From Gammaproteobacteria bacterium (lineage in GTDB: Bacteria; Pseudomonadota; Gammaproteobacteria; GRL18), in assembly GCA_016744375.1 (NCBI GenBank), contig JADGEM010000017.1, positions 1 through 64,000 of the forward strand: 64,000 bases of DNA, read 5' to 3'. The notes beneath the pieces were generated by a model that was not told the DNA's origin, made no database searches, and worked only from the letters and a program-made list of their open reading frames with translations. Numbering within the stretch: the first letter of the stretch is position 1; every line of letters begins with the position of its first letter. Made by a program: the position numbers and the translations under genes. Shown one piece after another: positions 1 through 64,000 of the stretch.

Positions 1-2
1 TT

Positions 3-251
3 TATTTAAGCAAAACATTGGGTTTAGAAGTGTGGGGAGCTCCTTTGGGGTGGGGGACAACTCAATATCCTGATAAGGGTGAAAAATATATGGGTGTTTA
101 CCCACCGAAAAAAGGGCATAATTGGTGGATTGTTTCTAAGCATTTTAGAAATTATAAGAAAAATAAATATCTTTCTTTTTATAAAATAGTGTTGAAAGCG
201 CCGATTGATTCCGGGCGGTTTATTGGGTATTCAACTAAGTGGCTTAAATAA
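3..251 (+). CDS. hypothetical protein, cut by window start
   Basis: The frame is open to the window edge and ends at a TAA at 249-251. At least 82 residues can be read; the first possible internal start is a TTG at 18, so the true N-terminus may lie outside. The visible part is rich in Trp, Tyr, Lys and Gly (for example GHNWWIVSKHF) and has no membrane segment. I do not recognise the family. A site with attC-like ends lies 45 bp downstream, so this could be the last gene of a cassette, but that is speculation. The next gene starts 500 bp away. Confidence 0.5.
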   Translation, partial: YLSKTLGLEVWGAPLGWGTTQYPDKGEKYMGVYPPKKGHNWWIVSKHFRNYKKNKYLSFYKIVLKAPIDSGRFIGYSTKWLK

Positions 252-758
252 TTAGAAAATTATGCGTGGTAAAAAACCTTTTGATGCACACTTAAGGCCT
301 AACAAAACACATGCACTCGGATAGTTAAAGCTGTGCTTCGCTTTTTGCTGCTGATGATTTTCGGCGTTATTTATTGGAAGAATTAACTGTTTTTATAGTT
401 AATCAAAGAAACCTTAAATGGCTGCTGTTTGTGCAGTTCACCCATTTAACTGGGGATAAAATATGAAGGTTTGAGGTTTCCAATGGCTGCTTTTTTAAAT
501 GACTTCAATCTTAATTAATAAATGCTTGAATAACGGCTTTGCACAGAAATCTGAAATTTATATGTCAGAAACCCCTTTCTTAATTAATGATTTTTTTAAA
601 AATAATCAATAATATTGGGAAATACGGAAGCATTAATATTCAATACGCTTATTTTTTTTGATTTGAACTGTTAGCCAAAAGCTATTTTATGAACCCATAG
701 CATTTAAGGTTAAGCGATTTAATATGAGTTTAGTAAAAAATTATTAACTGGCTAGGTT
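252..758. other. gene-free AT-rich stretch
   Basis: I see no convincing gene here. It is strongly AT-rich. At 297-370 it holds a stretch beginning GCCTAAC and ending GCGTTAT, with a small internal hairpin (AAAGC/GCTTT), which loosely resembles an integron attC site. Two similar phrases, ATGGCTGCTGTTT near 419 and ATGGCTGCTTTTTT near 483, are also present. The promoter of the ankyrin gene presumably lies in the last 150 bases, but no clear -35/-10 pair stands out. Confidence 0.4.
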
Positions 759-2585
759 ATGAAATATATTATTATCATTTTGGCAGGCTTATTATTTCTT
801 TTAGGTGCAATTGCCTTTTCAATAAATCCATTTAGCTCTTTAGGAAAAACAATGGATATTCACATCTTTGCAATATCCGGTGATTTGATAAAAATTAAAA
901 GTATTCTCCTCTCTGCAAAAAATAAAAAGAAACTTGTTAACTCCTACGATGATAATGGCATGACGCCTCTTATGCTTGCAATCAAAAGCCCTGCCACAAC
1001 ATTAGAATTAATTACCTTTCTTATTGAAGCAGGGGCTAATGTCAACAAAGTAAGCAATGGATTTATGGGTGATCATCGTTCCGTGCTATCCATAGCTCTT
1101 GGTGTAGGAAATCCAACTATAGTAGAGCTCCTGTTAGAGCGTGGGGCTGATATTCATTATAATCGAAATGAGTACGATGCACTGCTTGATGCAGTTCATG
1201 GTAGATCTATTGCAAAAGATAATAATCTCATTCCTTTGTTAAAACTTATTATTGCACATGGAGCCCCATTACAAGGTGTTACTGAATATTGTGAATCAGG
1301 CATTAGAGTTGTCTCTCATTATGGGCGATTTGATGCGGTAAAATTATTACTTGATTCTGGTGCTGACTCAAGTCAATTAAGTTGGACGCCGCTTATGAAG
1401 GCAATTGCATTGGGAACAAATAAAGAAGTAAAAACACTGCTTGAATCTGGTTCATCACTAGAATCCACAGACTCGTGGAAAAGAACACCTTGGCTACTTG
1501 CAATTCAAACAGGCTCCATCTCTAAAGCAAAATTACTTTTACAATATGGAGCGAACCAAAATGCTTTGGGAAATGTTGGTAGCCCGTCTTTATTTTATTC
1601 TATTGGAAATGGGCATGAGGAAATGCTTGAGTGGTTATTAACGCTAGATATGGACATCGAACAACCAAATGAACATGGAACCACTATATTGATGGAAGCT
1701 GCAGAACGTGGTGACATTAGCGCAGTAAAAGTATTATTAAAAAATGGTGCTAAAGTTGACAAAGAAGAAGATGAGCAAACGGCTTTAAGTTACGCTAACA
1801 CTGCTGATGTGGCTAGTGAATTATTAGCGGCTGGTGCTGACCCAGCCCAATTAAACTCAGAATCAAAACGTGCATTATTAGGCTTACAACCTGAAGAGTC
1901 AGACGAATATCGCCTGGTTACTACTAATGACTTTAAAAAAGGACGCTATCATCGATATGGAAAATCAAATCCTGAGAATATAAATGAACCCTTTTGGGAA
2001 GCAATGATCCGTTCAGGTGTCTCATCCTGGCATGCAACACAAGCATTTTCAAAATACATGAATAAGCCTGAAAAACCAGTTTGGACCGCTGATCGTTTCG
2101 GACAGTCTATCACATTTTTATCTGATGGTCGTATTGTACTAATTGGTGGAGAGCATGAAGATTATTATGATCCAGATTTTTTTATTTATAATGATGTTTT
2201 TGTCCTTGACAGAAAAAATAATATTACAATTTATGGCTATCCTAAAGAGATCTTTCCTCCTACTGATTTTCATACTGCAACATTAGTGGGTAATGACATT
2301 TATCTCATTGGTTCATTAGGGTATATGGATACACGTCAATATAACAAAACACCTGTTTTTCGTCTTTCTCTCAATGATTTTCACATTGAGGCTCTAAAAA
2401 CAACTGGTGATAATCCTGGCAGAATATACAAGCACCAAGCAAGTCTAGACTCTAAAAACAAAATTGTGATCAGTGGAGGAAACTTAATGATAATTAAGGA
2501 TAATGAGGAACAGGTAGTGAGTAATTCTAAGAAATACCTGCTTGATTTGAAGAGCTTAAAGTGGTCTCAAAATAATATTGATTAA
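759..2585 (+). CDS. ankyrin-repeat protein with C-terminal Kelch-like domain
   Basis: Residues about 4-22 form one hydrophobic segment (uncleaved signal or membrane anchor), so the rest is probably periplasmic or surface-facing. Residues about 65-385 carry at least seven ankyrin repeats with the usual TPLM...A, LL..GA and AAERGDI signatures. From about residue 440 to 600 the pattern changes to Kelch/galactose-oxidase-like blades (ITFLSDGRIVLIGG, HTATLVGNDIYLIGS, IVISGG). Ankyrin repeats bind proteins and Kelch blades form beta-propellers, so this is probably a binding or scaffold protein; no catalytic motif is visible. The next gene is an Imm22-like protein, so a role in a toxin/immunity neighbourhood is possible. 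The exact function is unknown. Confidence 0.8.
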   Translation: MKYIIIILAGLLFLLGAIAFSINPFSSLGKTMDIHIFAISGDLIKIKSILLSAKNKKKLVNSYDDNGMTPLMLAIKSPATTLELITFLIEAGANVNKVSNGFMGDHRSVLSIALGVGNPTIVELLLERGADIHYNRNEYDALLDAVHGRSIAKDNNLIPLLKLIIAHGAPLQGVTEYCESGIRVVSHYGRFDAVKLLLDSGADSSQLSWTPLMKAIALGTNKEVKTLLESGSSLESTDSWKRTPWLLAIQTGSISKAKLLLQYGANQNALGNVGSPSLFYSIGNGHEEMLEWLLTLDMDIEQPNEHGTTILMEAAERGDISAVKVLLKNGAKVDKEEDEQTALSYANTADVASELLAAGADPAQLNSESKRALLGLQPEESDEYRLVTTNDFKKGRYHRYGKSNPENINEPFWEAMIRSGVSSWHATQAFSKYMNKPEKPVWTADRFGQSITFLSDGRIVLIGGEHEDYYDPDFFIYNDVFVLDRKNNITIYGYPKEIFPPTDFHTATLVGNDIYLIGSLGYMDTRQYNKTPVFRLSLNDFHIEALKTTGDNPGRIYKHQASLDSKNKIVISGGNLMIIKDNEEQVVSNSKKYLLDLKSLKWSQNNID

Positions 2586-2650
2586 GTAATATTATTGGGA
2601 TGTAGAGAATTAACTTTTAAATAAAACTGGTATCTTATAGTGCCAATTAA

Positions 2651-2667
2651 TGACCAAACTATGGTCA
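2651..2667. repeat. small inverted repeat TGACCA-5-TGGTCA
   Basis: This is a 6-bp perfect inverted repeat with a 5-base centre, in the 296-bp gap between the ankyrin gene and the Imm22-like gene. Related TGACCA and TGGTC words recur at 4389-4425. It may be an operator or a chance palindrome. The rest of the gap is AT-rich with nothing else recognisable. Confidence 0.25.
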
Positions 2668-2881
2668 CAATAGGTGGGTAAATTATGATCCCATGACTAA
2701 AATTGGCCTTTATAGTAAGTTTATTCCCAACAGAATTTAAAAAAACCTGCCATATCATGAAAATTATTTTTTACCGATATCTAAAATAGGTAGGATTACA
2801 CAAATATAACATCTCTATATTATGTAATCAGTCGAACGCTTATAATATGAACATGCAACTATTCAATAACATGAGATTTCA

Positions 2882-3340
2882 ATGAAAAAAAAGAATGTCA
2901 AAATTGAAAAAGGTTTTCTTTTTTCAAAAAAAAATAAGGTTTCTGTTTGGGCATCGACACATCCATATGCTGATATTCCTGAAGCGTATTTTGAAGAAAA
3001 ATTTAGCAAAAATAATACTCGTGCAACCAATACTTGGTCTAATAACTTTAAAATACGTTATTTTTCTCCTTCTAAAATGGAAACGAATGGCGCATACGAA
3101 GGTACCATTAACATTAAGCAAGCAGTTGGTGAATGTTCATTTTCTTCTTCGTTTATTAATGTTTTGATGAGTAAAGCAAAAAAGAAAAAGCTCAATGAAA
3201 TTACTTGGATTATTTTATTATTCGAATATGAATACAGCGCAAAAATTTCTGGCATCGAAAGTGATGAATATGTTACGTTAATCGGTGCATTTGATTACGA
3301 CGATGCTGCTGAAAGCCTCATTGACGCTGATAACGCATAG
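2882..3340 (+). CDS. possible Imm22-family immunity protein
   Basis: This is a 152-residue soluble protein with no signal peptide or membrane helix. The opening KVSVWASTHPYADIPEAYFEE, the aromatic core and the late hydrophobic strand ITWIILLFEYEY resemble the Imm22 (DUF4284) layout, in which a KVxxW strand is followed by a YFEE-type helix. Imm22 proteins neutralise toxins of polymorphic toxin systems, often as orphans. No cognate toxin is visible here; the ankyrin-Kelch protein upstream and the cut-off gene at the window start are the only candidates nearby. It stands alone with AT-rich flanks, as immunity genes often do. The family assignment is by eye and tentative. Confidence 0.4.
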   Translation: MKKKNVKIEKGFLFSKKNKVSVWASTHPYADIPEAYFEEKFSKNNTRATNTWSNNFKIRYFSPSKMETNGAYEGTINIKQAVGECSFSSSFINVLMSKAKKKKLNEITWIILLFEYEYSAKISGIESDEYVTLIGAFDYDDAAESLIDADNA

Positions 3341-3412
3341 TAGAGAGGCCATATTTTATCAGTATTACTCATTTTTGTTCCAAATTTTACCAAAATAAGT
3401 TATAAGAATGAC

Positions 3413-4261
3413 ATGAAAATCCCTAAACGAATCCAACCTTTAGTTGAAGATGGGCTGATCGATGAAGTCATCAGTCCTTTAATGAGTGGAAAAGAAGCTG
3501 TAGTTTATATTGTACGCAGCGGATCTGAAATCCTCTGCGCCAAGGTTTACAAAGAGGCCAATAAACGCAGCTTTAAGCAAGCAGTGCAATATCGGGAAGG
3601 CCGCAAGGGGCGTAATAGCCGCCGTAATCGAGCAATGGAAAAAGGCTCAAAATTTGGCCGAGTTCAACAAGAGAAAGCCTGGCAAAATACCGAAGTCGAA
3701 GCGCTCTATAGCCTTTCTGATGCGGGTGTTCGAGTACCAAAACCCTACGGCTGCTTTGATGGTGTTTTGTTGATGGAGTTAATCACCGATGACGAAGGCC
3801 AGGCAGCACCACGCCTGAACGATGTGTCAATGTCCTCAGAACAAGCCTTAGAAGATCACGCTATTGTCATGCAGTACGTGATGCGTATGCTTTGTATTGG
3901 ATTGGTTCATGGCGATCTGTCAGAGTTTAATGTCTTGGTTGATGAATATGGTCCAGTAATTATTGACCTGCCTCAGGTAGTGGATGCATCAGCTAATAAT
4001 CAGGCAAAATGGATGCTGGAGCGGGATGTTAACAATATTAGCACCTATTACGCACAATACGCACCTGAATTGCTCAACAGACAATATTCCAAGGAAATTT
4101 GGGCATTGTACGAAGCAGGGGAGTTACATCCGGAAGCCGAGTTAACAGGCTACTTTAAGGAAAGCACACAAACTGCAGATGTGGATACCGTATTGGAAGA
4201 AATAAAAGCCGCCTTTGCCGAAGAACAACAACGCCAGCTTAGGATGCAAGCGCCCAGTTAA
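3413..4261 (+). CDS. RIO1-family atypical serine kinase
   Basis: This 282-residue protein has the complete RIO kinase core. The nucleotide loop is LMSGKEAVVY (23-32) and the ATP-binding lysine is K44 in CAKVYK. A basic insert follows (KRSF...REGRKGRNSRRNR, 51-73), then the catalytic HGDLSEFN (166-173) and the metal-binding IDLPQ (184-188). RIO kinases phosphorylate serine or act as ATPases on ribosome precursors in eukaryotes; the bacterial role is poorly known. The protein is cytosolic and stands alone, facing a cold-shock gene tail to tail. All catalytic residues are present, so it should be active. Confidence 0.85.
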   Translation: MKIPKRIQPLVEDGLIDEVISPLMSGKEAVVYIVRSGSEILCAKVYKEANKRSFKQAVQYREGRKGRNSRRNRAMEKGSKFGRVQQEKAWQNTEVEALYSLSDAGVRVPKPYGCFDGVLLMELITDDEGQAAPRLNDVSMSSEQALEDHAIVMQYVMRMLCIGLVHGDLSEFNVLVDEYGPVIIDLPQVVDASANNQAKWMLERDVNNISTYYAQYAPELLNRQYSKEIWALYEAGELHPEAELTGYFKESTQTADVDTVLEEIKAAFAEEQQRQLRMQAPS

Positions 4262-4390
4262 TGCTGAGCCAAGATATTGACCATACCTGTAACAATTAAA
4301 TTTAGATTGATTGTAACATTATCAGCAGATTTGGTGATATAAGAGGACGAAGACAAGTAGTTCTGACTAATACTACCAATTAGACATGTG

Positions 4391-4423
4391 ACCATATAGT
4401 GGCCAAATTGGCCAGAATATGGT
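4391..4423. repeat. nested palindrome between kinase and cold-shock gene
   Basis: ACCATAT (4391-4397) pairs with ATATGGT (4417-4423). Inside lies a 15-base palindrome, TGGCCAAATTGGCCA. The two genes converge on this site, so it could end transcription from either side, but it has no U-run and could equally be a protein-binding operator. The rest of the 274-bp gap shows nothing else firm. Confidence 0.35.
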
Positions 4424-4535
4424 CTCACTTCACTATAAATTATCTACCTTCCCAAGCGATCATTCAGATTTTTTAAATGACTAACACCAGCTGCAAAAAA
4501 CAGCAGCTCAGGAGCGTAGAGTTATGTATTGCAGC

Positions 4536-4742
4536 TTATAGAGGAACAACTTTATTTGCACAAGGGCCTTTTTGACCTTGGCCAACTTCGAACTCTACTG
4601 ATTGACCCTCATTTAGTGTGGCATAAGCGCCGCCACTTTGGATTTCTGAATGATGAACAAAAAGATCTTTGCTGCCATCTTCGGGGGTAATAAATCCAAA
4701 ACCTTTATCAGCGTTGAACCACTTAACTGTACCTTTACTCAT
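4536..4742 (-). CDS. cspA: cold-shock protein, CspA family
   Basis: The 68-residue single cold-shock domain fits the usual length. RNP1 is KGFGFI at residues 13-18 and RNP2 is DLFVHH at 26-31; aromatic residues at W8 and F9 complete the nucleic-acid-binding face. Such proteins bind single-stranded RNA and DNA and melt RNA structure, acting as RNA chaperones. The first 10 residues ([10 protein letters not shown]) are the classic start. The region upstream on the minus strand is long and AT-rich, which fits the long 5' leader typical of cold-inducible csp genes. Which paralogue this is cannot be told from one copy. Confidence 0.93.
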
Positions 4743-5149
4743 TTTTTTTTACTCATATTATTGGTGAATGATATTAAATTTATATTCGAATTCACTGGTT
4801 CGAACATAAAGCGATAGATTTTGACAAATGCACATAACAAATCGGTAAAAGTCATTATAGCAGAGTTCTGACATTAAATAATGTAGGGTTTTCATAATAT
4901 TTATAAAAAAACAGCTTTATTAAGTTTAAAATTTTAATTGTTGCTATCAGGATAATTAAGATTGATTCTCAATTACCTTCAAGGGCAGGAATAAGTCAGC
5001 AAGACCAATTAGCGGATAAAGCTCAATTTTCTAAATTAAAAAGTACTTTTTTATTCACATTCCTTGTAAAGTACCCATATGCAACTGATTAAGTGAACAG
5101 GTAGGCAAGAAACAATGTTTGTTAACAGTCAATAGGGTGCTATTTTAGT
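4743..5149. other. gene-free stretch upstream of cspA and trx-like gene
   Basis: This is a divergent intergenic region of 407 bp. The first part should carry the cspA leader and promoter (minus strand), the last part the promoter of the thioredoxin-like gene. TTCGAA occurs twice near 4784-4803. I could not find a confident -35/-10 pair for either gene and see no RNA gene. Confidence 0.35.
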
Positions 5150-5470
5150 ATGCAAACAATACAGACTATAGAAAATACAATAAAAGAAAGCTTAGCAGTG
5201 ATTGTGTACTTTTCTGCACCAACATGTAATGTGTGTCATGCACTAAAACCTAAACTTATCAATGCATTAGAGAAAAACTTTAAAGAATTTAAAGTTGAGA
5301 GCGTGGATATAAGCGTGGAAGAAGATATTGCTCCACATTTTGGAGTCTTTACAGCCCCTACTGTCTTAATTTTTTTAGATGGTAAAGAATTTTTGAGAAA
5401 ATCTCGCAATATGAGTGTTGATGAAGTTATCAGAGAAATAAAACGTCCTTACGATATGATGACTTCTTAA
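5150..5470 (+). CDS. thioredoxin-like protein
   Basis: This 106-residue single thioredoxin fold has no signal peptide, so it is cytosolic. The redox motif is C26-N-V-C29 in SAPTCNVCHALKP, replacing the usual WCGPC. The cis-proline loop TAPTV is intact at about residue 68. The active-site Trp is missing and the CxxC core is unusual, so its redox potential and partners probably differ from housekeeping thioredoxin. It is likely to reduce or isomerise disulfides or act in thiol transfer. It stands alone, with a hypothetical gene 111 bp downstream. Confidence 0.8.
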   Translation: MQTIQTIENTIKESLAVIVYFSAPTCNVCHALKPKLINALEKNFKEFKVESVDISVEEDIAPHFGVFTAPTVLIFLDGKEFLRKSRNMSVDEVIREIKRPYDMMTS

Positions 5471-5581
5471 TTTTATTACATCGATATAAGCTTAGCCAGT
5501 CTGTGTTATAAAAACTGGCTAAAATTGTGAGCCTTTTTCCATTTCACCTCTACTTTATATAGCTATCAAGGAAGTGCCACA

Positions 5582-5914
5582 TTGTCTGATAAACAACTAA
5601 AAATATTATGTGATATTGCAACTGAAGCACACAATCGTATTCAACAGAACTTTAAAGATATTAACCCTGTTGTAGGAGTTACGCATAATATGCGCTCAAA
5701 TGGCGTTCCAGCAGATGCGATGACTGTCGATTGTTTAAAAAGTGGAAAGCGGATTATCCTGGTATTGCATGACCAGCAGCCGAATACCATTCATTATCAG
5801 TTTTCTTTTAAAGATAAAGATCCAGACAGTAAATTTGAGACTATCGAATTTAATGAATTGACAGCCTCAATTATGTACGAATGGATTAAAGACTATTTTT
5901 CAAAAACTCAATAA
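5582..5914 (+). CDS. hypothetical protein, TTG start
   Basis: This is a 110-residue soluble protein that I do not recognise. The start is a TTG preceded by AAGGAAG at good spacing, and no ATG lies nearby in frame, so TTG is preferred. The sequence has an N-terminal helix, a strand pair around KRIILVLHDQQPNTIHYQFSF and a C-terminal helix (ASIMYEWIKDYFSK). No cysteine pair, membrane helix or catalytic motif is seen. It sits in the same direction as the thioredoxin-like gene but 111 bp away, so co-transcription is uncertain. Confidence 0.65.
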   Translation: MSDKQLKILCDIATEAHNRIQQNFKDINPVVGVTHNMRSNGVPADAMTVDCLKSGKRIILVLHDQQPNTIHYQFSFKDKDPDSKFETIEFNELTASIMYEWIKDYFSKTQ

Positions 5915-6144
5915 TAAATTAACATCCAATATTCAGTTTTAAACGCTTCAAGTGCATGCTGAGACATATTTGTTGTGCCTGAATCAGCAGTTATTAAATC
6001 CACTTAGAATAATTAAGCGCTCCCTTCATCGTTTCAAATTTGCAGTATTTCTATACACTTTATTTAGGAATTATTTTTTAAATAATAGATCTTAAGACGT
6101 ATTATTTTTGTCGAGAAATTATATTAATACGATATACTGGGCAT
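5915..6144. other. non-coding AT-rich flank of MITE copy 1
   Basis: No gene, RNA or clear promoter is visible. It lies between the hypothetical gene and the left end of the inverted-repeat element at 6145. Confidence 0.35.
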
Positions 6145-6294
6145 TAAATAACTGTTCCTAAATAGTGAAAATTACCTACCGAGAGACCGTATCAGCTTCT
6201 ATTGTTTTTTATTGTGCTCGGACTGCGCCAAATCACACCATAATAAACAATAGAAGCTGATACTCAGTGTGCACTATTTAGGAACAGTTATTTA
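6145..6294 (+). mobile_element. MITE-like element, copy 1
   Basis: The element is 150 bp with perfect 23-bp terminal inverted repeats (6145-6167 and 6272-6294) around the core AACTGTTCCTAAATAGTG. A second, inner perfect inverted repeat of 18 bp pairs 6190-6207 with 6245-6262. It has no coding capacity. A second copy of the same length lies at 45276-45425 in the opposite orientation. The ends read TA-AATAACTG...CAGTTATT-TA, which would fit a TA target duplication as made by IS630/mariner-type transposases, though this is inference. No full-length parent element is in the window. Confidence 0.8.
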
Positions 6295-6365
6295 GGACAA
6301 TTCTGTTTATTAATAGGACAACTTTGTTCATACTCTATTACTTTAATGTCATCTGGAGATAAAAA

Positions 6366-6803
6366 GTGTGTGATATTGATTGTGCTATTGCTCTGGCTTC
6401 TGAGGCCCATATGGGGCAAGTCGATAAGGCAGGTCAACCGTATATTCTACATCCACTAAGACTCATGTCTCAATTTACCAATGAACCTGACAGAATTGTG
6501 GCGATTTTGCATGATGTTGTTGAAGACAGTCATTTAAGGCTTAATGATCTAAAAAAGAATAATTTCTCAAAAGAAATTATTGATGCAATTGACTGCTTAT
6601 CCAAGAGAAATAACGAGCACTACAATGATTATATCTTGCGAGTATCATTAAATGATCTGGCCAGAAAGATAAAAATTAAAGATCTTAAGGATAATCTGGA
6701 TTTGACCAGACTTAGCAAGATAAGCAGTAGTGATTTAATCAGGGTTGAGAAATACCATATGGCTTTAAAATTGTTAGAAAAATACCGACAAGAAGATCCC
6801 TAA
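6366..6803 (+). CDS. single-domain HD hydrolase, (p)ppGpp hydrolase-like
   Basis: This 145-residue protein begins at a GTG with GGAG about 8 bases upstream. It carries the RelA/SpoT-type HD hydrolase signature: HPLRL at residue 29, the metal-binding pair H49-D50 in AILHDVVEDS, and DLKDNLD near residue 106. There is no synthetase, TGS or ACT domain, so it resembles small alarmone hydrolases (MESH1/SAH), which remove pyrophosphate from (p)ppGpp. Cytosolic. It precedes the RND adaptor by 88 bp in the same direction, so it may share regulation. The substrate is inferred from the family; a general nucleotide phosphohydrolase role is the alternative. Confidence 0.75.
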   Translation: MCDIDCAIALASEAHMGQVDKAGQPYILHPLRLMSQFTNEPDRIVAILHDVVEDSHLRLNDLKKNNFSKEIIDAIDCLSKRNNEHYNDYILRVSLNDLARKIKIKDLKDNLDLTRLSKISSSDLIRVEKYHMALKLLEKYRQEDP

Positions 6804-6891
6804 TTACCATGCTTTTTCTCCGAGATTGGATTATCATATTTATCTTGACTCTTTTTTATCCCTTAAAAGATTATTAATGAATGGAATAATT

Positions 6892-8067
6892 ATGAAAACG
6901 CCTTATTTGTCTTTTTTTTCCGTCTTAATTCTGGCTTTTTTAACAGCAGGATGCAGTAAAAATCAGGAAATTGAAAAGGTTGAAGAAATTCGGCCAGTTA
7001 AAACCATTGTTGTCAAAGCACCGGATGCTGGCGGGGTTAGAAATTTCCCTGGTCGAATTGATGCCAATAAAAAGGCAGAACTATCCTTTCGAGTTTCAGG
7101 GAAAATTCAGGAATTACTGGTTAAAGAAGGCGATCAAGTATCCAAAGGTGACTTGATTGCAAAGTTAGATCCCACCGATTTTCAAATTACAGTCAGTGAT
7201 AAAAAAGCAACATTTACCCGCACATCGAAAGATTATGAGCGGGGCAAAAAGCTGGTTAAAGAAGGTCATATTTCTAAAATGGATTATGACAAACTGGAAT
7301 CTTCTTTTCTCAGTGCGAAAGCAGATTTAAATCTTGCTAAACAACAGCTTGATTATACGGAACTCACTGCACCTTTTGATGGCACTGTAGCCAGACGCCA
7401 CATTCAAAATTTTGAGGAAGTTCAGGCCAAGCAGGAAATTGTTTCACTGAATGATAATGACATTCTGGAAGTTAAATTCAATCTGCCCGAAAATCTGATC
7501 TTGCGCATTAAAAAAATTGAAGGTGTTGATGTTGTAGAGCAATCAAAGTTAAAGCATGAAATCCCTGTTGTGGCTATGTTCCAGTCTCAAGTAGGCAAAG
7601 AATTTCCTCTTATGTTTAAAGAAATGTCCACAAAAGCCGATGCCAGCACGCAAACATTTTCTGTCACTTATACGATGCCAAAACCTGAAAATATCATTAT
7701 CTTACCCGGAATGACTGCAATGGTAAAAGTTGATTTGAGCCAACTTATTGATAACGATAATATCTTTTATCTTCCTGTCAGTGCTGTTGTCGCTGATGTT
7801 GCTTTGCAGGGGAATGTTTGGGTGGTGGATGAAAAAACCATGCAGGTAGCCCCAGTCTCTGTAAAAGTCGGGACTATGAAAGGTAATCGTATTCAGATAA
7901 AAGAGGGGCTGGATATCGGACAGCGTGTGGTGACTGCCGGTGTGCCCTTTTTATATAAGGGACTTAAAGTAACCCTGATGAAAGTATCGGAACAGGCAGA
8001 AGATAATATAGAACATTCACGACCTGTTATGAAAAATGACCATCAGAAAACACAGGAAAAGGGATAA
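6892..8067 (+). CDS. RND efflux periplasmic adaptor lipoprotein
   Basis: This is a 391-residue membrane-fusion protein. I chose the ATG at 6892 because it gives a clean lipoprotein signal (hydrophobic run, then LTAGC with the lipidated Cys at 21); an upstream in-frame ATG at 6826 would add an odd 22-residue leader. The lipoyl-like half motif FRVSGKIQELLVKEGDQVSKG, a helical hairpin and the TELTAPFDGTVARR half follow, then a beta-barrel and membrane-proximal domain. It links an inner-membrane pump to an outer-membrane channel. The pump gene starts 6 bp downstream. No TolC-type channel gene is nearby, so the channel must come from elsewhere. Confidence 0.9.
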   Translation: MKTPYLSFFSVLILAFLTAGCSKNQEIEKVEEIRPVKTIVVKAPDAGGVRNFPGRIDANKKAELSFRVSGKIQELLVKEGDQVSKGDLIAKLDPTDFQITVSDKKATFTRTSKDYERGKKLVKEGHISKMDYDKLESSFLSAKADLNLAKQQLDYTELTAPFDGTVARRHIQNFEEVQAKQEIVSLNDNDILEVKFNLPENLILRIKKIEGVDVVEQSKLKHEIPVVAMFQSQVGKEFPLMFKEMSTKADASTQTFSVTYTMPKPENIIILPGMTAMVKVDLSQLIDNDNIFYLPVSAVVADVALQGNVWVVDEKTMQVAPVSVKVGTMKGNRIQIKEGLDIGQRVVTAGVPFLYKGLKVTLMKVSEQAEDNIEHSRPVMKNDHQKTQEKG

Positions 8068-8073
8068 TAAACT

Positions 8074-11000
8074 ATGAATATCGGAGAATATTCAGTCAAA
8101 AAACCAGTTGTATCCTGGTTGTTGGTGATAGTGTTTCTGGTCGGTGGTTATAATGGTTTTTTGAATATGGGTAAATTAGAAGACCCTGAGTTCACCATTA
8201 AAGATGTCAAAATTATTACCCTTTACCCTGGTGCGACGGCTCAACAAGTTTATGATGAAGTAACCTATCATGTGGAGGAAGCTATTCAACTGATGCCACA
8301 GGTGAAGTGGATTAAGATGTCCATCTCACGTCCTGGTATGTCAGACATCAGTATTACCTTTAAGGATAAATACAACAAAGAAGATTTTCCCGATATTTAT
8401 GATGAGGTTCGGCGCAAAATAGCGGACATGCTGAATAAATTACCACCAGGAGCTCAACAACCAGTTATTGTTGATAGTTTTGCTGATGTTTATGGCGTGT
8501 ATTTGGCTCTGTCTGGTGAAGGATATAGTTATCGTGATTTAAAAGATGCCGCTGACTTTCTGAAAAAAGAACTGGTTCTAGTTGATGGTGTTAGAAAAAT
8601 CGTCATTGGTGGTGCTCAAAGCGAAGTGGTCTACCTGGATATCTCAAGACAGCGTATTGGAGAACTGGGCTTATCATTAGAGCAAATTTCTCAGATACTC
8701 CAGTCACAAAATGTGGTGACTGATGCCGGAAAAGTGCTGGTAGGGGATGAGTATTTACGCATCCAGCCTACTGGTGAGTTTAAATCCGTAAGTTTGATTG
8801 GTGATGTTTTAATCAGTTCATCAGAGCGGACTCTTGTTTATCTAAAAGATATTGCTCAAATCCGGCGTGAATACAAAGAAGTACCTGATTTACTCATTTA
8901 TTATGAAGGCAAACCCGCCTTGACACTGGGTATCTCAATGCAGTCTGGTGAGAATGTGGTTGCAGTCGGTGAAAATCTTGAGCAAAGAATGCATGAAATT
9001 TCATCATTGATACCATTAGGTATGAAACTAAGTGTGATCTATAATCAGCCGGTGGAAGTGGATAATTCAGTCTCTGGTTTTATGCTGAATGTGGCAGCGG
9101 CAATTGTCATTGTTATTATCGTCTTACTTTTATTTATGGGTGTGACTGCGGGTTTGATTATTGGTGCAGTATTGTTAATCACTGTTGCTGGTACGGTCTT
9201 AATTATGGAAATGTACGGAATTGACTTGCAGCGGATTTCTCTTGGGGCTTTGATTATTGCGTTGGGGATGCTGGTGGACAATGCGATTGTGATTGCAGAA
9301 GGCATGATGATACGAATCCAGTCCGGTATGAATGCAGCCAAAGCAGCCAAAGAAGTTGTTAGCAGAAATTCAGTGGCTTTACTGGGTGGAACTATTATCG
9401 GCATTTTGGCCTTTTCTGCCATTGGCCTGTCACAGGATTCAACTGGGGAATTCAGTCGGACCCTTTTTTATGTCATATTGATTTCCCTTTTGCTCAGCTG
9501 GGTGACGGCTGTGAGCACTACCCCATTACTTTGCGCGCTTTTTATTAAGAAAAAAGTCTCAAAAGAAAAAAAATCTGAAGAAAATACAGATTCTAAGAGT
9601 CCTGACGATGCTTACTCAGGTTTTATTTTTATGCTTTATCGTAACTTTTTAAAGAAAGCATTGCGCTTTCGTGGTTTGACTATGGCCATTATTATTGGCT
9701 TATTTGCCGTTGCTGTTTATGGCTTTGGCTTTGTACGTGGTGGCTTTTTCCCGGACTCAAATACGCCGATGTTTTTTGTTGAAGTCTGGGAAGTAGAAGG
9801 TACTGATATTGATAAAACCCGTGATGATGCTTTAAAAATCAGTGATTATATTCGTACTCTCCCGGGTGTGACTAAAACGACCGAACTGATTGGTGGCGGT
9901 GATCAACGTTTTTCATTGGTTTATGAGCCCAAAGAGCGTAGTCCGGCTTACGCTCAAATTATTGTGCAAACAGAAACACGCGAACAGATTGCTGAGATCT
10001 GGGAAAAAACAGATGTCTACATGAAAGGTTTTCCCAATATTGAACCGATTATTAAACCTTTGCGTATTGGCCCGGGACGGGATAGTAAAATTGAAGCTCG
10101 TATCAGTGGTCCGGATGGTGCAATTTTAAGGCAACTGTCTGAGCAGGCCAAAGAAATTTTTCGTAATAATGGTGATACAAAAGAAATTCGTGATGACTGG
10201 CGTCAGCCGGTTAAACTGGTTAAACCAATTTTTAATGAACAGGTTGGGCGTCAGTTAGGCATTAATTATGAAGATTTATCTAAGGCATTGAAGTATGCAT
10301 TTGATGGTGCACAGGTAGGTCTGTACCGGGATGGTATCCGTTTATTACCAATTCTTAGCCGTGCTACTGATGAGGAACGTGAAGATATTAGCAATATTCA
10401 GGATATTCAGGTCTGGAGTCCAGTATTGCAAAAATCAGTGCCTATTGCTCAGGTTGTCAGACATTTTGAAACTGTCTGGGAAGATACCATTATTAGAGGG
10501 CGTGATCGGAGGCAAACAATTATTGCTTCGTGTAATCCTGGAGCTGGTGTTGATTCTGATGCATTATTTGAACGTCTACGTCCTCAAATAGAAGCAATGG
10601 ATTTACCTCCAGGCTATCAGCTGGCCTGGGGTGGGGAATATGAGGATGCAACCAATGCTCAAAATTCATTAGCATCTGCTTTACCGGGTGGCTTTTTGAT
10701 GATGATACTGACAACGATATTATTATTCGGCAAGTTAAGGCAGCCTTTAATTATCTGGTTAACGGTGCCATTAGCAATCATTGGAATAACGGCAGGGCTT
10801 TTATCCCTTAATGGTGCTTTTGATTTTATGGGTTTGTTGGGTGCATTGAGCCTTATTGGTCTGTTAATTAAAAATGCGATTGTATTAATTGAAGAAATTG
10901 ATATGCAGATTGAAGAGGGGATAGAATCCTTTAAAGCTATTATTGATTCTGCCGTCAGTCGTATGCGGCCGGTTATGATGGCGGCGGCAACTACTATTTT

Positions 11001-11151
11001 GGGCATGGTGCCACTATTATCAGATGTATTTTTTGTTAATATGTCCATTATTATTATGTCAGGACTGGCTTTTGCTTCTGTGTTAACACTGATTGTTGTC
11101 CCAGTGTTATACTCCTTCTTCTTTAAAATAAAATATCGGGAAGAAGTCTGA
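8074..11151 (+). CDS. RND-family efflux pump inner-membrane subunit
   Basis: The 1025-residue length and layout are those of AcrB-like pumps: one N-terminal helix, a large periplasmic porter loop, helices 2-6, a cytoplasmic linker rich in Lys and Glu (about residues 493-520), then the repeated half ending in the usual bundle. The proton-relay helix 4 reads LGMLVDNAIVIAEG, with Asn where AcrB has the second Asp; this variant is common in the family. It exports small molecules using the proton gradient. It is co-transcribed with the adaptor lipoprotein. The substrate cannot be read from the sequence; drugs, bile-like compounds or metabolites are all possible. Confidence 0.93.
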   Translation: MNIGEYSVKKPVVSWLLVIVFLVGGYNGFLNMGKLEDPEFTIKDVKIITLYPGATAQQVYDEVTYHVEEAIQLMPQVKWIKMSISRPGMSDISITFKDKYNKEDFPDIYDEVRRKIADMLNKLPPGAQQPVIVDSFADVYGVYLALSGEGYSYRDLKDAADFLKKELVLVDGVRKIVIGGAQSEVVYLDISRQRIGELGLSLEQISQILQSQNVVTDAGKVLVGDEYLRIQPTGEFKSVSLIGDVLISSSERTLVYLKDIAQIRREYKEVPDLLIYYEGKPALTLGISMQSGENVVAVGENLEQRMHEISSLIPLGMKLSVIYNQPVEVDNSVSGFMLNVAAAIVIVIIVLLLFMGVTAGLIIGAVLLITVAGTVLIMEMYGIDLQRISLGALIIALGMLVDNAIVIAEGMMIRIQSGMNAAKAAKEVVSRNSVALLGGTIIGILAFSAIGLSQDSTGEFSRTLFYVILISLLLSWVTAVSTTPLLCALFIKKKVSKEKKSEENTDSKSPDDAYSGFIFMLYRNFLKKALRFRGLTMAIIIGLFAVAVYGFGFVRGGFFPDSNTPMFFVEVWEVEGTDIDKTRDDALKISDYIRTLPGVTKTTELIGGGDQRFSLVYEPKERSPAYAQIIVQTETREQIAEIWEKTDVYMKGFPNIEPIIKPLRIGPGRDSKIEARISGPDGAILRQLSEQAKEIFRNNGDTKEIRDDWRQPVKLVKPIFNEQVGRQLGINYEDLSKALKYAFDGAQVGLYRDGIRLLPILSRATDEEREDISNIQDIQVWSPVLQKSVPIAQVVRHFETVWEDTIIRGRDRRQTIIASCNPGAGVDSDALFERLRPQIEAMDLPPGYQLAWGGEYEDATNAQNSLASALPGGFLMMILTTILLFGKLRQPLIIWLTVPLAIIGITAGLLSLNGAFDFMGLLGALSLIGLLIKNAIVLIEEIDMQIEEGIESFKAIIDSAVSRMRPVMMAAATTILGMVPLLSDVFFVNMSIIIMSGLAFASVLTLIVVPVLYSFFFKIKYREEV

Positions 11152-11212
11152 TCAGGTTTGACTTTTTTCAAAGATAAAGGCAGCACGGTTACCCCTAAGG
11201 AGCCATTATAGA

Positions 11213-12442
11213 ATGGAATTAGTAGAAAACACTCTGGCATTTCAATCTTTTTTTACAGTGACACTGGCCATTCTTGTCTTATTTATTGGTAAGGGGCTTA
11301 ACATGCGCTTTGCCGTGTTACGGGATTTCAATATTCCTGAACCGGTTGTTGGTGGATTGTTATTTTCTATTTTATTTGCCATTATTCATTTTACCATTGG
11401 CATTTCTGTTGAATTTGATTTGAAAGCCAGAGATATTATGCTGGTGTATTTCTTTACGACTATTGGTTTAAGTTCCAACATTATGGATCTTGTTAAAGGA
11501 GGGAAGCCGCTGATGATTCTTCTGGCTGCAACCATTCTTTATATGATAATACAAAATGTTGTGGGTATTTCTGTCGCATCCCTGTTTGGGCTGGAACCAT
11601 TAGTTGGTATGTTAGGTGGCACGGTTTCACTGATTGGTGGTCATGGTACTGCTATCGCATGGGCACCTACTTTTGCAGAACAGTATGGTATTCATAATGC
11701 TATGGAAATTGGTATAGCCTGTGCGACCTTTGGCTTGATACTGGCCAGTTTAATGGGAGGGCCTATTGCCAGTTATCTGATTAAAAAGCATGATCTCAAA
11801 CCAGCTGAGTCCGGTACTCAGGATGTTGGTGTCTCATATGATGATAGGAACCCAAAAATTGATTACTTTGCTTTTTTACATGCGATATTAGGCATTCATT
11901 TCAGTATTATGATTGGTCTATTGTTGAATGAATCGCTTGAAGAAGCAGGCTTGAAATTACCGCTATTTGTGACTTGTTTATTTGCTGGTATTCTTATCAG
12001 TAGTTTTATCACACCAAAAGTGTCGAAAAAATTTACCTGGCTGGATTGGAATGCCAGGAGCATGGCCATGGCTTTGATTGCCGATATTTCGCTGGGAATT
12101 TTCCTGGCGATGTCATTAATGAGTATGCAATTATGGGTCATTGCGGAGTTAGCCGGTCCTATTTTAGCAATCATTACTGCACAATTTGTTGTGGCAGCTT
12201 CAATCACGCTTTTTGTGATATTTAAAATCATGGGACGTACTTATGATGCCGCAGTTATTTGTTCTGGTTTTGGTGGTATTTCACTGGGTTCAACAGCAAC
12301 AGCAATGGCAAATATGACTGCTGTGACAAATCGATATGGGCCATCACACCTGGCTTTTGTTATTGTGCCACTGGTTTGTGCCTTTTTTATTGATTTGTTT
12401 AACGTTATGCTCATACAAACCCTGCTTTCTTATTTCTCTTAG
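11213..12442 (+). CDS. gltS: sodium/glutamate symporter
   Basis: This 409-residue protein with about ten to twelve hydrophobic helices matches GltS throughout: LNMRFAVLRDFNIPEPVVGGLL near the N-terminus, a glycine-rich re-entrant loop GGTVSLIGGHGTAIAWAP, and its inverted counterpart CSGFGGISLGSTATAMANM in the second half. It imports glutamate with sodium at the inner membrane. It lies 61 bp after the RND pump gene in the same direction, but a functional link is not obvious. Its stop overlaps the stop of lpd on the other strand by 4 bp. A sodium-driven carrier fits with the Na+/H+ antiporter-like operon downstream. Confidence 0.92.
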   Translation: MELVENTLAFQSFFTVTLAILVLFIGKGLNMRFAVLRDFNIPEPVVGGLLFSILFAIIHFTIGISVEFDLKARDIMLVYFFTTIGLSSNIMDLVKGGKPLMILLAATILYMIIQNVVGISVASLFGLEPLVGMLGGTVSLIGGHGTAIAWAPTFAEQYGIHNAMEIGIACATFGLILASLMGGPIASYLIKKHDLKPAESGTQDVGVSYDDRNPKIDYFAFLHAILGIHFSIMIGLLLNESLEEAGLKLPLFVTCLFAGILISSFITPKVSKKFTWLDWNARSMAMALIADISLGIFLAMSLMSMQLWVIAELAGPILAIITAQFVVAASITLFVIFKIMGRTYDAAVICSGFGGISLGSTATAMANMTAVTNRYGPSHLAFVIVPLVCAFFIDLFNVMLIQTLLSYFS

Positions 12443-13902
12443 CTTCCCCCTCTTCTTTGAGCGATATGAAGGGCATTACCTGACACGGATAGTGCAGCTT
12501 CATGAAATGCTTCTGAAAAGGTTGGATGGGCAAACATGGTCAATGCGATGTCTTCAGAACTGGCACCCAACTCCATAGCAATGACGGCCTGAGCGATCAT
12601 TTCGGAAGCTTGAGAACCAATAATATGGACCCCTAAAATGCGATCGGTTTTAGCATGTGAAATGACTTTTACCATGCCGACTGTTTCATTGACAGCCTGG
12701 GCGCGTCCACTGGCAGCAAACGGAAATGTGCCGATGTTATAATCAACACCGGAAGTCTCCAGCTCCTGTTCTGTTTTGCCTACCCAGGCAATTTCAGGCT
12801 GAGTGTAAATGACTGATGGGATCAGATTATAGTTAACTTCACGATGCTTGCCGGCAATTAAGTCTGCAACCATAAGGCCTTCTTCTGAGCCTTTATGCGC
12901 CAGCATAGGGCCTCGAACTGTATCGCCAATCGCATAAATACCCGGCAATGAAGTTTCGCACCGATCATTGACATGAAAAAAACCGCCGGCATCAATGACC
13001 AGTTCTGTTTCATCTTCAAACAGTCCTTCACTGTTTGGGCTTCGTCCAACTGCAATAATTATTTTCTCAAATGTTTCACTGTGTTCGCCATCAGAGTCCT
13101 GATATTTAACGAGGACAGAATTCTTTTTACTTTGTGCTGAAAGAAGGCGCGTGTTTAAGCAAATATCCAGTCCCTGGTTAACAAACTGTTTCAGGCTTTC
13201 TTTGGCGATAAGTTTATCGGCAATTGAAAGAAAATCATCTTGTGCTTCAAAGATTTTAACCTTTGAGCCGAGTCTTTTCCAGACACTGCCTAATTCGAGA
13301 CCGATAACACCTGCGCCAATAATACCAAGAGTCTTTGGAACTTTATTAAAAGCCAGAGCACCACTTGAATCAACAATATTTTTCTGGTCTGTTGGTGCTA
13401 TCCCCAAATTAACCGGAGAAGAGCCTGTGGCTATAATAATATTAGCTGCATTTAAGGTAACTTCCTTATCATTATGCAGTGCTACTTTGGTTGTTTTAGT
13501 CTGTTTGTCTGGGATTTTGCTGTCATTGACAATCGTTGCGCAACCTTGTATCCAGTCAATTTTATTTGATTTAAACAAGGATTCGATGCCAAAGGTTAAA
13601 TTATTGACAACGGTCTCTTTTCTATCCATCATTTGTTTAAGATTCAGAGAAATACCTTTAACCTCAACACCATGCTGAGTGAGATCGTACTCACTTTGAT
13701 GGTAGAGTTCTGATGATTCTAATAATGCTTTAGAAGGTATGCAGCCGACATTTAAACAAGTTCCACCGAGTTTTGGCTTCTTGTTATGATCTAGCCATTT
13801 ATCGACACAAGCTGTTTTAAGTCCTAATTGTGCACAACGTATCGCTGCAACATAGCCTCCGGGACCGGCACCAATAATGATGACATCATATTCCTGTTTC
13901 AT
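12439..13902 (-). CDS. lpd: dihydrolipoyl dehydrogenase (E3)
   Basis: This 487-residue flavoprotein reoxidises dihydrolipoamide of the oxoglutarate (and probably pyruvate) dehydrogenase complexes and makes NADH. The FAD-binding GAGPGG is at 11-16, the redox-active disulfide is C49-C54 in GGTCLNVGCIPSK, the NAD-binding GAGVIG is near residue 196, and the catalytic pair H459/E464 sits in HPTFSE. It is the last gene of the minus-strand sucA-sucB-lpd cluster, 80 bp after sucB. That gap is longer than the sucA-sucB gap and may hold an internal promoter, but none is clear. Confidence 0.95.
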   Translation of the reverse strand: MKQEYDVIIIGAGPGGYVAAIRCAQLGLKTACVDKWLDHNKKPKLGGTCLNVGCIPSKALLESSELYHQSEYDLTQHGVEVKGISLNLKQMMDRKETVVNNLTFGIESLFKSNKIDWIQGCATIVNDSKIPDKQTKTTKVALHNDKEVTLNAANIIIATGSSPVNLGIAPTDQKNIVDSSGALAFNKVPKTLGIIGAGVIGLELGSVWKRLGSKVKIFEAQDDFLSIADKLIAKESLKQFVNQGLDICLNTRLLSAQSKKNSVLVKYQDSDGEHSETFEKIIIAVGRSPNSEGLFEDETELVIDAGGFFHVNDRCETSLPGIYAIGDTVRGPMLAHKGSEEGLMVADLIAGKHREVNYNLIPSVIYTQPEIAWVGKTEQELETSGVDYNIGTFPFAASGRAQAVNETVGMVKVISHAKTDRILGVHIIGSQASEMIAQAVIAMELGASSEDIALTMFAHPTFSEAFHEAALSVSGNALHIAQRRGGS

Positions 13903-13982
13903 TAAGCTTTCCTGATAAATTATATTTTAAAATTAACATACTGCATAACTATTCCGCCCTTGTACAATAAAGGGGCAGGAGA

Positions 13983-15266
13983 TTAAATGTCTAATAACAT
14001 CCTGGCTGGATCCTCAAGAGAATTCTTAATAGCAACCAGAAATTGTACGGCTTCCCGACCATCAATGATTCGATGATCATAGGATAATGCCAGATACATA
14101 ATGGGACGAATGACAATTTCACCATTTTCTACCACCGGGCGATCCTGAATTTTGTGCATACCAAGGATTGCGCTTTGAGGTGGATTTAGAATAGGAGTGG
14201 ATAAGAGGGAACCAAAGACTCCGCCATTAGTGATGGAGAATGTACCACCGGTAATATCATCAAGCGATAGACTATTGTCTCTGGCCTTAATGGCCAGGTT
14301 CCGTATATTATTTTCAATATCGGCCATAGTCATTGTTTCAGAATTTTTTAAGACCGGCACAACTAAACCCCGGGGAGAGGATACAGCGACACCAATATCA
14401 AAATACCCATGGTAGACAATATCATTGCCATCAATCGAAGCGTTTACGGCTGGATACTGCTTTAAAGCATCCACTGCAGCCTTGACAAAGAATGACATAA
14501 ATCCTAACTTCACCTCATGAGTTTTTTCAAAGAGCTCTTTATAACGAGAGCGTAACTCCATGACTGGCTGCATATTAACTTCATTAAACGTTGTCAGAAT
14601 GGCGGCATTTTGTTGTGCTTCCAGCAGCCTTTGTGCAATTCGGCTTCGCAGTCGTGTCATCGGTACACGTTTTTCTTCTCGAAAAATGTTATCAGTCTGA
14701 CTGCTTAATGGTGTTTCATTTTTTTCAGCTTCGTGAGAGGGCTGATTGAGTTCTGGAGAAGGGGAGGAGGAATCGCTCTCCTTCGCTGAGTTTTCAATAA
14801 AATTGAGGACATCTTCTTTTAAAACACGGCTGTTTTTTCCGCTACCGATAATCAAGTCTGCATTCAGTTTGTTCTCAATGATCATTTTTTGAGCGGCTGG
14901 TGTTATAATTCGCTGTGTTTCTTCGTCATCTGCAGTGTTCGGTTCTTGCGCTTGAGCTTGAGCCTTACCCGCTTCCTGTTTAATCAGAATGCCTAAAACT
15001 TGTTGTGCCAATACGGTTGAACCATCGCTTTCAACAATTTTTTCAAGTATGCCTGATACTGGTGCAGGTACTTCTAATACAACCTTATCTGTTTCAATAT
15101 CAACAATAGGCTCATCTTGTTCAACATACTCACCGGGTTGTTTATACCAGCTGATCACTACGGCATCAGCAACCGACTCAGGCAGTACAGGAACCTTTAT
15201 TTCGTGTTCCTTCTTTGAAGAAGGTTGTTGAAGTGAGTGTTTAGATGGATTTTTGTCTTTACTCAT
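13983..15266 (-). CDS. sucB: dihydrolipoyllysine succinyltransferase (E2 of oxoglutarate dehydrogenase)
   Basis: This is a 427-residue E2 component. Domains in order are a 20-residue basic leader, one lipoyl domain with the lipoylated lysine at K61 ([15 protein letters not shown]), an Ala/Ser/Glu-rich linker, an E3/E1-binding domain (about 115-160), a second flexible linker, and the catalytic domain ending in YDHRIIDG with H398 and D402. It transfers the succinyl group to CoA in the TCA cycle. It lies 23 bp after sucA and upstream of lpd, a compact three-gene oxoglutarate dehydrogenase unit. The leader is slightly longer than in E. coli; a later start is not obvious. Confidence 0.95.
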
Positions 15267-15289
15267 TTTTTCTTTTCCTGTTGGTAGAG

Positions 15290-18235
15290 TTATTCCTGTA
15301 AAAGCCCTAATGCCTTGCTGACCAGATTTTTTTGCTGTGCAACATGGACGCGGATCACACCGACTGCCGGAGCTGCCGATGCGTTACGTCCTACATATGT
15401 TAATGTTTGATTCTTTCGCATAAGTGCTTCAAGGTTATGGCGTATAATTTTCCAGGCACCTTGATTTTCCGGCTCTTCCTGACACCATATAACGTGCTCT
15501 GCATTCCTATAGGATTGCATAATCACTGTGAGTTCATTTTCAGGGAAAGGGTAGAGTTGTTCTATACGTATAATAGCAGTATGGGATAATTTCTGCTGTT
15601 GCTGCTGTTCCAGCAAGTCATAATACACCTTGCCGCTGCAAAGAATAATACGCTTCACCTGTTTTGCTTTCTTTTTATTTGAATTGATTTCTATATCATC
15701 AATGACATTTTTGAATGAGTCCGCTGAAAAGTCCTCTAAAGAGCTCACGGCCAATTTATGACGTAATAAGCTTTTAGGACTCATACATATTAGTGGCTTG
15801 CGAAAATCTCTGAGCATCTGCCGTCTGAGCATATGAAAAACCTGTGCTGGTGTAGTGGGTACGCAAACCAGCATATTGTTTTGTGCACAAAGCTGCAGGA
15901 AACGTTCCAGACGGGCAGAAGAGTGTTCTGCTCCCTGGCCTTCATATCCATGAGGCAGCAGCATAACCAGACCACATTGTCTGCGCCATTTTTGTTCTCC
16001 GCTGCTGATGAACTGGTCGATAACAACCTGAGCATTATTGGCAAAGTCACCAAATTGTGCTTCCCATATCACCAGAGTCTCAGGACAAGTGGATGAATAA
16101 CCATACTCAAAAGCTAATACGGCTTCTTCAGAAAGCAGAGAATCAATGACCACAAAATTTCCCGCACTCTTATTTAAAGAGTTTTGTGAAGAGTTGTTTG
16201 AAGTGTTTTTGCTCTCTGATGTCTTATTAGTCAGCAACTTGCTTAGTGGCACATAGGCTTCTTTTGATAATTGATTATGCCATACAGCATGACGATGGAA
16301 AAAGGTACCTCGGCCACTATCCTGACCTGACAGACGTATATTATAGCCATCATTGACCAATGCAGCATAAGCCAGAGTTTCACCATACCCCCAGTCAATG
16401 GGTAATGCACCGGCAGTCATTCTATGTCGGTCAGACATTATTTTGGCAACCCGGGGATGCAGCTCAAACTCATCAGGAAGTTGCTCTAATTGAGTCATTA
16501 AATATTTAATATCTGACTGTGAAATTTTTGTATCAACGGTCTTTTCAAGGTCTTTGCCAATATAGTCTTTCCAATGGAAGGAAAAATGATAGTTCTCGTC
16601 AGTATTAATATTTGGGGCGACACATTGACCCGCTTCGAGGTTACTCCGGTATGTCCTGGCAATCTCATTAGATTCTTGCAAAGTCAGTATGAGTGCTTCT
16701 TCCATTTTATTGACATAGATCTCTCGTGTCGTAGGAAGGGATTTGATGATTTTATACATCAATGGCTGAGTTGCTGAAGGTTCATCAGCTTCGTTATGAC
16801 CATGTCGCCGATAACAAATCATATCAATGACCACATCTTTTTTAAACTTCATGCGATAATCCAGTGCCATCTGAGCGACAAATACGACAGCTTCAGGATC
16901 ATCTCCATTAACATGAAAAATAGGTGCATTGACCATTTTTGAAACTTCAGTACAGTACTGAGTGGAACGCACATCACTAACGTTACTAGTAGTGAAGCCA
17001 ATTTGATTGTTAATGACAATGTGGATAGTGCCCTTTGTTGAATACCCCCTGGACTGAGACATCTGGAAGGTTTCCATAACAACTCCCTGACCAGAAAATG
17101 CGGCATCACCATGAATTTGTATCGGGATGATTTCGTCACCACTGACATCACTTCTGCGTTCCTGCCTTGCACGAACAGAACCCTCAACAACCGGAGAAAC
17201 AATTTCAAGGTGTGACGGGTTAAATGCTAAAGAAAGATGCATGGAGGAAGTGCGTGTTATAATGTCAGATGAAAAACCCATATGGTATTTAACATCACCG
17301 GCATCATCACCGTTTTCTTTTTTTCCTTCAAACTCATCAAATAACTCACCGGGAGTTTTACCAAGAATATTGATCAGGACATTTAACCGGCCCCGATGTG
17401 CCATTCCAATCACAGTTTCTTTGACGCCGTAGGCTGTTGCGGTTTGCACCAGCTCATCAAGTAGTGGGATCAGTGATTCAGCACCTTCCAGTGAAAAACG
17501 TTTTTGCCCGACATAGCGAGTATGCAGGTATTTTTCAAGGCCTTCAGCAGCCGTGAGCCGATGTAATATGCGCTGTCTGGCCTTGTAGTGTATCGCTGGC
17601 TGGCTGATAATGGTTTCTAATTTATGTTGCAGCCAACGTTTTTCAGCCGTTTCACTGATATGCATATACTCTGCACCAATGCTGCTGCAATAGGTTTCTT
17701 TAATGATACGATGGATTTTTTTTAAGGTGGCGTGATCATCAGTATGTAAAGAGCCTGTATCAAACTCTAAATTGTAGTCCGCAGCGGATAATTGATGATA
17801 TTCCAGAGTTAATTCTGGAATATCGGTCGCATTTTCTGAATAAAGTGGATTGAGGTTAGCTTTTAAATGGCCAAGAATTCTATAGGCGTTTATAAGCTGC
17901 AGAACTCGAACCTGTTTTCGTTCATATCCGATATTAACGTCATCAATTGTTTTAACTGCTGAAGAAGAAGGGGGAAGCTGAGCAGCTTTTGCATGAGAGT
18001 CTCCCGGTGATCTTTTTTGTTTAAAGTGCGCCCTGATCATTGAATGGGCAACTTCCGGTTCTTCAGAGCGATCACCGGCCTGGCGTTCATTTTTTAATTG
18101 CTCAAACTGTTGACGCCACTTGGGAGACAGTGTCTCAGGTGCGTTTAGAAATGTTTCATACATTGATTCCAGCCAGGCAGCATTCGCCCCATCTAACCAT
18201 GAATTTTTTTGTCTGGAGCTCATATCATCAGGCAT
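15290..18235 (-). CDS. sucA: 2-oxoglutarate dehydrogenase E1
   Basis: The 981-residue thiamine-diphosphate enzyme is a little longer than the E. coli protein (933). It decarboxylates 2-oxoglutarate and passes the succinyl group to SucB. The N-terminal peripheral-binding helix ([17 protein letters not shown]) is present. The TPP site is [16 protein letters not shown] followed by [10 protein letters not shown], and the C-terminal half has [16 protein letters not shown] and the pyrimidine-binding domain. An asparagine- and serine-rich insert ([19 protein letters not shown], about 677-695) explains part of the extra length. It is first in the sucA-sucB-lpd cluster. A complete TCA segment together with acnB argues for an oxidative cycle. 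Confidence 0.96.
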
Positions 18236-18662
18236 TTTTGAATTCTCATTTAACCCACTAACTGCAACACCTCTCGCATTGGCTGATTTTGCCGGGCAAG
18301 AGGTACCTCTTGTTTAACATAAAATAACTGCTTGATGGCATATTTGTGCCTTCAGAGACATTGATGCAACCATTTTTTATAGCAGATTATTAGCATAGGT
18401 TGCAGTCAACTCATTTTATAATTGACATTTATTTCAGTTTATAACAATACTTCGAGTTTTCAAGTAATACTGTATTTTATCCAATATCCTCATGGCTAGT
18501 TGGTCAAATTTAGTCTATTTCAGATCTATTACTATTTGGAATCTTGAACAAATGAATTTATTATTTTGTTCTTTCTTGTAATAATATTGTAATTGAATTA
18601 TCGTTAAATAATCATAGTGTAAATTTTACTCTGCTATTAAATATTTTGAATATAAAGGCAAT
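18236..18662. other. divergent intergenic region between sucA and the Mrp/Ehr operon
   Basis: This 427-bp AT-rich region must hold promoters for both the sucA cluster (leftward) and the 14-gene Ehr operon (rightward). Apart from the extended -10 candidate above, I see no operator, riboswitch or RNA gene. The operon's first start at 18663 has only a weak GG-containing ribosome site (AAAGGCAAT). Confidence 0.4.
18376..18384 (-). promoter_or_regulatory. possible extended -10 for sucA
   Basis: On the minus strand the sequence reads TGCTATAAA, an extended -10 about 140 bp before the sucA start. A TTGACT box lies at 18404-18409, but the spacer would be 22 bases, which is too long for a standard pair. 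It is a plausible but unproven promoter. Confidence 0.3.
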
Positions 18663-19178
18663 ATGATTACAATGAATGCTCGTTCAAATACCCCCTATAT
18701 ATTAACATTTTTCATTTGCTTCCTTCTCTGGCTCCTATTAACTGGGTCATTTAAAAATGATGAACTGATTGCCGGCATTGTCGTTTCTATAATCGTTTCT
18801 GCTATTAGTTCTAAAAAACTTATGATACTTAATGGTATTATTCTGGCACCCAAAAGTCTGATTGCCTTACTTCGTTATCTGGGTTATTTCCTTGTTGCTC
18901 TGCTTAAAGCGAATCTTGATTTGGCGGGTCGTATTCTCTCCAGAAAAATTCCTATTGAGCCAACAATGATTGAAATTACAACAACAATGGAGTCAGACCT
19001 GGGTAAGCTCCTCCTTGCCAATAGCATCACTTTGACACCGGGCACCCTGACGGTTGATGTTGTTGATGATCGTCTATTGATTCATTGGATTGACTTTCCA
19101 AAAGGGATGAGCCTGACCGAAGCAACACAAACCATTGCCTCTGGCTTTGAAACACGCCTGAAAGGATTTTTAAAATGA
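18663..19178 (+). CDS. mrpE: Mrp/Ehr complex subunit E (MrpE-like)
   Basis: This 171-residue membrane protein has two or three N-terminal helices (LTFFICFLLWLLLTG, IAGIVVSIIVSAISS, LIALLRYLGYFLVALLKANLDLA) and a soluble C-terminal domain with the MrpE signature LLANSITLTPGTLTVDV. MrpE is a small essential subunit of Mrp cation/proton antiporters, and its homologue MbxA begins the archaeal Mbx/Mbh operons. Here it opens a 14-gene operon and its stop overlaps the next start by 4 bp (ATGA), implying translational coupling. In this context it belongs to the ion-translocating arm of a complex I-like enzyme rather than a stand-alone antiporter. Confidence 0.9.
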   Translation: MITMNARSNTPYILTFFICFLLWLLLTGSFKNDELIAGIVVSIIVSAISSKKLMILNGIILAPKSLIALLRYLGYFLVALLKANLDLAGRILSRKIPIEPTMIEITTTMESDLGKLLLANSITLTPGTLTVDVVDDRLLIHWIDFPKGMSLTEATQTIASGFETRLKGFLK

Positions 19179-19585
19179 ATCATAATGCCGAGGATGGTTT
19201 AGTGCAGCTCTTCAATCTGAATATGGGGAGTGGTTTACAGCTCAATTTTCTGGAAATCACAGCTCTGCTCTTAATTGCATTAGCTACCCTGATGGCTCTT
19301 TATCGCTTACTCTTTGGCCCGACTACCCCGGATCGGATCGTCAGTGCCGATGCCTTATCGGTTATTGCAACAGTGATTCTCTGTATAATCGCTGCACTCT
19401 TTCAAAGTGTTTTATATCTGGATGTTGCATTAATCTATGGTGTCCTGTCATTTGTGGGCATTATTGCACTGGCCAGAGCCATTGAGCATCCTTCTGACAG
19501 TAACTTTGAAGGCCATCTTGAAGATAAGAATAATGTTAATGTTAGAAAAAGTGATCCTGGAAGAAATAGCGGAGACCAACCATGA
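19175..19585 (+). CDS. mrpF: Mrp/Ehr complex subunit F (MrpF-like)
   Basis: This 136-residue protein has three helices in the MrpF/PhaF pattern: LLIALATLMALYRLLFGPTTPDRIVSADAL, then VIATVILCIIAALF and a third helix with DVALIYGVLSFVGIIALAR. The GPTxxDRxxxxD motif is the family hallmark. It is longer than most MrpF proteins (about 90), with an N-terminal extension and a hydrophilic tail. It is a structural subunit of the membrane arm. It overlaps mrpE and mrpG by 4 bp each. Confidence 0.9.
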   Translation: MNHNAEDGLVQLFNLNMGSGLQLNFLEITALLLIALATLMALYRLLFGPTTPDRIVSADALSVIATVILCIIAALFQSVLYLDVALIYGVLSFVGIIALARAIEHPSDSNFEGHLEDKNNVNVRKSDPGRNSGDQP

Positions 19586-19932
19586 GATTAGCCGCTGATA
19601 TTTTTCTCCTTGCCGGAGCCGTCTTTATTTTTCTTGGTGCTCTGGGTTTGATTCGAATGCCGGATGTTTATAATCGTATTCAGGCTGGCACCAAAGCCGT
19701 AACTCTGGGTGCAATCGGTGTTTTTCTTGGGCTGGCATTTTTGTTTCCACAATGGTGGCATAAATTGCTGGTCATCATGGGGTTTATTTTATTGACCAAC
19801 CCGGTTAGTTCATCGGCTATTGCAAGAGCCTTTTACGTCTCAAATGTCAGGCCCTGGGTGCATGAAGAAGAGTCTAATAGTGAAGAAAGCTCTAGTCGCC
19901 CATTTAAAGAGAAACAGGAGTTATCACAATGA
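19582..19932 (+). CDS. mrpG: Mrp/Ehr complex subunit G (MrpG-like)
   Basis: This 116-residue, three-helix protein with the MrpG signature GALGLIRMPDVYNRIQAGTKAVTLG has a Glu/Ser-rich cytoplasmic tail. It is a small membrane-arm subunit next to MrpE and MrpF in Mrp antiporters and in Mbh/Mbx (MbxC). Its start overlaps the mrpF stop (ATGA) and its stop overlaps the next start. Confidence 0.9.
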   Translation: MRLAADIFLLAGAVFIFLGALGLIRMPDVYNRIQAGTKAVTLGAIGVFLGLAFLFPQWWHKLLVIMGFILLTNPVSSSAIARAFYVSNVRPWVHEEESNSEESSSRPFKEKQELSQ

Positions 19933-20189
19933 TCTGGATCGTTTCCTTTGTTGTTTTTATTATGCTGGCTTCTGCTCTAGCTGTACTTCTCTTACCAAAT
20001 TTGATTGCGGCCGTGGCGGCATCATCTGTTGTTTCACTGTCTCTTGCCGTGCTGTTTGCCTTGATGAAAGCGCCTGATGTTGCCATGACAGAGGCCGCGA
20101 TTGGCGCCGGACTCAGCAGTTTATTACTGGCAATGGCTTTGAGACGGCTAGGCTTATGGCAGTTGGATAAAGAGCAGGAGTCCAAATAA
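19929..20189 (+). CDS. DUF4040 / MbhD-like membrane subunit
   Basis: This 86-residue, three-helix protein has the DUF4040 signature LMKAPDVAMTEAAIGAG, found either fused in MrpA or as a separate MbhD/MbxD subunit. It corresponds to the NuoJ-like part of complex I. A separate MbhD gene, rather than a fused MrpA, is the arrangement seen in Mbh/Mbx-type complexes. It starts 4 bp inside mrpG; its last base is the first base of the next start codon. Confidence 0.88.
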   Translation: MIWIVSFVVFIMLASALAVLLLPNLIAAVAASSVVSLSLAVLFALMKAPDVAMTEAAIGAGLSSLLLAMALRRLGLWQLDKEQESK

Positions 20190-20911
20190 TGCGTAACATA
20201 AGCAGTTTGCTTTTTTCAGGTGGTCTGGCTTTCCTACTGTTGGTGCTGGCAACACAATTACCCTTTGGTCATACGAGTATGCTCCTGGGAAATGATATTC
20301 TGCAGGCTGCACCGGATGAAGTTGGCACCGGAAATATAGTTGCAGCAGTCCTGCTTGCTTATCGTGGTATTGATACCCTGGGGGAATTAGCTATTTTATT
20401 TACTGCAGCAGCAAGTGTCGGACTGATATTGGGGCAACGGTCAAATCATAGTGCCAAGCGTGACAAAACAATAACCGAGAGTCACTTTATTACCTCCAGG
20501 GCTTCTGATTTAATGATGCCGTTATTAATTATCGTTGGTTTTTATATTATTTTTTATGGTCACTTAACGCCTGGCGGTGGGTTTCAGGGTGGGGTCATTT
20601 TAGCCATTGCTTTTTTCCTTCCTGTTTTAACTCGCCCGGGAACCACTATTGATCATGGCATGATAACAATCATTGAAGGATTAGCCGGTGCTGGATTTAT
20701 TATGATTGGCTTATGGGCCATGTTATATGGCAAACCTTTTTTACAGCCATTTTTTGATACATTTTTAGGTAATGGAATTTTTGGCAGTTTATGGTCAGCA
20801 GGCACTTTGCCGCTCCTGTACCTTGCGGTTGGATTGAAAGTAGGGGCTGAATTGGCAGGTTTATTAGTGACTATCTCGGAAGCTCCAGCAGCGGAGGTAG
20901 AACGCACATGA
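20189..20911 (+). CDS. mrpB: MrpB-like subunit with N-terminal MbhE-like part
   Basis: This is a 240-residue membrane protein. The first about 90 residues (a helix, then EVGTGNIVAAVLLAYRGIDTLGELAILFTAAASVGLIL) match MbhE and the end of MrpA. The second part (MMPLLIIVGFYIIFYGHLTPGGGFQGGVILAIAFFL) is the MrpB/MbhF domain with its YGHxxPGGGFQGG motif. The two units are fused, as in many bacterial versions. It contributes to the sodium/proton path next to the NuoK-like subunit. It overlaps its neighbours by 1 and 4 bp. Confidence 0.9.
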   Translation: MRNISSLLFSGGLAFLLLVLATQLPFGHTSMLLGNDILQAAPDEVGTGNIVAAVLLAYRGIDTLGELAILFTAAASVGLILGQRSNHSAKRDKTITESHFITSRASDLMMPLLIIVGFYIIFYGHLTPGGGFQGGVILAIAFFLPVLTRPGTTIDHGMITIIEGLAGAGFIMIGLWAMLYGKPFLQPFFDTFLGNGIFGSLWSAGTLPLLYLAVGLKVGAELAGLLVTISEAPAAEVERT

Positions 20912-21348
20912 CCATGCCGGGAATTGAAGTTGTTTTTTATACAGGGGCTATTGGCTTGATAGTGATTGGTATGGCCGGTGTATTAATGGTTAAAAATGTG
21001 TTTCGTATGTTACTGGCTCTGGTTTTATTAGAAGCGGGTGCCAGCCTTTTACTGATCTTGTCAGGATTTCGTGAGACAGGTGTTGCCCCTATTCTTTTGT
21101 CAGGACATGCAGCAGGGCAACTTATGAATGATCCTGTGCCGCAGGCACTCGTTTTAACAGCGATTGTTATTGGTGTTGGAATTCAAGCTCTGGCTCTGGC
21201 TCTGATACTCAGAATTAAGCATCGCTATCACAGCCTGGACATGGGTGAAATTCGAGAACAAATGGAGCATGATATTGCTGTAAATTCAGGTGTTGTTTCT
21301 CCTGCCAGTGCACAAAGTCCTGAGCCAGGAGGTCATCACCATGGATAA
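20908..21348 (+). CDS. mrpC: MrpC/NuoK-like subunit
   Basis: This 146-residue, three-helix protein is homologous to NuoK. Glutamates lie in the middle of helix 2 (LLALVLLEAGASLLL), and DPVPQALVLTAIVIGVGIQALALALIL is the family's third helix. In complex I these glutamates form the E-channel linking redox and pumping. A His-rich tail (PGGHHHG) follows. The start overlaps mrpB by 4 bp, and the next gene begins 8 bp before this stop. Confidence 0.92.
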   Translation: MTMPGIEVVFYTGAIGLIVIGMAGVLMVKNVFRMLLALVLLEAGASLLLILSGFRETGVAPILLSGHAAGQLMNDPVPQALVLTAIVIGVGIQALALALILRIKHRYHSLDMGEIREQMEHDIAVNSGVVSPASAQSPEPGGHHHG

Positions 21349-22888
21349 TCTGATCCTGGTTGTTATCCTTCCTCTGTTGGCGGCATTTTTAATGCCAGCT
21401 ATGGCCAGAACCTCAGAAGTGCTGGCTCGTGTCACTGGTCTGATGGTTTTATTTATCTCTATTATTATTATTACCAGTGTTTGGGGTAGTGTGGATGAAC
21501 AAGCAGTATCATATGCTATTGGCGGGTTCCGACCTCCCATGGGTATTGTTTTTTATATTGATCAATTGTCACTGCTTTTTGCATTACTAATACCCGTTAT
21601 GATTCTTTTATTCTGGCCCTGGAACAAAGTAACTCATATACGTGAATATTCCCTGATGATGTTATTAACGGCATCTGCTTCAGGTCTGGTTCTCAGTGGT
21701 GACTTATTTAATATTTATGTGTTCTATGAATTATTAGCTGTTGCATCTTATGGTCTGGTTGTCGCACAGGGGCGCGCCGGGAAAAAAGGTGAGGGGGCAG
21801 CTTTAGCTGCTTCTCTGAGATATTTGATTTTAGGCGCTGTTGGCTCGGTCATGATGCTCATTGGTATTGCCATCATTTATACTCAGGCAGGTACATTAAA
21901 TCTGGCTCACCTTGCTTTACTGGCTCCGGAAAAACTGAACAATATGGCAGGATTATCTGCATTTGCACTGATTTTAATTGGTGTGGGTGTTAAGGCTGAG
22001 TTATTCCCGGTCAATACCTGGGTGCCTGAAGTGTATGGTGCGGTTTCAACTCGATTGTCTGCGCTGATGGCGGGTTTACTATCAAAGTTGGCCGTCATAG
22101 TTATTATTCGCGTATTGGTTTTACTTTTTCCACAACCGGAAGCCCTGCAATTAATGACTATTCTGGGTATGTTAGGTGTGATTAGTGGTGAACTGGTTGC
22201 ATGGCGTTCCAGGGATATGATTCGAATGCTGTCTTTTTCTTCTATCGGTCAGCTGGGGCTGGTTTTTGTCGCATTTTCTATTCCAGGTGATATGGGCTTG
22301 ATGGCTGGATTTGCAGTTGCGCTACATCATTTGCTGGTTAAGCCGGCATTATTTATGTTAGCAAGCGGCTGGACCGGACCATTGGAAAGCTTAAAAGGGG
22401 CTGCAAAACAATCACCTTATATTGCAGCTTTGTTTGTGCTGCTTGTTATGTCTCTGTTAGGTGTTCCGCCATTACCGGGGTTTTGGGCAAAGTTATTAAT
22501 TGTCGTGAATCTGGCATCACAGGCGGCACCGGTCTATCAATTTGCTCTGGCTTTCGTTCTTATTGCGACGGTTATTGAAGCCGCTTATTTATATCGTGTT
22601 GTCATGATTCTTTATCACCCAAACCAGGGACAACAAGCTTCAGTGCGTGAAAAACATAAAGCCTTTGAGTTGGTTATTGCTTCAGGTGCAGCCGTTATTC
22701 TCATCGCTGTTGCCTTGCAGGTGCAGTCAATGGAAACAAAACTCTCTTCCATGGCCCGGCAAACGGGTGACAGGCAGCACTATATCAATACTGTGTTTTC
22801 AAAATTAGATTTAGCTGACATCTATCATCAAAACAAGGTTCAACAAACAGACTTTCGTTCTAACAATCAGCTGCAGGGATCAAAATGA
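21341..22888 (+). CDS. mrpD: MrpD/NuoN-like antiporter subunit (first)
   Basis: This is a 515-residue, about 14-helix antiporter-like subunit. I chose the ATG at 21341 because a perfect AGGAGG lies 9 bases upstream and the protein then starts MDNLILVVILPLLAAF; a longer reading from 21290 would add 17 unlikely residues. Family features are the conserved Glu in helix 5 (NIYVFYELLAVASYGLVV), the key Lys in GVGVKAELFPVNTWVPEVY, and the HHLLVKPALFMLASG lysine. It moves protons or sodium. It corresponds to MbxH, and a second copy follows. Confidence 0.93.
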   Translation: MDNLILVVILPLLAAFLMPAMARTSEVLARVTGLMVLFISIIIITSVWGSVDEQAVSYAIGGFRPPMGIVFYIDQLSLLFALLIPVMILLFWPWNKVTHIREYSLMMLLTASASGLVLSGDLFNIYVFYELLAVASYGLVVAQGRAGKKGEGAALAASLRYLILGAVGSVMMLIGIAIIYTQAGTLNLAHLALLAPEKLNNMAGLSAFALILIGVGVKAELFPVNTWVPEVYGAVSTRLSALMAGLLSKLAVIVIIRVLVLLFPQPEALQLMTILGMLGVISGELVAWRSRDMIRMLSFSSIGQLGLVFVAFSIPGDMGLMAGFAVALHHLLVKPALFMLASGWTGPLESLKGAAKQSPYIAALFVLLVMSLLGVPPLPGFWAKLLIVVNLASQAAPVYQFALAFVLIATVIEAAYLYRVVMILYHPNQGQQASVREKHKAFELVIASGAAVILIAVALQVQSMETKLSSMARQTGDRQHYINTVFSKLDLADIYHQNKVQQTDFRSNNQLQGSK

Positions 22889-24777
22889 GTGTACTAGACG
22901 AAGTCTTTATTTTATGTGCACTGGGTGCTCTTGTCCTATTTGTTTTTCACCGTATACGAGGTATTGAAAAACTGGCTGTCGTATTTTATGCGGCTCTGCT
23001 TTATCTTCTGATAAAAATGTCTGGTCTGGGGTATGGCGGAGAGGTTATTTATTCATCATTTAGTCTCAATATATTGGGTGAAACATTACAATGGCGCTTT
23101 GATGCAGTTTCCTGGTTCTTTGCTATTATTACCGTTGCTTCAGGCCTTTTTTCTGCGGTCTTTATGAGCGGGAAATGGGGTGAATCCTATCGGGAAAAAA
23201 CCTCAAATGCAGCCTATGGGACTTTACAGATTGCATTATTACTCAATGTGAATAGTATGCTGATTTTATTGGCCAGTGGTGATTTGCTGTCATTATTTAT
23301 CGGCTGGGAATTAGTCAGTTGGGCGAGTTTCATGATGATGGCACTTAATCCTGATAAACAGGCTCGACAAGCTGCTATAAAATATATTGTTTATGCCATG
23401 GCTGGTGCAATGGCCTTTCTGGCTGCTATGGCTTATGTTTACGGGATTACAGGTTCACTGCAATATGCTGAGCTGGCCCAGGCTTCCGCTGCTTTGAGTA
23501 ATGGACAGATTATTCTTCTGTCACTTCTGTTTTTTACAGGCTTTGCCATAAAAATGGGCCTGATACCTTTTCATCTCTGGCAGGCTGTTGCTTACGCGGA
23601 AACACCCGCACCGGGCGCTGTTTTTTTAGGAGCAATTTCGGCTCGCATGGGACTCTATGCCATTATCGTTGTTCTGATTCAATTAATTGGACTGGGCCAT
23701 CTGCAGCAAATTCATATTCCATTTACTTTCTGGAACCTGCAAACTGTGCTTGCCTGGGTGGGAGCTCTGACCACTATTATTCCAACCTATATTGCATTAA
23801 AACAAAATGATGCCCGTCACCTTTTGGCCTGGCATGGTGTCGGGCAGGGCGGCTATATGTTATTGGGACTCATGACGCTAAATAGTCTCGGTAGTGCTGG
23901 TGGTTTACTGCATGTTTTTAATTATGCGACCTATCAGGCGGCTCTTTTTATGACTATTGGTGCCGTCATTTATCGAACCGGAACTGCCAATTTTGATAAG
24001 CTGGGCGGTTTAGTGACCCAGATGCCGCTGACCTTTATGGTCATGGTGTTCAGTATTATCGGTCTGGCAGGGCTCCCTCCTATGAATGGTTTTGTTTCCA
24101 AATGGATGGTTTACCGCAGCTTATTACTGGATGGTGAACCCCTGCTATTTGTGGCAGCTGTTATTGGTACTTTAGGAACCATTTTATCTGTTTACAAACT
24201 GGTTCATAATACTTTTCTCGGTCAGCTTCGAGTTGAACATCAGAATGTTCGAGAAGCACCGTTGAGTCTATTGATCCCAATGCTTGTTTTAGCAGCAATT
24301 ATGTTTGTTACAGGTATGATGCCGGGTCTGGTTCTGGACTGGGTTGCTTCGGCTCAGCTGGCAATGGGGCTTGTACCAGTTACTTATAATCTGGGTGGAA
24401 TTGTACTAGCCAGTGGTGGTCTGGATATGATCTGGATTACACTCATTTTATTTTATGGGCTGGGTGTGGGTGCAATTATATTTTATCTGCTGGGCGGTCG
24501 AGCCAAACGAGTTCACCAATATGATAACTATGCGGGAGGGCATTTTCTTACTTCCAGAGTTCGTTATCATTATAGCCATAATTTTTATGCAGGGCTGATG
24601 CACCTGATCGGCGGATGGTATCGGGGCAGCTTTAAAAAATTAGAACAGGCAATTGTTTCGTTGGTGAGCCTGTTGTCACAACTTTCGGAAAATATGTACC
24701 GCTCTGCTCAACCTGCCATGATGGTGATTATCGTTGTGGTGCTCTCTCTCTGGTCTATTTCGGGAGGAATAAATTAA
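22885..24777 (+). CDS. second NuoL/MrpD-like antiporter subunit (MbxH'-like)
   Basis: This is a 630-residue proton- or sodium-channel subunit. Helix 5 has LFIGWELVSWASFMMM with the key Glu, the central segment has AIKMGLIPFHLWQAVAYAETPAPGA with the Lys, and the later half has HLLAWHGVGQGGYMLLGL. The C-terminus extends past the core with helices around 537 and 610. A second, longer antiporter subunit directly after the first is what distinguishes Mbx (H and H') from Mbh, so this complex may translocate more ions per electron pair. It overlaps the previous stop by 4 bp and ends on the base that starts the next gene. Confidence 0.92.
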   Translation: MSVLDEVFILCALGALVLFVFHRIRGIEKLAVVFYAALLYLLIKMSGLGYGGEVIYSSFSLNILGETLQWRFDAVSWFFAIITVASGLFSAVFMSGKWGESYREKTSNAAYGTLQIALLLNVNSMLILLASGDLLSLFIGWELVSWASFMMMALNPDKQARQAAIKYIVYAMAGAMAFLAAMAYVYGITGSLQYAELAQASAALSNGQIILLSLLFFTGFAIKMGLIPFHLWQAVAYAETPAPGAVFLGAISARMGLYAIIVVLIQLIGLGHLQQIHIPFTFWNLQTVLAWVGALTTIIPTYIALKQNDARHLLAWHGVGQGGYMLLGLMTLNSLGSAGGLLHVFNYATYQAALFMTIGAVIYRTGTANFDKLGGLVTQMPLTFMVMVFSIIGLAGLPPMNGFVSKWMVYRSLLLDGEPLLFVAAVIGTLGTILSVYKLVHNTFLGQLRVEHQNVREAPLSLLIPMLVLAAIMFVTGMMPGLVLDWVASAQLAMGLVPVTYNLGGIVLASGGLDMIWITLILFYGLGVGAIIFYLLGGRAKRVHQYDNYAGGHFLTSRVRYHYSHNFYAGLMHLIGGWYRGSFKKLEQAIVSLVSLLSQLSENMYRSAQPAMMVIIVVVLSLWSISGGIN

Positions 24778-25676
24778 TGGCCTCCTTTAACTCAATCAGT
24801 GAACTCCTGGCTCAATTATTATTCATGCCCATGCTGGCCTTTCTTCTTGGTCTGGTCATGGTGCTTATGTATCGTAAAATAGCGGCTCGTTTACAACGTC
24901 GCATTGGGCCCCCATTTTTTCAGCCTGTTTATGATATTGTTAAACTGTACAGCAAGGATACTCAAATATCCCATGGCTTGATCCATGATATCGGGATTGT
25001 TGTTGCCGTTGGCGGTTATGTTGCTGCAGTTATCTTGCTGCCTGTTCCTGGTATGGATGGTATTGCTGATAAGGGCGGTATTATTACCCTGTCTTATTTT
25101 CTTATGATCCCCTCTTTAGGGATGGCTCTGGGCGTTGGACAATGTGCAAATCCCAATGGCTCTATCGGTATTTCCAGAGCACTCACTGCAATGCTGGCGT
25201 ATGATATCCCTTTTATTATTGTCGTGTTTGGTGTGGCCCTGCATTATCAAAGTACTTCTCTTGTGGGTATGATTGACTACCAGCAGGCTCATCAGTGGGG
25301 CATTTTTGAAATGCCCTTATTAGCTGCCGCAGGACTGTTTGCATTACAGGGCATGATGGGTAAGCATCCCTTTGAGATTTATGTTGCACCCGCTGAAATT
25401 GCAACCGGTCCTATGGTTGAAATGAGTGGTAAATTTATGGGAGGACTGTTTGTGATGCAGTCTTTTCAGTTTTATGTTGCCAGTGTTTTATATACATCAC
25501 TATTTTTAGGCGGTGGTGCTAACTGGTTTGAATTTTTACTAAAAATCTTTTTTGTGGTGGAAATTCCCATGAGCATCTCATTCCTGTTTCCTCGCTATCG
25601 TACTGAAGATATGGTGCGCATTATGTGGAAATGGCCGGTGATGCTGGCATTAATCGGCATTGCCTTTGTGATTTAA
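24777..25676 (+). CDS. NuoH-like membrane subunit (MbxM-like)
   Basis: This 299-residue, eight-helix protein belongs to the complex I subunit 1 family. Signatures include RRIGPPFFQPVYDIVKLYSKD near residue 41, the Glu-containing loop GKHPFEIYVAPAEIATGPMVEMSGKFMG, and FVVEIPMSISFLFPRYRTEDM near the end. It anchors the hydrophilic arm, forms part of the quinone or substrate cavity and starts the ion path. The presence of a NuoH homologue joins the Mrp arm to the redox arm that follows. A 46-bp gap separates it from the NuoB-like gene. Confidence 0.93.
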   Translation: MASFNSISELLAQLLFMPMLAFLLGLVMVLMYRKIAARLQRRIGPPFFQPVYDIVKLYSKDTQISHGLIHDIGIVVAVGGYVAAVILLPVPGMDGIADKGGIITLSYFLMIPSLGMALGVGQCANPNGSIGISRALTAMLAYDIPFIIVVFGVALHYQSTSLVGMIDYQQAHQWGIFEMPLLAAAGLFALQGMMGKHPFEIYVAPAEIATGPMVEMSGKFMGGLFVMQSFQFYVASVLYTSLFLGGGANWFEFLLKIFFVVEIPMSISFLFPRYRTEDMVRIMWKWPVMLALIGIAFVI

Positions 25677-25722
25677 GAAAGAGAAAGCTTTAACCTAAAT
25701 AAATTGGTCAAACACTGAGTAA

Positions 25723-26430
25723 ATGATAATGAGTAAACTTGGAAATATTCCTGTTCAGGCGAAGTCAGAAAAAAAACGTACCAATCCTCTGGCGAGAGTG
25801 TTTGATGAGTTGATCCAATTTTGTCAGTCTCGTTCTATGTTTATGCTGCACTATTGTACGGGTTGTGGTGCGATAGAGTTACCTCCGGCCATGACTTCTC
25901 GGTTTGATATGGAGCGTCTGGGCATTCAACCGATGGTGACGCCCCGTCAGGCAGACATTTTGCTGGTGACCGGTTATGTTTCTGTAAAGACTCTGAAAAG
26001 GGTTATTTTGACTTATGAACAAATGCAGTCACCTAAGTATGTGATTGGTATTTGTTCTTGTACCGTAAATGGTGGTATGTACTGGCAAAGTTATGCGACA
26101 GCTAAGGTATTGAATGAATATTTACCCGTTGATGTTTATATTGCCGGTTGTATGCCGCGACCTGAGGCCGTGATCATGGGGTTAAGACGCTTGATGTCAA
26201 ATATTGAGAATGGCAAAGGAAATGCCTGGAAAGATTACTATGAACGATATGATTATTATCTGGGCAATCAGCAGCATCTGTTTGGTGATGACTGGCAAAC
26301 TCCAGTTGATGTGATAGGTGAGGCAAAATTTTATGATCTGGAAGGTGAAGAAACCTATGGTGAGCACACCAGAACTTTAGAGCAGCACCAGGAGCCTTTG
26401 GAGGCTGCGGTAATGAGGGTAAAACTTTAG
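25723..26430 (+). CDS. NuoB-like iron-sulfur subunit (MbxJ-like)
   Basis: This 235-residue soluble subunit holds the proximal [4Fe-4S] cluster. Ligands visible are C45 and C48 in HYCTGCGAIELPP, C111 or C113 in GICSCTV, and C143 in AGCMPRPE. The CxxC spacing and the following Glu match the small subunit of group 4 hydrogenases (MbhJ/MbxJ) rather than the adjacent CC pair of true NuoB. It passes electrons to the active site at the interface with the NuoD-like subunit. A start at 25729 (MSKLG) is equally possible. The C-terminal about 70 residues are acidic and specific to this protein. Confidence 0.9.
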   Translation: MIMSKLGNIPVQAKSEKKRTNPLARVFDELIQFCQSRSMFMLHYCTGCGAIELPPAMTSRFDMERLGIQPMVTPRQADILLVTGYVSVKTLKRVILTYEQMQSPKYVIGICSCTVNGGMYWQSYATAKVLNEYLPVDVYIAGCMPRPEAVIMGLRRLMSNIENGKGNAWKDYYERYDYYLGNQQHLFGDDWQTPVDVIGEAKFYDLEGEETYGEHTRTLEQHQEPLEAAVMRVKL

Positions 26431-26468
26431 TTATATGCTACTAAATTATCAGATGTATTTAGAGATGA

Positions 26469-27044
26469 GTGAATATGAATTGCGATGAAATTAATGTCTG
26501 GCTGGATACCCTGCTAGAAGAAATTAATGAGATAAAAGTAACCCGAAAGAGTGATCGTCGGGTACGTGTGGATGTGGATGCCAGTTCATTACCTGCGTTA
26601 CTTGAATTGCTTAAGGGAAAGGCATCTTATGTTCATCTTTCAGCGATAAGTTGTGTGGACTGGCCAGATGATGAAGAATTTGAGCTGGTCTACCACTGTT
26701 GGTCTTATGAAGCAAAATCTCTTTTATCAGCACATACCCGTATCCCCAGAAATTCTAGTGAAGAGTTTGCCCGTTATGTCTCAGTATATGACATTTATAA
26801 ACCGGCTGGTTTTTTTGAGCGTGATATTTATGAAATGTTCGGGATCTATTTTGAAAGCAGTCCTTTTATGGAAAAGTTTATTCTTACCGAATGGAATGGG
26901 CCACCTCCAATGCGTAAAGATTTTGATGCCGAAGCCTATGTGAATGAAACTTTTAACTGGGCGGAATATAACCCTGACTGGTTACAGGAAATCACCGAAG
27001 AAGGTGGTGGAATTGCAATCAGGCCTGAGGATGTTCGCCTATGA
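26469..27044 (+). CDS. NuoC-like 30-kDa subunit (MbxK-like)
   Basis: This 191-residue soluble subunit of the complex I 30-kDa family carries the signature FFERDIYEMFGIYFE...ILTEWNGPPPMRKDF. It binds beside the NuoD-like subunit and has no cofactor. A GTG start at 26469 is used; an ATG two codons later (26475) is an equal choice. It is separate from NuoD, not fused as in some proteobacterial complex I. Its stop overlaps the next start by 4 bp. Confidence 0.9.
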   Translation: MNMNCDEINVWLDTLLEEINEIKVTRKSDRRVRVDVDASSLPALLELLKGKASYVHLSAISCVDWPDDEEFELVYHCWSYEAKSLLSAHTRIPRNSSEEFARYVSVYDIYKPAGFFERDIYEMFGIYFESSPFMEKFILTEWNGPPPMRKDFDAEAYVNETFNWAEYNPDWLQEITEEGGGIAIRPEDVRL

Positions 27045-28183
27045 GACCGGAAAATTATCAAGCGGTCAGACTGCCGTCCAGTAATGAATATGAAATTTTT
27101 ATCGGGCCCAATCACCCGGGTATTGAAGGTAACTATGCCTTTAAGCTCAGGTTGGATGGTGATGAAGTTATTTCGGGGAAAGCGGATGCAGGTTATCTGC
27201 ATCGTGGTTTTGAAAAATTAATGGAAGGGCGTTTGTGGATACAGAATCTGGCCATTGTTCCCAGGATTTGTGTGCCTGATCCGGTTCCTATGGAAGTGGT
27301 TTACTCCTTATCCGTTGAAGCGATCAGTGATATTGAAGTACCTGAACGCGGTCAATGGATCCGTGTCCTGCAAATGGAGCTGTCGCGTGTTGCATCCCAT
27401 TTATTTACCTTTGGTGGACATGCGGCAACCACTGGAATGTATACTCCAAGTTATTGGGGCGTTGCTGATCGGGATCTGGCTCTTGATTTATTTGAAGAGT
27501 TAACAGGCGGTCGTGTTTATCATATCTATAACATACCCGGTGGTGTACGCCGGGATATTCCTGATGGCTTTCTGGATCGTTTGGGTCATTATCTTGATTA
27601 CCTTGAATCCAGACAAAACGATTACGATAACCTTCTTTTTACCAATCAGGTCTTTGTTAAGCGTGCCCGTGGTATTGGTGTGATTAATAAAGAACAAGCT
27701 CTGGAATGGGGTGTGACTGGACCGAATCTTCGTGCCTGCGGTCTTCCCTTTGATGTGCGCCGTGATGATCCCTATTTGATTTATGATCAATTAGATTTTG
27801 ATATACCGCTTCAGGATGCAGGCGATGCACTGGCGCGAATTTTAGTCAGGCGTGATGAATTATTTCAGAGTGTGCGGATCCTCAGACAAATCATCAAACA
27901 TTTACCCTCAGTCAAAGGGCCGGTTCGAGCGCCTATCCCGAATCCATTAGCCTGGAATGTACCGGCAGGGGAAAGTTATAGTCGAGTAGAATCGTCCAAG
28001 GGTGAACTGGCTTATTATACCGTTTCCGATGGCGGGCCAAAACCTTATCGAGTTCATGTACGAGGGCCTTCCTCTATGCATGCCGTTCAGGTTTTAGAGA
28101 ATGTTGCTGTCGGTGCTCGAATTGAAGATGTGGCCCAAATCATGTTTTCATTAGATGCCTGTCCGCCAGAGGTCGATAGATAA
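27041..28183 (+). CDS. NuoD-like subunit with half of the NiFe cysteine ligands (MbxL-like)
   Basis: This is a 380-residue homologue of the complex I 49-kDa subunit and of group 4 NiFe-hydrogenase large subunits. Core motifs include GPNHPGIEGNY, GYLHRGFEKLMEGR, MELSRVASHL and GPSSMHAVQVLE. Hydrogenases have two CxxC pairs; here the first reads C77-V-P-D80 and the second C374-P-P-E377, so one cysteine of each pair is gone. It therefore cannot bind a normal NiFe centre, but it is not a plain NuoD either. The archaeal Mbx/sulfane-reductase subunit has likewise lost part of the ligand set. The electron acceptor is unknown; quinone, polysulfide or a thiol are candidates. Confidence 0.9.
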   Translation: MRPENYQAVRLPSSNEYEIFIGPNHPGIEGNYAFKLRLDGDEVISGKADAGYLHRGFEKLMEGRLWIQNLAIVPRICVPDPVPMEVVYSLSVEAISDIEVPERGQWIRVLQMELSRVASHLFTFGGHAATTGMYTPSYWGVADRDLALDLFEELTGGRVYHIYNIPGGVRRDIPDGFLDRLGHYLDYLESRQNDYDNLLFTNQVFVKRARGIGVINKEQALEWGVTGPNLRACGLPFDVRRDDPYLIYDQLDFDIPLQDAGDALARILVRRDELFQSVRILRQIIKHLPSVKGPVRAPIPNPLAWNVPAGESYSRVESSKGELAYYTVSDGGPKPYRVHVRGPSSMHAVQVLENVAVGARIEDVAQIMFSLDACPPEVDR

Positions 28184-30057
28184 TGAAAAAAATTAAATAT
28201 GAAGACATCGGCAGCATTTTAAATCCACTTAAAAATTTACAGTTTTTTGCTCGCAAGCCCATTACTGAAGATCTGGAGCCTCGGCCAGCAGCAAAAATCT
28301 ATCGGGGTTTTCATCTCAATGATATGGAAAAGTGTATTGGCTGTAGTACCTGTCAGAAAATTTGTGACAATGCCGCCATTACAATGGTTAAGGTTCCTCA
28401 TTTAAAAGAAGACCCGGTAAATGGCATCAAAAATCTTCGCCCAGCCATTGATTATGGCCGTTGTTGCTGGTGTGCACTCTGTGTTGATATTTGTCCAACG
28501 GGCGCTATTGAATTATCCCGTGAATATGTTCATGTTTGTGATGGTGACGAAGTTGACAGTTATTTTATTTTGCCGCAGGAAAAAGGCATCCATGGAACAG
28601 AACAGGAGAAAGGCTGGACTAAAACCGCGAGCAATGATTTATTAGCCAGAACTCGTACTGACATGGGTGAAATGACACCTGAGGCTCGAGGCGATAATTT
28701 TAAAGAAATTGTTGATGGTTATACCGATGAGCAGGCAATTCTGGAAGCGTCACGTTGTGTACAATGTGGCATGTGTCATGACTCCTGTCCTACTCATATG
28801 CACGCGCCGGAATACATTCGAGCTATCTGGAAAGGCAATGTCGAAGAAGCGGTTGAATGGATGTATGAAACCAATCCTTTTTCTCATGTCTGCGGTCGAG
28901 TGTGTACGCATCGCTGTGAAACTGCCTGCTCTTTAAATCAGACAGGACTTCCACAAGGCAGTGAACCCATTGCCATACGCTGGTTGAAGCGTTATGCCAT
29001 GGATGCTGTTCCACATGAGCGTATTAAAGAAATTGTTGCCAGGAAAAAGTCACAGGAAAAAACGGGCAAAACAATAGCCATTATCGGTGCTGGACCTGCT
29101 GGATTGACTGCCGCTTTTGATTTGGTCAAAAGGGGGCATGATGTGCAGGTGTTCGAAGCATTGCCAAAAGGCGGTGGCATGACCCGTTATGGTATTCCCT
29201 ATTATCGCTTACCCGATGATTCACTGGAACGGGATATTGATGTCATTCAATCCATGGGTGTAAAAATAGAGTATAACACTCGTATTGGTGAGCAAATTTC
29301 CATGGCACAACTGCATACAGATTATGATGCAGTTGTCCTGGCCATTGGTTTGCAGTCAGGCCGTTCGACTCGTATCCCCGGTTCAGAACATAAAGATACC
29401 CGCAGTGCTGTTGAATTATTAAGGTTGATTGGGAACCATGATGGCGATGAGGCTGGTTTTGATATTCCCAGGACAGCTGTTGTCATTGGTGGTGGTAATG
29501 TTGCTATGGATATTGCCCGCAGCCTGGCCCGCTATCAGAAACAACGGTTTAATCAGGTCGAAATTATAGTCACAGCGATTGATGAGCTGGAGAAATTCCC
29601 TGCTGATAAGGAAGAAATTAAAGAATCACTGGAGGAGGGTATCACCATTATTCCATCCCGAGGCCCTCAACAAGTGATGATTGAGAATGACCAGATCAAA
29701 GGTTTAAAAACATGGCATGTTGAATCCGTTTTTGATTCAGATGGCCGTTTTGCCCCTCAATACGATGATTCTGATGAGCAAATCTATCCCGCAGAGATGG
29801 TCATTGAGGCTATTGGTCAGATGGCTGAAACAGAATTACTGGGTAATACTTTGACAGAACAATTGGAATGGGAGCGTGGTCGAATTAAAGTGGCACAGGA
29901 TGGCAGCACCTCAGCCCCCTGGTTATGGTCCGCAGGTGATTGTGTTAATGGCCCTGATGTGGTTCATGCGGTTGCAGATGGTCATCGTGTTGCTGAAAGT
30001 ATACATGCCTGCTTGACAGGCAATAAGGTGAGTGACGGGAAATTAAATGACGAATAA
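28183..30057 (+). CDS. fusion: NuoI-like ferredoxin + GltD/NfnB-like NAD(P)H flavoprotein
   Basis: This is a 624-residue fusion. Residues 1-115 are a NuoI-like ferredoxin with two clusters, CIGCSTCQKIC (51-61) and CCWCALCVDICP (93-104). Residues 165-280 match the cluster-binding N-terminus of GltD/NfnB-type enzymes (CVQCGMCHDSCP; CGRVCTHRCETAC). Residues 293-610 are the flavoprotein with FAD motif GAGPAG, NAD(P)-site motif GGGNVAMD, and the closing SAGDCVNGPDVVHAVADG. The usual Arg pair after the NADP Rossmann motif is absent, so NADH may be used. It could feed electrons from NAD(P)H, or a bifurcated pair, into the Mrp-coupled complex. It overlaps both neighbours. Confidence 0.9.
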   Translation: MKKIKYEDIGSILNPLKNLQFFARKPITEDLEPRPAAKIYRGFHLNDMEKCIGCSTCQKICDNAAITMVKVPHLKEDPVNGIKNLRPAIDYGRCCWCALCVDICPTGAIELSREYVHVCDGDEVDSYFILPQEKGIHGTEQEKGWTKTASNDLLARTRTDMGEMTPEARGDNFKEIVDGYTDEQAILEASRCVQCGMCHDSCPTHMHAPEYIRAIWKGNVEEAVEWMYETNPFSHVCGRVCTHRCETACSLNQTGLPQGSEPIAIRWLKRYAMDAVPHERIKEIVARKKSQEKTGKTIAIIGAGPAGLTAAFDLVKRGHDVQVFEALPKGGGMTRYGIPYYRLPDDSLERDIDVIQSMGVKIEYNTRIGEQISMAQLHTDYDAVVLAIGLQSGRSTRIPGSEHKDTRSAVELLRLIGNHDGDEAGFDIPRTAVVIGGGNVAMDIARSLARYQKQRFNQVEIIVTAIDELEKFPADKEEIKESLEEGITIIPSRGPQQVMIENDQIKGLKTWHVESVFDSDGRFAPQYDDSDEQIYPAEMVIEAIGQMAETELLGNTLTEQLEWERGRIKVAQDGSTSAPWLWSAGDCVNGPDVVHAVADGHRVAESIHACLTGNKVSDGKLNDE

Positions 30058-30556
30058 CAATACAGAAGAATCAGGACTGCAAAAACTGCAGGCTTGTACA
30101 TCATTGAAAGATATTCTTGATCAGGCCACTGACTTTGAACGTACGGCCCGAGATTTTTATGCTGCATTATCCCCCAAAGTCAGCAAGCGGATCCGTTATC
30201 TGGTTGATGAACTGGTCATTGAAGAGCAGGCCCACTATGACCTGTTTAAGGATCTGGCTAATAATCCTGAAATAGAAGCACAGATAAAGCTCGAAATAAC
30301 GACACCACCGGGCAATAAACGATTCTCAGATTGTATTCAATTACCCGATTTGGGAGATAATCCCGATGATCAGACGATCTTGCAATATGCCCTTGGCCGC
30401 GAACAGGCCGCCATGGATCAGTATCATTCTCTGGCTGAAAGTACCCCAGAAGGCCCCCTGAAAGATGTGTTTACTTTCCTTGCTCAGGAAGAAACAGAGC
30501 ATAAAAATGAGCTGGAAAAAATTTACTATGAAGTTGTTCACAGTGGTGGTGTTTGA
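30047..30556 (+). CDS. ferritin-like diiron protein (rubrerythrin-type, no rubredoxin)
   Basis: This 169-residue all-helical protein shows two iron-binding helix pairs: E34 in DFERTARDFY and EEQAHYDLF around 64-72, then GREQAAMDQYH and EETEHKNELE near 147-156. The paired ExxH motifs are those of ferritin-like and rubrerythrin proteins. There is no rubredoxin CxxC domain and no signal peptide. It starts 11 bp before the end of the ferredoxin-flavoprotein gene, so it is translated with the complex. It may scavenge peroxide or oxygen to protect the low-potential clusters, or supply iron; both are inference. Confidence 0.8.
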   Translation: MTNNNTEESGLQKLQACTSLKDILDQATDFERTARDFYAALSPKVSKRIRYLVDELVIEEQAHYDLFKDLANNPEIEAQIKLEITTPPGNKRFSDCIQLPDLGDNPDDQTILQYALGREQAAMDQYHSLAESTPEGPLKDVFTFLAQEETEHKNELEKIYYEVVHSGGV

Positions 30557-30734
30557 TATTAACTGATGTTGTATTTACGATTCATTTATCTGACGATTAA
30601 TGACTCCATTGTTCTGAGGCATTCAAAGAAGACCCCAGAGACTAAGATTTATCATCAGCATAGCAGTAAAATGAATTTGTCCAGTAAAGTAATAATAGTA
30701 GTAGTAAATACCAGTACCATAATCTAAGCTGGTA
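30557..30734. other. remnant 3' region left of the IS element
   Basis: This is the sequence between the ferritin-like gene and the IS. It includes the left copy of the 8-bp target duplication (30727-30734). Read on the minus strand it should continue the interrupted zinc-ribbon gene, but a TAG follows the duplication directly, so either the gene ended here or the region has decayed. No terminator is obvious. Confidence 0.4.
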
Positions 30735-30761
30735 GAGGCTGTAAAAATAAGTGTGTAACTG
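30735..30761 (+). repeat. IS256-type left terminal inverted repeat
   Basis: Begins GAGGCTGTAAAAATAA and ends GTGTAACTG. It matches the right end at 23 of 27 positions. Confidence 0.9.
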
Positions 30762-30799
30762 TTCATTATTGTTAACCTATAATAATCAGGTAAAAACTA

Positions 30800-32025
30800 A
30801 TGAGCAGAATAATGGATCAAGACAAGCTAAAAGCACTAGCCGAAGAACTCGCTAAAGATATCAAGACACCAGAAGACCTGAGCACATTAAGTGCTCAACT
30901 CACCAAGCTGACCGTAGAAGCCGCTCTCAATGCAGAAATGGCCAATCATCTAGGGTACTCAAAACATGATTCAACTGGAAGTAGCACAGGTAATAGCCGT
31001 AATGGTTATTCATCTAAGAAGCTCAAAGGTGATCATGGTGAAATTGAACTCCAGACACCCCGTGATCGGCATTCCAGCTTTGAGCCTCAGCTAGTAAAAA
31101 AAGGCAAACTCGAATTACAGGTATGGATGATCAGATATTAAGCCTCTATGCTAAAGGAATGAGCACCCGAGATATTGTGGCCACTTTTGATGAAATGTAT
31201 GGTGCTGAGATTTCTCCAGGGCTGGTTTCACAAGTCACTAACAGTGTGATGGAACGAGTTGTTGAATGGCAAAACAGACCTCTGGATGCCGTTTATCCTA
31301 TCGTCTATCTTGATTGCATTGTCTTAAAAATTCGCCAGGACAAACGAGTCATCAACAAAGCAATTTATTTGGCTTTGGGTGTTAATCTGGAAGGCCATAA
31401 AGAATTACTAGGGATGTGGATTTCAGAAAATGAAGGGGCTAAGTTCTGGCTGTCTGTCCTCACAGAGCTTCAGAATCGTGGCGTTAAGCACTTCCTCATT
31501 GCCTGTGTTGATGGCTTAACAGGCTTCCCTGATGCCATTAATACAGTCTATCCTGATGCTAAAATTCAACTTTGTATTGTTCACATGGTACGTAATTCAC
31601 TTAAGCTTGTTCCCTGGAAAGATTACAAAGCCGTCACCAAAGATTTAAAGCTAATTTATCAATCTATGACTGAGCAGGAAGCCCATTTGGAACTTGAAAG
31701 GTTTGCTGAAAAATGGGATGAAAAATACCCTCAAATTAGCCGTTCCTGGCAAAAAAACTGGCTAAATCTTATCACTTTATTTGATTATCCTGCAGATATA
31801 CGTAAGGTAATTTACACGACTAATGCCATTGAATCACTCAATAGCGTTATCAGAAAATCAGTTAAAACTCGAAAGTTATTTCCAAGTGATGATGCTGCAT
31901 TGAAGGTAATTTATTTGGCTATCACAGCAGCATCTAAAAAATGGACTATGCCAATTAGGAATTGGAAACCAGCGTTGAATCGTTTTATAATCGAGAATGA
32001 GGAACAGATAGTTCCTCATATGTAA
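30800..32025 (+). pseudogene. IS256-family transposase, frameshifted
   Basis: Two open frames together make one mutator-type transposase of about 410 residues: 30800-31141 (N-terminal DNA-binding part, TPRDRHSSFEPQLVKK) and the frame from about 31102 to 32025 (KRQTRITGMDDQILSLYAKGMSTRDI and the catalytic domain). The switch is at a run of seven A's (31096-31102), where a -1 shift rejoins the frames. Catalytic landmarks are DCIVLKI, the CVDGLTGFPDAI aspartate, CIVHMVRNS and the late Glu in YTTNAIESLNS. IS256 transposases are normally one frame, so this is probably a 1-base mutation; slippage on the A-run could still allow some full-length product. Confidence 0.9.
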
Positions 32026-32032
32026 GAACGGG

Positions 32033-32059
32033 CAGTTACACAGTTTGTTTTACAACCTC
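32033..32059 (-). repeat. IS256-type right terminal inverted repeat
   Basis: Read on the minus strand it begins GAGGTTGTAAAACAAA and ends GTGTAACTG. It lies inside the 3' end of the shortened zinc-ribbon gene and now supplies its last seven codons and stop. Confidence 0.9.
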
Positions 32060-32245
32060 AGCTGGTACTCTATGAATAAAACTTGCATATTGGCCTGCTC
32101 CTGAAATATTCTCCCCTATTGAGCCAATTTCAGCTGCATTTGACTTGGTAGAGGATACAGTTGTAACAATGCTTACTTCACAGTTTGGACAAAAGTTAGT
32201 ATTTTTTTCCAATTTATTGCCACAACTTGTGCAAAAATTATTCAT
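32036..32245 (-). CDS. zinc-ribbon protein truncated by the IS
   Basis: The 69-residue reading frame begins with a zinc ribbon (CTSCGNKLEKNTNFCPNC, residues 5-22), then a Ser/Thr-rich linker, then GQYASFIHRVPA, which resembles the beginning of an RDD-type membrane domain. At that point the IS256 element interrupts: the codon for Ala lies in the 8-bp target duplication and the last residues EVVKQTV come from the IS end. A zinc ribbon plus RDD domain is a common small membrane protein layout, so the original was probably longer, but the sequence beyond the IS has a stop at once in frame. Probably non-functional. Confidence 0.65.
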   Translation of the reverse strand: MNNFCTSCGNKLEKNTNFCPNCEVSIVTTVSSTKSNAAEIGSIGENISGAGQYASFIHRVPAEVVKQTV

Positions 32246-32356
32246 ATTTAATCCCGATTATTACACAAAATAATACTTTCCGTATTTCTTACATTTTGCC
32301 TGTTATACTAAATATCTCACTTTAATTTGAATTTTGAATAAAAAAATATAAATTTT

Positions 32357-34084
32357 ATGCAAAACACCCATACCTCATTAAAATTTGACTGGCGATGGCT
32401 GATTATTTTAGCTTCAATTACCATATTACTTGGCATGTACGGCTTTAATGAGGATGCCATTGCCACAAATACTCCTCTAAGTCAGCTTGATCTGCTTTAC
32501 CGTTCAATACAACTCTTTACGCTTGAAACAGGCACTATATCAAGTCCTATTCACTTTACATTGGAAATAGCCCGCTGGCTTGCCCCTCTTATTACTTTCT
32601 CAGCAGCGATCAAAGGTATTTTGTCTCTTGTTCAGGATAAAAGTAAATCATTGCTGCAACTTAGAAAAATACAAAAACATGCCATTATTTGTGGTTTAGG
32701 GAATAAGGGCTTTTATCTTGCAAAAGAACTATTAGAAAAGGGCTTTAAAGTTGTTGTTATTGATGATAATGCAGAAAACCATCATCTTTCCTACATAGTT
32801 AATAAAGGGGCTATTTCACTCATTGGTAATGCTTTGGATTCAGAGTTATTACAACGTGCCGGAATCCAGACAGCCAGCTTTTTATTTACTACAACCAATA
32901 AAGATACAAATAATATTGGTATTGTTCATGAGGCAAATAAACTAATCATTTTGGATAAAAATAAAGATAATATCAATTTAAACTGCTATGCAGAAGTATC
33001 AGATTTTGGCACCAAAGAATTATTCTACAATCACTCATTATTTTCCGAAAGTAAAAAACACTTTAATGCACAGGTTTTTAATCTTTATGATCGAGGTGCC
33101 CGATTATTATTTGAAACATATGCACCTGATAGCTTTAATGCTATCCTTAAAAAAGATGACCCTGCTGCTTCAATACTTATTTTTGGTTCAAGTTCTTTTG
33201 CTAAAAGTTTAATTCTCTATGCAGCCCATTCAGGACACTATGCTAATGAAAAAAAATTATATATTACTCTTATTAGTGAACAGGCCAAACAAGATGTCTC
33301 TGCTTTATCTATGTCCTATCCAGCATTGGATAAGGTGGTGGATATAACAACCGCCACCTTCCCCGTTAACATCCTTAAAGAAAAGAATTTACAAACAATA
33401 ATTGATACTAAGCCAAATGTGATTTATATTTGTAATACTTCTGATACGGATGCGATTACTTTTGCACGTCGACTGAGATATTTAATGGGTGAAAATAGTA
33501 TTCCAATGGTTGCATGTTTGTTACAACAAAATATGCTGATACAACTACTTATTGAAAATAGTGAAATGCATAATTCTGGCATTCATCTTTTCCCATTAAT
33601 AGACAAAACCTGTAATACCAGACAAATTGTTGATGAACAACACGATAATGCCGCTAAAATTATTCATAAAATGTACTATGACGATCAGATAGCACTTGGC
33701 GAAACACCTGAATCAAACTCCAGCTTAATACCCTGGGAAAATTTATCAGAAGATATGAAAGATTCCAATAGAGGACAGGCGGATCATCTCTCCATAAAAC
33801 TACGAGCCATTGGCCTGACACTGAAAGATGTTTTGAATATGTCTGAGCCATTAAGTTTTTCACCACAACAGATACGTTTACTTGCCAAGATGGAACATCA
33901 ACGCTGGATGGCAGATAAATTACTTGATGGTTGGCAAGCAACAACAGGCAAGAAAGATCCCAAACAAAAACTCACTCCACTACTTATTGATTTTGATGAT
34001 CTGCCAGAAGATGAAAAAGATAAAGATGAGCGGGCGGTTTCATACCATATGCAAAATCTTATTAATAAGTTGAAAAAATCTTAA
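32357..34084 (+). CDS. membrane protein with TrkA-N (RCK) and RyR domains
   Basis: This is a 575-residue protein. Two hydrophobic helices flank a periplasmic loop (about 13-29 and 71-91). A TrkA-N Rossmann domain follows, with ICGLGNKGFYLAKELLEKG (111-129) and acidic strand end VVVIDD, and then a second, degenerate Rossmann half (SILIFGSSSFAKSLI). The C-terminal about 130 residues form a RyR domain (MYYDDQIALGE...IPWENLSEDMKDSNRGQADHL...MEHQRWMADKLL). This combination belongs to nucleotide-sensing conflict systems described by comparative genomics alongside SLOG, TIR and STAND proteins, which are its neighbours. Probably a ligand-gated membrane effector or sensor. It converges with the SLOG gene, 17 bp apart. 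Confidence 0.82.
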   Translation: MQNTHTSLKFDWRWLIILASITILLGMYGFNEDAIATNTPLSQLDLLYRSIQLFTLETGTISSPIHFTLEIARWLAPLITFSAAIKGILSLVQDKSKSLLQLRKIQKHAIICGLGNKGFYLAKELLEKGFKVVVIDDNAENHHLSYIVNKGAISLIGNALDSELLQRAGIQTASFLFTTTNKDTNNIGIVHEANKLIILDKNKDNINLNCYAEVSDFGTKELFYNHSLFSESKKHFNAQVFNLYDRGARLLFETYAPDSFNAILKKDDPAASILIFGSSSFAKSLILYAAHSGHYANEKKLYITLISEQAKQDVSALSMSYPALDKVVDITTATFPVNILKEKNLQTIIDTKPNVIYICNTSDTDAITFARRLRYLMGENSIPMVACLLQQNMLIQLLIENSEMHNSGIHLFPLIDKTCNTRQIVDEQHDNAAKIIHKMYYDDQIALGETPESNSSLIPWENLSEDMKDSNRGQADHLSIKLRAIGLTLKDVLNMSEPLSFSPQQIRLLAKMEHQRWMADKLLDGWQATTGKKDPKQKLTPLLIDFDDLPEDEKDKDERAVSYHMQNLINKLKKS

Positions 34085-34101
34085 AATGATTATTGAACAA
34101 T

Positions 34102-36009
34102 TTAAGTTAATTCAACACTATGACCTCGATAAAGAATTTGCCAGTCCATCACCTCTTCTAACATTGTTTGTGCAGCTTCCACCGCATGATCGCCAATCAT
34201 ATCAGCATATTGACTATGTGTTTCAGGTTTTACGGCATTAAATTGGATGATCAGATTTTGTAAATGGGCTGCCGTTGCTGATGAGCGTTCAGCCAATCGT
34301 TCAAACTCACCCTGCACTGTCACTCCATGAATAGCAGCAAGAAAGGCCGGGAGTACGGTTACTAATAGTGCCGTAATCGCATGCCAAGTTTCAGCACTTG
34401 CCCATGGGTGCAAGTCATTGTAATGAATCACCACTCCACCCACTGTCAATAAAAACAGTAATCCCATAATTCGATTGGAGAGCTTCTTCCATCGTGAATA
34501 TCTTTTAAATGAAGACATGTGATACAAATATTGTTCTTCCAACCATTCCCTGCACATGGACTGCTGCACTTTAGCAACATATTCTCTATCCAGTTGTATG
34601 ATACGATGTGCTGAAGGTTTATCTGACAAACTACCAAAGGGGCCTATTGAGCGTGTTGATGCATTGATATACCATCCCATCCAGGTGTTTGCTGGATCAT
34701 GGGTATGATGATGGGGAGAAGGTTGTAGCATAGGGATATTTCGACCCAGTAGTACCAATCTTTCAATGTGTCTGAAATACTCTGCCATAAAGCGGTAGTC
34801 AATTGCTTTTTTCTGCCATTTCCCAATACGACTTATTACATAGGTCACAAAAATTAACATCAGGAAAATAAATTCTGCCATGGTATATGCAGAATCATGT
34901 GTGATATATGATAATACAGCAAGCAAAACAGCAATAGCACCTAGTAAAAAATTAAGTATAAATGAGCCTCGATACATTTCCATGTAATCATTAGCAAGCG
35001 TATCAATTTTTTCTTTTTGTTTCTGATAAGGCTCTTGCATTGTTGATATTAAATCTTTATAGGATTTTACAACGGAATCATCTTTTACTTTTATGTCAGC
35101 ACAAGGTACCGTTAATGTTTGTATTGGCTGAAAAACCTTTAATGTAGCATATAACACTTTCCATACAGGAGTATAAAAAAAATAAAGTAATTTAGTTAAT
35201 AAAAAAATCAAGTCGAAGTCACGCAATAATGGCTCATTATAAAAACGTTTTACATCACCAATACAATCTGAATGATTTTTAGAGTGCTCATTATTAAGTC
35301 TGGAGGAAGCAGGTACTAATAGAGAAATGAGTAAATCATTAATAACTTGCTCATTCACAGGTATAGACTTTTCTTCCAGATGATTAAGCTTTTTACAATA
35401 AGTGATTTTATCTGGTCTTTTTGTGTTGATATGCACAACCGGAATCCGTCTTTGCCTGGCAATGATTGCAGTCTCCAGGCTTCCTCCTGGCTCAACCTCT
35501 TTATCCGGGTCATAGAGTGCAATTAAAATATCTGAGTTTTCCAGTAACATATCAGCAGCAGCTCGATATCCTTGCTGTCGGAGTTGCGATGATGTATCAC
35601 TACAATCCATTTCAATCACCGTTGATTCCAAACTAGCATCTGATATTAGCACATCAAACTGATTTCGACTGTCATCATCAGTAAAATATTTTTTATAAGT
35701 ATCAATCGGAAAAGGAATAGGGCAGCATAATTTAAATTGATATGATAAGTTTTTAACTATATTTGCAGCTAATTGGTCAGCCCCTTCGGCCAAGGAATTA
35801 ATCAGATGATATTGTGGTGATTTATCAGAATAGAGCGATGATTCTGAACGTAAATTGTGTTTCTGCCAAATGTTCTCAACTGTCTGGCAAAGCTGTGATA
35901 AGAGTTTGTCAAAATTTTGTATGATAGCATCTCTGTCAACATCAGATAAGTCTCGATTGCCAACAATTCCTATTCTTAGACCTAAACTAGGTGGTTTGAT
36001 ATGATTCAT
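34102..36009 (-). CDS. SLOG-domain protein with four membrane helices
   Basis: This 635-residue protein starts with a SLOG (LSDAT-like) nucleotide-binding domain, residues about 10-195: GIVGNRDL (14-21), SLAEGADQLAA (72-82), a NSDILIALYDP strand (158-168) and PGGSLETAIIARQRRIPVVHI (174-194). The C-terminal half has four helices (about 350-370, 377-395, 513-529, 545-562) around a His- and Trp-rich cytosolic insert, similar to SLATT-type membrane effectors. SLOG domains bind or make nucleotide-derived messengers; the helices are expected to damage or permeabilise the membrane when triggered. It is last in the minus-strand conflict cluster, after a decayed TIR gene. The role is inferred from domain context. 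Confidence 0.8.
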   Translation of the reverse strand: MNHIKPPSLGLRIGIVGNRDLSDVDRDAIIQNFDKLLSQLCQTVENIWQKHNLRSESSLYSDKSPQYHLINSLAEGADQLAANIVKNLSYQFKLCCPIPFPIDTYKKYFTDDDSRNQFDVLISDASLESTVIEMDCSDTSSQLRQQGYRAAADMLLENSDILIALYDPDKEVEPGGSLETAIIARQRRIPVVHINTKRPDKITYCKKLNHLEEKSIPVNEQVINDLLISLLVPASSRLNNEHSKNHSDCIGDVKRFYNEPLLRDFDLIFLLTKLLYFFYTPVWKVLYATLKVFQPIQTLTVPCADIKVKDDSVVKSYKDLISTMQEPYQKQKEKIDTLANDYMEMYRGSFILNFLLGAIAVLLAVLSYITHDSAYTMAEFIFLMLIFVTYVISRIGKWQKKAIDYRFMAEYFRHIERLVLLGRNIPMLQPSPHHHTHDPANTWMGWYINASTRSIGPFGSLSDKPSAHRIIQLDREYVAKVQQSMCREWLEEQYLYHMSSFKRYSRWKKLSNRIMGLLFLLTVGGVVIHYNDLHPWASAETWHAITALLVTVLPAFLAAIHGVTVQGEFERLAERSSATAAHLQNLIIQFNAVKPETHSQYADMIGDHAVEAAQTMLEEVMDWQILYRGHSVELT

Positions 36010-36096
36010 AATGTTAAATGCCTGTTTTTTATTTAGGACAAAGGATTAGTCTTAACAGATATTATATTGTTTCTAAAAATTCTCAACCAATAGTTG

Positions 36097-36952
36097 TCAA
36101 TTATCATCTATTGCCTTCTTTAGCTCAAATAAGATAGGTTGAAAATTATTATTTTTAATCCCTGATTTTTTCAGTAAACTAAAGTGTTCTTCTATAACGG
36201 ATATTCCTTGGCGTCTACTTTTTATGGATTGATGAATAAATCTTTTATAAATTTGTTCTGCTAACAGCTTTTCTTTTTCCGACTTGTAGTAGTAATAGCC
36301 GCTATAATGGTAAATATTAGTGCAATTATAATTAGAGATATTGTTAATAATACTCTTTGACGTCGCTTTTTTATTTCTCTTTGCTTGTCATGCTGTTTTA
36401 AGTCATCATAAGAACAAACCAGAATACCAGCAACAATGCGCAAAAGCTCATCTTTTTTTGTCTCTTTAACAGTTTTGTTTGCTACTGGTCTGACATCTGC
36501 ACCAATAGGCTCACGATCTTTAATCGGTGGATTTGTTTCAGCTTCTTCAAAGTTGATTAACTTATTTGTAGTTAATACTGCAGGAAAAGATTGATCAGGT
36601 TCACCATCAATAAGCAGTGGGAAAATTTTATCGGCACAACCCAGCTCTTTAAATATTTCGATTTCTCTGGAGACCCACTTTGAAAGAGGTGTGTTAGGAG
36701 AACAAATAACAATTAAAAACGTGATGCTGTTAATGCTTCTTCAATTTGATTATTTAAACTACCATCAGAAGGTAGCTCGTCTTTATCACGGAATATTCTA
36801 CCCAAGCGTGCAGGGAATCCAGCTTTTTGCAGCTCTTTAGGAACTCTCTACGTTTCCAGGGAATTAAGTAACCATTTTGCCCATTTTTGAACATGTTCAA
36901 CATGACGATAACTGATAAATGCACTGTAATGATAGTGCTTCTGTTCAGACAT
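36097..36952 (-). pseudogene. TIR-domain membrane protein, decayed
   Basis: Reading leftward from an ATG at 36952 gives MSEQKHYHYSAFISYRH, a TIR domain start, through KWLLNSLET to a TAG where relatives have Tyr (LExYRVPK). The same frame continues with VPKELQKAGFPARLG, then a 1-base deletion in a T-run near 36709 shifts it into LIVICSPNTPLSKWVSREIE, keeping the TIR catalytic-type Glu. Next come a hydrophobic helix (LLTISLIIIALIFTIIAAI) and a third shift near 36290 before a Lys-rich tail ends at a TGA. Three lesions make it a pseudogene. It lies between the STAND and SLOG genes and was part of that system. Confidence 0.85.
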
Positions 36953-37060
36953 TTGAAGCATCTTCCTTGTTATTTATTCTATTGTAATAAACATTAAATG
37001 AGATATATCAATCAGTAAAATTTAGAAACTGGATATCCAATTGAAAAAAATATTTGAGTT

Positions 37061-40000
37061 TTAGTGACTTGTGTTTTTACTTAACTCCGTTTTAATTTTT
37101 TTAATTGAAGCATGTGTGATACCTGCACTTTCCAGTTGCTCAAAGTCTTCCAGAATAATTTCATTCCATGTTTTTCCATTTAGTGGTTGACCCTTATATT
37201 TTTGGTAGATGGCCAAAGCTTCATCTGTCCGGTCAAGTAATAATAAAGCATGGGCATAGTTAGTATGAGCTGCCAAACGATCATTATCAATTTTAATTGC
37301 TTTTTTTGCAGCATTTAAAGACTCTTGAAAATCTTCAGAAAACAACTGGAAGAAGGCTAATCGTGTATATTCACTCAGGAGTCTCTTTTCTTTAATACTA
37401 TTATCATTTTCCAGACTTCTGACTTTGTCCATTTGTTTTTTTGCAAGTGTGGAATGAATATTTTTAAGTGATGTCTTTATTTTTATACTTTCAAGTAATT
37501 TACTATTAAGTAACTTTTGTAAGGCAATGATTGTTCTATGTAGCTTGTCTATTGAATCAGTATTATTTTCAATCATTACTTCAATTATTGATAATGCTTC
37601 ATGCATTAAACTTTCTCTGTGAGTTGGACTTAAATGAGTCGTGTCTCTAAGAACAGATTTTAAATAATAAAATTCATCTTTTATGTCACTCACATTGACA
37701 TTCTGTATAATATCCAATGAAAGTCTTTCTATAAAATTATTAGAGCGACCTGAATTCCCCGTCATTTTAAAAGAATTAACCAATAAATTAACAGCGACAG
37801 GAATATCATTCAGCATTTCAATCATTCCTTTGTTATGGATTTTATATTTAGCATGAAATAAAACATTGGAGTAATTTACAGTTGCTGTTGCATACCAGAC
37901 ATCTGTTTTTTTATCATCTTTCCAAACAATAAGAGGTCGTAATAAGTTAGCAACTTTTTGTTTTTCTTCCTGAGGTACATTATTAGACCATGGTATTTCA
38001 GCAATAGATTCTACAGGTAAATAAGAGCCGTCCTCAGTTTGTAAAAATGTTGTAAAAAAACGGACGTAAGCAGCAACATCCGCTGGGTTTTTAAAATGCA
38101 GTGGAAATTTTTTATTTGCTGCATGGATTGGTGCAGATGCACCGTTAAGGTGGTATAGCTTACCACCTGGTTCAGATTCAAGGTAATATTTAGTCCTGTA
38201 TTGATGATTGTTATCAAAAAATTCAATAGTTAATAAACGGCCTTTTTCATAGAAGGGTAATGCAGTAACACGCACTCTTTTTATTTGTTGCTCTTTTTTT
38301 GCTAATTTGCTATAGGGCTCAAGCTCAATACCTGTAATTGTATATGACCACGGCGCTGTATAAAAAGGAGAGGTCGTCCAGCCTAGTGGCTTATTTGTAA
38401 AATATTGATTTTTTCCTACCTTCTTAAGGTATTTTATCTTTAAAATTTTTGGGTCAAAAGTCTCCTCTTTTATAGCTGATAAAATCTTTTTGGGCTTATT
38501 GTCATTTTCTTTCTTTAATTCTTTGCTTGCATTTGAGAATAGTGCAAGCAGTTTTTTCATACGAATTTGTAGTAAATTTTGTTCTTCTGAGATAATATTT
38601 GTTTTATTCTCGTTAACCAATGATTCTTTATAATGCTCATTTAAAGTTTTTAATTGCTTATGACTCTCATCGATATACCATACTGCTATTAAAAAGTCTT
38701 TTTCTTCCAATTTATTTTGGTGACTATAGAGTTGAATGAGTAACTCAAATGTTTCAATTGCTGATATCCAGTTTGAATGTTTATCACTGGATTTAATAAA
38801 ATAAGTAGCACCCAAAATGGTATTTTCAATAATTTCTGTATTATATGGATACAACTTAGCTTGTTTAATACCAAATGCAATTTGTTTCTGATAAACGTTC
38901 ATTGCATCTTGATATTGGTTTTTTTTCAGAAGATGTTTTGCATATTTTCTCATAAATAAGAGTTTATCAGCACTGTATTGTTCAGCAGCTTCTGAATTTA
39001 TTTTTAAAAGAAGGTTGAGTTGCTTAATTGTATCTAAGAGTCCCACGGCCACAATATCATCATCTAGAAATTGTGCTAGTTGTGAAGTCAAAATAACACT
39101 ATGAATATAATAACGTTGGCTTGATAAATATATATTACCAGCTCCATTTTCTTCCTGTTTATCCAATAAAGAAAATGCCAAATTTCGTAACTTCATGATT
39201 TCTTGACGAGATGTTATATTTTTAGAGTCTCTATTTAAAAATTTTATTTGATAGTAATAAGTAAGCAATTCATAGTTGTTAAACATATTCTGATAGTTTA
39301 ATTCATTACGACAATGATTTATCCGTTTTATTATCTGGGTGAATGATTGTTTTTTTTCACTTTTCCCTGTCTTTTTATCGAGTAAAGTGTATCTGTTTAA
39401 AAGGTGATCATGAGATAAACTCAGTTGACATGACAGGTAAGAGTGATCTGAATCTCTCTTTAAAGTAACAGCTAATGAACGTGCTGTTTTAATATCAATT
39501 TTTGCCTGGGAACGATCTCTGGTGATAGAAAACTCTGCTCGTTGGATAAGTGCTGAACCCAAAGAATATCTATAAAACAGATGTTCACTATCTTTTTTTA
39601 TTAAATTAGCCAGATAATTAATTGAAATATCATGAGAGTTACGTGCATCAGAAATTTCATTTCTATCTTGGTGCATTTTTGCTTTAAATTGAAAACTGAG
39701 TGCCTGAACATATTGCCAGTATTCAGTATTATTGTCTTTTAAAAATTTTTCTGACTGTTTCATATCCTCTTTGATCATTGTATAAATTTCTTCAGCATTA
39801 AGGGATTGATATACGCTGATTAATTTAAGAGAAGATGCATAAAGTCGAAATATTTCTTCATATAAACGCTGTACATAATTATTATCAATAACATTTTTTT
39901 TGTCTGTGTATTGGGTAACTAACTTCCTATATTTTTTTAGTATTAAATTAAATAATGTAACTGCCTTGAAAATTTGATTCTCATTTTTCCATATTTGTAT

Positions 40001-41842
40001 GCGAATTCGATTGCTTCGCAGATCTAATAATACCAGATTAGATTCAACATTTTTATCTCCTTGAGCATGAGAAATAAATTGATTTGCGAGGTCCAGTTGT
40101 TTATGAGCTTCAAAGAAATTCCCGCTGTAAAAGAGGGCCTCTGCTACAGTCAGCTTTATATCCGCTTTTTCAATTAAGGATGCACCATCTATTCCCAATG
40201 GGTATTGTTTATTAAATAATAAATCATCTGCAAGCAAGGCTGATTGGCTCATTCGTCCATAGTAACCTTGCTCTAACTGAATTTTGGCTGATTTAGCCTT
40301 AAAAAGAGCATGATGTACTTTTATTAAATCAGAATCAGTTGCCAGCTTGCGAAGTGTATTAAAGCGATTATCCAAACGGTCAAGAATATCTTGTACATTA
40401 CTCATGGGTATGTTCTTACTGCTCACAAGATCTGCTGAAATGTCAAGAGCAAGCTTGGCTGCTTCTGCAGTTTGCAACTCTTGTTCACGTGCTTGATTGA
40501 AATAAGTTGCAATACTGATGATAGCAATTGCAAAGAGAGCAGTACTAAATCGCATTGCAATTTGCCAGCGACGTTGTTTAATACGATAGATTTCTGCGCT
40601 GTGTTTAACTACTGGTGTCAGGGTATCATGGCTTAATTCCAGCCAGGTCATATGACTAATTTTGTCCCGCTGAATAATCCTTCTGTCAATTAATGTTGAA
40701 ATGTCCTCTATTGATAGTCCAAACCGGGAAACAGCATCTTCCTCAGCTACCCTGTTTCGTGCCCCTGAAGCTGTTAATAACTGTTGCTCAATAAATTGAC
40801 GAACATCAGGTTTCATGCCTTTGAGACCGTCCTCATAGAATTTATCAAGGATTTCCTCAGGATGTTTTCCGGCAACTAAATTTGAAGAAATTTTATTTTC
40901 GCCGGTTTGAATTCGGTGATTATTTAACTCTCTTAGAATAACGCTGAGTAAAGCGGGTTCTACCTGATTTTTATCAGTATATGAGCCTATAGAACTCATA
41001 CCTGATAGATCTTTAGCTGATGAAACAAAATCAATAATTTTTTCTGCAACAGATTCATCAACCAGATCTCCACCAGGCTTTAAAATAACACTAATGGCCT
41101 GAGATGAATTCATTGGTAATAAGCGGTAGCGGTTTAACATAATAGGCCGCATACGCTCTCTGAGACTTTCAAAATCTGCAAGATAATCTTCTCTCAGGGA
41201 TAGTAGTACCCGGTAATCTACGCGTTTGAGATCATATTTTTTGGCTAGACCTTTCTCTTCTTTAAATCTCTTTAATAAGTTTTTTGGCGGTCTGTTTTCA
41301 ATTAAATCCTCTAATTCTGTTAAAAAACTAATACATCTAGAAGCACGAGCAGCGTTTTCGTGACCAGCGGTAAGAATTTCTTCAAATTGATCAAAAATGA
41401 GAACAGGCTTTAGAAGATGATTATCTTGATCCCACCAGTCACTACTTTTTTTATGAAAGTATTCCCACAAGGTTTCTTCTCTGATGGGAGCGGGTGCATC
41501 AATATTATTTTCAGCAATGATATCTTCAATAAAAACTTCAACCTGATCTTCCAGAGGCAGAGTTTCTTCATGGTGGTTCAATCGGATATAAATAGGGATA
41601 AAGGTATCAGCTCTAAGCTTTGGAGAAACACCAGCCTGAAGAATTGAACTTTTCCCCAGGCCAGACTTGCCAAAGAGTATGGTCAGTGTTTCTTGTTTTA
41701 TCATACGATAAATCGCATCAATTTCTTCATCACGACCAAAAAAGAAATCAGCATTGTTTTCAGAAAAAGTGCGTAGTCCTGGCCAGGGTTCTTGCTGATT
41801 TAGTGTAACTTGTCCTGCTTTGATATCAGTTGTTGGAGCCAT
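37061..41842 (-). CDS. large STAND NTPase with membrane helix and TPR-rich C-terminus
   Basis: This is a 1593-residue protein. After the PGLRTFSENNADFFFGRDEEI lead, the NTPase (nSTAND1-like) has Walker A GKSGLGKSS (58-66), Walker B LIFDQFEE (148-155) and sensor-type LSLREDYLADF. A winged-helix part ends in ELSHDTLTPVV, then one membrane helix (about 427-447). Residues 450-1130 are helical repeats of TPR type. Residues about 1150-1350 form a beta-rich domain I cannot name (ITGIELEP, LYHLNGASAPIHA, AAYVRFFTTF, VNYSNVLFHAKY). TPRs return at about 1490-1580. STAND proteins oligomerise after sensing an invader. Its gene starts 20 bp after the SIR2-TIR gene. Confidence 0.85.
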   Translation of the reverse strand: MAPTTDIKAGQVTLNQQEPWPGLRTFSENNADFFFGRDEEIDAIYRMIKQETLTILFGKSGLGKSSILQAGVSPKLRADTFIPIYIRLNHHEETLPLEDQVEVFIEDIIAENNIDAPAPIREETLWEYFHKKSSDWWDQDNHLLKPVLIFDQFEEILTAGHENAARASRCISFLTELEDLIENRPPKNLLKRFKEEKGLAKKYDLKRVDYRVLLSLREDYLADFESLRERMRPIMLNRYRLLPMNSSQAISVILKPGGDLVDESVAEKIIDFVSSAKDLSGMSSIGSYTDKNQVEPALLSVILRELNNHRIQTGENKISSNLVAGKHPEEILDKFYEDGLKGMKPDVRQFIEQQLLTASGARNRVAEEDAVSRFGLSIEDISTLIDRRIIQRDKISHMTWLELSHDTLTPVVKHSAEIYRIKQRRWQIAMRFSTALFAIAIISIATYFNQAREQELQTAEAAKLALDISADLVSSKNIPMSNVQDILDRLDNRFNTLRKLATDSDLIKVHHALFKAKSAKIQLEQGYYGRMSQSALLADDLLFNKQYPLGIDGASLIEKADIKLTVAEALFYSGNFFEAHKQLDLANQFISHAQGDKNVESNLVLLDLRSNRIRIQIWKNENQIFKAVTLFNLILKKYRKLVTQYTDKKNVIDNNYVQRLYEEIFRLYASSLKLISVYQSLNAEEIYTMIKEDMKQSEKFLKDNNTEYWQYVQALSFQFKAKMHQDRNEISDARNSHDISINYLANLIKKDSEHLFYRYSLGSALIQRAEFSITRDRSQAKIDIKTARSLAVTLKRDSDHSYLSCQLSLSHDHLLNRYTLLDKKTGKSEKKQSFTQIIKRINHCRNELNYQNMFNNYELLTYYYQIKFLNRDSKNITSRQEIMKLRNLAFSLLDKQEENGAGNIYLSSQRYYIHSVILTSQLAQFLDDDIVAVGLLDTIKQLNLLLKINSEAAEQYSADKLLFMRKYAKHLLKKNQYQDAMNVYQKQIAFGIKQAKLYPYNTEIIENTILGATYFIKSSDKHSNWISAIETFELLIQLYSHQNKLEEKDFLIAVWYIDESHKQLKTLNEHYKESLVNENKTNIISEEQNLLQIRMKKLLALFSNASKELKKENDNKPKKILSAIKEETFDPKILKIKYLKKVGKNQYFTNKPLGWTTSPFYTAPWSYTITGIELEPYSKLAKKEQQIKRVRVTALPFYEKGRLLTIEFFDNNHQYRTKYYLESEPGGKLYHLNGASAPIHAANKKFPLHFKNPADVAAYVRFFTTFLQTEDGSYLPVESIAEIPWSNNVPQEEKQKVANLLRPLIVWKDDKKTDVWYATATVNYSNVLFHAKYKIHNKGMIEMLNDIPVAVNLLVNSFKMTGNSGRSNNFIERLSLDIIQNVNVSDIKDEFYYLKSVLRDTTHLSPTHRESLMHEALSIIEVMIENNTDSIDKLHRTIIALQKLLNSKLLESIKIKTSLKNIHSTLAKKQMDKVRSLENDNSIKEKRLLSEYTRLAFFQLFSEDFQESLNAAKKAIKIDNDRLAAHTNYAHALLLLDRTDEALAIYQKYKGQPLNGKTWNEIILEDFEQLESAGITHASIKKIKTELSKNTSH

Positions 41843-41862
41843 TAAAATATCCCTTGCTTCTA

Positions 41863-43254
41863 TTACATTAATGCCTGATGGTAGTTAGACATAATCGTCT
41901 TGATTATTTTTTCATCAGGTTCATCATGAGATAGCTGTAAAAACTGAATGTGTTTAAATTCATCAGGTACTAATGAGCTATAAGGGTCAATACCCTGCAA
42001 TGCTATCGGTAATAAAAAAGGACGGTTTGAACCCGTAAAATTAGGTAATTTTCTCAATGCCCAATTCCATTCTTTTCTAAAGAATCCGACTGGGCGTGAA
42101 TTTGTTGTCACTGAAATTAAAGGAATGAATAATGAACAGGTATTAATATAACGTTCAATTTTACGTTCGTATTCATCACCTCCCTTTAATTCATCTTTAT
42201 CTAGCCATACATCAATGCCAGTCTTTTCAAGTGCTTTTTTTAATGCTAAAGCAATATGATAGTCAGTTGAGGTCGAACCATCTGCATTGCTGGCACAGTA
42301 ACTAATGAATACAGCATTTCTAGGCATTGGTTTATTTTCATATAGTGTATTTAACTGAGGGGTTATGTCTTCATTTGAGTACTTTTCCTGCCACTTTTCT
42401 ATTAGTGTTGACATAAACTGGACTGGTTTTTGATTATCTACAACTTGAGTATTAGTAGTAAAACGATGTAAAAAATTTCTTAAATGAGTATCACTGTTTG
42501 CTTCATTATCTGCAAAATACTGCTTTGGTACTTCCCTGTAATCCAAGGGTGTTTTACGGGACATTCTAAGAAACATTCGAGCCAACCAGTCTGGAAAATT
42601 ATTACCAAGAATAATTAATGGTCTGTCATACAGTTCATTAAAAATCCGTTTTGGGCAGTATTCTGAGGACTGAAGTGCATGCATGTATTCGACTTTATCT
42701 CCCTCTGTTAAGGCAAACTGAAGGGGATTTTTGTAACTGCCAAATAACTGAATAATAACGGGGCGGCCACTTGCCAGAGCTTCAGAAACATCTTTGTCTG
42801 TTGGGATGTTTTTAGGTGAATAGGCAAATACATGAGTCATGCTCTGCCCATTAAATCGCTCTTGATTAATTGCTTTTTCAAGTAAATTATCAAATGTCGT
42901 ACTAATAAATAAATTAAAGTGCTTAACCCTTGCCACATCAATCAGAGGTCGAGGGATATCAGGCTCCCAATCATCTAATTCTTCTCCAATGCTCTGGTAT
43001 ATATCATGAGGATTATCCCGAAAGTCTGGATGGTTACGTACAGTTGAACTGAGAAGAGGTTTCTCGGTAGTATTTTGTTCTATTTCATTATATTCAGCGT
43101 AACGGCGAGCTAGCTCATCATATAAAAAATAATTTGGAGGATCATTCAATAACAACATGTCTTCACCAATAATTGGAACAACATTACCCTTAGCGACAAG
43201 CCCTATCAACTGGTTCCAAAATCTATCTTGTTTTCGAAAACAGTTTTTATCCAT
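41863..43254 (-). CDS. SIR2-like and TIR domain fusion
   Basis: This is a 463-residue protein. I chose the ATG at 43254, preceded by AAAGAG; a longer frame to 43371 would add 39 hydrophobic residues that look like 5' leader. Residues about 10-230 form a SIR2-like fold (VVPIIGEDML, then STTFDNLLEKA at 118-128, RPLIILGNNFPDWL). Where NAD-cleaving SIR2 domains have TTN, this has TT-T120, so the domain may only bind. Residues 313-440 are a TIR domain (AVFISYCAS, IDVWLDKDEL, FIPLIS, FRKEWNWAL) with E395 at the usual catalytic Glu position. TIR NADases deplete NAD+ during defence. It is the first gene of the minus-strand conflict cluster. Confidence 0.85.
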   Translation of the reverse strand: MDKNCFRKQDRFWNQLIGLVAKGNVVPIIGEDMLLLNDPPNYFLYDELARRYAEYNEIEQNTTEKPLLSSTVRNHPDFRDNPHDIYQSIGEELDDWEPDIPRPLIDVARVKHFNLFISTTFDNLLEKAINQERFNGQSMTHVFAYSPKNIPTDKDVSEALASGRPVIIQLFGSYKNPLQFALTEGDKVEYMHALQSSEYCPKRIFNELYDRPLIILGNNFPDWLARMFLRMSRKTPLDYREVPKQYFADNEANSDTHLRNFLHRFTTNTQVVDNQKPVQFMSTLIEKWQEKYSNEDITPQLNTLYENKPMPRNAVFISYCASNADGSTSTDYHIALALKKALEKTGIDVWLDKDELKGGDEYERKIERYINTCSLFIPLISVTTNSRPVGFFRKEWNWALRKLPNFTGSNRPFLLPIALQGIDPYSSLVPDEFKHIQFLQLSHDEPDEKIIKTIMSNYHQALM

Positions 43255-43675
43255 TTTTTTCTCTTTGCTAAAGTAATGAATTATAAAAATAACATAAACA
43301 AGTTGATAAAAAAATAGTTTTTTTTGCAATGTGACTAAAAAGATTAATGATATTAAATTGTTGAAAGTCAAATGATTTTTTTTGTCAGATTAATCTTATC
43401 CTCATAGGACAAGACTATTTTAACAAAGGCAGATTATTACCAGTCTCAAACGTCCTTGAAATTTTTATTGGTTTGAGCATTCTTTTATTTTTCGGGGGGA
43501 TTACATGTTAGTGAAGCCGTAACTTTTAAAAGCACGCAATAGTGTGAATAACCGTATTTACGTATAATCCGAAGTTCTTCACGTATTATTACGAACAGAT
43601 TAAAAAAAGATTTCCTTTAAACTAAACCCATACTTAATAAAAATATTAAGACAAATCAAAAAAGGAAATCTGACC
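43255..43675. other. divergent region with structured leader
   Basis: Promoters for the SIR2-TIR gene (leftward) and the small secreted protein (rightward) must lie here. A run of near repeats, CGTATTTACGTATAATCC...CACGTATTATTACG, spans 43552-43592 and could be a regulator site. The last 70 bases hold the leader structure described separately. No RNA gene is recognised. Confidence 0.35.
43608..43671 (+). promoter_or_regulatory. possible RNA structure hiding a ribosome-binding site
   Basis: AGATTTCCTTT (43608-43618) is a perfect 11-base complement of AAAGGAAATCT (43661-43671), which contains the ribosome-binding site of the gene starting at 43676. Between them CTTAATA (43633-43639) pairs with TATTAAG (43644-43650). 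The transcript could fold into a two-stem structure that closes the site, as in RNA thermometers or other leader switches. Seen directly; function inferred. Confidence 0.5.
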
Positions 43676-44044
43676 ATGAAAACTTTAAATACACTAATTG
43701 CTTCTGCTCTTTTATCTTCTGTTGCTCTAGTAGGGACAGTACAGGCAGATGACTCTTTGTCCAGCCTGATTTATGAGGACTCATCTAATATCTACAGCAC
43801 AGCAACACACCAGAGCAGTCAGCCAGTTGGAATCATCAGCTATGCAGATGATGCCAATAAAACATCGGTGTGGAGTGCTGAATTTGAGCAATATGTTAAT
43901 CCTGAAGATTTTACTCAAAACAGCGTTGCCAGTTTAGATGATGCTAACCATTACATGGGTAGCAACCCAACGGCAGCAGGTGGAATGAAAGGCAGTGAAA
44001 CTTTTATTTATAATGAGACAGCGGGTGAATATCACCTGCAATAA
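43676..44044 (+). CDS. small secreted protein, unknown
   Basis: This 122-residue protein has a clear Sec signal peptide (MKTLNTLIASALLSSVALVGTV, cleavage after QA at about 24). The mature part is about 98 residues, acidic, rich in Ser, Tyr, Asn and Gly, with no cysteine and no known domain (VGIISYADDANKTSVW, GSNPTAAGGMKGSETF). A strong ribosome site, AAAGGAAATCT, may be masked by a leader stem. The cytochrome gene lies tail to tail only 14 bp away. Function unknown; a periplasmic binding or stress protein is possible. Confidence 0.75.
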   Translation: MKTLNTLIASALLSSVALVGTVQADDSLSSLIYEDSSNIYSTATHQSSQPVGIISYADDANKTSVWSAEFEQYVNPEDFTQNSVASLDDANHYMGSNPTAAGGMKGSETFIYNETAGEYHLQ

Positions 44045-44058
44045 GTTAAACTAAGAGA

Positions 44059-45240
44059 TTAATGGACATCGATCTTTTGTTGCTCAATAAAAGGTCGTTG
44101 GATATTCCATTCATTCTTTAAATTTTCCCCTAAACCCTCGTATAAATCATAGTTGTCTTTCAAACGATTAAATGATCGCTCTGTCATAACATGATAAGTG
44201 CCATTGACATAGAGAGTGCCGGAATCTGAAGGTTTTGTCACTGTAATGTGTGTGCTTTCCCCAGGAGATAAACGATTATCAGAGAGGACAAACATAATTG
44301 GCTGCCAGACAACCTGCCTTTTAAACTCAATGGATTCCAGTTGAGTTTTCTGACCCTTATCAGAAATCCAGAAAAAATCCAATATAATAAAACGATCGGC
44401 ATCGCCAGTTGGTGCCTTATGCCCGGCACCGCTGTTAGTGATGCGAATTGTTAAGTTATCTTCTCTCATTTCAGCTCTAAAACTAAACACTTTTTGTAAT
44501 TGACTGGTTGAATAAGCTCCGGGCCATGTATGTTTTCGTCCTTCTCTGGCTGGAAATCCACTCATTAGAGGTCGGTTGACAGTTGGCATATGGCAATCCT
44601 GACAAATAAAGCCTCTTGCTGACCAGATGCCGGTATTGGATTCCATCCCAGTACCACAAATGCCTTCATTCATAAGAGAAAAATCTTTACTGGGTACTTC
44701 ATGACATTGTTTGCAGAGAGCTTTACTCAAAAACTTATCGTCATAAGCCACAGGGTGAGGCGCATTTAAAACTTTTTCTTGGTAAGGACCGAAAATTACC
44801 CCGTCTTTGACATGACAGGCTGCACAAGTAACCCCCTCTTTTTGTAAATCCGGGTCAAAATCAGGATTGGGTACTGTTTCTAAATCATCATAGGAACCGG
44901 ATTCAGATGATAAAATAATGGGAGATTGGTTTTCCAGTGGTGTGTGACAAACAGAACAGGTTGGATCACCCTTGTCTTTTTTAAGATAAGCGGTGAAAAA
45001 TGGATCAATAAAGGCTTTTGAATGGAGAGATGTTTGCCATTCCTGATAAATTTCCATGTGACAGGCACCGCAGTCCTTTGCTTTTAAAGAGGCTGTTCCA
45101 GAAGGTACTTCCTGGTGAGGAATATATCGAGCTGTTTTCTCACTCAATTGGTAGATTCCAGCAGGGTTCAGAAGATAAATGATACTCACTATGAGCAGGC
45201 TTGAAATGCCTGTGATAATAAAAATTTTTTTCATGAGCAT
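44059..45240 (-). CDS. penta-heme c-type cytochrome
   Basis: This 393-residue protein has one N-terminal membrane anchor (residues 5-24, KIFIITGISSLLIVSIIYLL) and a periplasmic domain with five CxxCH heme sites: 57-61 (CGACH), 95-99 (CSVCH), 139-143 (CAACH), 176-180 (CKQCH) and 213-217 (CQDCH). The remaining 170 residues form a beta-rich C-terminal domain (GAGHKAPTGDADRF, VNGTYHVM). It resembles cytochrome c554-type and related multiheme oxidoreductases and probably carries electrons in the periplasm for a nitrogen- or sulfur-compound reaction. A start two codons later (45234) is possible. A MITE lies 35 bp upstream, where its promoter should be. Confidence 0.85.
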   Translation of the reverse strand: MLMKKIFIITGISSLLIVSIIYLLNPAGIYQLSEKTARYIPHQEVPSGTASLKAKDCGACHMEIYQEWQTSLHSKAFIDPFFTAYLKKDKGDPTCSVCHTPLENQSPIILSSESGSYDDLETVPNPDFDPDLQKEGVTCAACHVKDGVIFGPYQEKVLNAPHPVAYDDKFLSKALCKQCHEVPSKDFSLMNEGICGTGMESNTGIWSARGFICQDCHMPTVNRPLMSGFPAREGRKHTWPGAYSTSQLQKVFSFRAEMREDNLTIRITNSGAGHKAPTGDADRFIILDFFWISDKGQKTQLESIEFKRQVVWQPIMFVLSDNRLSPGESTHITVTKPSDSGTLYVNGTYHVMTERSFNRLKDNYDLYEGLGENLKNEWNIQRPFIEQQKIDVH

Positions 45241-45275
45241 ATTTTATGTTAGATAGGTGTCTTCGGCAACCAGAC

Positions 45276-45425
45276 TAAATAATTGTTCCTAAATAGTGCG
45301 CACTGAGTATCCGCTTCTATTGTTTATTATGGTGTGAGTTGACGCAGTCTGAGCACAATAATAAACAATAGAAGCGGATACGATCTCTCGGTAGATAATG
45401 TTCACCATTTAGGAACAATTATTTA
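45276..45425 (-). mobile_element. MITE-like element, copy 2 (inverse orientation)
   Basis: This 150-bp copy is of the same element as at 6145-6294, inserted the other way round. Outer repeats are 45276-45298 and 45403-45425 (22 of 23 match); the inner repeat is 22 bp and perfect (45308-45329 with 45359-45380). Differences from copy 1 are partly paired: inner CAG/CTG becomes CCG/CGG and outer ACTG/CAGT becomes ATTG/CAAT, preserving the stems. It sits just upstream of the cytochrome gene and could alter its promoter or act as a boundary. Confidence 0.8.
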
Positions 45426-45608
45426 GTTATACATTAGGGCCGTTGAGACTAAAACACCATAGACATAAATGTTCTCTGAAGTTAGAATGGTTTATTGTGA
45501 GTGAAGAGCTTGGACTACTGTTTAATAATGCTGACGGTTATCCATTCTCCACTATAAAATAACAAAAAGTTTAGCACAGTCTATTCTTATGATTTTCCCG
45601 GGAAATAT
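45426..45608. other. leader region of ACP gene
   Basis: 183 bp between the MITE and the ACP start. It presumably carries the promoter for the ACP-ketosynthase pair. I see no clear boxes, only AT-rich sequence ending in a GGGAAA ribosome site. Confidence 0.3.
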
Positions 45609-45884
45609 ATGTCAGAAGCAATACAAGATACACCACAAAAAGAAGTCCTGGATATTCTTGCTAAATATCTGGGTGAGGATGTCGATGCCGATAAATTAAC
45701 CCTTGAAGCAAACTTAGAAGATTTGGGTATTGACTCAATGGATGTGGTTGAAATTATCTTTGATCTTGAAGAAACCTTTGATATTGATGTCCCTAATCCC
45801 GGTGATGTTGAAGGGGGCAGCATTAAATTTGATAGCGTTCAGGATTTAATTAATATTGTTAAAACATTAATTGAGAATAAATAA
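45609..45884 (+). CDS. acyl carrier protein
   Basis: This 91-residue acidic four-helix protein has the phosphopantetheine motif GIDSMDVVEI, with the modified serine at S43. It is longer than AcpP (78) because of an N-terminal extension and the loop PNPGDVEGGSIKF. It carries growing acyl chains. It is followed 79 bp later by a ketoacyl synthase, so it is likely to be a dedicated partner of that enzyme rather than the main AcpP, which normally lies in the fab cluster. Confidence 0.88.
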   Translation: MSEAIQDTPQKEVLDILAKYLGEDVDADKLTLEANLEDLGIDSMDVVEIIFDLEETFDIDVPNPGDVEGGSIKFDSVQDLINIVKTLIENK

Positions 45885-45963
45885 TAAACTGTTTTGAACA
45901 TTATCCACTGTATTAAAGCAGGTTCTGTTAATAAACAGATATCTTGAGTGTCAGGGAATTTTA

Positions 45964-47193
45964 ATGAGAATTGTAATTACCGGAATGGGGGCTATATCCT
46001 CTTTAGGTTATGATGTAGAAAGCTTTATTAATGGGGTACATGCGGGAGAAGTCGCCTTTAGACCCATACAGCAAATCCCTCAAGTCGATCAACTGCGTGT
46101 TCAAATTGCTGCAGAAGTACCTGATTATGATGAAACTGAGCGTTTCAGTAAAAAAGAACTTGCTCTGTATGATCGTTTTACACAATTTCAATTATTATCT
46201 GCACGAGAAGCGATTGCTGATGCCGGGCTTGAGTTTACCGGTTCTCTGGCTAATCAAAATTTGGCAGAACGAACCAGTGTTATCATGGGTAGTGGTATTG
46301 GTGGCCAGACAACGCAGGAACAAAATTACAAACGGCTTTATGATGACAAAGCCAAACGCCTGCCGCCTCTTACAGTGCCAAAGTTGATTCCCAATGCAGC
46401 TTCCAGTCATGTCACCATGGAGTTTGGAATAAAAGGTCCGTCATTTACCATTGCCAGCGCCTGCGCTTCTTCGGCACACTCAATAGCTCAAGCATGTATG
46501 ATGTTGCGTACTGGACTTATTGATGTTGCTGTCACAGGAGGTTCTGAAGCCTGCATAACATTTGGTACAGTGAAAGGTTGGGAAGCATTACGAGTGACCA
46601 GTAACAGTACCTGTCGACCTTTTAGTAAAGATCGAACCGGTATGATTCTGGGGGAAGGTTCCGGCACCATCATTATAGAAACGCTTGAGCATGCTCAGGA
46701 ACGAGGTGCAAAAATTTATGCTGAAGTGCTTGGATTCGGGATGAGTTCTGATGCCGGCAACATTGTGCAGCCTTCAAGCGACGGGGCGGCCCGTGCTATG
46801 AAAGCAGCCTTAAAAGATGCTCAATTAAACCCTGAAGACGTTCAATATATTAATGCTCATGGTACGGGTACACCGCAAAATGATCCTTCAGAAACCGCTG
46901 CTATTCGTGATGTATTTGGTTCATATGCAGATAAGCTGGCGGTTTCTTCCACAAAATCCATGCATGGCCATGCCCTTGGCGCGGCAGCCGCTTTAGAAAC
47001 AATTGCTGTAGTTTCAGCTCTGCAGCGCCAGTCTGCACCGCCCACCATGAATTTCACCGAAGCTGATCCAAAATGTGATCTGGATTATGTCCCCAATAAA
47101 GCCAGGCCTATGAATATAGAAATTGCTCTGAATAATTCTTTTGCATTTGGCGGCCTGAATGCAGTAATTGCCTTTAAGCGCTGGCAGGAATAA
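45964..47193 (+). CDS. beta-ketoacyl-ACP synthase (FabF-like)
   Basis: This 409-residue condensing enzyme has the catalytic triad C167 in ASACASS, H299 in NAHGTGTP and H336 in STKSMHGHALG. It condenses acyl groups with malonyl-ACP. The start is ATG with AGGGAA upstream. It pairs with the ACP gene just before it and faces an LpxL-type acyltransferase on the other strand. Being outside a fab cluster, it may serve a special lipid such as an unsaturated, branched or polyene chain, or replace FabB; the sequence alone does not decide. Confidence 0.9.
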   Translation: MRIVITGMGAISSLGYDVESFINGVHAGEVAFRPIQQIPQVDQLRVQIAAEVPDYDETERFSKKELALYDRFTQFQLLSAREAIADAGLEFTGSLANQNLAERTSVIMGSGIGGQTTQEQNYKRLYDDKAKRLPPLTVPKLIPNAASSHVTMEFGIKGPSFTIASACASSAHSIAQACMMLRTGLIDVAVTGGSEACITFGTVKGWEALRVTSNSTCRPFSKDRTGMILGEGSGTIIIETLEHAQERGAKIYAEVLGFGMSSDAGNIVQPSSDGAARAMKAALKDAQLNPEDVQYINAHGTGTPQNDPSETAAIRDVFGSYADKLAVSSTKSMHGHALGAAAALETIAVVSALQRQSAPPTMNFTEADPKCDLDYVPNKARPMNIEIALNNSFAFGGLNAVIAFKRWQE

Positions 47194-47203
47194 TTCTCTG
47201 CCG

Positions 47204-47230
47204 GCAACATGGGCGTCTCGCCCATGTTGC
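47204..47230. terminator. 12-bp hairpin between ketosynthase and acyltransferase
   Basis: GCAACATGGGCG and CGCCCATGTTGC form a perfect 12-bp stem with a 3-base loop between two convergent genes. It lacks a U-run, so it may end transcription in both directions only weakly, or protect 3' ends. It belongs to a family of similar hairpins in this window. Confidence 0.6.
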
Positions 47231-48114
47231 TAGTAAAACTTATCCTCACCTTCAGGACGCTTTTTAAAACGCTTATAGATCCATTGATACTGTGTCGGCT
47301 GTTCCCGAATGCAACGTTCCACTGCCTTGTTTAATGCACCTGCCGCCAGGACAGGATCAGGATTAAGAATACCTTCGCTATCAACCGCATGTATATGAGT
47401 AATATAACCCTGTCCCCATGGCAGACGTTCAGCATAAGCAATAATGATTGCAGAATGTGTTCGTTCAGCGAGCTTGGTGATCAGGGTCATTGTATTGGCA
47501 TTAATACCAAAAAAAGGGGCAAAGACCCCGCCATTACCTGGATCCTGATCGGGTAAAATACCAGCCATATTACCTTTTCTTAAGCTGCCATAGAGCATTC
47601 TGACCCCAAGAGCTGTTGTCGGGGCTAAAGTGTTGCCCATACGTCTGCGGGCTTTTATTAAAAATTCATCAAAATCAGCGAGTCTGGGAGGGCGATAAAG
47701 ACTGGTCATTTTGGCATGTTTGGATGCAAAAAGCCCTAAAAATTCCCATTGTCCAATATGGGGGGTTAAAGCAATGACTCCCTTCCCCTGATCATAGGCT
47801 TCCTGCCAAACCTCATAGCCTTTAACGCCCTTGTTGAGACGGTTAAGACGCTCAATGGGCCAGAACCACATTGCTCCCATTTCTAAGGTTGTATTAACAC
47901 CTTGTATCAGACTTTGATGCAGCAAGTGATTACGTTCTTTAGCGGATAATTCAGGAAAGCAAAGCCTGAGGTTTGTGGCGGCGACTTTACTCATCTTGTT
48001 CGGCAGCCAATAAATTAAAGAGCCGATAATAGAGCTGAAGACAGATAATAGTGGCAGCGGCAGCCAGGATAAAATCCTTAAACTGCCGATAATGACTTTA
48101 CTTTTATTTAACAT
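47230..48114 (-). CDS. LpxL/HtrB-type lysophospholipid/lipid A acyltransferase
   Basis: This is a 294-residue membrane-anchored acyltransferase. A hydrophobic N-terminal helix (IIGSLRILSWLPLPLLSVFSSIIGSLIYWL) precedes the catalytic HIGQWE (HxxxxE) near residue 118. Later motifs are KARRRMGNTLAP, PDQDPGNGGVFAPFFG and the C-terminal EQPTQYQWIYKRFK typical of lipid A secondary acyltransferases. It adds an acyl chain from ACP to lipid A precursors at the inner membrane. Its stop overlaps the 12-bp hairpin. Confidence 0.88.
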   Translation of the reverse strand: MLNKSKVIIGSLRILSWLPLPLLSVFSSIIGSLIYWLPNKMSKVAATNLRLCFPELSAKERNHLLHQSLIQGVNTTLEMGAMWFWPIERLNRLNKGVKGYEVWQEAYDQGKGVIALTPHIGQWEFLGLFASKHAKMTSLYRPPRLADFDEFLIKARRRMGNTLAPTTALGVRMLYGSLRKGNMAGILPDQDPGNGGVFAPFFGINANTMTLITKLAERTHSAIIIAYAERLPWGQGYITHIHAVDSEGILNPDPVLAAGALNKAVERCIREQPTQYQWIYKRFKKRPEGEDKFY

Positions 48115-48125
48115 GAACAGTCTTA

Positions 48126-49208
48126 TTACTTTCTGCTTGAAAGAATCGGCTTCAGGCGCTGTGCCATCTTGCGCAGTAAATCTTCAGTGGTTTGCCAGTC
48201 GATACAGGCATCTGTAATTGAGACCCCATACTCCAGTTTATTGAGGTCTTTCGGTATAGACTGATTGCCTTTATGTAAGTGACTTTCCAGCATAATACCG
48301 ATAATAGAAGTATTTCCCTCTAAAATCTGTTGTATAACATCATTGGCTACCAATGGCTGTAATTCTGGTTGCTTGTCAGAGTTACCGTGACTGCAGTCAA
48401 CCATCATCTTTTTGGGTAAACCGGCATCTTCCAGTGCTTTTTCTCCCATGGCGATACTGACTGAATCATAATTTGCTTTTTTACCGCCGCGCAAAATAAT
48501 ATGTCCACAAGTATTTCCACGGGTCTGCAGTTGTACTACCTGGCCTTGTTGATTGATGCCCAGAAAATGATGGGGCGCTGAGACAGAATGCAATGCATTA
48601 ATAGCCACCCCCAGATTACCATCGGTACCATTTTTAAAACCGACGGGCGTTGAAAGACCACTGGCCATTTCCCGGTGGGTTTGTGATTCAGTCGTTCGTG
48701 CCCCCACGGCTGTCCATGAAAATAAGTCGGACAAATATTGTGGTGTGACCGGATCAAGTGCTTCGGTACCCACAGGAAGTCCCAGCTCTGCCATCCAGAG
48801 CAAAAGTTCCCGGGCTTGTTTCAGGCCCGCCTGGACATTAAAGCTGCCGTCCAGGTCCGGATCATTGATCAGGCCTTTCCAGCCGACAGTAGTCCTGGGC
48901 TTCTCAAAATAAATCCGCATCACAATGAACAGGGTATCACTGAGTTCATCACTGAGCTTTTTCAATTTCTGTGCATATTCCTTTGCTGATGGAATATCAT
49001 GGATAGAACAGGGGCCAGTGACAACAATGAGTCGGTTGTTGTCTCCTCTCAGTATATCTCTAATGGCCTGACGCCCCTCTAATACCGTGCGTTCGGCATT
49101 GCTTGTGATGGGCAGTTGTTCTTTTAATTCGCTGGGCGGGGTTAATATTACTTCAGCAACAATGTTTGTATTGTCGATACCCGTACTGTTAGGCTTTGTC
49201 ATACTCAT
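48126..49208 (-). CDS. 3-deoxy-7-phosphoheptulonate synthase, class I
   Basis: This 360-residue enzyme makes DAHP from phosphoenolpyruvate and erythrose 4-phosphate, the first step to aromatic amino acids. Motifs include VVTGPCSIHD near residue 60, MRIYFEKPRTTVGWKGLINDP, GARTTESQTHREMASGL, and MVDCSHGNSDKQ, all typical of AroF/G/H. The allosteric class (Phe, Tyr or Trp) cannot be safely read by eye. It lies 11 bp upstream of the acyltransferase gene in the same direction, so the two may be co-transcribed. Confidence 0.93.
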   Translation of the reverse strand: MSMTKPNSTGIDNTNIVAEVILTPPSELKEQLPITSNAERTVLEGRQAIRDILRGDNNRLIVVTGPCSIHDIPSAKEYAQKLKKLSDELSDTLFIVMRIYFEKPRTTVGWKGLINDPDLDGSFNVQAGLKQARELLLWMAELGLPVGTEALDPVTPQYLSDLFSWTAVGARTTESQTHREMASGLSTPVGFKNGTDGNLGVAINALHSVSAPHHFLGINQQGQVVQLQTRGNTCGHIILRGGKKANYDSVSIAMGEKALEDAGLPKKMMVDCSHGNSDKQPELQPLVANDVIQQILEGNTSIIGIMLESHLHKGNQSIPKDLNKLEYGVSITDACIDWQTTEDLLRKMAQRLKPILSSRK

Positions 49209-49262
49209 TATTATCCTGCTGGTGTTAAATAGTTTGTTAGCGGTATTATCCTAAAAAAAAGT

Positions 49263-52217
49263 CTAAGTGACAATAATAATTCGTAAGGCATCCAGACGGG
49301 GCTTAACAGAATCAAAAATCAAATCAAGAGATTGTAATTGTTGCTTATAAAACTCAATTTCCTCTTCACGGATATTAGGGTTCACCTGTGCCAGAGCTTT
49401 AAGACGATTGACTTCATTGAGCAATGTCTGCTGACTTGATTTTCTGGCTGTTTTTAAAATGCCTGGTGCTTGCTCCTGACAGCGTGTTTCAGCCTGAGAA
49501 ATAATAGTCTGTAACTCGTCATTTTTGGCTTTAACAATTTGCTGAGCAATTTGTTTTTTTATCACATCAGAAGAGATTATCTCATGGTGCATAATCGCTT
49601 TGCTCAGATCATGACCTTGTTCGTCAATCAGTATACGGATGATTGTCGGTGGTAAATAGCGATTGGCCTGAAGAGTCTGATGGCTGCTTGTCTCCAGAAT
49701 AAATAAGCATTCGAGCAAAAGTGTACCAGGCTGCAGAGAGAGCTGTAATGAAGCATGATCCAGTGTTGTGATGGCTGTGTTACCCATTTCGCTGCTGCTG
49801 ATCATTTCCATCGCAGTTCTCACCATGGGATGCTCCCATGTAAAAAAGTGCATGTCTTCATTGGCAAGAGCGATGTTCCGGTTATAAGTGAGTGTCAGAC
49901 CCTCTTCAGGCAAGCCTGGAAATGGGTGCAGCATATGCTCACCGGGTGCAATGATATAGCATTGTTCACTGTGATCAGAGTGCTCGATTCCCAGGGCATT
50001 AAATAACTCATCCATGTATGCAGCTAAAGTACTGTTCTGGCCTTCTTCTTCTGATAACAGTGTTAACTGGTCTGCATCCGGCTGACGGCAGGAATTATAT
50101 TCCAGTAAACGGTCCCGGCCATTATGCAATGTTTCATTGAGTGCCAGATGCAATGTTTTTGTCTGTTGGATGAAGGGCAATGAGACAAATGATTCCGTTA
50201 AACGATCGGTCTGATTCTGAAGAGAAATGCGCATTAACTCATTTTTTAATTGTGTCTGAACGTGTTCAAAGACATTATGTCCTGCCGGACAGGTTTGTTC
50301 AAAAGCATTTAAACCTTCATGATACCAGTGAAAAAGAATTTCCTGGGCAGTGTTTTCTAAATAAGGCACATGGATTTTGATTGTTTGAGTCTGACCGATA
50401 CGATCCAGTCGACCAATTCGCTGCTCCAGTAAATCAGGGTTTAGCGGCAGATCAAATAAAACTATCTGATGTGCAAACTGAAAATTTCGCCCTTCACTGC
50501 CGATTTCTGAACAAATCAGTACGGGTGTGCCATTTTCGGAATCAGCAAAAAAAGCAGCGGCCCGATCTCTTTCAATGAGACTCAGACCCTCATGAAATAC
50601 GGCGGCATAGATCCCGAATTGAGTTTTTAGGGTATTTGCTAAATCAATTGCAGTACCTGCATTGGCACTGATCACTAATGTTTTATTGACAGATGAGAAG
50701 TCATTATCATCATGAACTCTCTGCTTTAATTCTATCAGCCAGTTACCCAACCACTGCACCCTGGGGTCAATCTGGGTCCAGTTGAGTTCCTGAGCTGAAT
50801 GATCTGTTTCAATCTGAAAAAGTAATTCAGGGAAAAGCATTAGATTTGAAAAGCTGTTTTGCTCCTGTACCAGTTCTTCTTCCTCTGCCTTCGAAAAATC
50901 AGTTTTTAAAAGGTGCTGGCAAAACTGTTGCACAATTTTTGTATAAATCTCGGGTGGTTTCTGTGGATGAGCAATAAGTTGTCTGCCTGGAAAGCCTTTA
51001 ATGGTGGCGCGGGTATTTCTAAATAGAACACGTCCCGTGCCATGGCGATCAAGCATCTCTTCGATACGTTTCTGTCTGCTGGCTTGCTGATCTATTAAGA
51101 GCTTACCGCCTTCTTCAGGAACCAGAGGTTCAGATATAAGAGCGGCCATTTCCCTGGCGATGGGCTGGTAGTCTTGTTCTTCTGCAATAAAAGAGTCCAG
51201 ATCAGGGAAGCGATCAGGGTCAAGTAAACGCAGGCGGGCAAAATGACTTTCAATACCCAATTGTTCAGGTGTGGCAGTGAGCAGCAATAAACCACGGATC
51301 TGTTTTGCTAATTGTTCAATCAGTTGATACTCATGACTGGAATGTTCAGGAGTCCATTGTAAATGGTGTGCTTCATCAACGACTAGCAAATCCCATTCAC
51401 CTTCAATTGCCTGTTGATACCAACTTTCATTACTGGATAGAAATTCCAGACTGCACAGTACTAATTGCTCACTGAGAAAAATATTCTCATTAATGGTACC
51501 AGCTGCCATTGACTGACAGCGTGCTTTATCAAAAATACTGAACATCAGGTTAAAGCGGCGTAACATTTCCACCAGCCATTGGTGCATCAAACTTTCAGGA
51601 ACAACGATTAAAATACGTTGAGCCCGCTCATTTAATAATTGATGATGGATAATTAAGCCAGCTTCAATGGTTTTGCCCAGTCCGACCTCATCTGCAAGCA
51701 ATACCCTTGGTGCATAACGGTTAGCAACCTCGTGAGCAATATAAAGCTGATGCGGGATCAGGCTGGTACGACAACCAGTCAGGCCTGATGTTTTTGAGTG
51801 TGAGAGCCGATTAATGTGTTTAAGGGTTTGATGACGCAGGTTAAACCAGTGATTTTTATCAATCTGGCCGCTGAAAAGACGCTCAGCAGGGCGATTCAGC
51901 TGGATAAAATGATCCAGCCTGTTTTCATTGAATGTGATGGGTTGGTCATCAGTGTTAACGCCTGTATAGGTGATGATACCTTCTGACTCAGAGAGCGATT
52001 GAATCTTAATGTTGTCATCATCGACAGAATTCACCTGATCACCTGGGGTGTATATGATTCGGGTCAGAGGTGCATTCTGTCTGGCATAAGTTCTGTTTTC
52101 CTCGCTGGCCATAAATGCAATGGTGACGGTTCGATGAGTGGTTTCAATAATGATACCGAGACCAAGCTGCAATTCTGCATTGCTGATCCAACGTTGACCG
52201 GGGATAAAATCTTCCAC
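49263..52217 (-). CDS. rapA: RNA polymerase-associated ATPase RapA
   Basis: This is a 984-residue SWI/SNF-family ATPase (E. coli RapA is 968). An N-terminal Tudor-like region (GQRWISNAELQLGLGII) is followed by helicase motif I VLLADEVGLGKTIEAGLI (about 175), the VVDEAHHLQW box (about 280), LLLTATPEQLG, and the C-terminal helicase half with LICSEIGSEGRNFQFAHQIVLFDLPLNPDLLEQRIGRLDRIGQ. It binds RNA polymerase and recycles stalled enzyme. The gene is single and ends close to the DAHP synthase start (54 bp). Confidence 0.95.
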   Translation of the reverse strand: MEDFIPGQRWISNAELQLGLGIIIETTHRTVTIAFMASEENRTYARQNAPLTRIIYTPGDQVNSVDDDNIKIQSLSESEGIITYTGVNTDDQPITFNENRLDHFIQLNRPAERLFSGQIDKNHWFNLRHQTLKHINRLSHSKTSGLTGCRTSLIPHQLYIAHEVANRYAPRVLLADEVGLGKTIEAGLIIHHQLLNERAQRILIVVPESLMHQWLVEMLRRFNLMFSIFDKARCQSMAAGTINENIFLSEQLVLCSLEFLSSNESWYQQAIEGEWDLLVVDEAHHLQWTPEHSSHEYQLIEQLAKQIRGLLLLTATPEQLGIESHFARLRLLDPDRFPDLDSFIAEEQDYQPIAREMAALISEPLVPEEGGKLLIDQQASRQKRIEEMLDRHGTGRVLFRNTRATIKGFPGRQLIAHPQKPPEIYTKIVQQFCQHLLKTDFSKAEEEELVQEQNSFSNLMLFPELLFQIETDHSAQELNWTQIDPRVQWLGNWLIELKQRVHDDNDFSSVNKTLVISANAGTAIDLANTLKTQFGIYAAVFHEGLSLIERDRAAAFFADSENGTPVLICSEIGSEGRNFQFAHQIVLFDLPLNPDLLEQRIGRLDRIGQTQTIKIHVPYLENTAQEILFHWYHEGLNAFEQTCPAGHNVFEHVQTQLKNELMRISLQNQTDRLTESFVSLPFIQQTKTLHLALNETLHNGRDRLLEYNSCRQPDADQLTLLSEEEGQNSTLAAYMDELFNALGIEHSDHSEQCYIIAPGEHMLHPFPGLPEEGLTLTYNRNIALANEDMHFFTWEHPMVRTAMEMISSSEMGNTAITTLDHASLQLSLQPGTLLLECLFILETSSHQTLQANRYLPPTIIRILIDEQGHDLSKAIMHHEIISSDVIKKQIAQQIVKAKNDELQTIISQAETRCQEQAPGILKTARKSSQQTLLNEVNRLKALAQVNPNIREEEIEFYKQQLQSLDLIFDSVKPRLDALRIIIVT

Positions 52218-52332
52218 AAAATACCTCTAATATTGCTGTAATTAATTGCGGGGGGTATTGTAACTCAAGTAAAGAGTGGTTGCTTTGTTAATGAGTTAAG
52301 AAAGGGGACTGAGGAGGGTGAAAATCAACCGG

Positions 52333-52357
52333 CTGTATGGGCTGGATGCCCATACAG
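52333..52357. terminator. 10-bp hairpin downstream of the Pro/Gly-rich gene
   Basis: CTGTATGGGC and GCCCATACAG form a perfect stem around a 5-base loop, between the 3' end of the 52369-53217 gene and the rapA start. No U-run is visible. It is related in core (ATGGGC/GCCCAT) to the hairpins at 47204, 57901 and 62096. Confidence 0.55.
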
Positions 52358-52368
52358 TCAGGTTCTGC

Positions 52369-53217
52369 CTAGTCGTTATAAACACGGATCAGGTCAGGCA
52401 CTTCTTTACTGGCTTTTTCAAGCTGGTCTTCCAGATCAACTGGATTGGGTACGCTGACAGAAGGCACATGCCAGCCGCCGGGCATTGTGCCTAAATCATC
52501 AGGAGCAGAAATCAAATCATCCCACATGATGGCCATACCTTCTTTTGGATCACCGGGCTGGAACCAGTCTGTTGGGTTTTGCTCATTGAACGGTAAGTCC
52601 TTACGGCTCCAGAAACTATCTCGAGCACCAAATGGCCAGGTTTCCCAGGGTGCTGAATTGCCGTTAAACGGCCCCATACCAAATCGGTCAAACAGGCCAT
52701 TATTACTACCGCCATAAGGACCACGATTATAGGGATTACCATAAGGAGCTTGGTAAGGGCCTCGATTATAGGGGTTGCCGTAAGGCCCCTGATTACCTTG
52801 AAAAGGACTACGGTTATAGGGGTTCATTGCATAAGGCGGTACACCGGGTCCCGGTCTCATTGTATTGACTGGGGCTTGTGGATATTGTCCTCGAGCACCA
52901 GAGTAAGGAGCCGAACGAGGAGGTGCCTGTCTTTGAGATGGGTAGGGCATTGGATAATTTTGCCCTGGTCTTGCTGATTGTGAGCGATACTGTGGTACAG
53001 CGTTTTGAGGTGGAAATTTAAATTGCTGATTATTGAAGCCATTGTCATCAGTGATGATAACGGTTTCATTTGCACTGTTAGTCTTTTGCTGTGTGCTGAC
53101 GGTATTTTGTTGCGCACTGGCGACATTTTGTTGTGCGCTGGCGGCCCCTCCCAGAAAAGTAGTACTGGCGATCACAACTGAAGTGATCATAATTAATTTT
53201 TTGTTTTGAGAGAGCAT
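52369..53217 (-). CDS. secreted Pro/Gly/Tyr/Gln-rich repeat protein
   Basis: This 282-residue protein has a Sec signal peptide (cleavage after ASA at about 28). The mature part begins with AQQN-type repeats, then a low-complexity zone rich in Pro, Gly, Tyr, Asn and Arg with repeats of NPYNRGPY and PYG. It ends in a folded-looking domain rich in Trp, Asp and Pro (APWETWPFGARDSFW, MPGGWHVPSV). Composition resembles sulfur globule envelope proteins or structural proteins, but I cannot confirm the family. The start has a GGAGAAAATG ribosome site. It stands alone. Confidence 0.7.
   Translation of the reverse strand: MLSQNKKLIMITSVVIASTTFLGGAASAQQNVASAQQNTVSTQQKTNSANETVIITDDNGFNNQQFKFPPQNAVPQYRSQSARPGQNYPMPYPSQRQAPPRSAPYSGARGQYPQAPVNTMRPGPGVPPYAMNPYNRSPFQGNQGPYGNPYNRGPYQAPYGNPYNRGPYGGSNNGLFDRFGMGPFNGNSAPWETWPFGARDSFWSRKDLPFNEQNPTDWFQPGDPKEGMAIMWDDLISAPDDLGTMPGGWHVPSVSVPNPVDLEDQLEKASKEVPDLIRVYND
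52711..52835 (-). repeat. degenerate tandem repeat coding NPYNRGPY units
   Basis: Three copies of a CGATTATAGGG-type unit spaced 39 and 48 bp apart (starting near 52724, 52763 and 52811) lie inside the secreted protein gene. Such repeats can expand or shrink between strains. Confidence 0.6.
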
Positions 53218-53464
53218 TCATTTTCTCCTTACACTGCTCATTTATAATAATCCGTCTAGTATAGTCGTAAATGTAAATACCGTCCATCATTATTTGCTAA
53301 TATATTAAAGTATGGGGGATGTACTTAGTTATCTAGGTGTTTATTGAGTACTTTCATGGCTTGTTTATGTATAATCTTTAAAATATAGTCTTAAACGTAT
53401 TGTTAGTCATTTAGATAGAGGTACTTGTAAAATTGCCTCGATAGATAAATAAGAGGTTTTTGTT

Positions 53465-54250
53465 ATTTTTGATTTTCTAAAAACAACTCCTGTACTGGAT
53501 GAAGAATCCGTTCAATGGCAGTTTGAAGTCTATGAGTGGGCTCTGAGAAATTTTGATGCTGATATTTTTTTCAATCACTCAATTCTGGTTGAACCTTCCA
53601 ATAAGTTTTTCCCTGGAAGCGCAGACAATATTGAAGAGATGGCACAAATTATTTTTGATAAAGTCAAAGATTATGCGGCCTTAAAACATTGGCCCTGCCG
53701 ACTGAGCACAGAACAGAGCTGTGCGACTCAGCCGGCGCGTGTCATTATTTCAGGTGCTCTGCGTGAAATAAATGGAGTTGAGCCAGCTTATGTTGCTTAT
53801 GAAGATCGTCTGACCATACTCTATGATCCCAGGCAGGTAAGAAATCCTGAAGCGATTATTGCCTCTTTTGCACACACGCTGTCCCATTATCTGGGGACGA
53901 TGGCAAAAGATACACCGCCGGGTGGGGAAGAAAACTGGCCTCATATTACCGAAATTCTGTCAGTTTTTATGGGCTTTGGGCTGATGTTTGCTAATAGCGC
54001 CTTTGTCTATCGTAATGTTACCTGCGGTAGTTGCCAGCCCGCAACCGTTAACCGTACGGCCTATTTATCTCAGTATGACATTACCTATGCCCTGGCAATA
54101 TATTGTGTGCTAAAAGATATCCCCGTAAGAACTGCTGTTGCGAATGTTAAGAAAACGCTTCGCTCCTACTTTAAAAAAGCCTACAAAGATGTAAAAAAAC
54201 GCCAGCCGGAACTTGAAACTTTACAAGCTTTAAGACAGGATGACTCCTGA
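53465..54250 (+). CDS. conserved hypothetical protein, apparent ATT start
   Basis: The frame is open from just after a TAA at 53450 to 54250. Coding-quality sequence runs well upstream of the first ATG (53639): [19 protein letters not shown] then [19 protein letters not shown]. No ATG, GTG or TTG lies in frame before that, but an ATT at 53465 sits 8 bases after AAGAGG, so I start there (261 aa). Other features are [31 protein letters not shown] and a CGSC pair, and a Lys-rich C-terminus. The HxxxHYL...E layout hints at a metal site, but I cannot name the family. Phosphofructokinase follows 28 bp later. Confidence 0.7.
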
Positions 54251-54278
54251 ACACAACAATACGAAGAAGAGAATTGAA

Positions 54279-55334
54279 ATGAGTAATGATTCAAAATCAA
54301 TTGGTATTTTGACTGCAGGGGGTGATTGTCAGGGTCTTAATGCCGCCATTAGAGGGGTTGCAAAAGCCGCTATAAAGCAACATAACATGGAAGTTATCGG
54401 TTTTCTTGACGGCTTTAGAGGGCTGGCAGAAAATCGCTATGAACGCCTGGATGACACGGCACTATCCGGAATTTTAACTCTGGGAGGCACAATCCTGGGG
54501 ACCAGTCGTGATAAGCCGCATAAAATGTCGATTGGTAATAAAGTCATAGATACCATCAGTCAGGCTGAAGATAATTACCACAAACTGCATCTGGATGCTC
54601 TGGTTTGTATCGGCGGTGGCGGCACACAAAAAAATGCCATTCGTCTACTGAAAAAAACCAGCATGAATATCATTACCTTACCTAAAACCATAGACAATGA
54701 TGTTTGGGGAACGGATTCGTGCTTTGGTTATGACACGGCGGTTGAAATTGCTACAGAAGCAATTGACCGACTGCATTCAACGGCTTCCAGTCATCACCGG
54801 GTCATGGTGGTTGAAGTGATGGGACATAATACCGGCTGGCTGACTGCTGCTTCAGGTCTGGCCGGTGGTGCGGATGTTGTGGTAATCCCTGAAATACCCT
54901 ATGACATTGATGTCATTAAAGATTCTTTAATCAGCCGTAATCGTAAAGGCAAACGTTTTTCAATTGTTGCCGTTGCAGAAGGGGCCCGTCCTAAAGATGA
55001 AAGTGAAAGACCCACTGATTATGAAGACTCTGCTGCGGTTCATTTAACCCATCGTCTGGGAGAATTGACCGGGCTTGAAACACGGTTGACTAGTCTGGGA
55101 CATGTTATGAGAGGCGGTACGCCTTCAGCCACTGACAGAATTCTGGCGACTAAGCTTGGGACTAAGGCCGTTGATCTCATTGCCGAAGGCGGTTCAGGAC
55201 TGATGGTGGCAGAGCGTGGTGGTTATGCTGTTGCAGTGCCTCTGGAAGAGATAGCAGGAAATCGGCGCATTATTCCTGATGATCATCCTTTACTGGAGAG
55301 CTTAAGAAGTTTAGGGATCTGTTTAGGCGTTTGA
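54279..55334 (+). CDS. 6-phosphofructokinase
   Basis: This is a 351-residue phosphofructokinase family protein. The ATG at 54279 with AGAAGAG upstream is used; an ATG at 54240 would overlap the previous gene and add 13 residues. Phosphate-binding [13 protein letters not shown] is at 14-26, GGGGTQKN at 112-119 replaces the usual GGDGS, and [20 protein letters not shown] at 135-154 has Lys where ATP enzymes of the E. coli type have Gly. This GGGG...PKTIDND combination occurs in a subgroup of the family; whether ATP or pyrophosphate is used cannot be fixed by eye. Glycolysis. Confidence 0.9.
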
Positions 55335-55398
55335 ACAATTTATTGGCTAAGTATGGTCTTTTTTCGATAGGAGGTCATTGGAGAGTCAAGAAGGGGTG

Positions 55399-55608
55399 TC
55401 AAGATGAACAGGCATTCTTATGTACAAATTCCTTATAGCCGAAATTCATTTTTTTCATTTTAATTTTTTTTGCTAAGATGAACTTACGATATTGTCTGAC
55501 GACAAAGTCCTCACGATTGCCGTTTAAAGCCATGACTTTATCAATTTCAAGTTCTAATTGTATAATTTCCTGCAGGAGTTGATCGGATTCCTGCTCAGTA
55601 CTTTTCAT
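55399..55608 (-). CDS. small hypothetical coiled protein
   Basis: This 69-residue basic-and-acidic protein begins with a heptad-like helix (ESDQLLQEIIQLELEIDKVMAL) and continues with a Lys-rich region (YRKFILAKKIKMKKM). No known family. An AGG-containing ribosome site lies upstream. It could be a real small protein, as the composition is not random, but evidence is limited. It lies between the phosphofructokinase and thrS genes on the opposite strand. Confidence 0.45.
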   Translation of the reverse strand: MKSTEQESDQLLQEIIQLELEIDKVMALNGNREDFVVRQYRKFILAKKIKMKKMNFGYKEFVHKNACSS

Positions 55609-55967
55609 GACTGGCCTGCGTATCTGACGGGTTTATTTGTAAAATATATAACACCCAGTATAAAGATTCGTTCATCAGATAACTGTAGGAATATTCTTAA
55701 ACTTTTGTAGGAATGTTGTTTTTGACTGAATTCCCAGTGCACAGGTCTTTTCAGGTTGCCCTTCAGGGTACAATTGATATGCTAAAGTATGGCCTGCGTT
55801 GTTGTGAAGCAGTTGATGCAGACTAAAGAGCAGTCTGCAAATTTAATCAATGCTGAAATATCACTATTGCCTTTTTTTAATAAATTTTCACTTTCAGCTG
55901 ATAATTTAGTGCGTTATAATAATTGGCTTTTTACTTATTTAATTTAAACTTTATTGGTCCCAATATA
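55609..55967. other. thrS leader region
   Basis: 359 bp without a gene. It holds a 7-bp hairpin, GCAGACT (55818-55824) with AGTCTGC (55832-55838), about 130 bp before thrS. In E. coli thrS is autoregulated by tRNA-like leader hairpins, so this may be regulatory, but the loop does not resemble a threonine anticodon. The short palindrome TTGCCCTTCAGGGTACAA lies at 55757-55774. Confidence 0.35.
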
Positions 55968-57875
55968 ATGCCTGTAGTTACTTTACCTGATGGTTCTTCT
56001 CGACAATTTGACTCTGCCGTTTCAATTTATGATGTGGCATCTGATATTGGCCCCGGCCTGGCAAAAGCCGCTTTAGCTGGAAAAGTCGATGGTACTCTGG
56101 TTGATACCGCCTATGTTATCGACAAAGATGTTCAGTTAGCCATAGTAACAGAGCGTGATGCTGAAGGGCTGGAAGTGATTCGCCATTCAACGGCTCATCT
56201 TTTAGCACAAGCAGTCAAAACCTTGTTCCCAAAAGCTCAGGTCACCATTGGTCCGGTCATTGAAGATGGCTTCTATTATGATTTTTCATATGAAGAAAGC
56301 TTTACCCCAGAAGATCTGCTGGCCATTGAGAAAAAAATGTCTGAACTGGTCAAAGCGAATTTTCCAATTACGCGTTCAGTCAAATCTCGTGATGAAGCCG
56401 TACAATTTTTCCGGGACATGGGAGAAAGCTATAAAGCTGAAATTATTGAAAGTATCCCCGCCAATGAAGATTTATCCCTTTACCAGCAAGGTGATTTTAT
56501 TGATCTTTGTCGCGGTCCGCATGTCCCTTCTACCGGCAAAATTAAAGCCTTCAAATTGATGAAACTGGCTGGCGCTTACTGGCGTGGTGATTCAAATAAT
56601 GAAATGTTGCAACGCATCTACGGTACCGCATGGACCAATAAAAAAGAACTTAAAGCTTATCTTCATCGTCTGGAAGAAGCTGAAAAACGTGATCATCGTA
56701 AACTGGGTAAAAAACTGGATTTGTTCCATATGCAGGAGGAAGCACCTGGTATGGTTTTCTGGCATGAAAAGGGCTGGATTATTTATCAGGAAGTGGAACA
56801 ATACATTCGAAATGTTCTGGTTAAGCATGATTATCAGGAAGTGCGTACACCCCAGGTAGTGGATCGCAGTTTATGGGAGAAATCAGGTCATTGGGACAAA
56901 TTTGGTGACATGATGTTTACCACGTCATCAGAAAATCGTGACTATGCGGTCAAACCAATGAATTGCCCCTGTCACATACAAATTTTTAATACGGGATTAA
57001 AATCCTATCGTGACTTGCCCTTACGTATGGCAGAATTCGGCTCCTGCCACCGTAATGAGCCATCAGGCACATTGCATGGCTTGATGCGCGTCAGAAACTT
57101 TGTTCAGGATGATGCTCATATATTTTGTACAGAAGATCAGATTCAAAGTGAGATTTCAGCGTTTATTGATTTGCTCTTTGAAGTCTATAAAGATTTTGGT
57201 TTTACCGACGTGTTAGTCAAATTATCAACTCGCCCTGAAAAACGGGTTGGTTCTGATGAAGTCTGGGATAAAGCTGAAGCGGCCCTGGAAGCCTCATTAA
57301 ACAGTAAAGAATTGGACTGGGAACTGCAGCCCGGCGAAGGTGCTTTTTATGGACCTAAAATTGAGTTTTCACTGAAAGACTGTCTGGGCCGGGTATGGCA
57401 ATGTGGCACAGCACAGGTTGATTTCTCAATGCCGGGCCGTCTGGATGCCCACTTTATTGATGAGCAGGGTGAAAAAACAGTGCCTGTCATGATCCACCGT
57501 GCTATTTTGGGTTCACTTGAACGCTTTATCGGTATTCTAATCGAAGAGCATGCTGGTAAAATGCCTTTATGGTTGTCACCCGTGCAGGCTATTGCTATGG
57601 GAATTACCGATAAACAGGCTGATTATGTCACTAACTTTATGCAAACTTTAAAGGATGCAGGTTTGCGTGTTAACTCTGATTTGAGAAATGAAAAAATAGG
57701 TTTTAAGATCCGCGAGCATACCCTGGCACGTGTCCCTTATATTCTGGTGGCTGGTGATAGAGAAATTGAGAAAAATGTCATTGCTGTTAGAACCATGAGT
57801 GGTGAAGATCTGGGGACTATGAGCAGTGATGAGTTGATTGCTAAAATGAAGCAAGAGATCAAAGGGTACGGGTAA
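55968..57875 (+). CDS. thrS: threonyl-tRNA synthetase
   Basis: This 635-residue class II synthetase starts at the ATG at 55968 ([14 protein letters not shown], the standard TGS-domain start); a start at 55923 would add 15 odd residues. Domains are TGS (1-60), editing domain with [12 protein letters not shown], catalytic core with [11 protein letters not shown] and [26 protein letters not shown], and anticodon-binding domain from about 530. It charges threonine to its tRNA. In many bacteria thrS is followed by infC-rpmI-rplT; here it faces purB, so that arrangement is broken. The ribosome site is weak. Confidence 0.97.
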
Positions 57876-57900
57876 TAAAAATTTCATTCAATTTAATCTG

Positions 57901-57924
57901 GCATGGGTGAATCACCACCCATGC
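57901..57924. terminator. hairpin between thrS and purB
   Basis: GCATGGGTG and CACCCATGC pair over 9 bp with a 6-base loop, between two convergent genes. It probably ends or protects both transcripts. It has the same ATGGG/CCCAT core as other hairpins in the window. Confidence 0.6.
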
Positions 57925-57957
57925 TCAGAGTTTTATGGAAAATATGAGCAATTTAAA

Positions 57958-59343
<1,386 letters not shown>

Positions 59344-59509
59344 CTATGTTAGGTAGTATTGAATAACTTATCTCAAATTTGAGGCATATTATAACTTCTT
59401 TGCCCAAGTATTGGGATCATTAATAGGATACTAATTGAAAATTTCAGGGCGAGCACCAATATGTGGTCTATAATTAGTTTAAATTCAACCCATATTTCCG
59501 AGAGATAGA

Positions 59510-62050
59510 ATGCTAACAGAATACAGACAACATGTGGCACAACGTGCTGAACAAGATTTACCACCTTTGCCACTGGATGCACAGCAGACCACACAACTAC
59601 TGAAATTAATTACTGAACCACCAGCAGGTGATGAAGATTTTATTGTGGATTTGCTCATTAACCGTATACCCCCAGGCGTTGATGATGCTGCAAAAGTTAA
59701 GGCTGAATATCTCGCTGCCATCATTAACGGAAATCAAACTTCACCCTTGATCAGCCCTGAAAAAGCCGTAGAAATTTTAGGAACAATGGGCGGCGGGTAT
59801 AACATACAGCCACTGGTTGATTCTCTGGATAATGAGCAATTAGCACCCATTGCAACACAATCACTGTCAAAATCTCTGCTGATAGCCGATGCCTGGCATA
59901 GTATTATAGAAAAGGCTAAAAGTAACTCTTTTGCAAAGCAAATTGTTGATGCCTGGGCAGCAGGGGACTGGTTTACAGAAAAAAAGAAACTGGCTCAAAG
60001 CATTACCGTCAGTGTATTAAAGGTCTCAGGCGAAACCAATACGGATGATTTGTCACCCGCAACAGAAGCCTGGTCTCGGCCTGACATTCCACTCCACGCC
60101 AAAGCCATGCTGGTGACAAAAATGCCGGATGCCCTGGCAACTATTGAAGAATTAAAGCAAAAAGGGCATCCCATTGCCTATGTGGGTGATGTGGTCGGTA
60201 CCGGTTCATCCCGTAAATCTGCCATTAATTCTGTACTCTGGCATATGGGCGATGACATTCCCTATGTTCCAAACAAAAGACAGGGTGGTGTTGTTTTAGG
60301 CGGTAAAATTGCCCCTATCTTTTTTAATACCGCTGAAGATTCCGGGGCGTTGCCCATTGAATGTGATGTCTCAAAAATACAAACTGGTGATGTGATTACC
60401 ATTAAACCTTATCAGGGAGAGATTTGTAATGAGCATGATGAGGTTATCAGTACCTTTAATATAAGACCCAATACACTGGCAGATGAAGTCCAGGCTGGTG
60501 GTCGAATTCCATTGATTATTGGTCGTGGATTAACCGATAAAACCCGTGAAGCACTGGGTTTAGAACCGACAGATATTTTTACCCGTCCAGAAGCCACCAA
60601 GGATACCGGAAAGGGGTATACTCTGGCGCAAAAAATAGTGGGTAAAGCCTGTGGTGTTGAAGGGGTTCGTCCTGGCACCTATTGTGAACCCAGAATTGCG
60701 ACGGTAGGGTCACAGGATACCACTGGGGCAATGACCCGTGATGAACTTAAAGAGCTGGCGTGCATGGGCTTTGCCTCTGATTTAGTGATGCAGAGTTTTT
60801 GCCATACTGCCGCTTATCCAAAACCGGTGGATGTTAAACTTCAGGGCAGTCTCCCCGGCTTTATGACTCAACGTGGTGGTGTGTCGCTGCGCCCGGGTGA
60901 TGGTATTATTCATTCCTGGCTTAATCGTATGCTATTGCCTGATCAAGTGGGTACCGGAGGGGATTCTCACACCCGTTTTCCGCTGGGTATTTCATTTCCT
61001 GCCGGTTCGGGACTGGTTGCATTTGCGGCAGCTATGGGTGTTATGCCTCTGGATATGTCAGAGTCTGTACTGGTTCGATTTAAAGGTACATTGCAGCCTG
61101 GAATAACCCTGCGTGATCTGGTCAATGCTATTCCCTGGCAAGCTATTCAGGATGGTAAGCTTACCGTCGATAAAGCGGGTAAGATTAATGTTTTTAACGG
61201 CCGCATTGTTGAAATTGAAGGTCTGCCGGATCTTAAAGTGGAGCAGGCTTTTGAGCTGGCTGATTCATCGGCAGAGCGCTCTGCAAATGGCTGTACTGTT
61301 CACTTAAATAAAGAACCGGTTATAGAATACCTCAAATCCAATATAAGCTTATTAAGCTGGATGATTCGTGAAGGTTATCAGGATGCCAAAACCCTGCAGC
61401 GTCGAATTGACGGCATGCAGGCCTGGCTCGATAATCCACAATTATTAGAGCCGGATGCCGATGCAGAATACGCCGATATCATTGAAATTGATCTGGATAC
61501 CATTAAAGAACCGATACTGGCCTGCCCTAATGATCCCGATGACGTTAAACTACTGTCTGAACTGGCTGGTCAAAAGATTGAAGAAGTCTTTATTGGTTCC
61601 TGCATGACCAATATTGGTCATTATCGTGCCACGGCAAAAGTACTGGAATCTCACCTTGATGCTGGGAATGGGGCTGTTCCCAGCCGCTTATGGATTGCAC
61701 CACCAACAAAAATGGATGAAAGAGAACTCATTAAAGAAGGTATCTTCAGTACTTTTGGCCGGGCGGGTGCCAGAACAGAGTTACCCGGTTGTTCACTGTG
61801 CATGGGTAATCAGGCAAGAGTGGCCGATGAGTCCAATGTTGTTTCAACATCAACCCGTAACTTCCCGAACCGACTGGGTAAAGATGCTAAAGTTTTCCTG
61901 GCTTCAGCAGAACTGTCTGCAGTTGTTGCAACTATGGGCAAACTACCGACACCAGAAGAATATCAGCAGGCAGTTAAAATGCTTGAAGATGACAAGACTG
62001 ATGTCTACCGTTACTTGAATTTTAATGAAATGCCGGAGTATAAAGAGTAG
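59510..62050 (+). CDS. acnB: aconitate hydratase B
   Basis: This is an 846-residue AcnB (E. coli 865). Domain order is the AcnB-specific HEAT-like domain first ([23 protein letters not shown]), then the swivel domain ([35 protein letters not shown]), then the catalytic part. Cluster cysteines lie in [13 protein letters not shown] and [12 protein letters not shown], and [17 protein letters not shown] is present. It isomerises citrate and isocitrate, and the apo form can bind RNA. The start follows a GAGAG ribosome site. Confidence 0.97.
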
Positions 62051-62095
62051 CGTTAGGAAAATAAAGCGCTCAAACTTATGCGTATTTTTTTAGGG

Positions 62096-62118
62096 AAGGT
62101 GGGCGGCTCGCCCATCTT
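62096..62118. terminator. hairpin after acnB
   Basis: AAGGTGGGCG pairs with CGCCCATCTT (10 bp with one G-U) around a 3-base loop, 46 bp after the acnB stop. It shares the GGGCG-3-CGCCC core with the hairpin at 47204. Confidence 0.6.
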
Positions 62119-62222
62119 TCGCTCTTAAATATCTACATGGGCAAGCAAGCCATATTCCAGCATTGTTTTTACATTTCCCCAGCACTCACAGAATAAATCC
62201 TAATATTGTCACCTCCTTTCTC

Positions 62223-62236
62223 TTGATGTAGATCAA
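62223..62236 (+). promoter_or_regulatory. perfect FNR site
   Basis: The sequence TTGATGTAGATCAA matches the FNR/ANR consensus TTGAT-4-ATCAA exactly. Its centre is 62229.5. With the -10 at 62259-62264 the start of transcription would be near 62271, placing the site at -41.5, the classic class II activating position. It should turn on the PilJ-domain gene when oxygen is low. Confidence 0.82.
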
Positions 62237-62258
62237 GAAGGTCTAATACAAAAAAGAG

Positions 62259-62264
62259 TATAAA
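62259..62264 (+). promoter_or_regulatory. -10 box of FNR-dependent promoter
   Basis: TATAAA, 22 bases after the FNR site, with no -35 box, as expected where FNR replaces it. Confidence 0.65.
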
Positions 62265-62308
62265 AGAATATCTTAATACAGTTATTTACTTAAAAGGAGT
62301 TTTAAACC

Positions 62309-63172
62309 ATGATATCCAAATCTTATTTTACAAAATCCTTATTACTTTCTTTCTGTTTTAGTCTTGTCTTCCCGGTAATAGCACACGCAATTAGTAAACA
62401 ACAAATGGGGCTGGTTATTAACCTCGCTGGAAAACAGAGAATGTTGACTCAGAAAATGAGTAAGGAAGCATTTTTTATTGCCAAAGGAATTAATGTCGAG
62501 GCCAATAAAGCATCATTAGCCAAAACAGCTGCATTATTTGATAAAACTTTAAACGGCTTAATGAATGGTGATGCCGATTTAAAACTGCCAAAAACCGAAG
62601 ACCCTGCCATTGTCACTCAATTATTAACAGTTTCTGACTTATGGAATAAATTTGCACCTTCAATTCAGGCCGTTGCTGCTGGAAATACCGGAACTGATGT
62701 TCTCAATAAAATTGCTGCACAAAATATTCCTTTACTCAAAAATATGAATAAAGCAGTACAAATGTACGCAAAATCGAGTGGCTCAACCCTTGATAAGGGT
62801 ATGGCGACAACAATAAATCTGGCAGGTAAACAGAGAATGTTAACCCAAAAGATGACGAAAGAATTGTTGATGCTGGCTAATAATATTGATGCTGCAAATT
62901 CTAAAAAAAGTATGGCTGCGACTTCAGCTTTATTTGAAAAAACATTAAATGGCTTAATGAACGGTGATGCCAGTCTTGGTTTACCCGGCACAAAAGACAG
63001 CGCAATTCTTCAGCAATTAAAAGTTGTTCAGAAACTTTGGGGAGAATATCAACCTGTTCTGGCTTCTGCAGACATCTCCGAAGCAGGGTTGGGTCGTGCT
63101 GAAAAACTTAATATTCCCTTACTAAAGGAAATGAACAAAGCTGTAAAAATGTATGAAAAATCAATCAAGTAA
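62309..63172 (+). CDS. secreted protein with two PilJ-type sensor domains
   Basis: This is a 287-residue protein. A signal peptide (about residues 1-27) leads to two tandem copies of a PilJ/NarX-like helical domain, each starting NLAGKQRMLTQKM (38-50 and 170-182) and continuing TLNGLMNGDA and PLLKxMNKAV. There is no later membrane helix, HAMP, kinase or methyl-accepting domain, so it is a free periplasmic protein. PilJ-type domains in NarX-like sensors bind nitrate or nitrite. The FNR promoter supports a role in anaerobic respiration, perhaps as a ligand-binding partner. The ribosome site GGAG sits in the loop of TTAAAA/TTTTAA. Confidence 0.83.
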   Translation: MISKSYFTKSLLLSFCFSLVFPVIAHAISKQQMGLVINLAGKQRMLTQKMSKEAFFIAKGINVEANKASLAKTAALFDKTLNGLMNGDADLKLPKTEDPAIVTQLLTVSDLWNKFAPSIQAVAAGNTGTDVLNKIAAQNIPLLKNMNKAVQMYAKSSGSTLDKGMATTINLAGKQRMLTQKMTKELLMLANNIDAANSKKSMAATSALFEKTLNGLMNGDASLGLPGTKDSAILQQLKVVQKLWGEYQPVLASADISEAGLGRAEKLNIPLLKEMNKAVKMYEKSIK

Positions 63173-63305
63173 TTTCATTCTGTTTGAACTTTAATACCAG
63201 TTGAATAACATCTGCCTTGCAAATTCATTCTTTAATGTCTGTTTTTGCATCGCTCGATGTTTTCAAATACCACCGCTTTATTTGCCAATCTATTTTTTCG
63301 TATTA
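63173..63305. other. convergent gap, no feature seen
   Basis: 133 bp between the PilJ-domain gene and the nuclease-like gene. I see no hairpin or U-run strong enough to call a terminator. Confidence 0.3.
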
Positions 63306-64000
63306 TTACTCTGGTTTTTTTAATTGCATCCATATAGGCATATGGTCACTTATATCATATTCTGCTTTTTTGTAGATTGTTTTTCTCTGCTTTGCCGTTA
63401 AATCATCAATATTTTTTCCATGAAGTGCATGAGCAATTAAATTGGCTATATTAAAAACACCATAATCATATTTACCGGAGTGGTCGCCTGCGGTTTTATT
63501 ATCATCAGGTGTTGGTAATCTTAAGTCATTTGAAAACAGGCCTATTTGGTCGTAGGTTTGTTTCTGCCTTAAAGCTGTGACTAAATTTCCGTGAACTGGA
63601 TGAGGGGTTAATAAGGGAAAATTGGCATTAGCCGCTTTTTTACTCTTAAGAATTGAGCTGTTTAATCCTTTTAGAAAGGTATTAATATCCTCTCGCATAA
63701 TTGGAACTTTATCAAAGTCGAGATTACAATCGCCCAGCAAAAGAAGATTGGGATGATAAAGTTTATCAATGTATTTAGCACGAATGGTCAGCCATTCTAA
63801 TAAGGCTTTGAATTCCCATTCTCTTTCTTGTTTGTTTGTGCCATAAAGCAGGTGAGCATTGATCACTAAAAAATCATAAGTTTGGGCATTGTTCTTACCT
63901 TTAATTCGGAATGAAACACAATGTGGCTGTCGAATAAAAGTCACAAATCTGGGTAAAATAATTGATGGCCGTGAGGGGGTTCTCTTTCCTTGTGCTTTCT
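63306..64000 (-). CDS. endonuclease/exonuclease/phosphatase family protein, cut by window end
   Basis: The C-terminal 231 residues are visible; the frame stays open to the window edge, reading KRTPSRPSIILPRFVTFIRQPH, so the GTG at 63944 is not the true start. Motifs of the EEP superfamily are NAHLLYG, LLLGDCNLD, and the closing YDISDHMPIWMQL (SDHxP catalytic His). Enzymes in this family cut phosphodiesters in DNA or lipids or remove phosphates; the substrate cannot be read here. It converges with the PilJ-domain gene. Confidence 0.82.
   Translation of the reverse strand, partial: KAQGKRTPSRPSIILPRFVTFIRQPHCVSFRIKGKNNAQTYDFLVINAHLLYGTNKQEREWEFKALLEWLTIRAKYIDKLYHPNLLLLGDCNLDFDKVPIMREDINTFLKGLNSSILKSKKAANANFPLLTPHPVHGNLVTALRQKQTYDQIGLFSNDLRLPTPDDNKTAGDHSGKYDYGVFNIANLIAHALHGKNIDDLTAKQRKTIYKKAEYDISDHMPIWMQLKKPE

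Follow-up and report, generated by a model that had tools for sequence, protein, structure and literature searches.

Which electrons does a complex that combines an Mrp-type arm with a redox arm resembling that of complex I carry in a gammaproteobacterium, and to what acceptor? The window analysed here, a stretch of 64,000 nucleotides, raises this question because positions 18663-30057 of its + strand hold 13 ORFs, all intact and in the same direction, whose set and order are of the MBX/MBS type. An earlier note on this DNA had read them as the full Mbx order in a single operon, and the Pfam identities agree with its list: MNHE, MrpF, MnhG, MbhD, MnhB with MbhE, and Oxidored_q2, then two genes with Proton_antipo_M, followed by NADHdh, Oxidored_q6, Complex1_30kDa and Complex1_49kDa, and a last gene with Fer4-type domains, Fer4_20 and Pyr_redox_2. 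An Mrp-type Na module, two antiporter-like subunits (H and H') and a NuoH-B-C-D-I arm thus lie together in one operon. The note's remark that all but two junctions overlap is likewise correct, as gaps occur at only 2 of the 12 junctions (46 nt between nuoH and nuoB, 38 nt between nuoB and nuoC). Its gene list, accurate for the 13 identities, stopped one gene early: a fourteenth, ferritin-like gene overlaps the last of them by 11 nt and is part of the set, so that the operon has 14 genes. Because the identical gene order is found in many relatives, a chance arrangement is excluded. The genes are as follows.

18663..19178, +, MrpE/MbsA-like, 171 aa; PF01899 125 bits
19175..19585, +, MrpF/MbsB-like, 136 aa; PF04066 53.6 bits
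19582..19932, +, MrpG/MbsC-like, 116 aa; PF03334 93.5 bits
19929..20189, +, MbhD/MbsD-like, 86 aa; PF13244 66.7 bits
20189..20911, +, MbsE-like, MbhE and MrpB parts in one protein, 240 aa; PF04039 77 bits, and for the MbhE part PF20501 26.3 bits, just below the cut-off of 27
20908..21348, +, MrpC/MbsG-like, 146 aa; PF00420 65 bits
21341..22888, +, first antiporter, MbsH-like, about 515 aa from ATG 21341; PDB 6u8y_H 198.8 bits, next 148.1 (query started two codons upstream, at 21335)
22885..24777, +, second antiporter, MbsH'-like, 630 aa; PDB 6u8y_X 211 bits, next 138.7; NF006419 430 bits, below the cut-off of 617
24777..25676, +, NuoH/MbsM-like membrane anchor, 299 aa; PDB 6u8y_M 179.8 bits, next 61.9
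25723..26430, +, NuoB/MbsJ-like, 235 aa; 6u8y_J 221 bits, against 113
26469..27044, +, NuoC/MbsK-like, 191 aa, GTG start; PF00329 90.5 bits
27041..28183, +, NuoD/MbsL-like, 380 aa; 6u8y_L 404 bits, against 261 (Nqo4) and 122 (MbhL)
28183..30057, +, NuoI(MbsN)-GltD fusion, 624 aa; NF010590 802 bits, with 6u8y_N and GltD/NfnB chains
30047..30556, +, ferritin-like (rubrerythrin-type) with a diiron ligand set, 169 aa; PF02915 41.8 bits

For the first antiporter gene, the ATG at 21341, which stands behind AGGAGG, is most likely the true start, and it replaces the GTG at 21290 chosen previously. Beyond the 14 genes, clustering of 431 flanking ORFs (few of whose clusters were named) gave only lineage-specific sets of conserved neighbours. 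There was no Rfam match at the gathering threshold and no viral contig, and a promoter scan returned 33 matches against 29 expected. A third, weak NuoD match lies on contig C61 (20 bits, with an internal stop).

Six subunits were compared with solved structures, and for each the best relative of its kind was a chain of the P. furiosus MBS, namely J, L, H, H' and M, with N matching the NuoI part (6u8y_N 72.8 bits; next NuoI chain 45). A tree of 23 rows with a single archaeal MbsL, that of P. furiosus, joins this protein to the NuoD-like subunit at 100/99 and leaves NuoD of complex I and MbhL/HycE outside; the position of MbsL inside this group is weak (84/76). The earlier note had proposed a phylogeny of the NuoD-like and NuoB-like subunits, in which a place within true complex I or active group 4 hydrogenases would speak against its reading; the NuoD-like subunit falls in neither. 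Of its label 'Mbx/Ehr-type', the first half describes the complex and the second serves only as an umbrella name. Mbh and the other group 4 [NiFe] hydrogenases belong to the same superfamily, and the Mrp-type arm is common to Mbh. However, we reject an active hydrogenase of this group, given the separate branch and the replacement of two of the four NiFe cysteines: C77 and C374 are kept, while D80 and E377 stand in place of the other two ligands. The corresponding motifs, RICVPDP and LDACPPEVDR, are present in 70 of 72 type A NuoD ORFs, the remaining 2 lacking the first. In type B, only the first of the two remaining cysteines is kept, and all six NuoD rows have Tyr at the position of MbsL C385.

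The profile matches might seem to indicate a second complex I, i.e., an NADH:quinone reductase that differs in its input module and has an Na+ arm, since NuoD exceeds the NCBIfam cut-off of PRK06075 (436 vs 360) and NuoB that of PRK06411 (185 vs 116). We consider this very improbable. In the alignment, the positions of Nqo4 His38 and Tyr87, the residues that hold the quinone, are occupied by E29 and V78, and the NuoB-like subunit has CTGC where NuoB of E. coli and of the organism's own complex I have a tandem SCC/ACC. The operon contains no NuoE, NuoF or NuoG gene according to Pfam, and canonical nuo genes are present elsewhere in the genome. Together with the NuoD tree, the quinone-site residues and the missing tandem cysteines lead us to reject respiratory complex I as an identification.

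The NuoB-like subunit is where we propose that the acceptor reacts. Its C48, C113 and C143 align without gaps with the MbsJ cluster ligands C28, C93 and C123, and the same three cysteines occur in all six type B and all six further type A NuoB sequences aligned. Its C45 is the counterpart of MbsJ C25, which is not a ligand, and this position holds Gly in six of six type B rows. In MBS, removal of MbsJ C25 or MbsL C385 did no harm (PMC7684303, represented here, like the other papers cited, by excerpts). Because type B has naturally lost cysteines that are dispensable in MBS, it provides evolutionary support for a mechanism based on a three-cysteine cluster. The subunit would carry a putative sulfane-active [4Fe-4S] site with three cysteine ligands. 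Most aligned type A rows have an extra cysteine, C111, which could be a fourth ligand. Some of the coupling residues have changed as well: MbsM E104 is replaced by M, MbsM E193 by H and MbsH H330 by V.

The donor side is best approached through the last of the 13 genes. What had been described as a NuoI-like ferredoxin does have a NuoI-type part, but it is a 624-aa fusion in which a NuoI-like [4Fe-4S] pair precedes an Fe-S flavoprotein resembling NfnB, DsrL and GltD, with predicted FAD and NAD(H) sites. The best NCBIfam match, PRK13984 (NF010590), covers nearly the full length at 802 bits, below the curated cut-off of 946; the type B fusion of locus L034 exceeds it (999 bits), and the present fusion is close kin of that family. 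PRK12771 scores 384.6 bits (cut-off 516). A structure model of the fusion, with pLDDT < 50 in the NuoI part, is left out of the evidence.

The fusion shares Fer4_20, FAD and nucleotide domains with NfnB, DsrL and GltD, but differs in being fused behind NuoI, in having no NfnA-type partner in the operon and in lacking the YRR motif, which is found in none of 70 readable fusions; the second and third of these differences are our grounds for rejecting an Nfn electron-bifurcating transhydrogenase. The motif is present in E. coli GltD, an NADPH enzyme, and absent from PreT, which is annotated with NAD+. In DsrL it marks NADP(H) enzymes (PMC7596348, excerpts). Since YRR is absent here, NAD(H) is predicted and is probably the cofactor. 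The earlier note was right to see a complex of Mbx type equipped with an NAD(P)H module, and the module can be narrowed to a probable NAD(H) one.

Taking donor and acceptor sides together, we lean towards reading the complex as an ion-translocating NAD(H):sulfane oxidoreductase of sulfur-storing bacteria that mainly reduces internal sulfur with NADH. The data directly show the identities and kinship of the subunits, their residue patterns and the co-occurrence; cofactor, substrate, pumping and direction are what we infer. The ferredoxin-docking subunit of an MBS-type complex would have been replaced by the NuoI-GltD fusion, so that electrons would be drawn from, or given to, NAD(H). From NADH they may enter the GltD domain at its FAD and move through the [4Fe-4S] clusters of that domain and then the NuoI-type pair to the proximal cluster of NuoB. 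There, the free iron of the three-cysteine cluster would bind polysulfide or another sulfane and cleave the S-S bond. MBS, for comparison, loses its activity with ferricyanide and regains it with ferrous iron. Through NuoH, the reaction would be coupled to proton pumping by both antiporter-like subunits and to the Na+/H+ module of the Mrp arm, and the sulfur of globules or internal polysulfide would be reduced with NADH once oxygen or nitrate is exhausted. The earlier note named no acceptor; sulfane or polysulfide is proposed here as a candidate on the strength of the three-cysteine NuoB site and the co-occurrence with dsrA described below. We know of no activity established for any bacterial member of this kind of complex.

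Some evidence on sulfur comes from the distribution. In an even draw of 274 genomes of the class, 13 carry the complex, and dsrA is present in all 13, compared with 92 of the 274 (p 4e-7); in the phylum, it is present in 6 of 6 carriers, compared with 53 of 398 genomes (p 4e-6). It is important to consider that these p values ignore phylogeny and that oxidative and reductive dsrA are pooled in them. The co-occurrence suggests a role in handling stored sulfur, which Beggiatoaceae respire under anoxia according to excerpts of PMC4959497; of the 80 fusion loci, 8 lie in records under the titles Thiomargarita, Parabeggiatoa, Venteria or Thiotrichaceae. The reverse association is incomplete, with 79 of the 92 dsrA carriers in the class draw lacking the complex. 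We did not find dsrA in 5 of 40 named-locus genomes or in 1 of 16 carrier relatives, perhaps because these assemblies are incomplete. In Thermotoga maritima the fusion is present and dsrA absent, so the link is not universal.

The dsrA co-occurrence would also fit a substrate from the Dsr pathway itself, i.e., a trisulfide or persulfide on a protein or a small molecule, such as the DsrC trisulfide or glutathione persulfide, and MBS works on dimethyl trisulfide (PMC7684303). The same excerpts describe the active site of MBS as a hydrophobic pocket, which a protein could hardly reach, and we regard such a substrate as unlikely.

A more serious alternative concerns direction. With assumed potentials, the driving force from NADH to polysulfide is about 6-23 kJ per 2 e-, equivalent to about 0.3-1.6 ions, a small yield for a complex that has two pumps. 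Because the force is small, the complex should be reversible, and if it moved at least 1 ion per 2 e-, a full membrane potential would drive it in reverse. The same enzyme might work mainly in the opposite sense, the proton or sodium gradient of energised cells driving electrons from sulfide or persulfide to NAD+ and yielding polysulfide and NADH; this would be reverse electron transport that does not depend on quinone. The dsrA counts in the class draw are compatible with this, as is RuBisCO in 11 of those 13 carriers; moreover, the DsrL of A. vinosum, which is related to the GltD part, favours the reduction of NAD+ (PMC7596348, excerpts). However, of 5 carriers that belong to a different class of the phylum, 4 gave no RuBisCO match, and canonical complex I is also available for reverse transport. 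We see a main direction of this kind as possible but doubtful. Calvin-cycle autotrophy is rejected as a common trait, RuBisCO being present in only 12 of the 18 carriers tested overall.

Equally tentative is a broader proposal, in which sulfur-storing proteobacteria have a quinone-independent NAD(H):sulfane oxidoreductase, linked to the membrane potential, that switches direction as the cell's energy state changes and has a dedicated ferritin-like protein to guard or re-iron its labile cluster. With light, oxygen or nitrate, it would run backwards, filling the sulfur store while electrons from sulfide or persulfide reduce NAD+ to NADH; under anoxia, it would run forwards from NADH to stored sulfur and conserve energy. 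If true, this would supply a missing enzyme for the respiration of stored sulfur as well as another, less costly path for reverse electron transport.

The NuoI part also invites comparison with ferredoxin-dependent enzymes. MBS takes ferredoxin at MbsN (PMC7684303), and excerpts of a paper on the Riftia symbiont mention co-expression with the rTCA cycle (PMC11636981). The complex could then be an Rnf-like ferredoxin:NAD+ oxidoreductase in which NuoI docks ferredoxin, feeding the rTCA cycle or nitrogenase, and the NuoB site is vestigial. The clusters of the MbsN-like docking part are indeed present, but they are fused to a flavoprotein of NAD(H) type. A vestigial site is not expected where the three cluster ligands are retained and the spare cysteines lost, and carriers show no clear enrichment of nifH (3 of 13 vs 25 of 274 in the class, p 0.10), for which reason nitrogenase support is rejected as a role. 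We think an Rnf-like use improbable and retain NADH-dependent sulfur reduction as the preferred reading.

The kind of complex is already known. P. furiosus MBS/MBX (PDB 6U8Y) has the 13-subunit set with two antiporter subunits, the Mrp module and the NuoHBCDI arm; its MbsE likewise joins MbhE and MrpB parts, and it shares the three-cysteine NuoB site and the C85/C385 pair of NuoD. In contrast, the MbsN part here continues into a GltD-type flavoprotein predicted to use NAD(H), there is an extra ferritin-like gene, and the hosts are mesophilic proteobacteria, whereas P. furiosus is a hyperthermophilic, anaerobic archaeon. T. maritima MBX resembles our complex in that the genome has a PRK13984-type fusion over the cut-off, placed at genome level only. 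According to excerpts of PMC9431562, this 13-subunit unit is sulfur-induced (mbxA mRNA up 4.36-fold after sulfur addition), and it differs in belonging to a fermenting anaerobe, with ferredoxin the assumed donor. A 'putative Mrp-Mbx complex' was named in 2024 in the Riftia symbiont Candidatus Endoriftia and placed among complexes of unknown function or direction (PMC11636981); the excerpts make no mention of an NAD module, a ferritin or a dsr link. Tubeworm-symbiont records (L072, L080, L084 and L091) have the same operon type with the fusion and the ferritin-like gene, the Riftia genome itself being left out. In a partial look at the literature, with subscription journals and preprints outside its scope, PMC11636981 was the only paper found to name a complex of Mbx type in a sulfur-oxidising bacterium; in excerpts of PMC10373932, MBX comes up solely where it is ruled out for one of the isolates.

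Given this precedent and the 13 carriers in the class draw, calling the complex 'unusual' for gammaproteobacteria was an overstatement. Record titles show it scattered across many lineages of sulfur oxidisers, and some of the titles belong to beta- and alphaproteobacteria. Among the named records that have both the fusion and NuoD are those of the cultured Lamprocystis purpurea DSM 4197 and Parasulfuritortus cantonensis LSR1. MBS has been described as connecting hydrogenases with complex I, and the MBS biochemistry and structure considered here all come from one hyperthermophilic archaeon. A mesophilic, probably NAD(H)-coupled branch in sulfur-oxidising bacteria, which include symbionts of tubeworms and clams as well as purple and giant sulfur bacteria, would offer a candidate for the enzyme behind a long-known behaviour of such cells, the conversion of stored sulfur into sulfide without oxygen, and possibly also a means of forming NADH from sulfide that bypasses the quinone pool.

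What is new, besides the dsrA co-occurrence, is that two divergent types of the complex, A and B, seem to have replaced each other within this genus beside a retained ferritin-like gene. This gene is present in 71 of 72 testable loci, and a tblastn check of its spacing gave the same numbers. Its product probably protects or re-irons the labile cluster. The diiron ligands E31, E60, H63, E119, E149 and H152 are conserved at 0.99-1.00 among 76 sequences. A fold search with its structure model (mean pLDDT 77) gave no match at E <= 0.001, the nearest being 1vjx, a ferritin-like protein of T. maritima, at 3.8e-3.

The window's 18663-30556 (+) interval holds 14 closely packed genes, among them all 13 that the earlier note had described as a bacterial Mbx/Ehr-type operon with an NAD(P)H module. 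Its claim that the genes overlap at all junctions but two also stood: 10 of the 12 junctions overlap, by 1-8 nt with 21341 taken as the start of the first antiporter gene, and at the other two the genes are separated by 46 and 38 nt. The parts that matter most below are as follows.

18663-30556 (+): the whole operon
28183-30057 (+): NuoI(MbsN)-GltD fusion, 624 aa, last of the 13 reported genes
30047-30556 (+): ferritin-like fourteenth gene, encoding a rubrerythrin-type protein of 169 aa (PF02915) and overlapping the fusion by 11 nt

A divergent 2-oxoglutarate dehydrogenase E1 gene lies 427 nt upstream of the operon, with the E2 gene behind it. The genome (4.29 Mb, 137 contigs) also carries canonical complex I genes, nuoA to nuoK together on contig C31 in a search that covered nuoA-nuoK, and the MBX-type complex is therefore not its only complex I-like enzyme.

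When compared with all PDB sequences, six subunits matched the sulfane reductase of Pyrococcus furiosus (MBS, also MBX) best. The NuoD-like subunit scored 404 bits with MbsL (Nqo4 261, MbhL 122), the NuoB-like subunit 221 with MbsJ versus 113 for the next match, the first antiporter 199 versus 148 with MbsH, the second 211 versus 139 with MbsH', and the NuoH-like subunit 180 versus 62 with MbsM; for the N-terminal part of the fusion, MbsN was best among NuoI-type chains (73 versus 45). The earlier note's reading hung on these subunits branching outside complex I and the group 4 hydrogenases, and the NuoD-like subunit does so: in an LG+C20 tree of 23 rows, with one archaeal MBX, one MbhL and neither Thermotoga nor other Ehr sequences, MbsL clusters with the window and 16 relatives (100/99). 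Outside this cluster lie the NuoD proteins of Thermus thermophilus, Escherichia coli and the window's genome, joined to one another at 88/81, and also MbhL with HycE (100/99). The MbsL branch is long, and its union with a divergent kind of the complex (type B, the window's being type A) is weakly supported (84/76). Because the NuoD- and NuoB-like subunits score above the broad complex I models of NCBIfam, annotation pipelines would label them as nuo genes.

In PMC7684303, sulfane reduction by MBS is assigned to a proximal [4Fe-4S] cluster with only three cysteines, MbsJ C28, C93 and C123, and MbsJ C25 and MbsL C85/C385 are dispensable. The window's NuoB aligns to MbsJ without gaps at the cluster motifs and keeps all three ligands as C48, C113 and C143; its C45 corresponds to MbsJ C25. 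Type B has Gly at the C25 position and, in NuoD, Tyr at the C385 position (6/6 rows each), yet retains the three ligands, so that the two lineages agree on what must stay. Among type A open reading frames at the named loci (best 80 of at least 539), CTGC is found in 59 of 65 for NuoB, the other six being partial pieces short of the motif, and RICVPDP and LDACPPEVDR occur together in 70 of 72 for NuoD, the other two lacking the first motif. An extra cysteine, C111, present in most type A NuoB rows and absent in the relative L113, may be a further cluster ligand. In the NuoD alignment, E29 and V78 sit opposite Nqo4 His38 and Tyr87, which we take to be quinone-binding residues.

In the fusion, a NuoI-like part is followed by an NfnB/DsrL/GltD-like flavoprotein. 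With the NCBI equivalog PRK13984 the fusion scores 802 bits, short of the 946-bit cut-off that one type B member, at 999, passes. In NfnB and DsrL, YRR binds the NADP phosphate, and DsrL forms that lack this motif favour or need NAD(H) (PMC7596348). At this position E. coli GltD reads YRR, PreT (annotated for NAD+) ARE and the window AID. Since YRR is absent from the window's fusion and from all 70 readable fusions among 80 fusion loci (best 80 of at least 539), the predicted cofactor is NAD(H). One gene from the operon in L019 (a locus of genome G038), 15822-17999 encodes a 725-aa PRK12771-type flavoprotein with a ferredoxin-like C-terminal stretch, a layout resembling that described for DsrL.

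Carriers among the matches listed include Thiodiazotropha (lucinid symbionts), tubeworm symbionts, Thiolapillus, Sedimenticola, Lamprocystis, Thiocapsa, Thiohalocapsa, Parasulfuritortus, a Gallionellaceae bacterium, a Hyphomicrobiales bacterium, Thiomargarita, Parabeggiatoa and many gammaproteobacteria. Sulfur oxidisers make up the majority of the groups named here. We tabulated dsrA (TIGR02064, E <= 1e-60), which gives no guide to whether Dsr is oxidative or reductive, in genome draws spread across families, a design that lowers the effect of shared ancestry without removing it. In an even draw of 274 genomes of the class, 92 have dsrA and 13 an MBX-type NuoD (E <= 1e-90), and all 13 carriers have dsrA (hypergeometric p 4e-7; 11 of 11, p 3e-6, without the window's genus). 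In a draw of 398 genomes of the phylum, 53 have dsrA and six the fusion (E <= 1e-150); these six, the window's own genome plus five from another class, are all dsrA-positive (p 4e-6). In a set of 40 relatives, dsrA is found in 15 of 16 carriers versus 9 of 24 non-carriers (p 3e-4; the exception is genome G009), and it is present in 35 of 40 named-locus genomes hand-picked for spread out of the best 80 of at least 539. The control gene nifH occurs in 25 of the 274 class genomes and 3 of the 13 carriers (p 0.10). Two observations speak against an obligate link: Thermotoga maritima carries the fusion but lacks dsrA, and in the class draw the complex is absent from 79 of the 92 genomes with dsrA. 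RuBisCO is found in 12 of 18 carriers, including the window's genome, and in only 1 of 5 carriers of another class.

Electrons would pass from NADH to FAD and along an Fe-S chain to the three-cysteine NuoB cluster, which would split a sulfane S-S bond, while the membrane arm would transport H+ or Na+. Computed on assumed redox potentials, NADH to polysulfide yields 6-23 kJ per 2 e-, versus 42-54 with ferredoxin. With so low a driving force, an MBS-like machine would sit near balance; it could run forwards at low membrane potential (in anoxia, with stored sulfur as acceptor) and backwards at high membrane potential. These energetics with NADH, and the tie to sulfur oxidation, would suit an NAD(H):sulfane oxidoreductase used chiefly in reverse, which we nevertheless think unlikely. 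On balance we lean towards one run chiefly forwards. Published findings favour this mode: Beggiatoaceae respire stored sulfur (PMC4959497), sulfur induces mbxA in T. maritima (PMC9431562), and the putative Mrp-Mbx complex of the Riftia symbiont shares network neighbours with the rTCA and not the Calvin cycle (PMC11636981); hydrogenases, sulfur-globule and Soe genes likewise lie on the rTCA side, and most sulfide-oxidation genes go with the Calvin cycle (PMC11636981).

Ion-arm residues were mapped from alignments. Relative to MbsH, E138, K250 and K393 are retained, E219 is Lys and H330 lies opposite Val; relative to MbsH', E128, K217, H336 and K399 are retained and K248 is Arg; relative to MbsM, E203 and E211 are retained, D196 is Glu, E104 Met and E193 His. 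Judged by these residues, the arm would for the most part suit pumping, with some alteration close to the coupling end.

The ferritin-like gene is present in 71 of the 72 named loci with more than 650 nt behind the fusion, and at most 400 nt away in 70 (80 named loci, best 80 of at least 539; spacing count repeated with tblastn). Its presumed diiron ligands are conserved at 0.99-1.00 in 76 sequences. In records titled Thiomargarita, Parabeggiatoa, Venteria and Thiotrichaceae (loci L110, L112 and L114-L119), no NuoD, NuoB or NuoC was found beside the fusion in upstream stretches of 0.6 to 10 kb, and the ferritin-like gene is paired with the fusion in seven of the eight. In the exception, L118 (a Thiomargarita record, 635-4168), a second GltD-like gene (565 aa, 29% identity over 429 aa) follows the fusion in its place. 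An MBX-type NuoD lies elsewhere in six of the seven genomes searched (that of L116 was left out); the genome of L119 gave no NuoD match, but has an MBX-type NuoH 7 kb off. According to PMC7684303, oxidation strips the MBS cluster of its free iron, which ferrous iron restores, and for this reason a natural guess is that the ferritin-like protein serves as guard or iron donor for the cluster.

Types A and B both occur in the window's genus, in different genomes. The ferritin-like genes of both sets of carriers are 78-84% identical to the window's (five compared), three type B fusions of the genus are only 54.5-56% identical to the window's fusion, and a type B fusion of the genus shares 69-70% identity with type B from another class of the phylum. 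These identities fit an exchange of the complex as an 11-kb cassette beside a retained ferritin-like gene; the latter would then work with either type. The type B antiporters form one fused protein of 1043-1057 aa, its N half PRK08377-like and its C half PRK08668-like; these are the best-matching models of the window's two separate antiporters. In the genus type B loci L021, L022, L023 and L024, NuoD is 46-48% and the adjoining ferritin-like gene, where complete, 82-84% identical to the window's. In L038 (4481-8314; genome G327, of another class of the phylum), a relative of type A with NuoD at 69%, the NuoI-GltD frame is split over two frames, either a broken gene or an assembly error, and no ferritin-like gene was found in the 4.4 kb behind it.

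The kind of complex is already known, with a gammaproteobacterial member named in print, as is the fused NAD(H) module, both as an NCBI family and in T. maritima. In the literature searched, we found no mention of the dsr co-occurrence, the ferritin-like partner, the NAD prediction, the two types or the evolutionary cysteine test.

Elsewhere in the window we observed the following.

759-3340: ankyrin-repeat protein with Kelch-type matches, then an 'Immunity protein 22' (DUF4284) gene
30800-32025 (+): immediately downstream of the ferritin-like gene, a Mutator-family (IS256-like) transposase whose two reading frames, of 113 and 300 aa, overlap; it looks like a frameshifted or split element
32357-43371: possible conflict island, with a TrkA-N and RyR-domain protein, a protein with a sub-threshold YspA-SLOG match, an nSTAND1-TPR protein (1593 aa) and a SIR2-TIR protein; PADLOC matched only the last, weakly, at its TIR end
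44059-45240 (-): protein of 393 aa that matches multihaem cytochromes (MtrC/F-like, cytochrome c7, c3)
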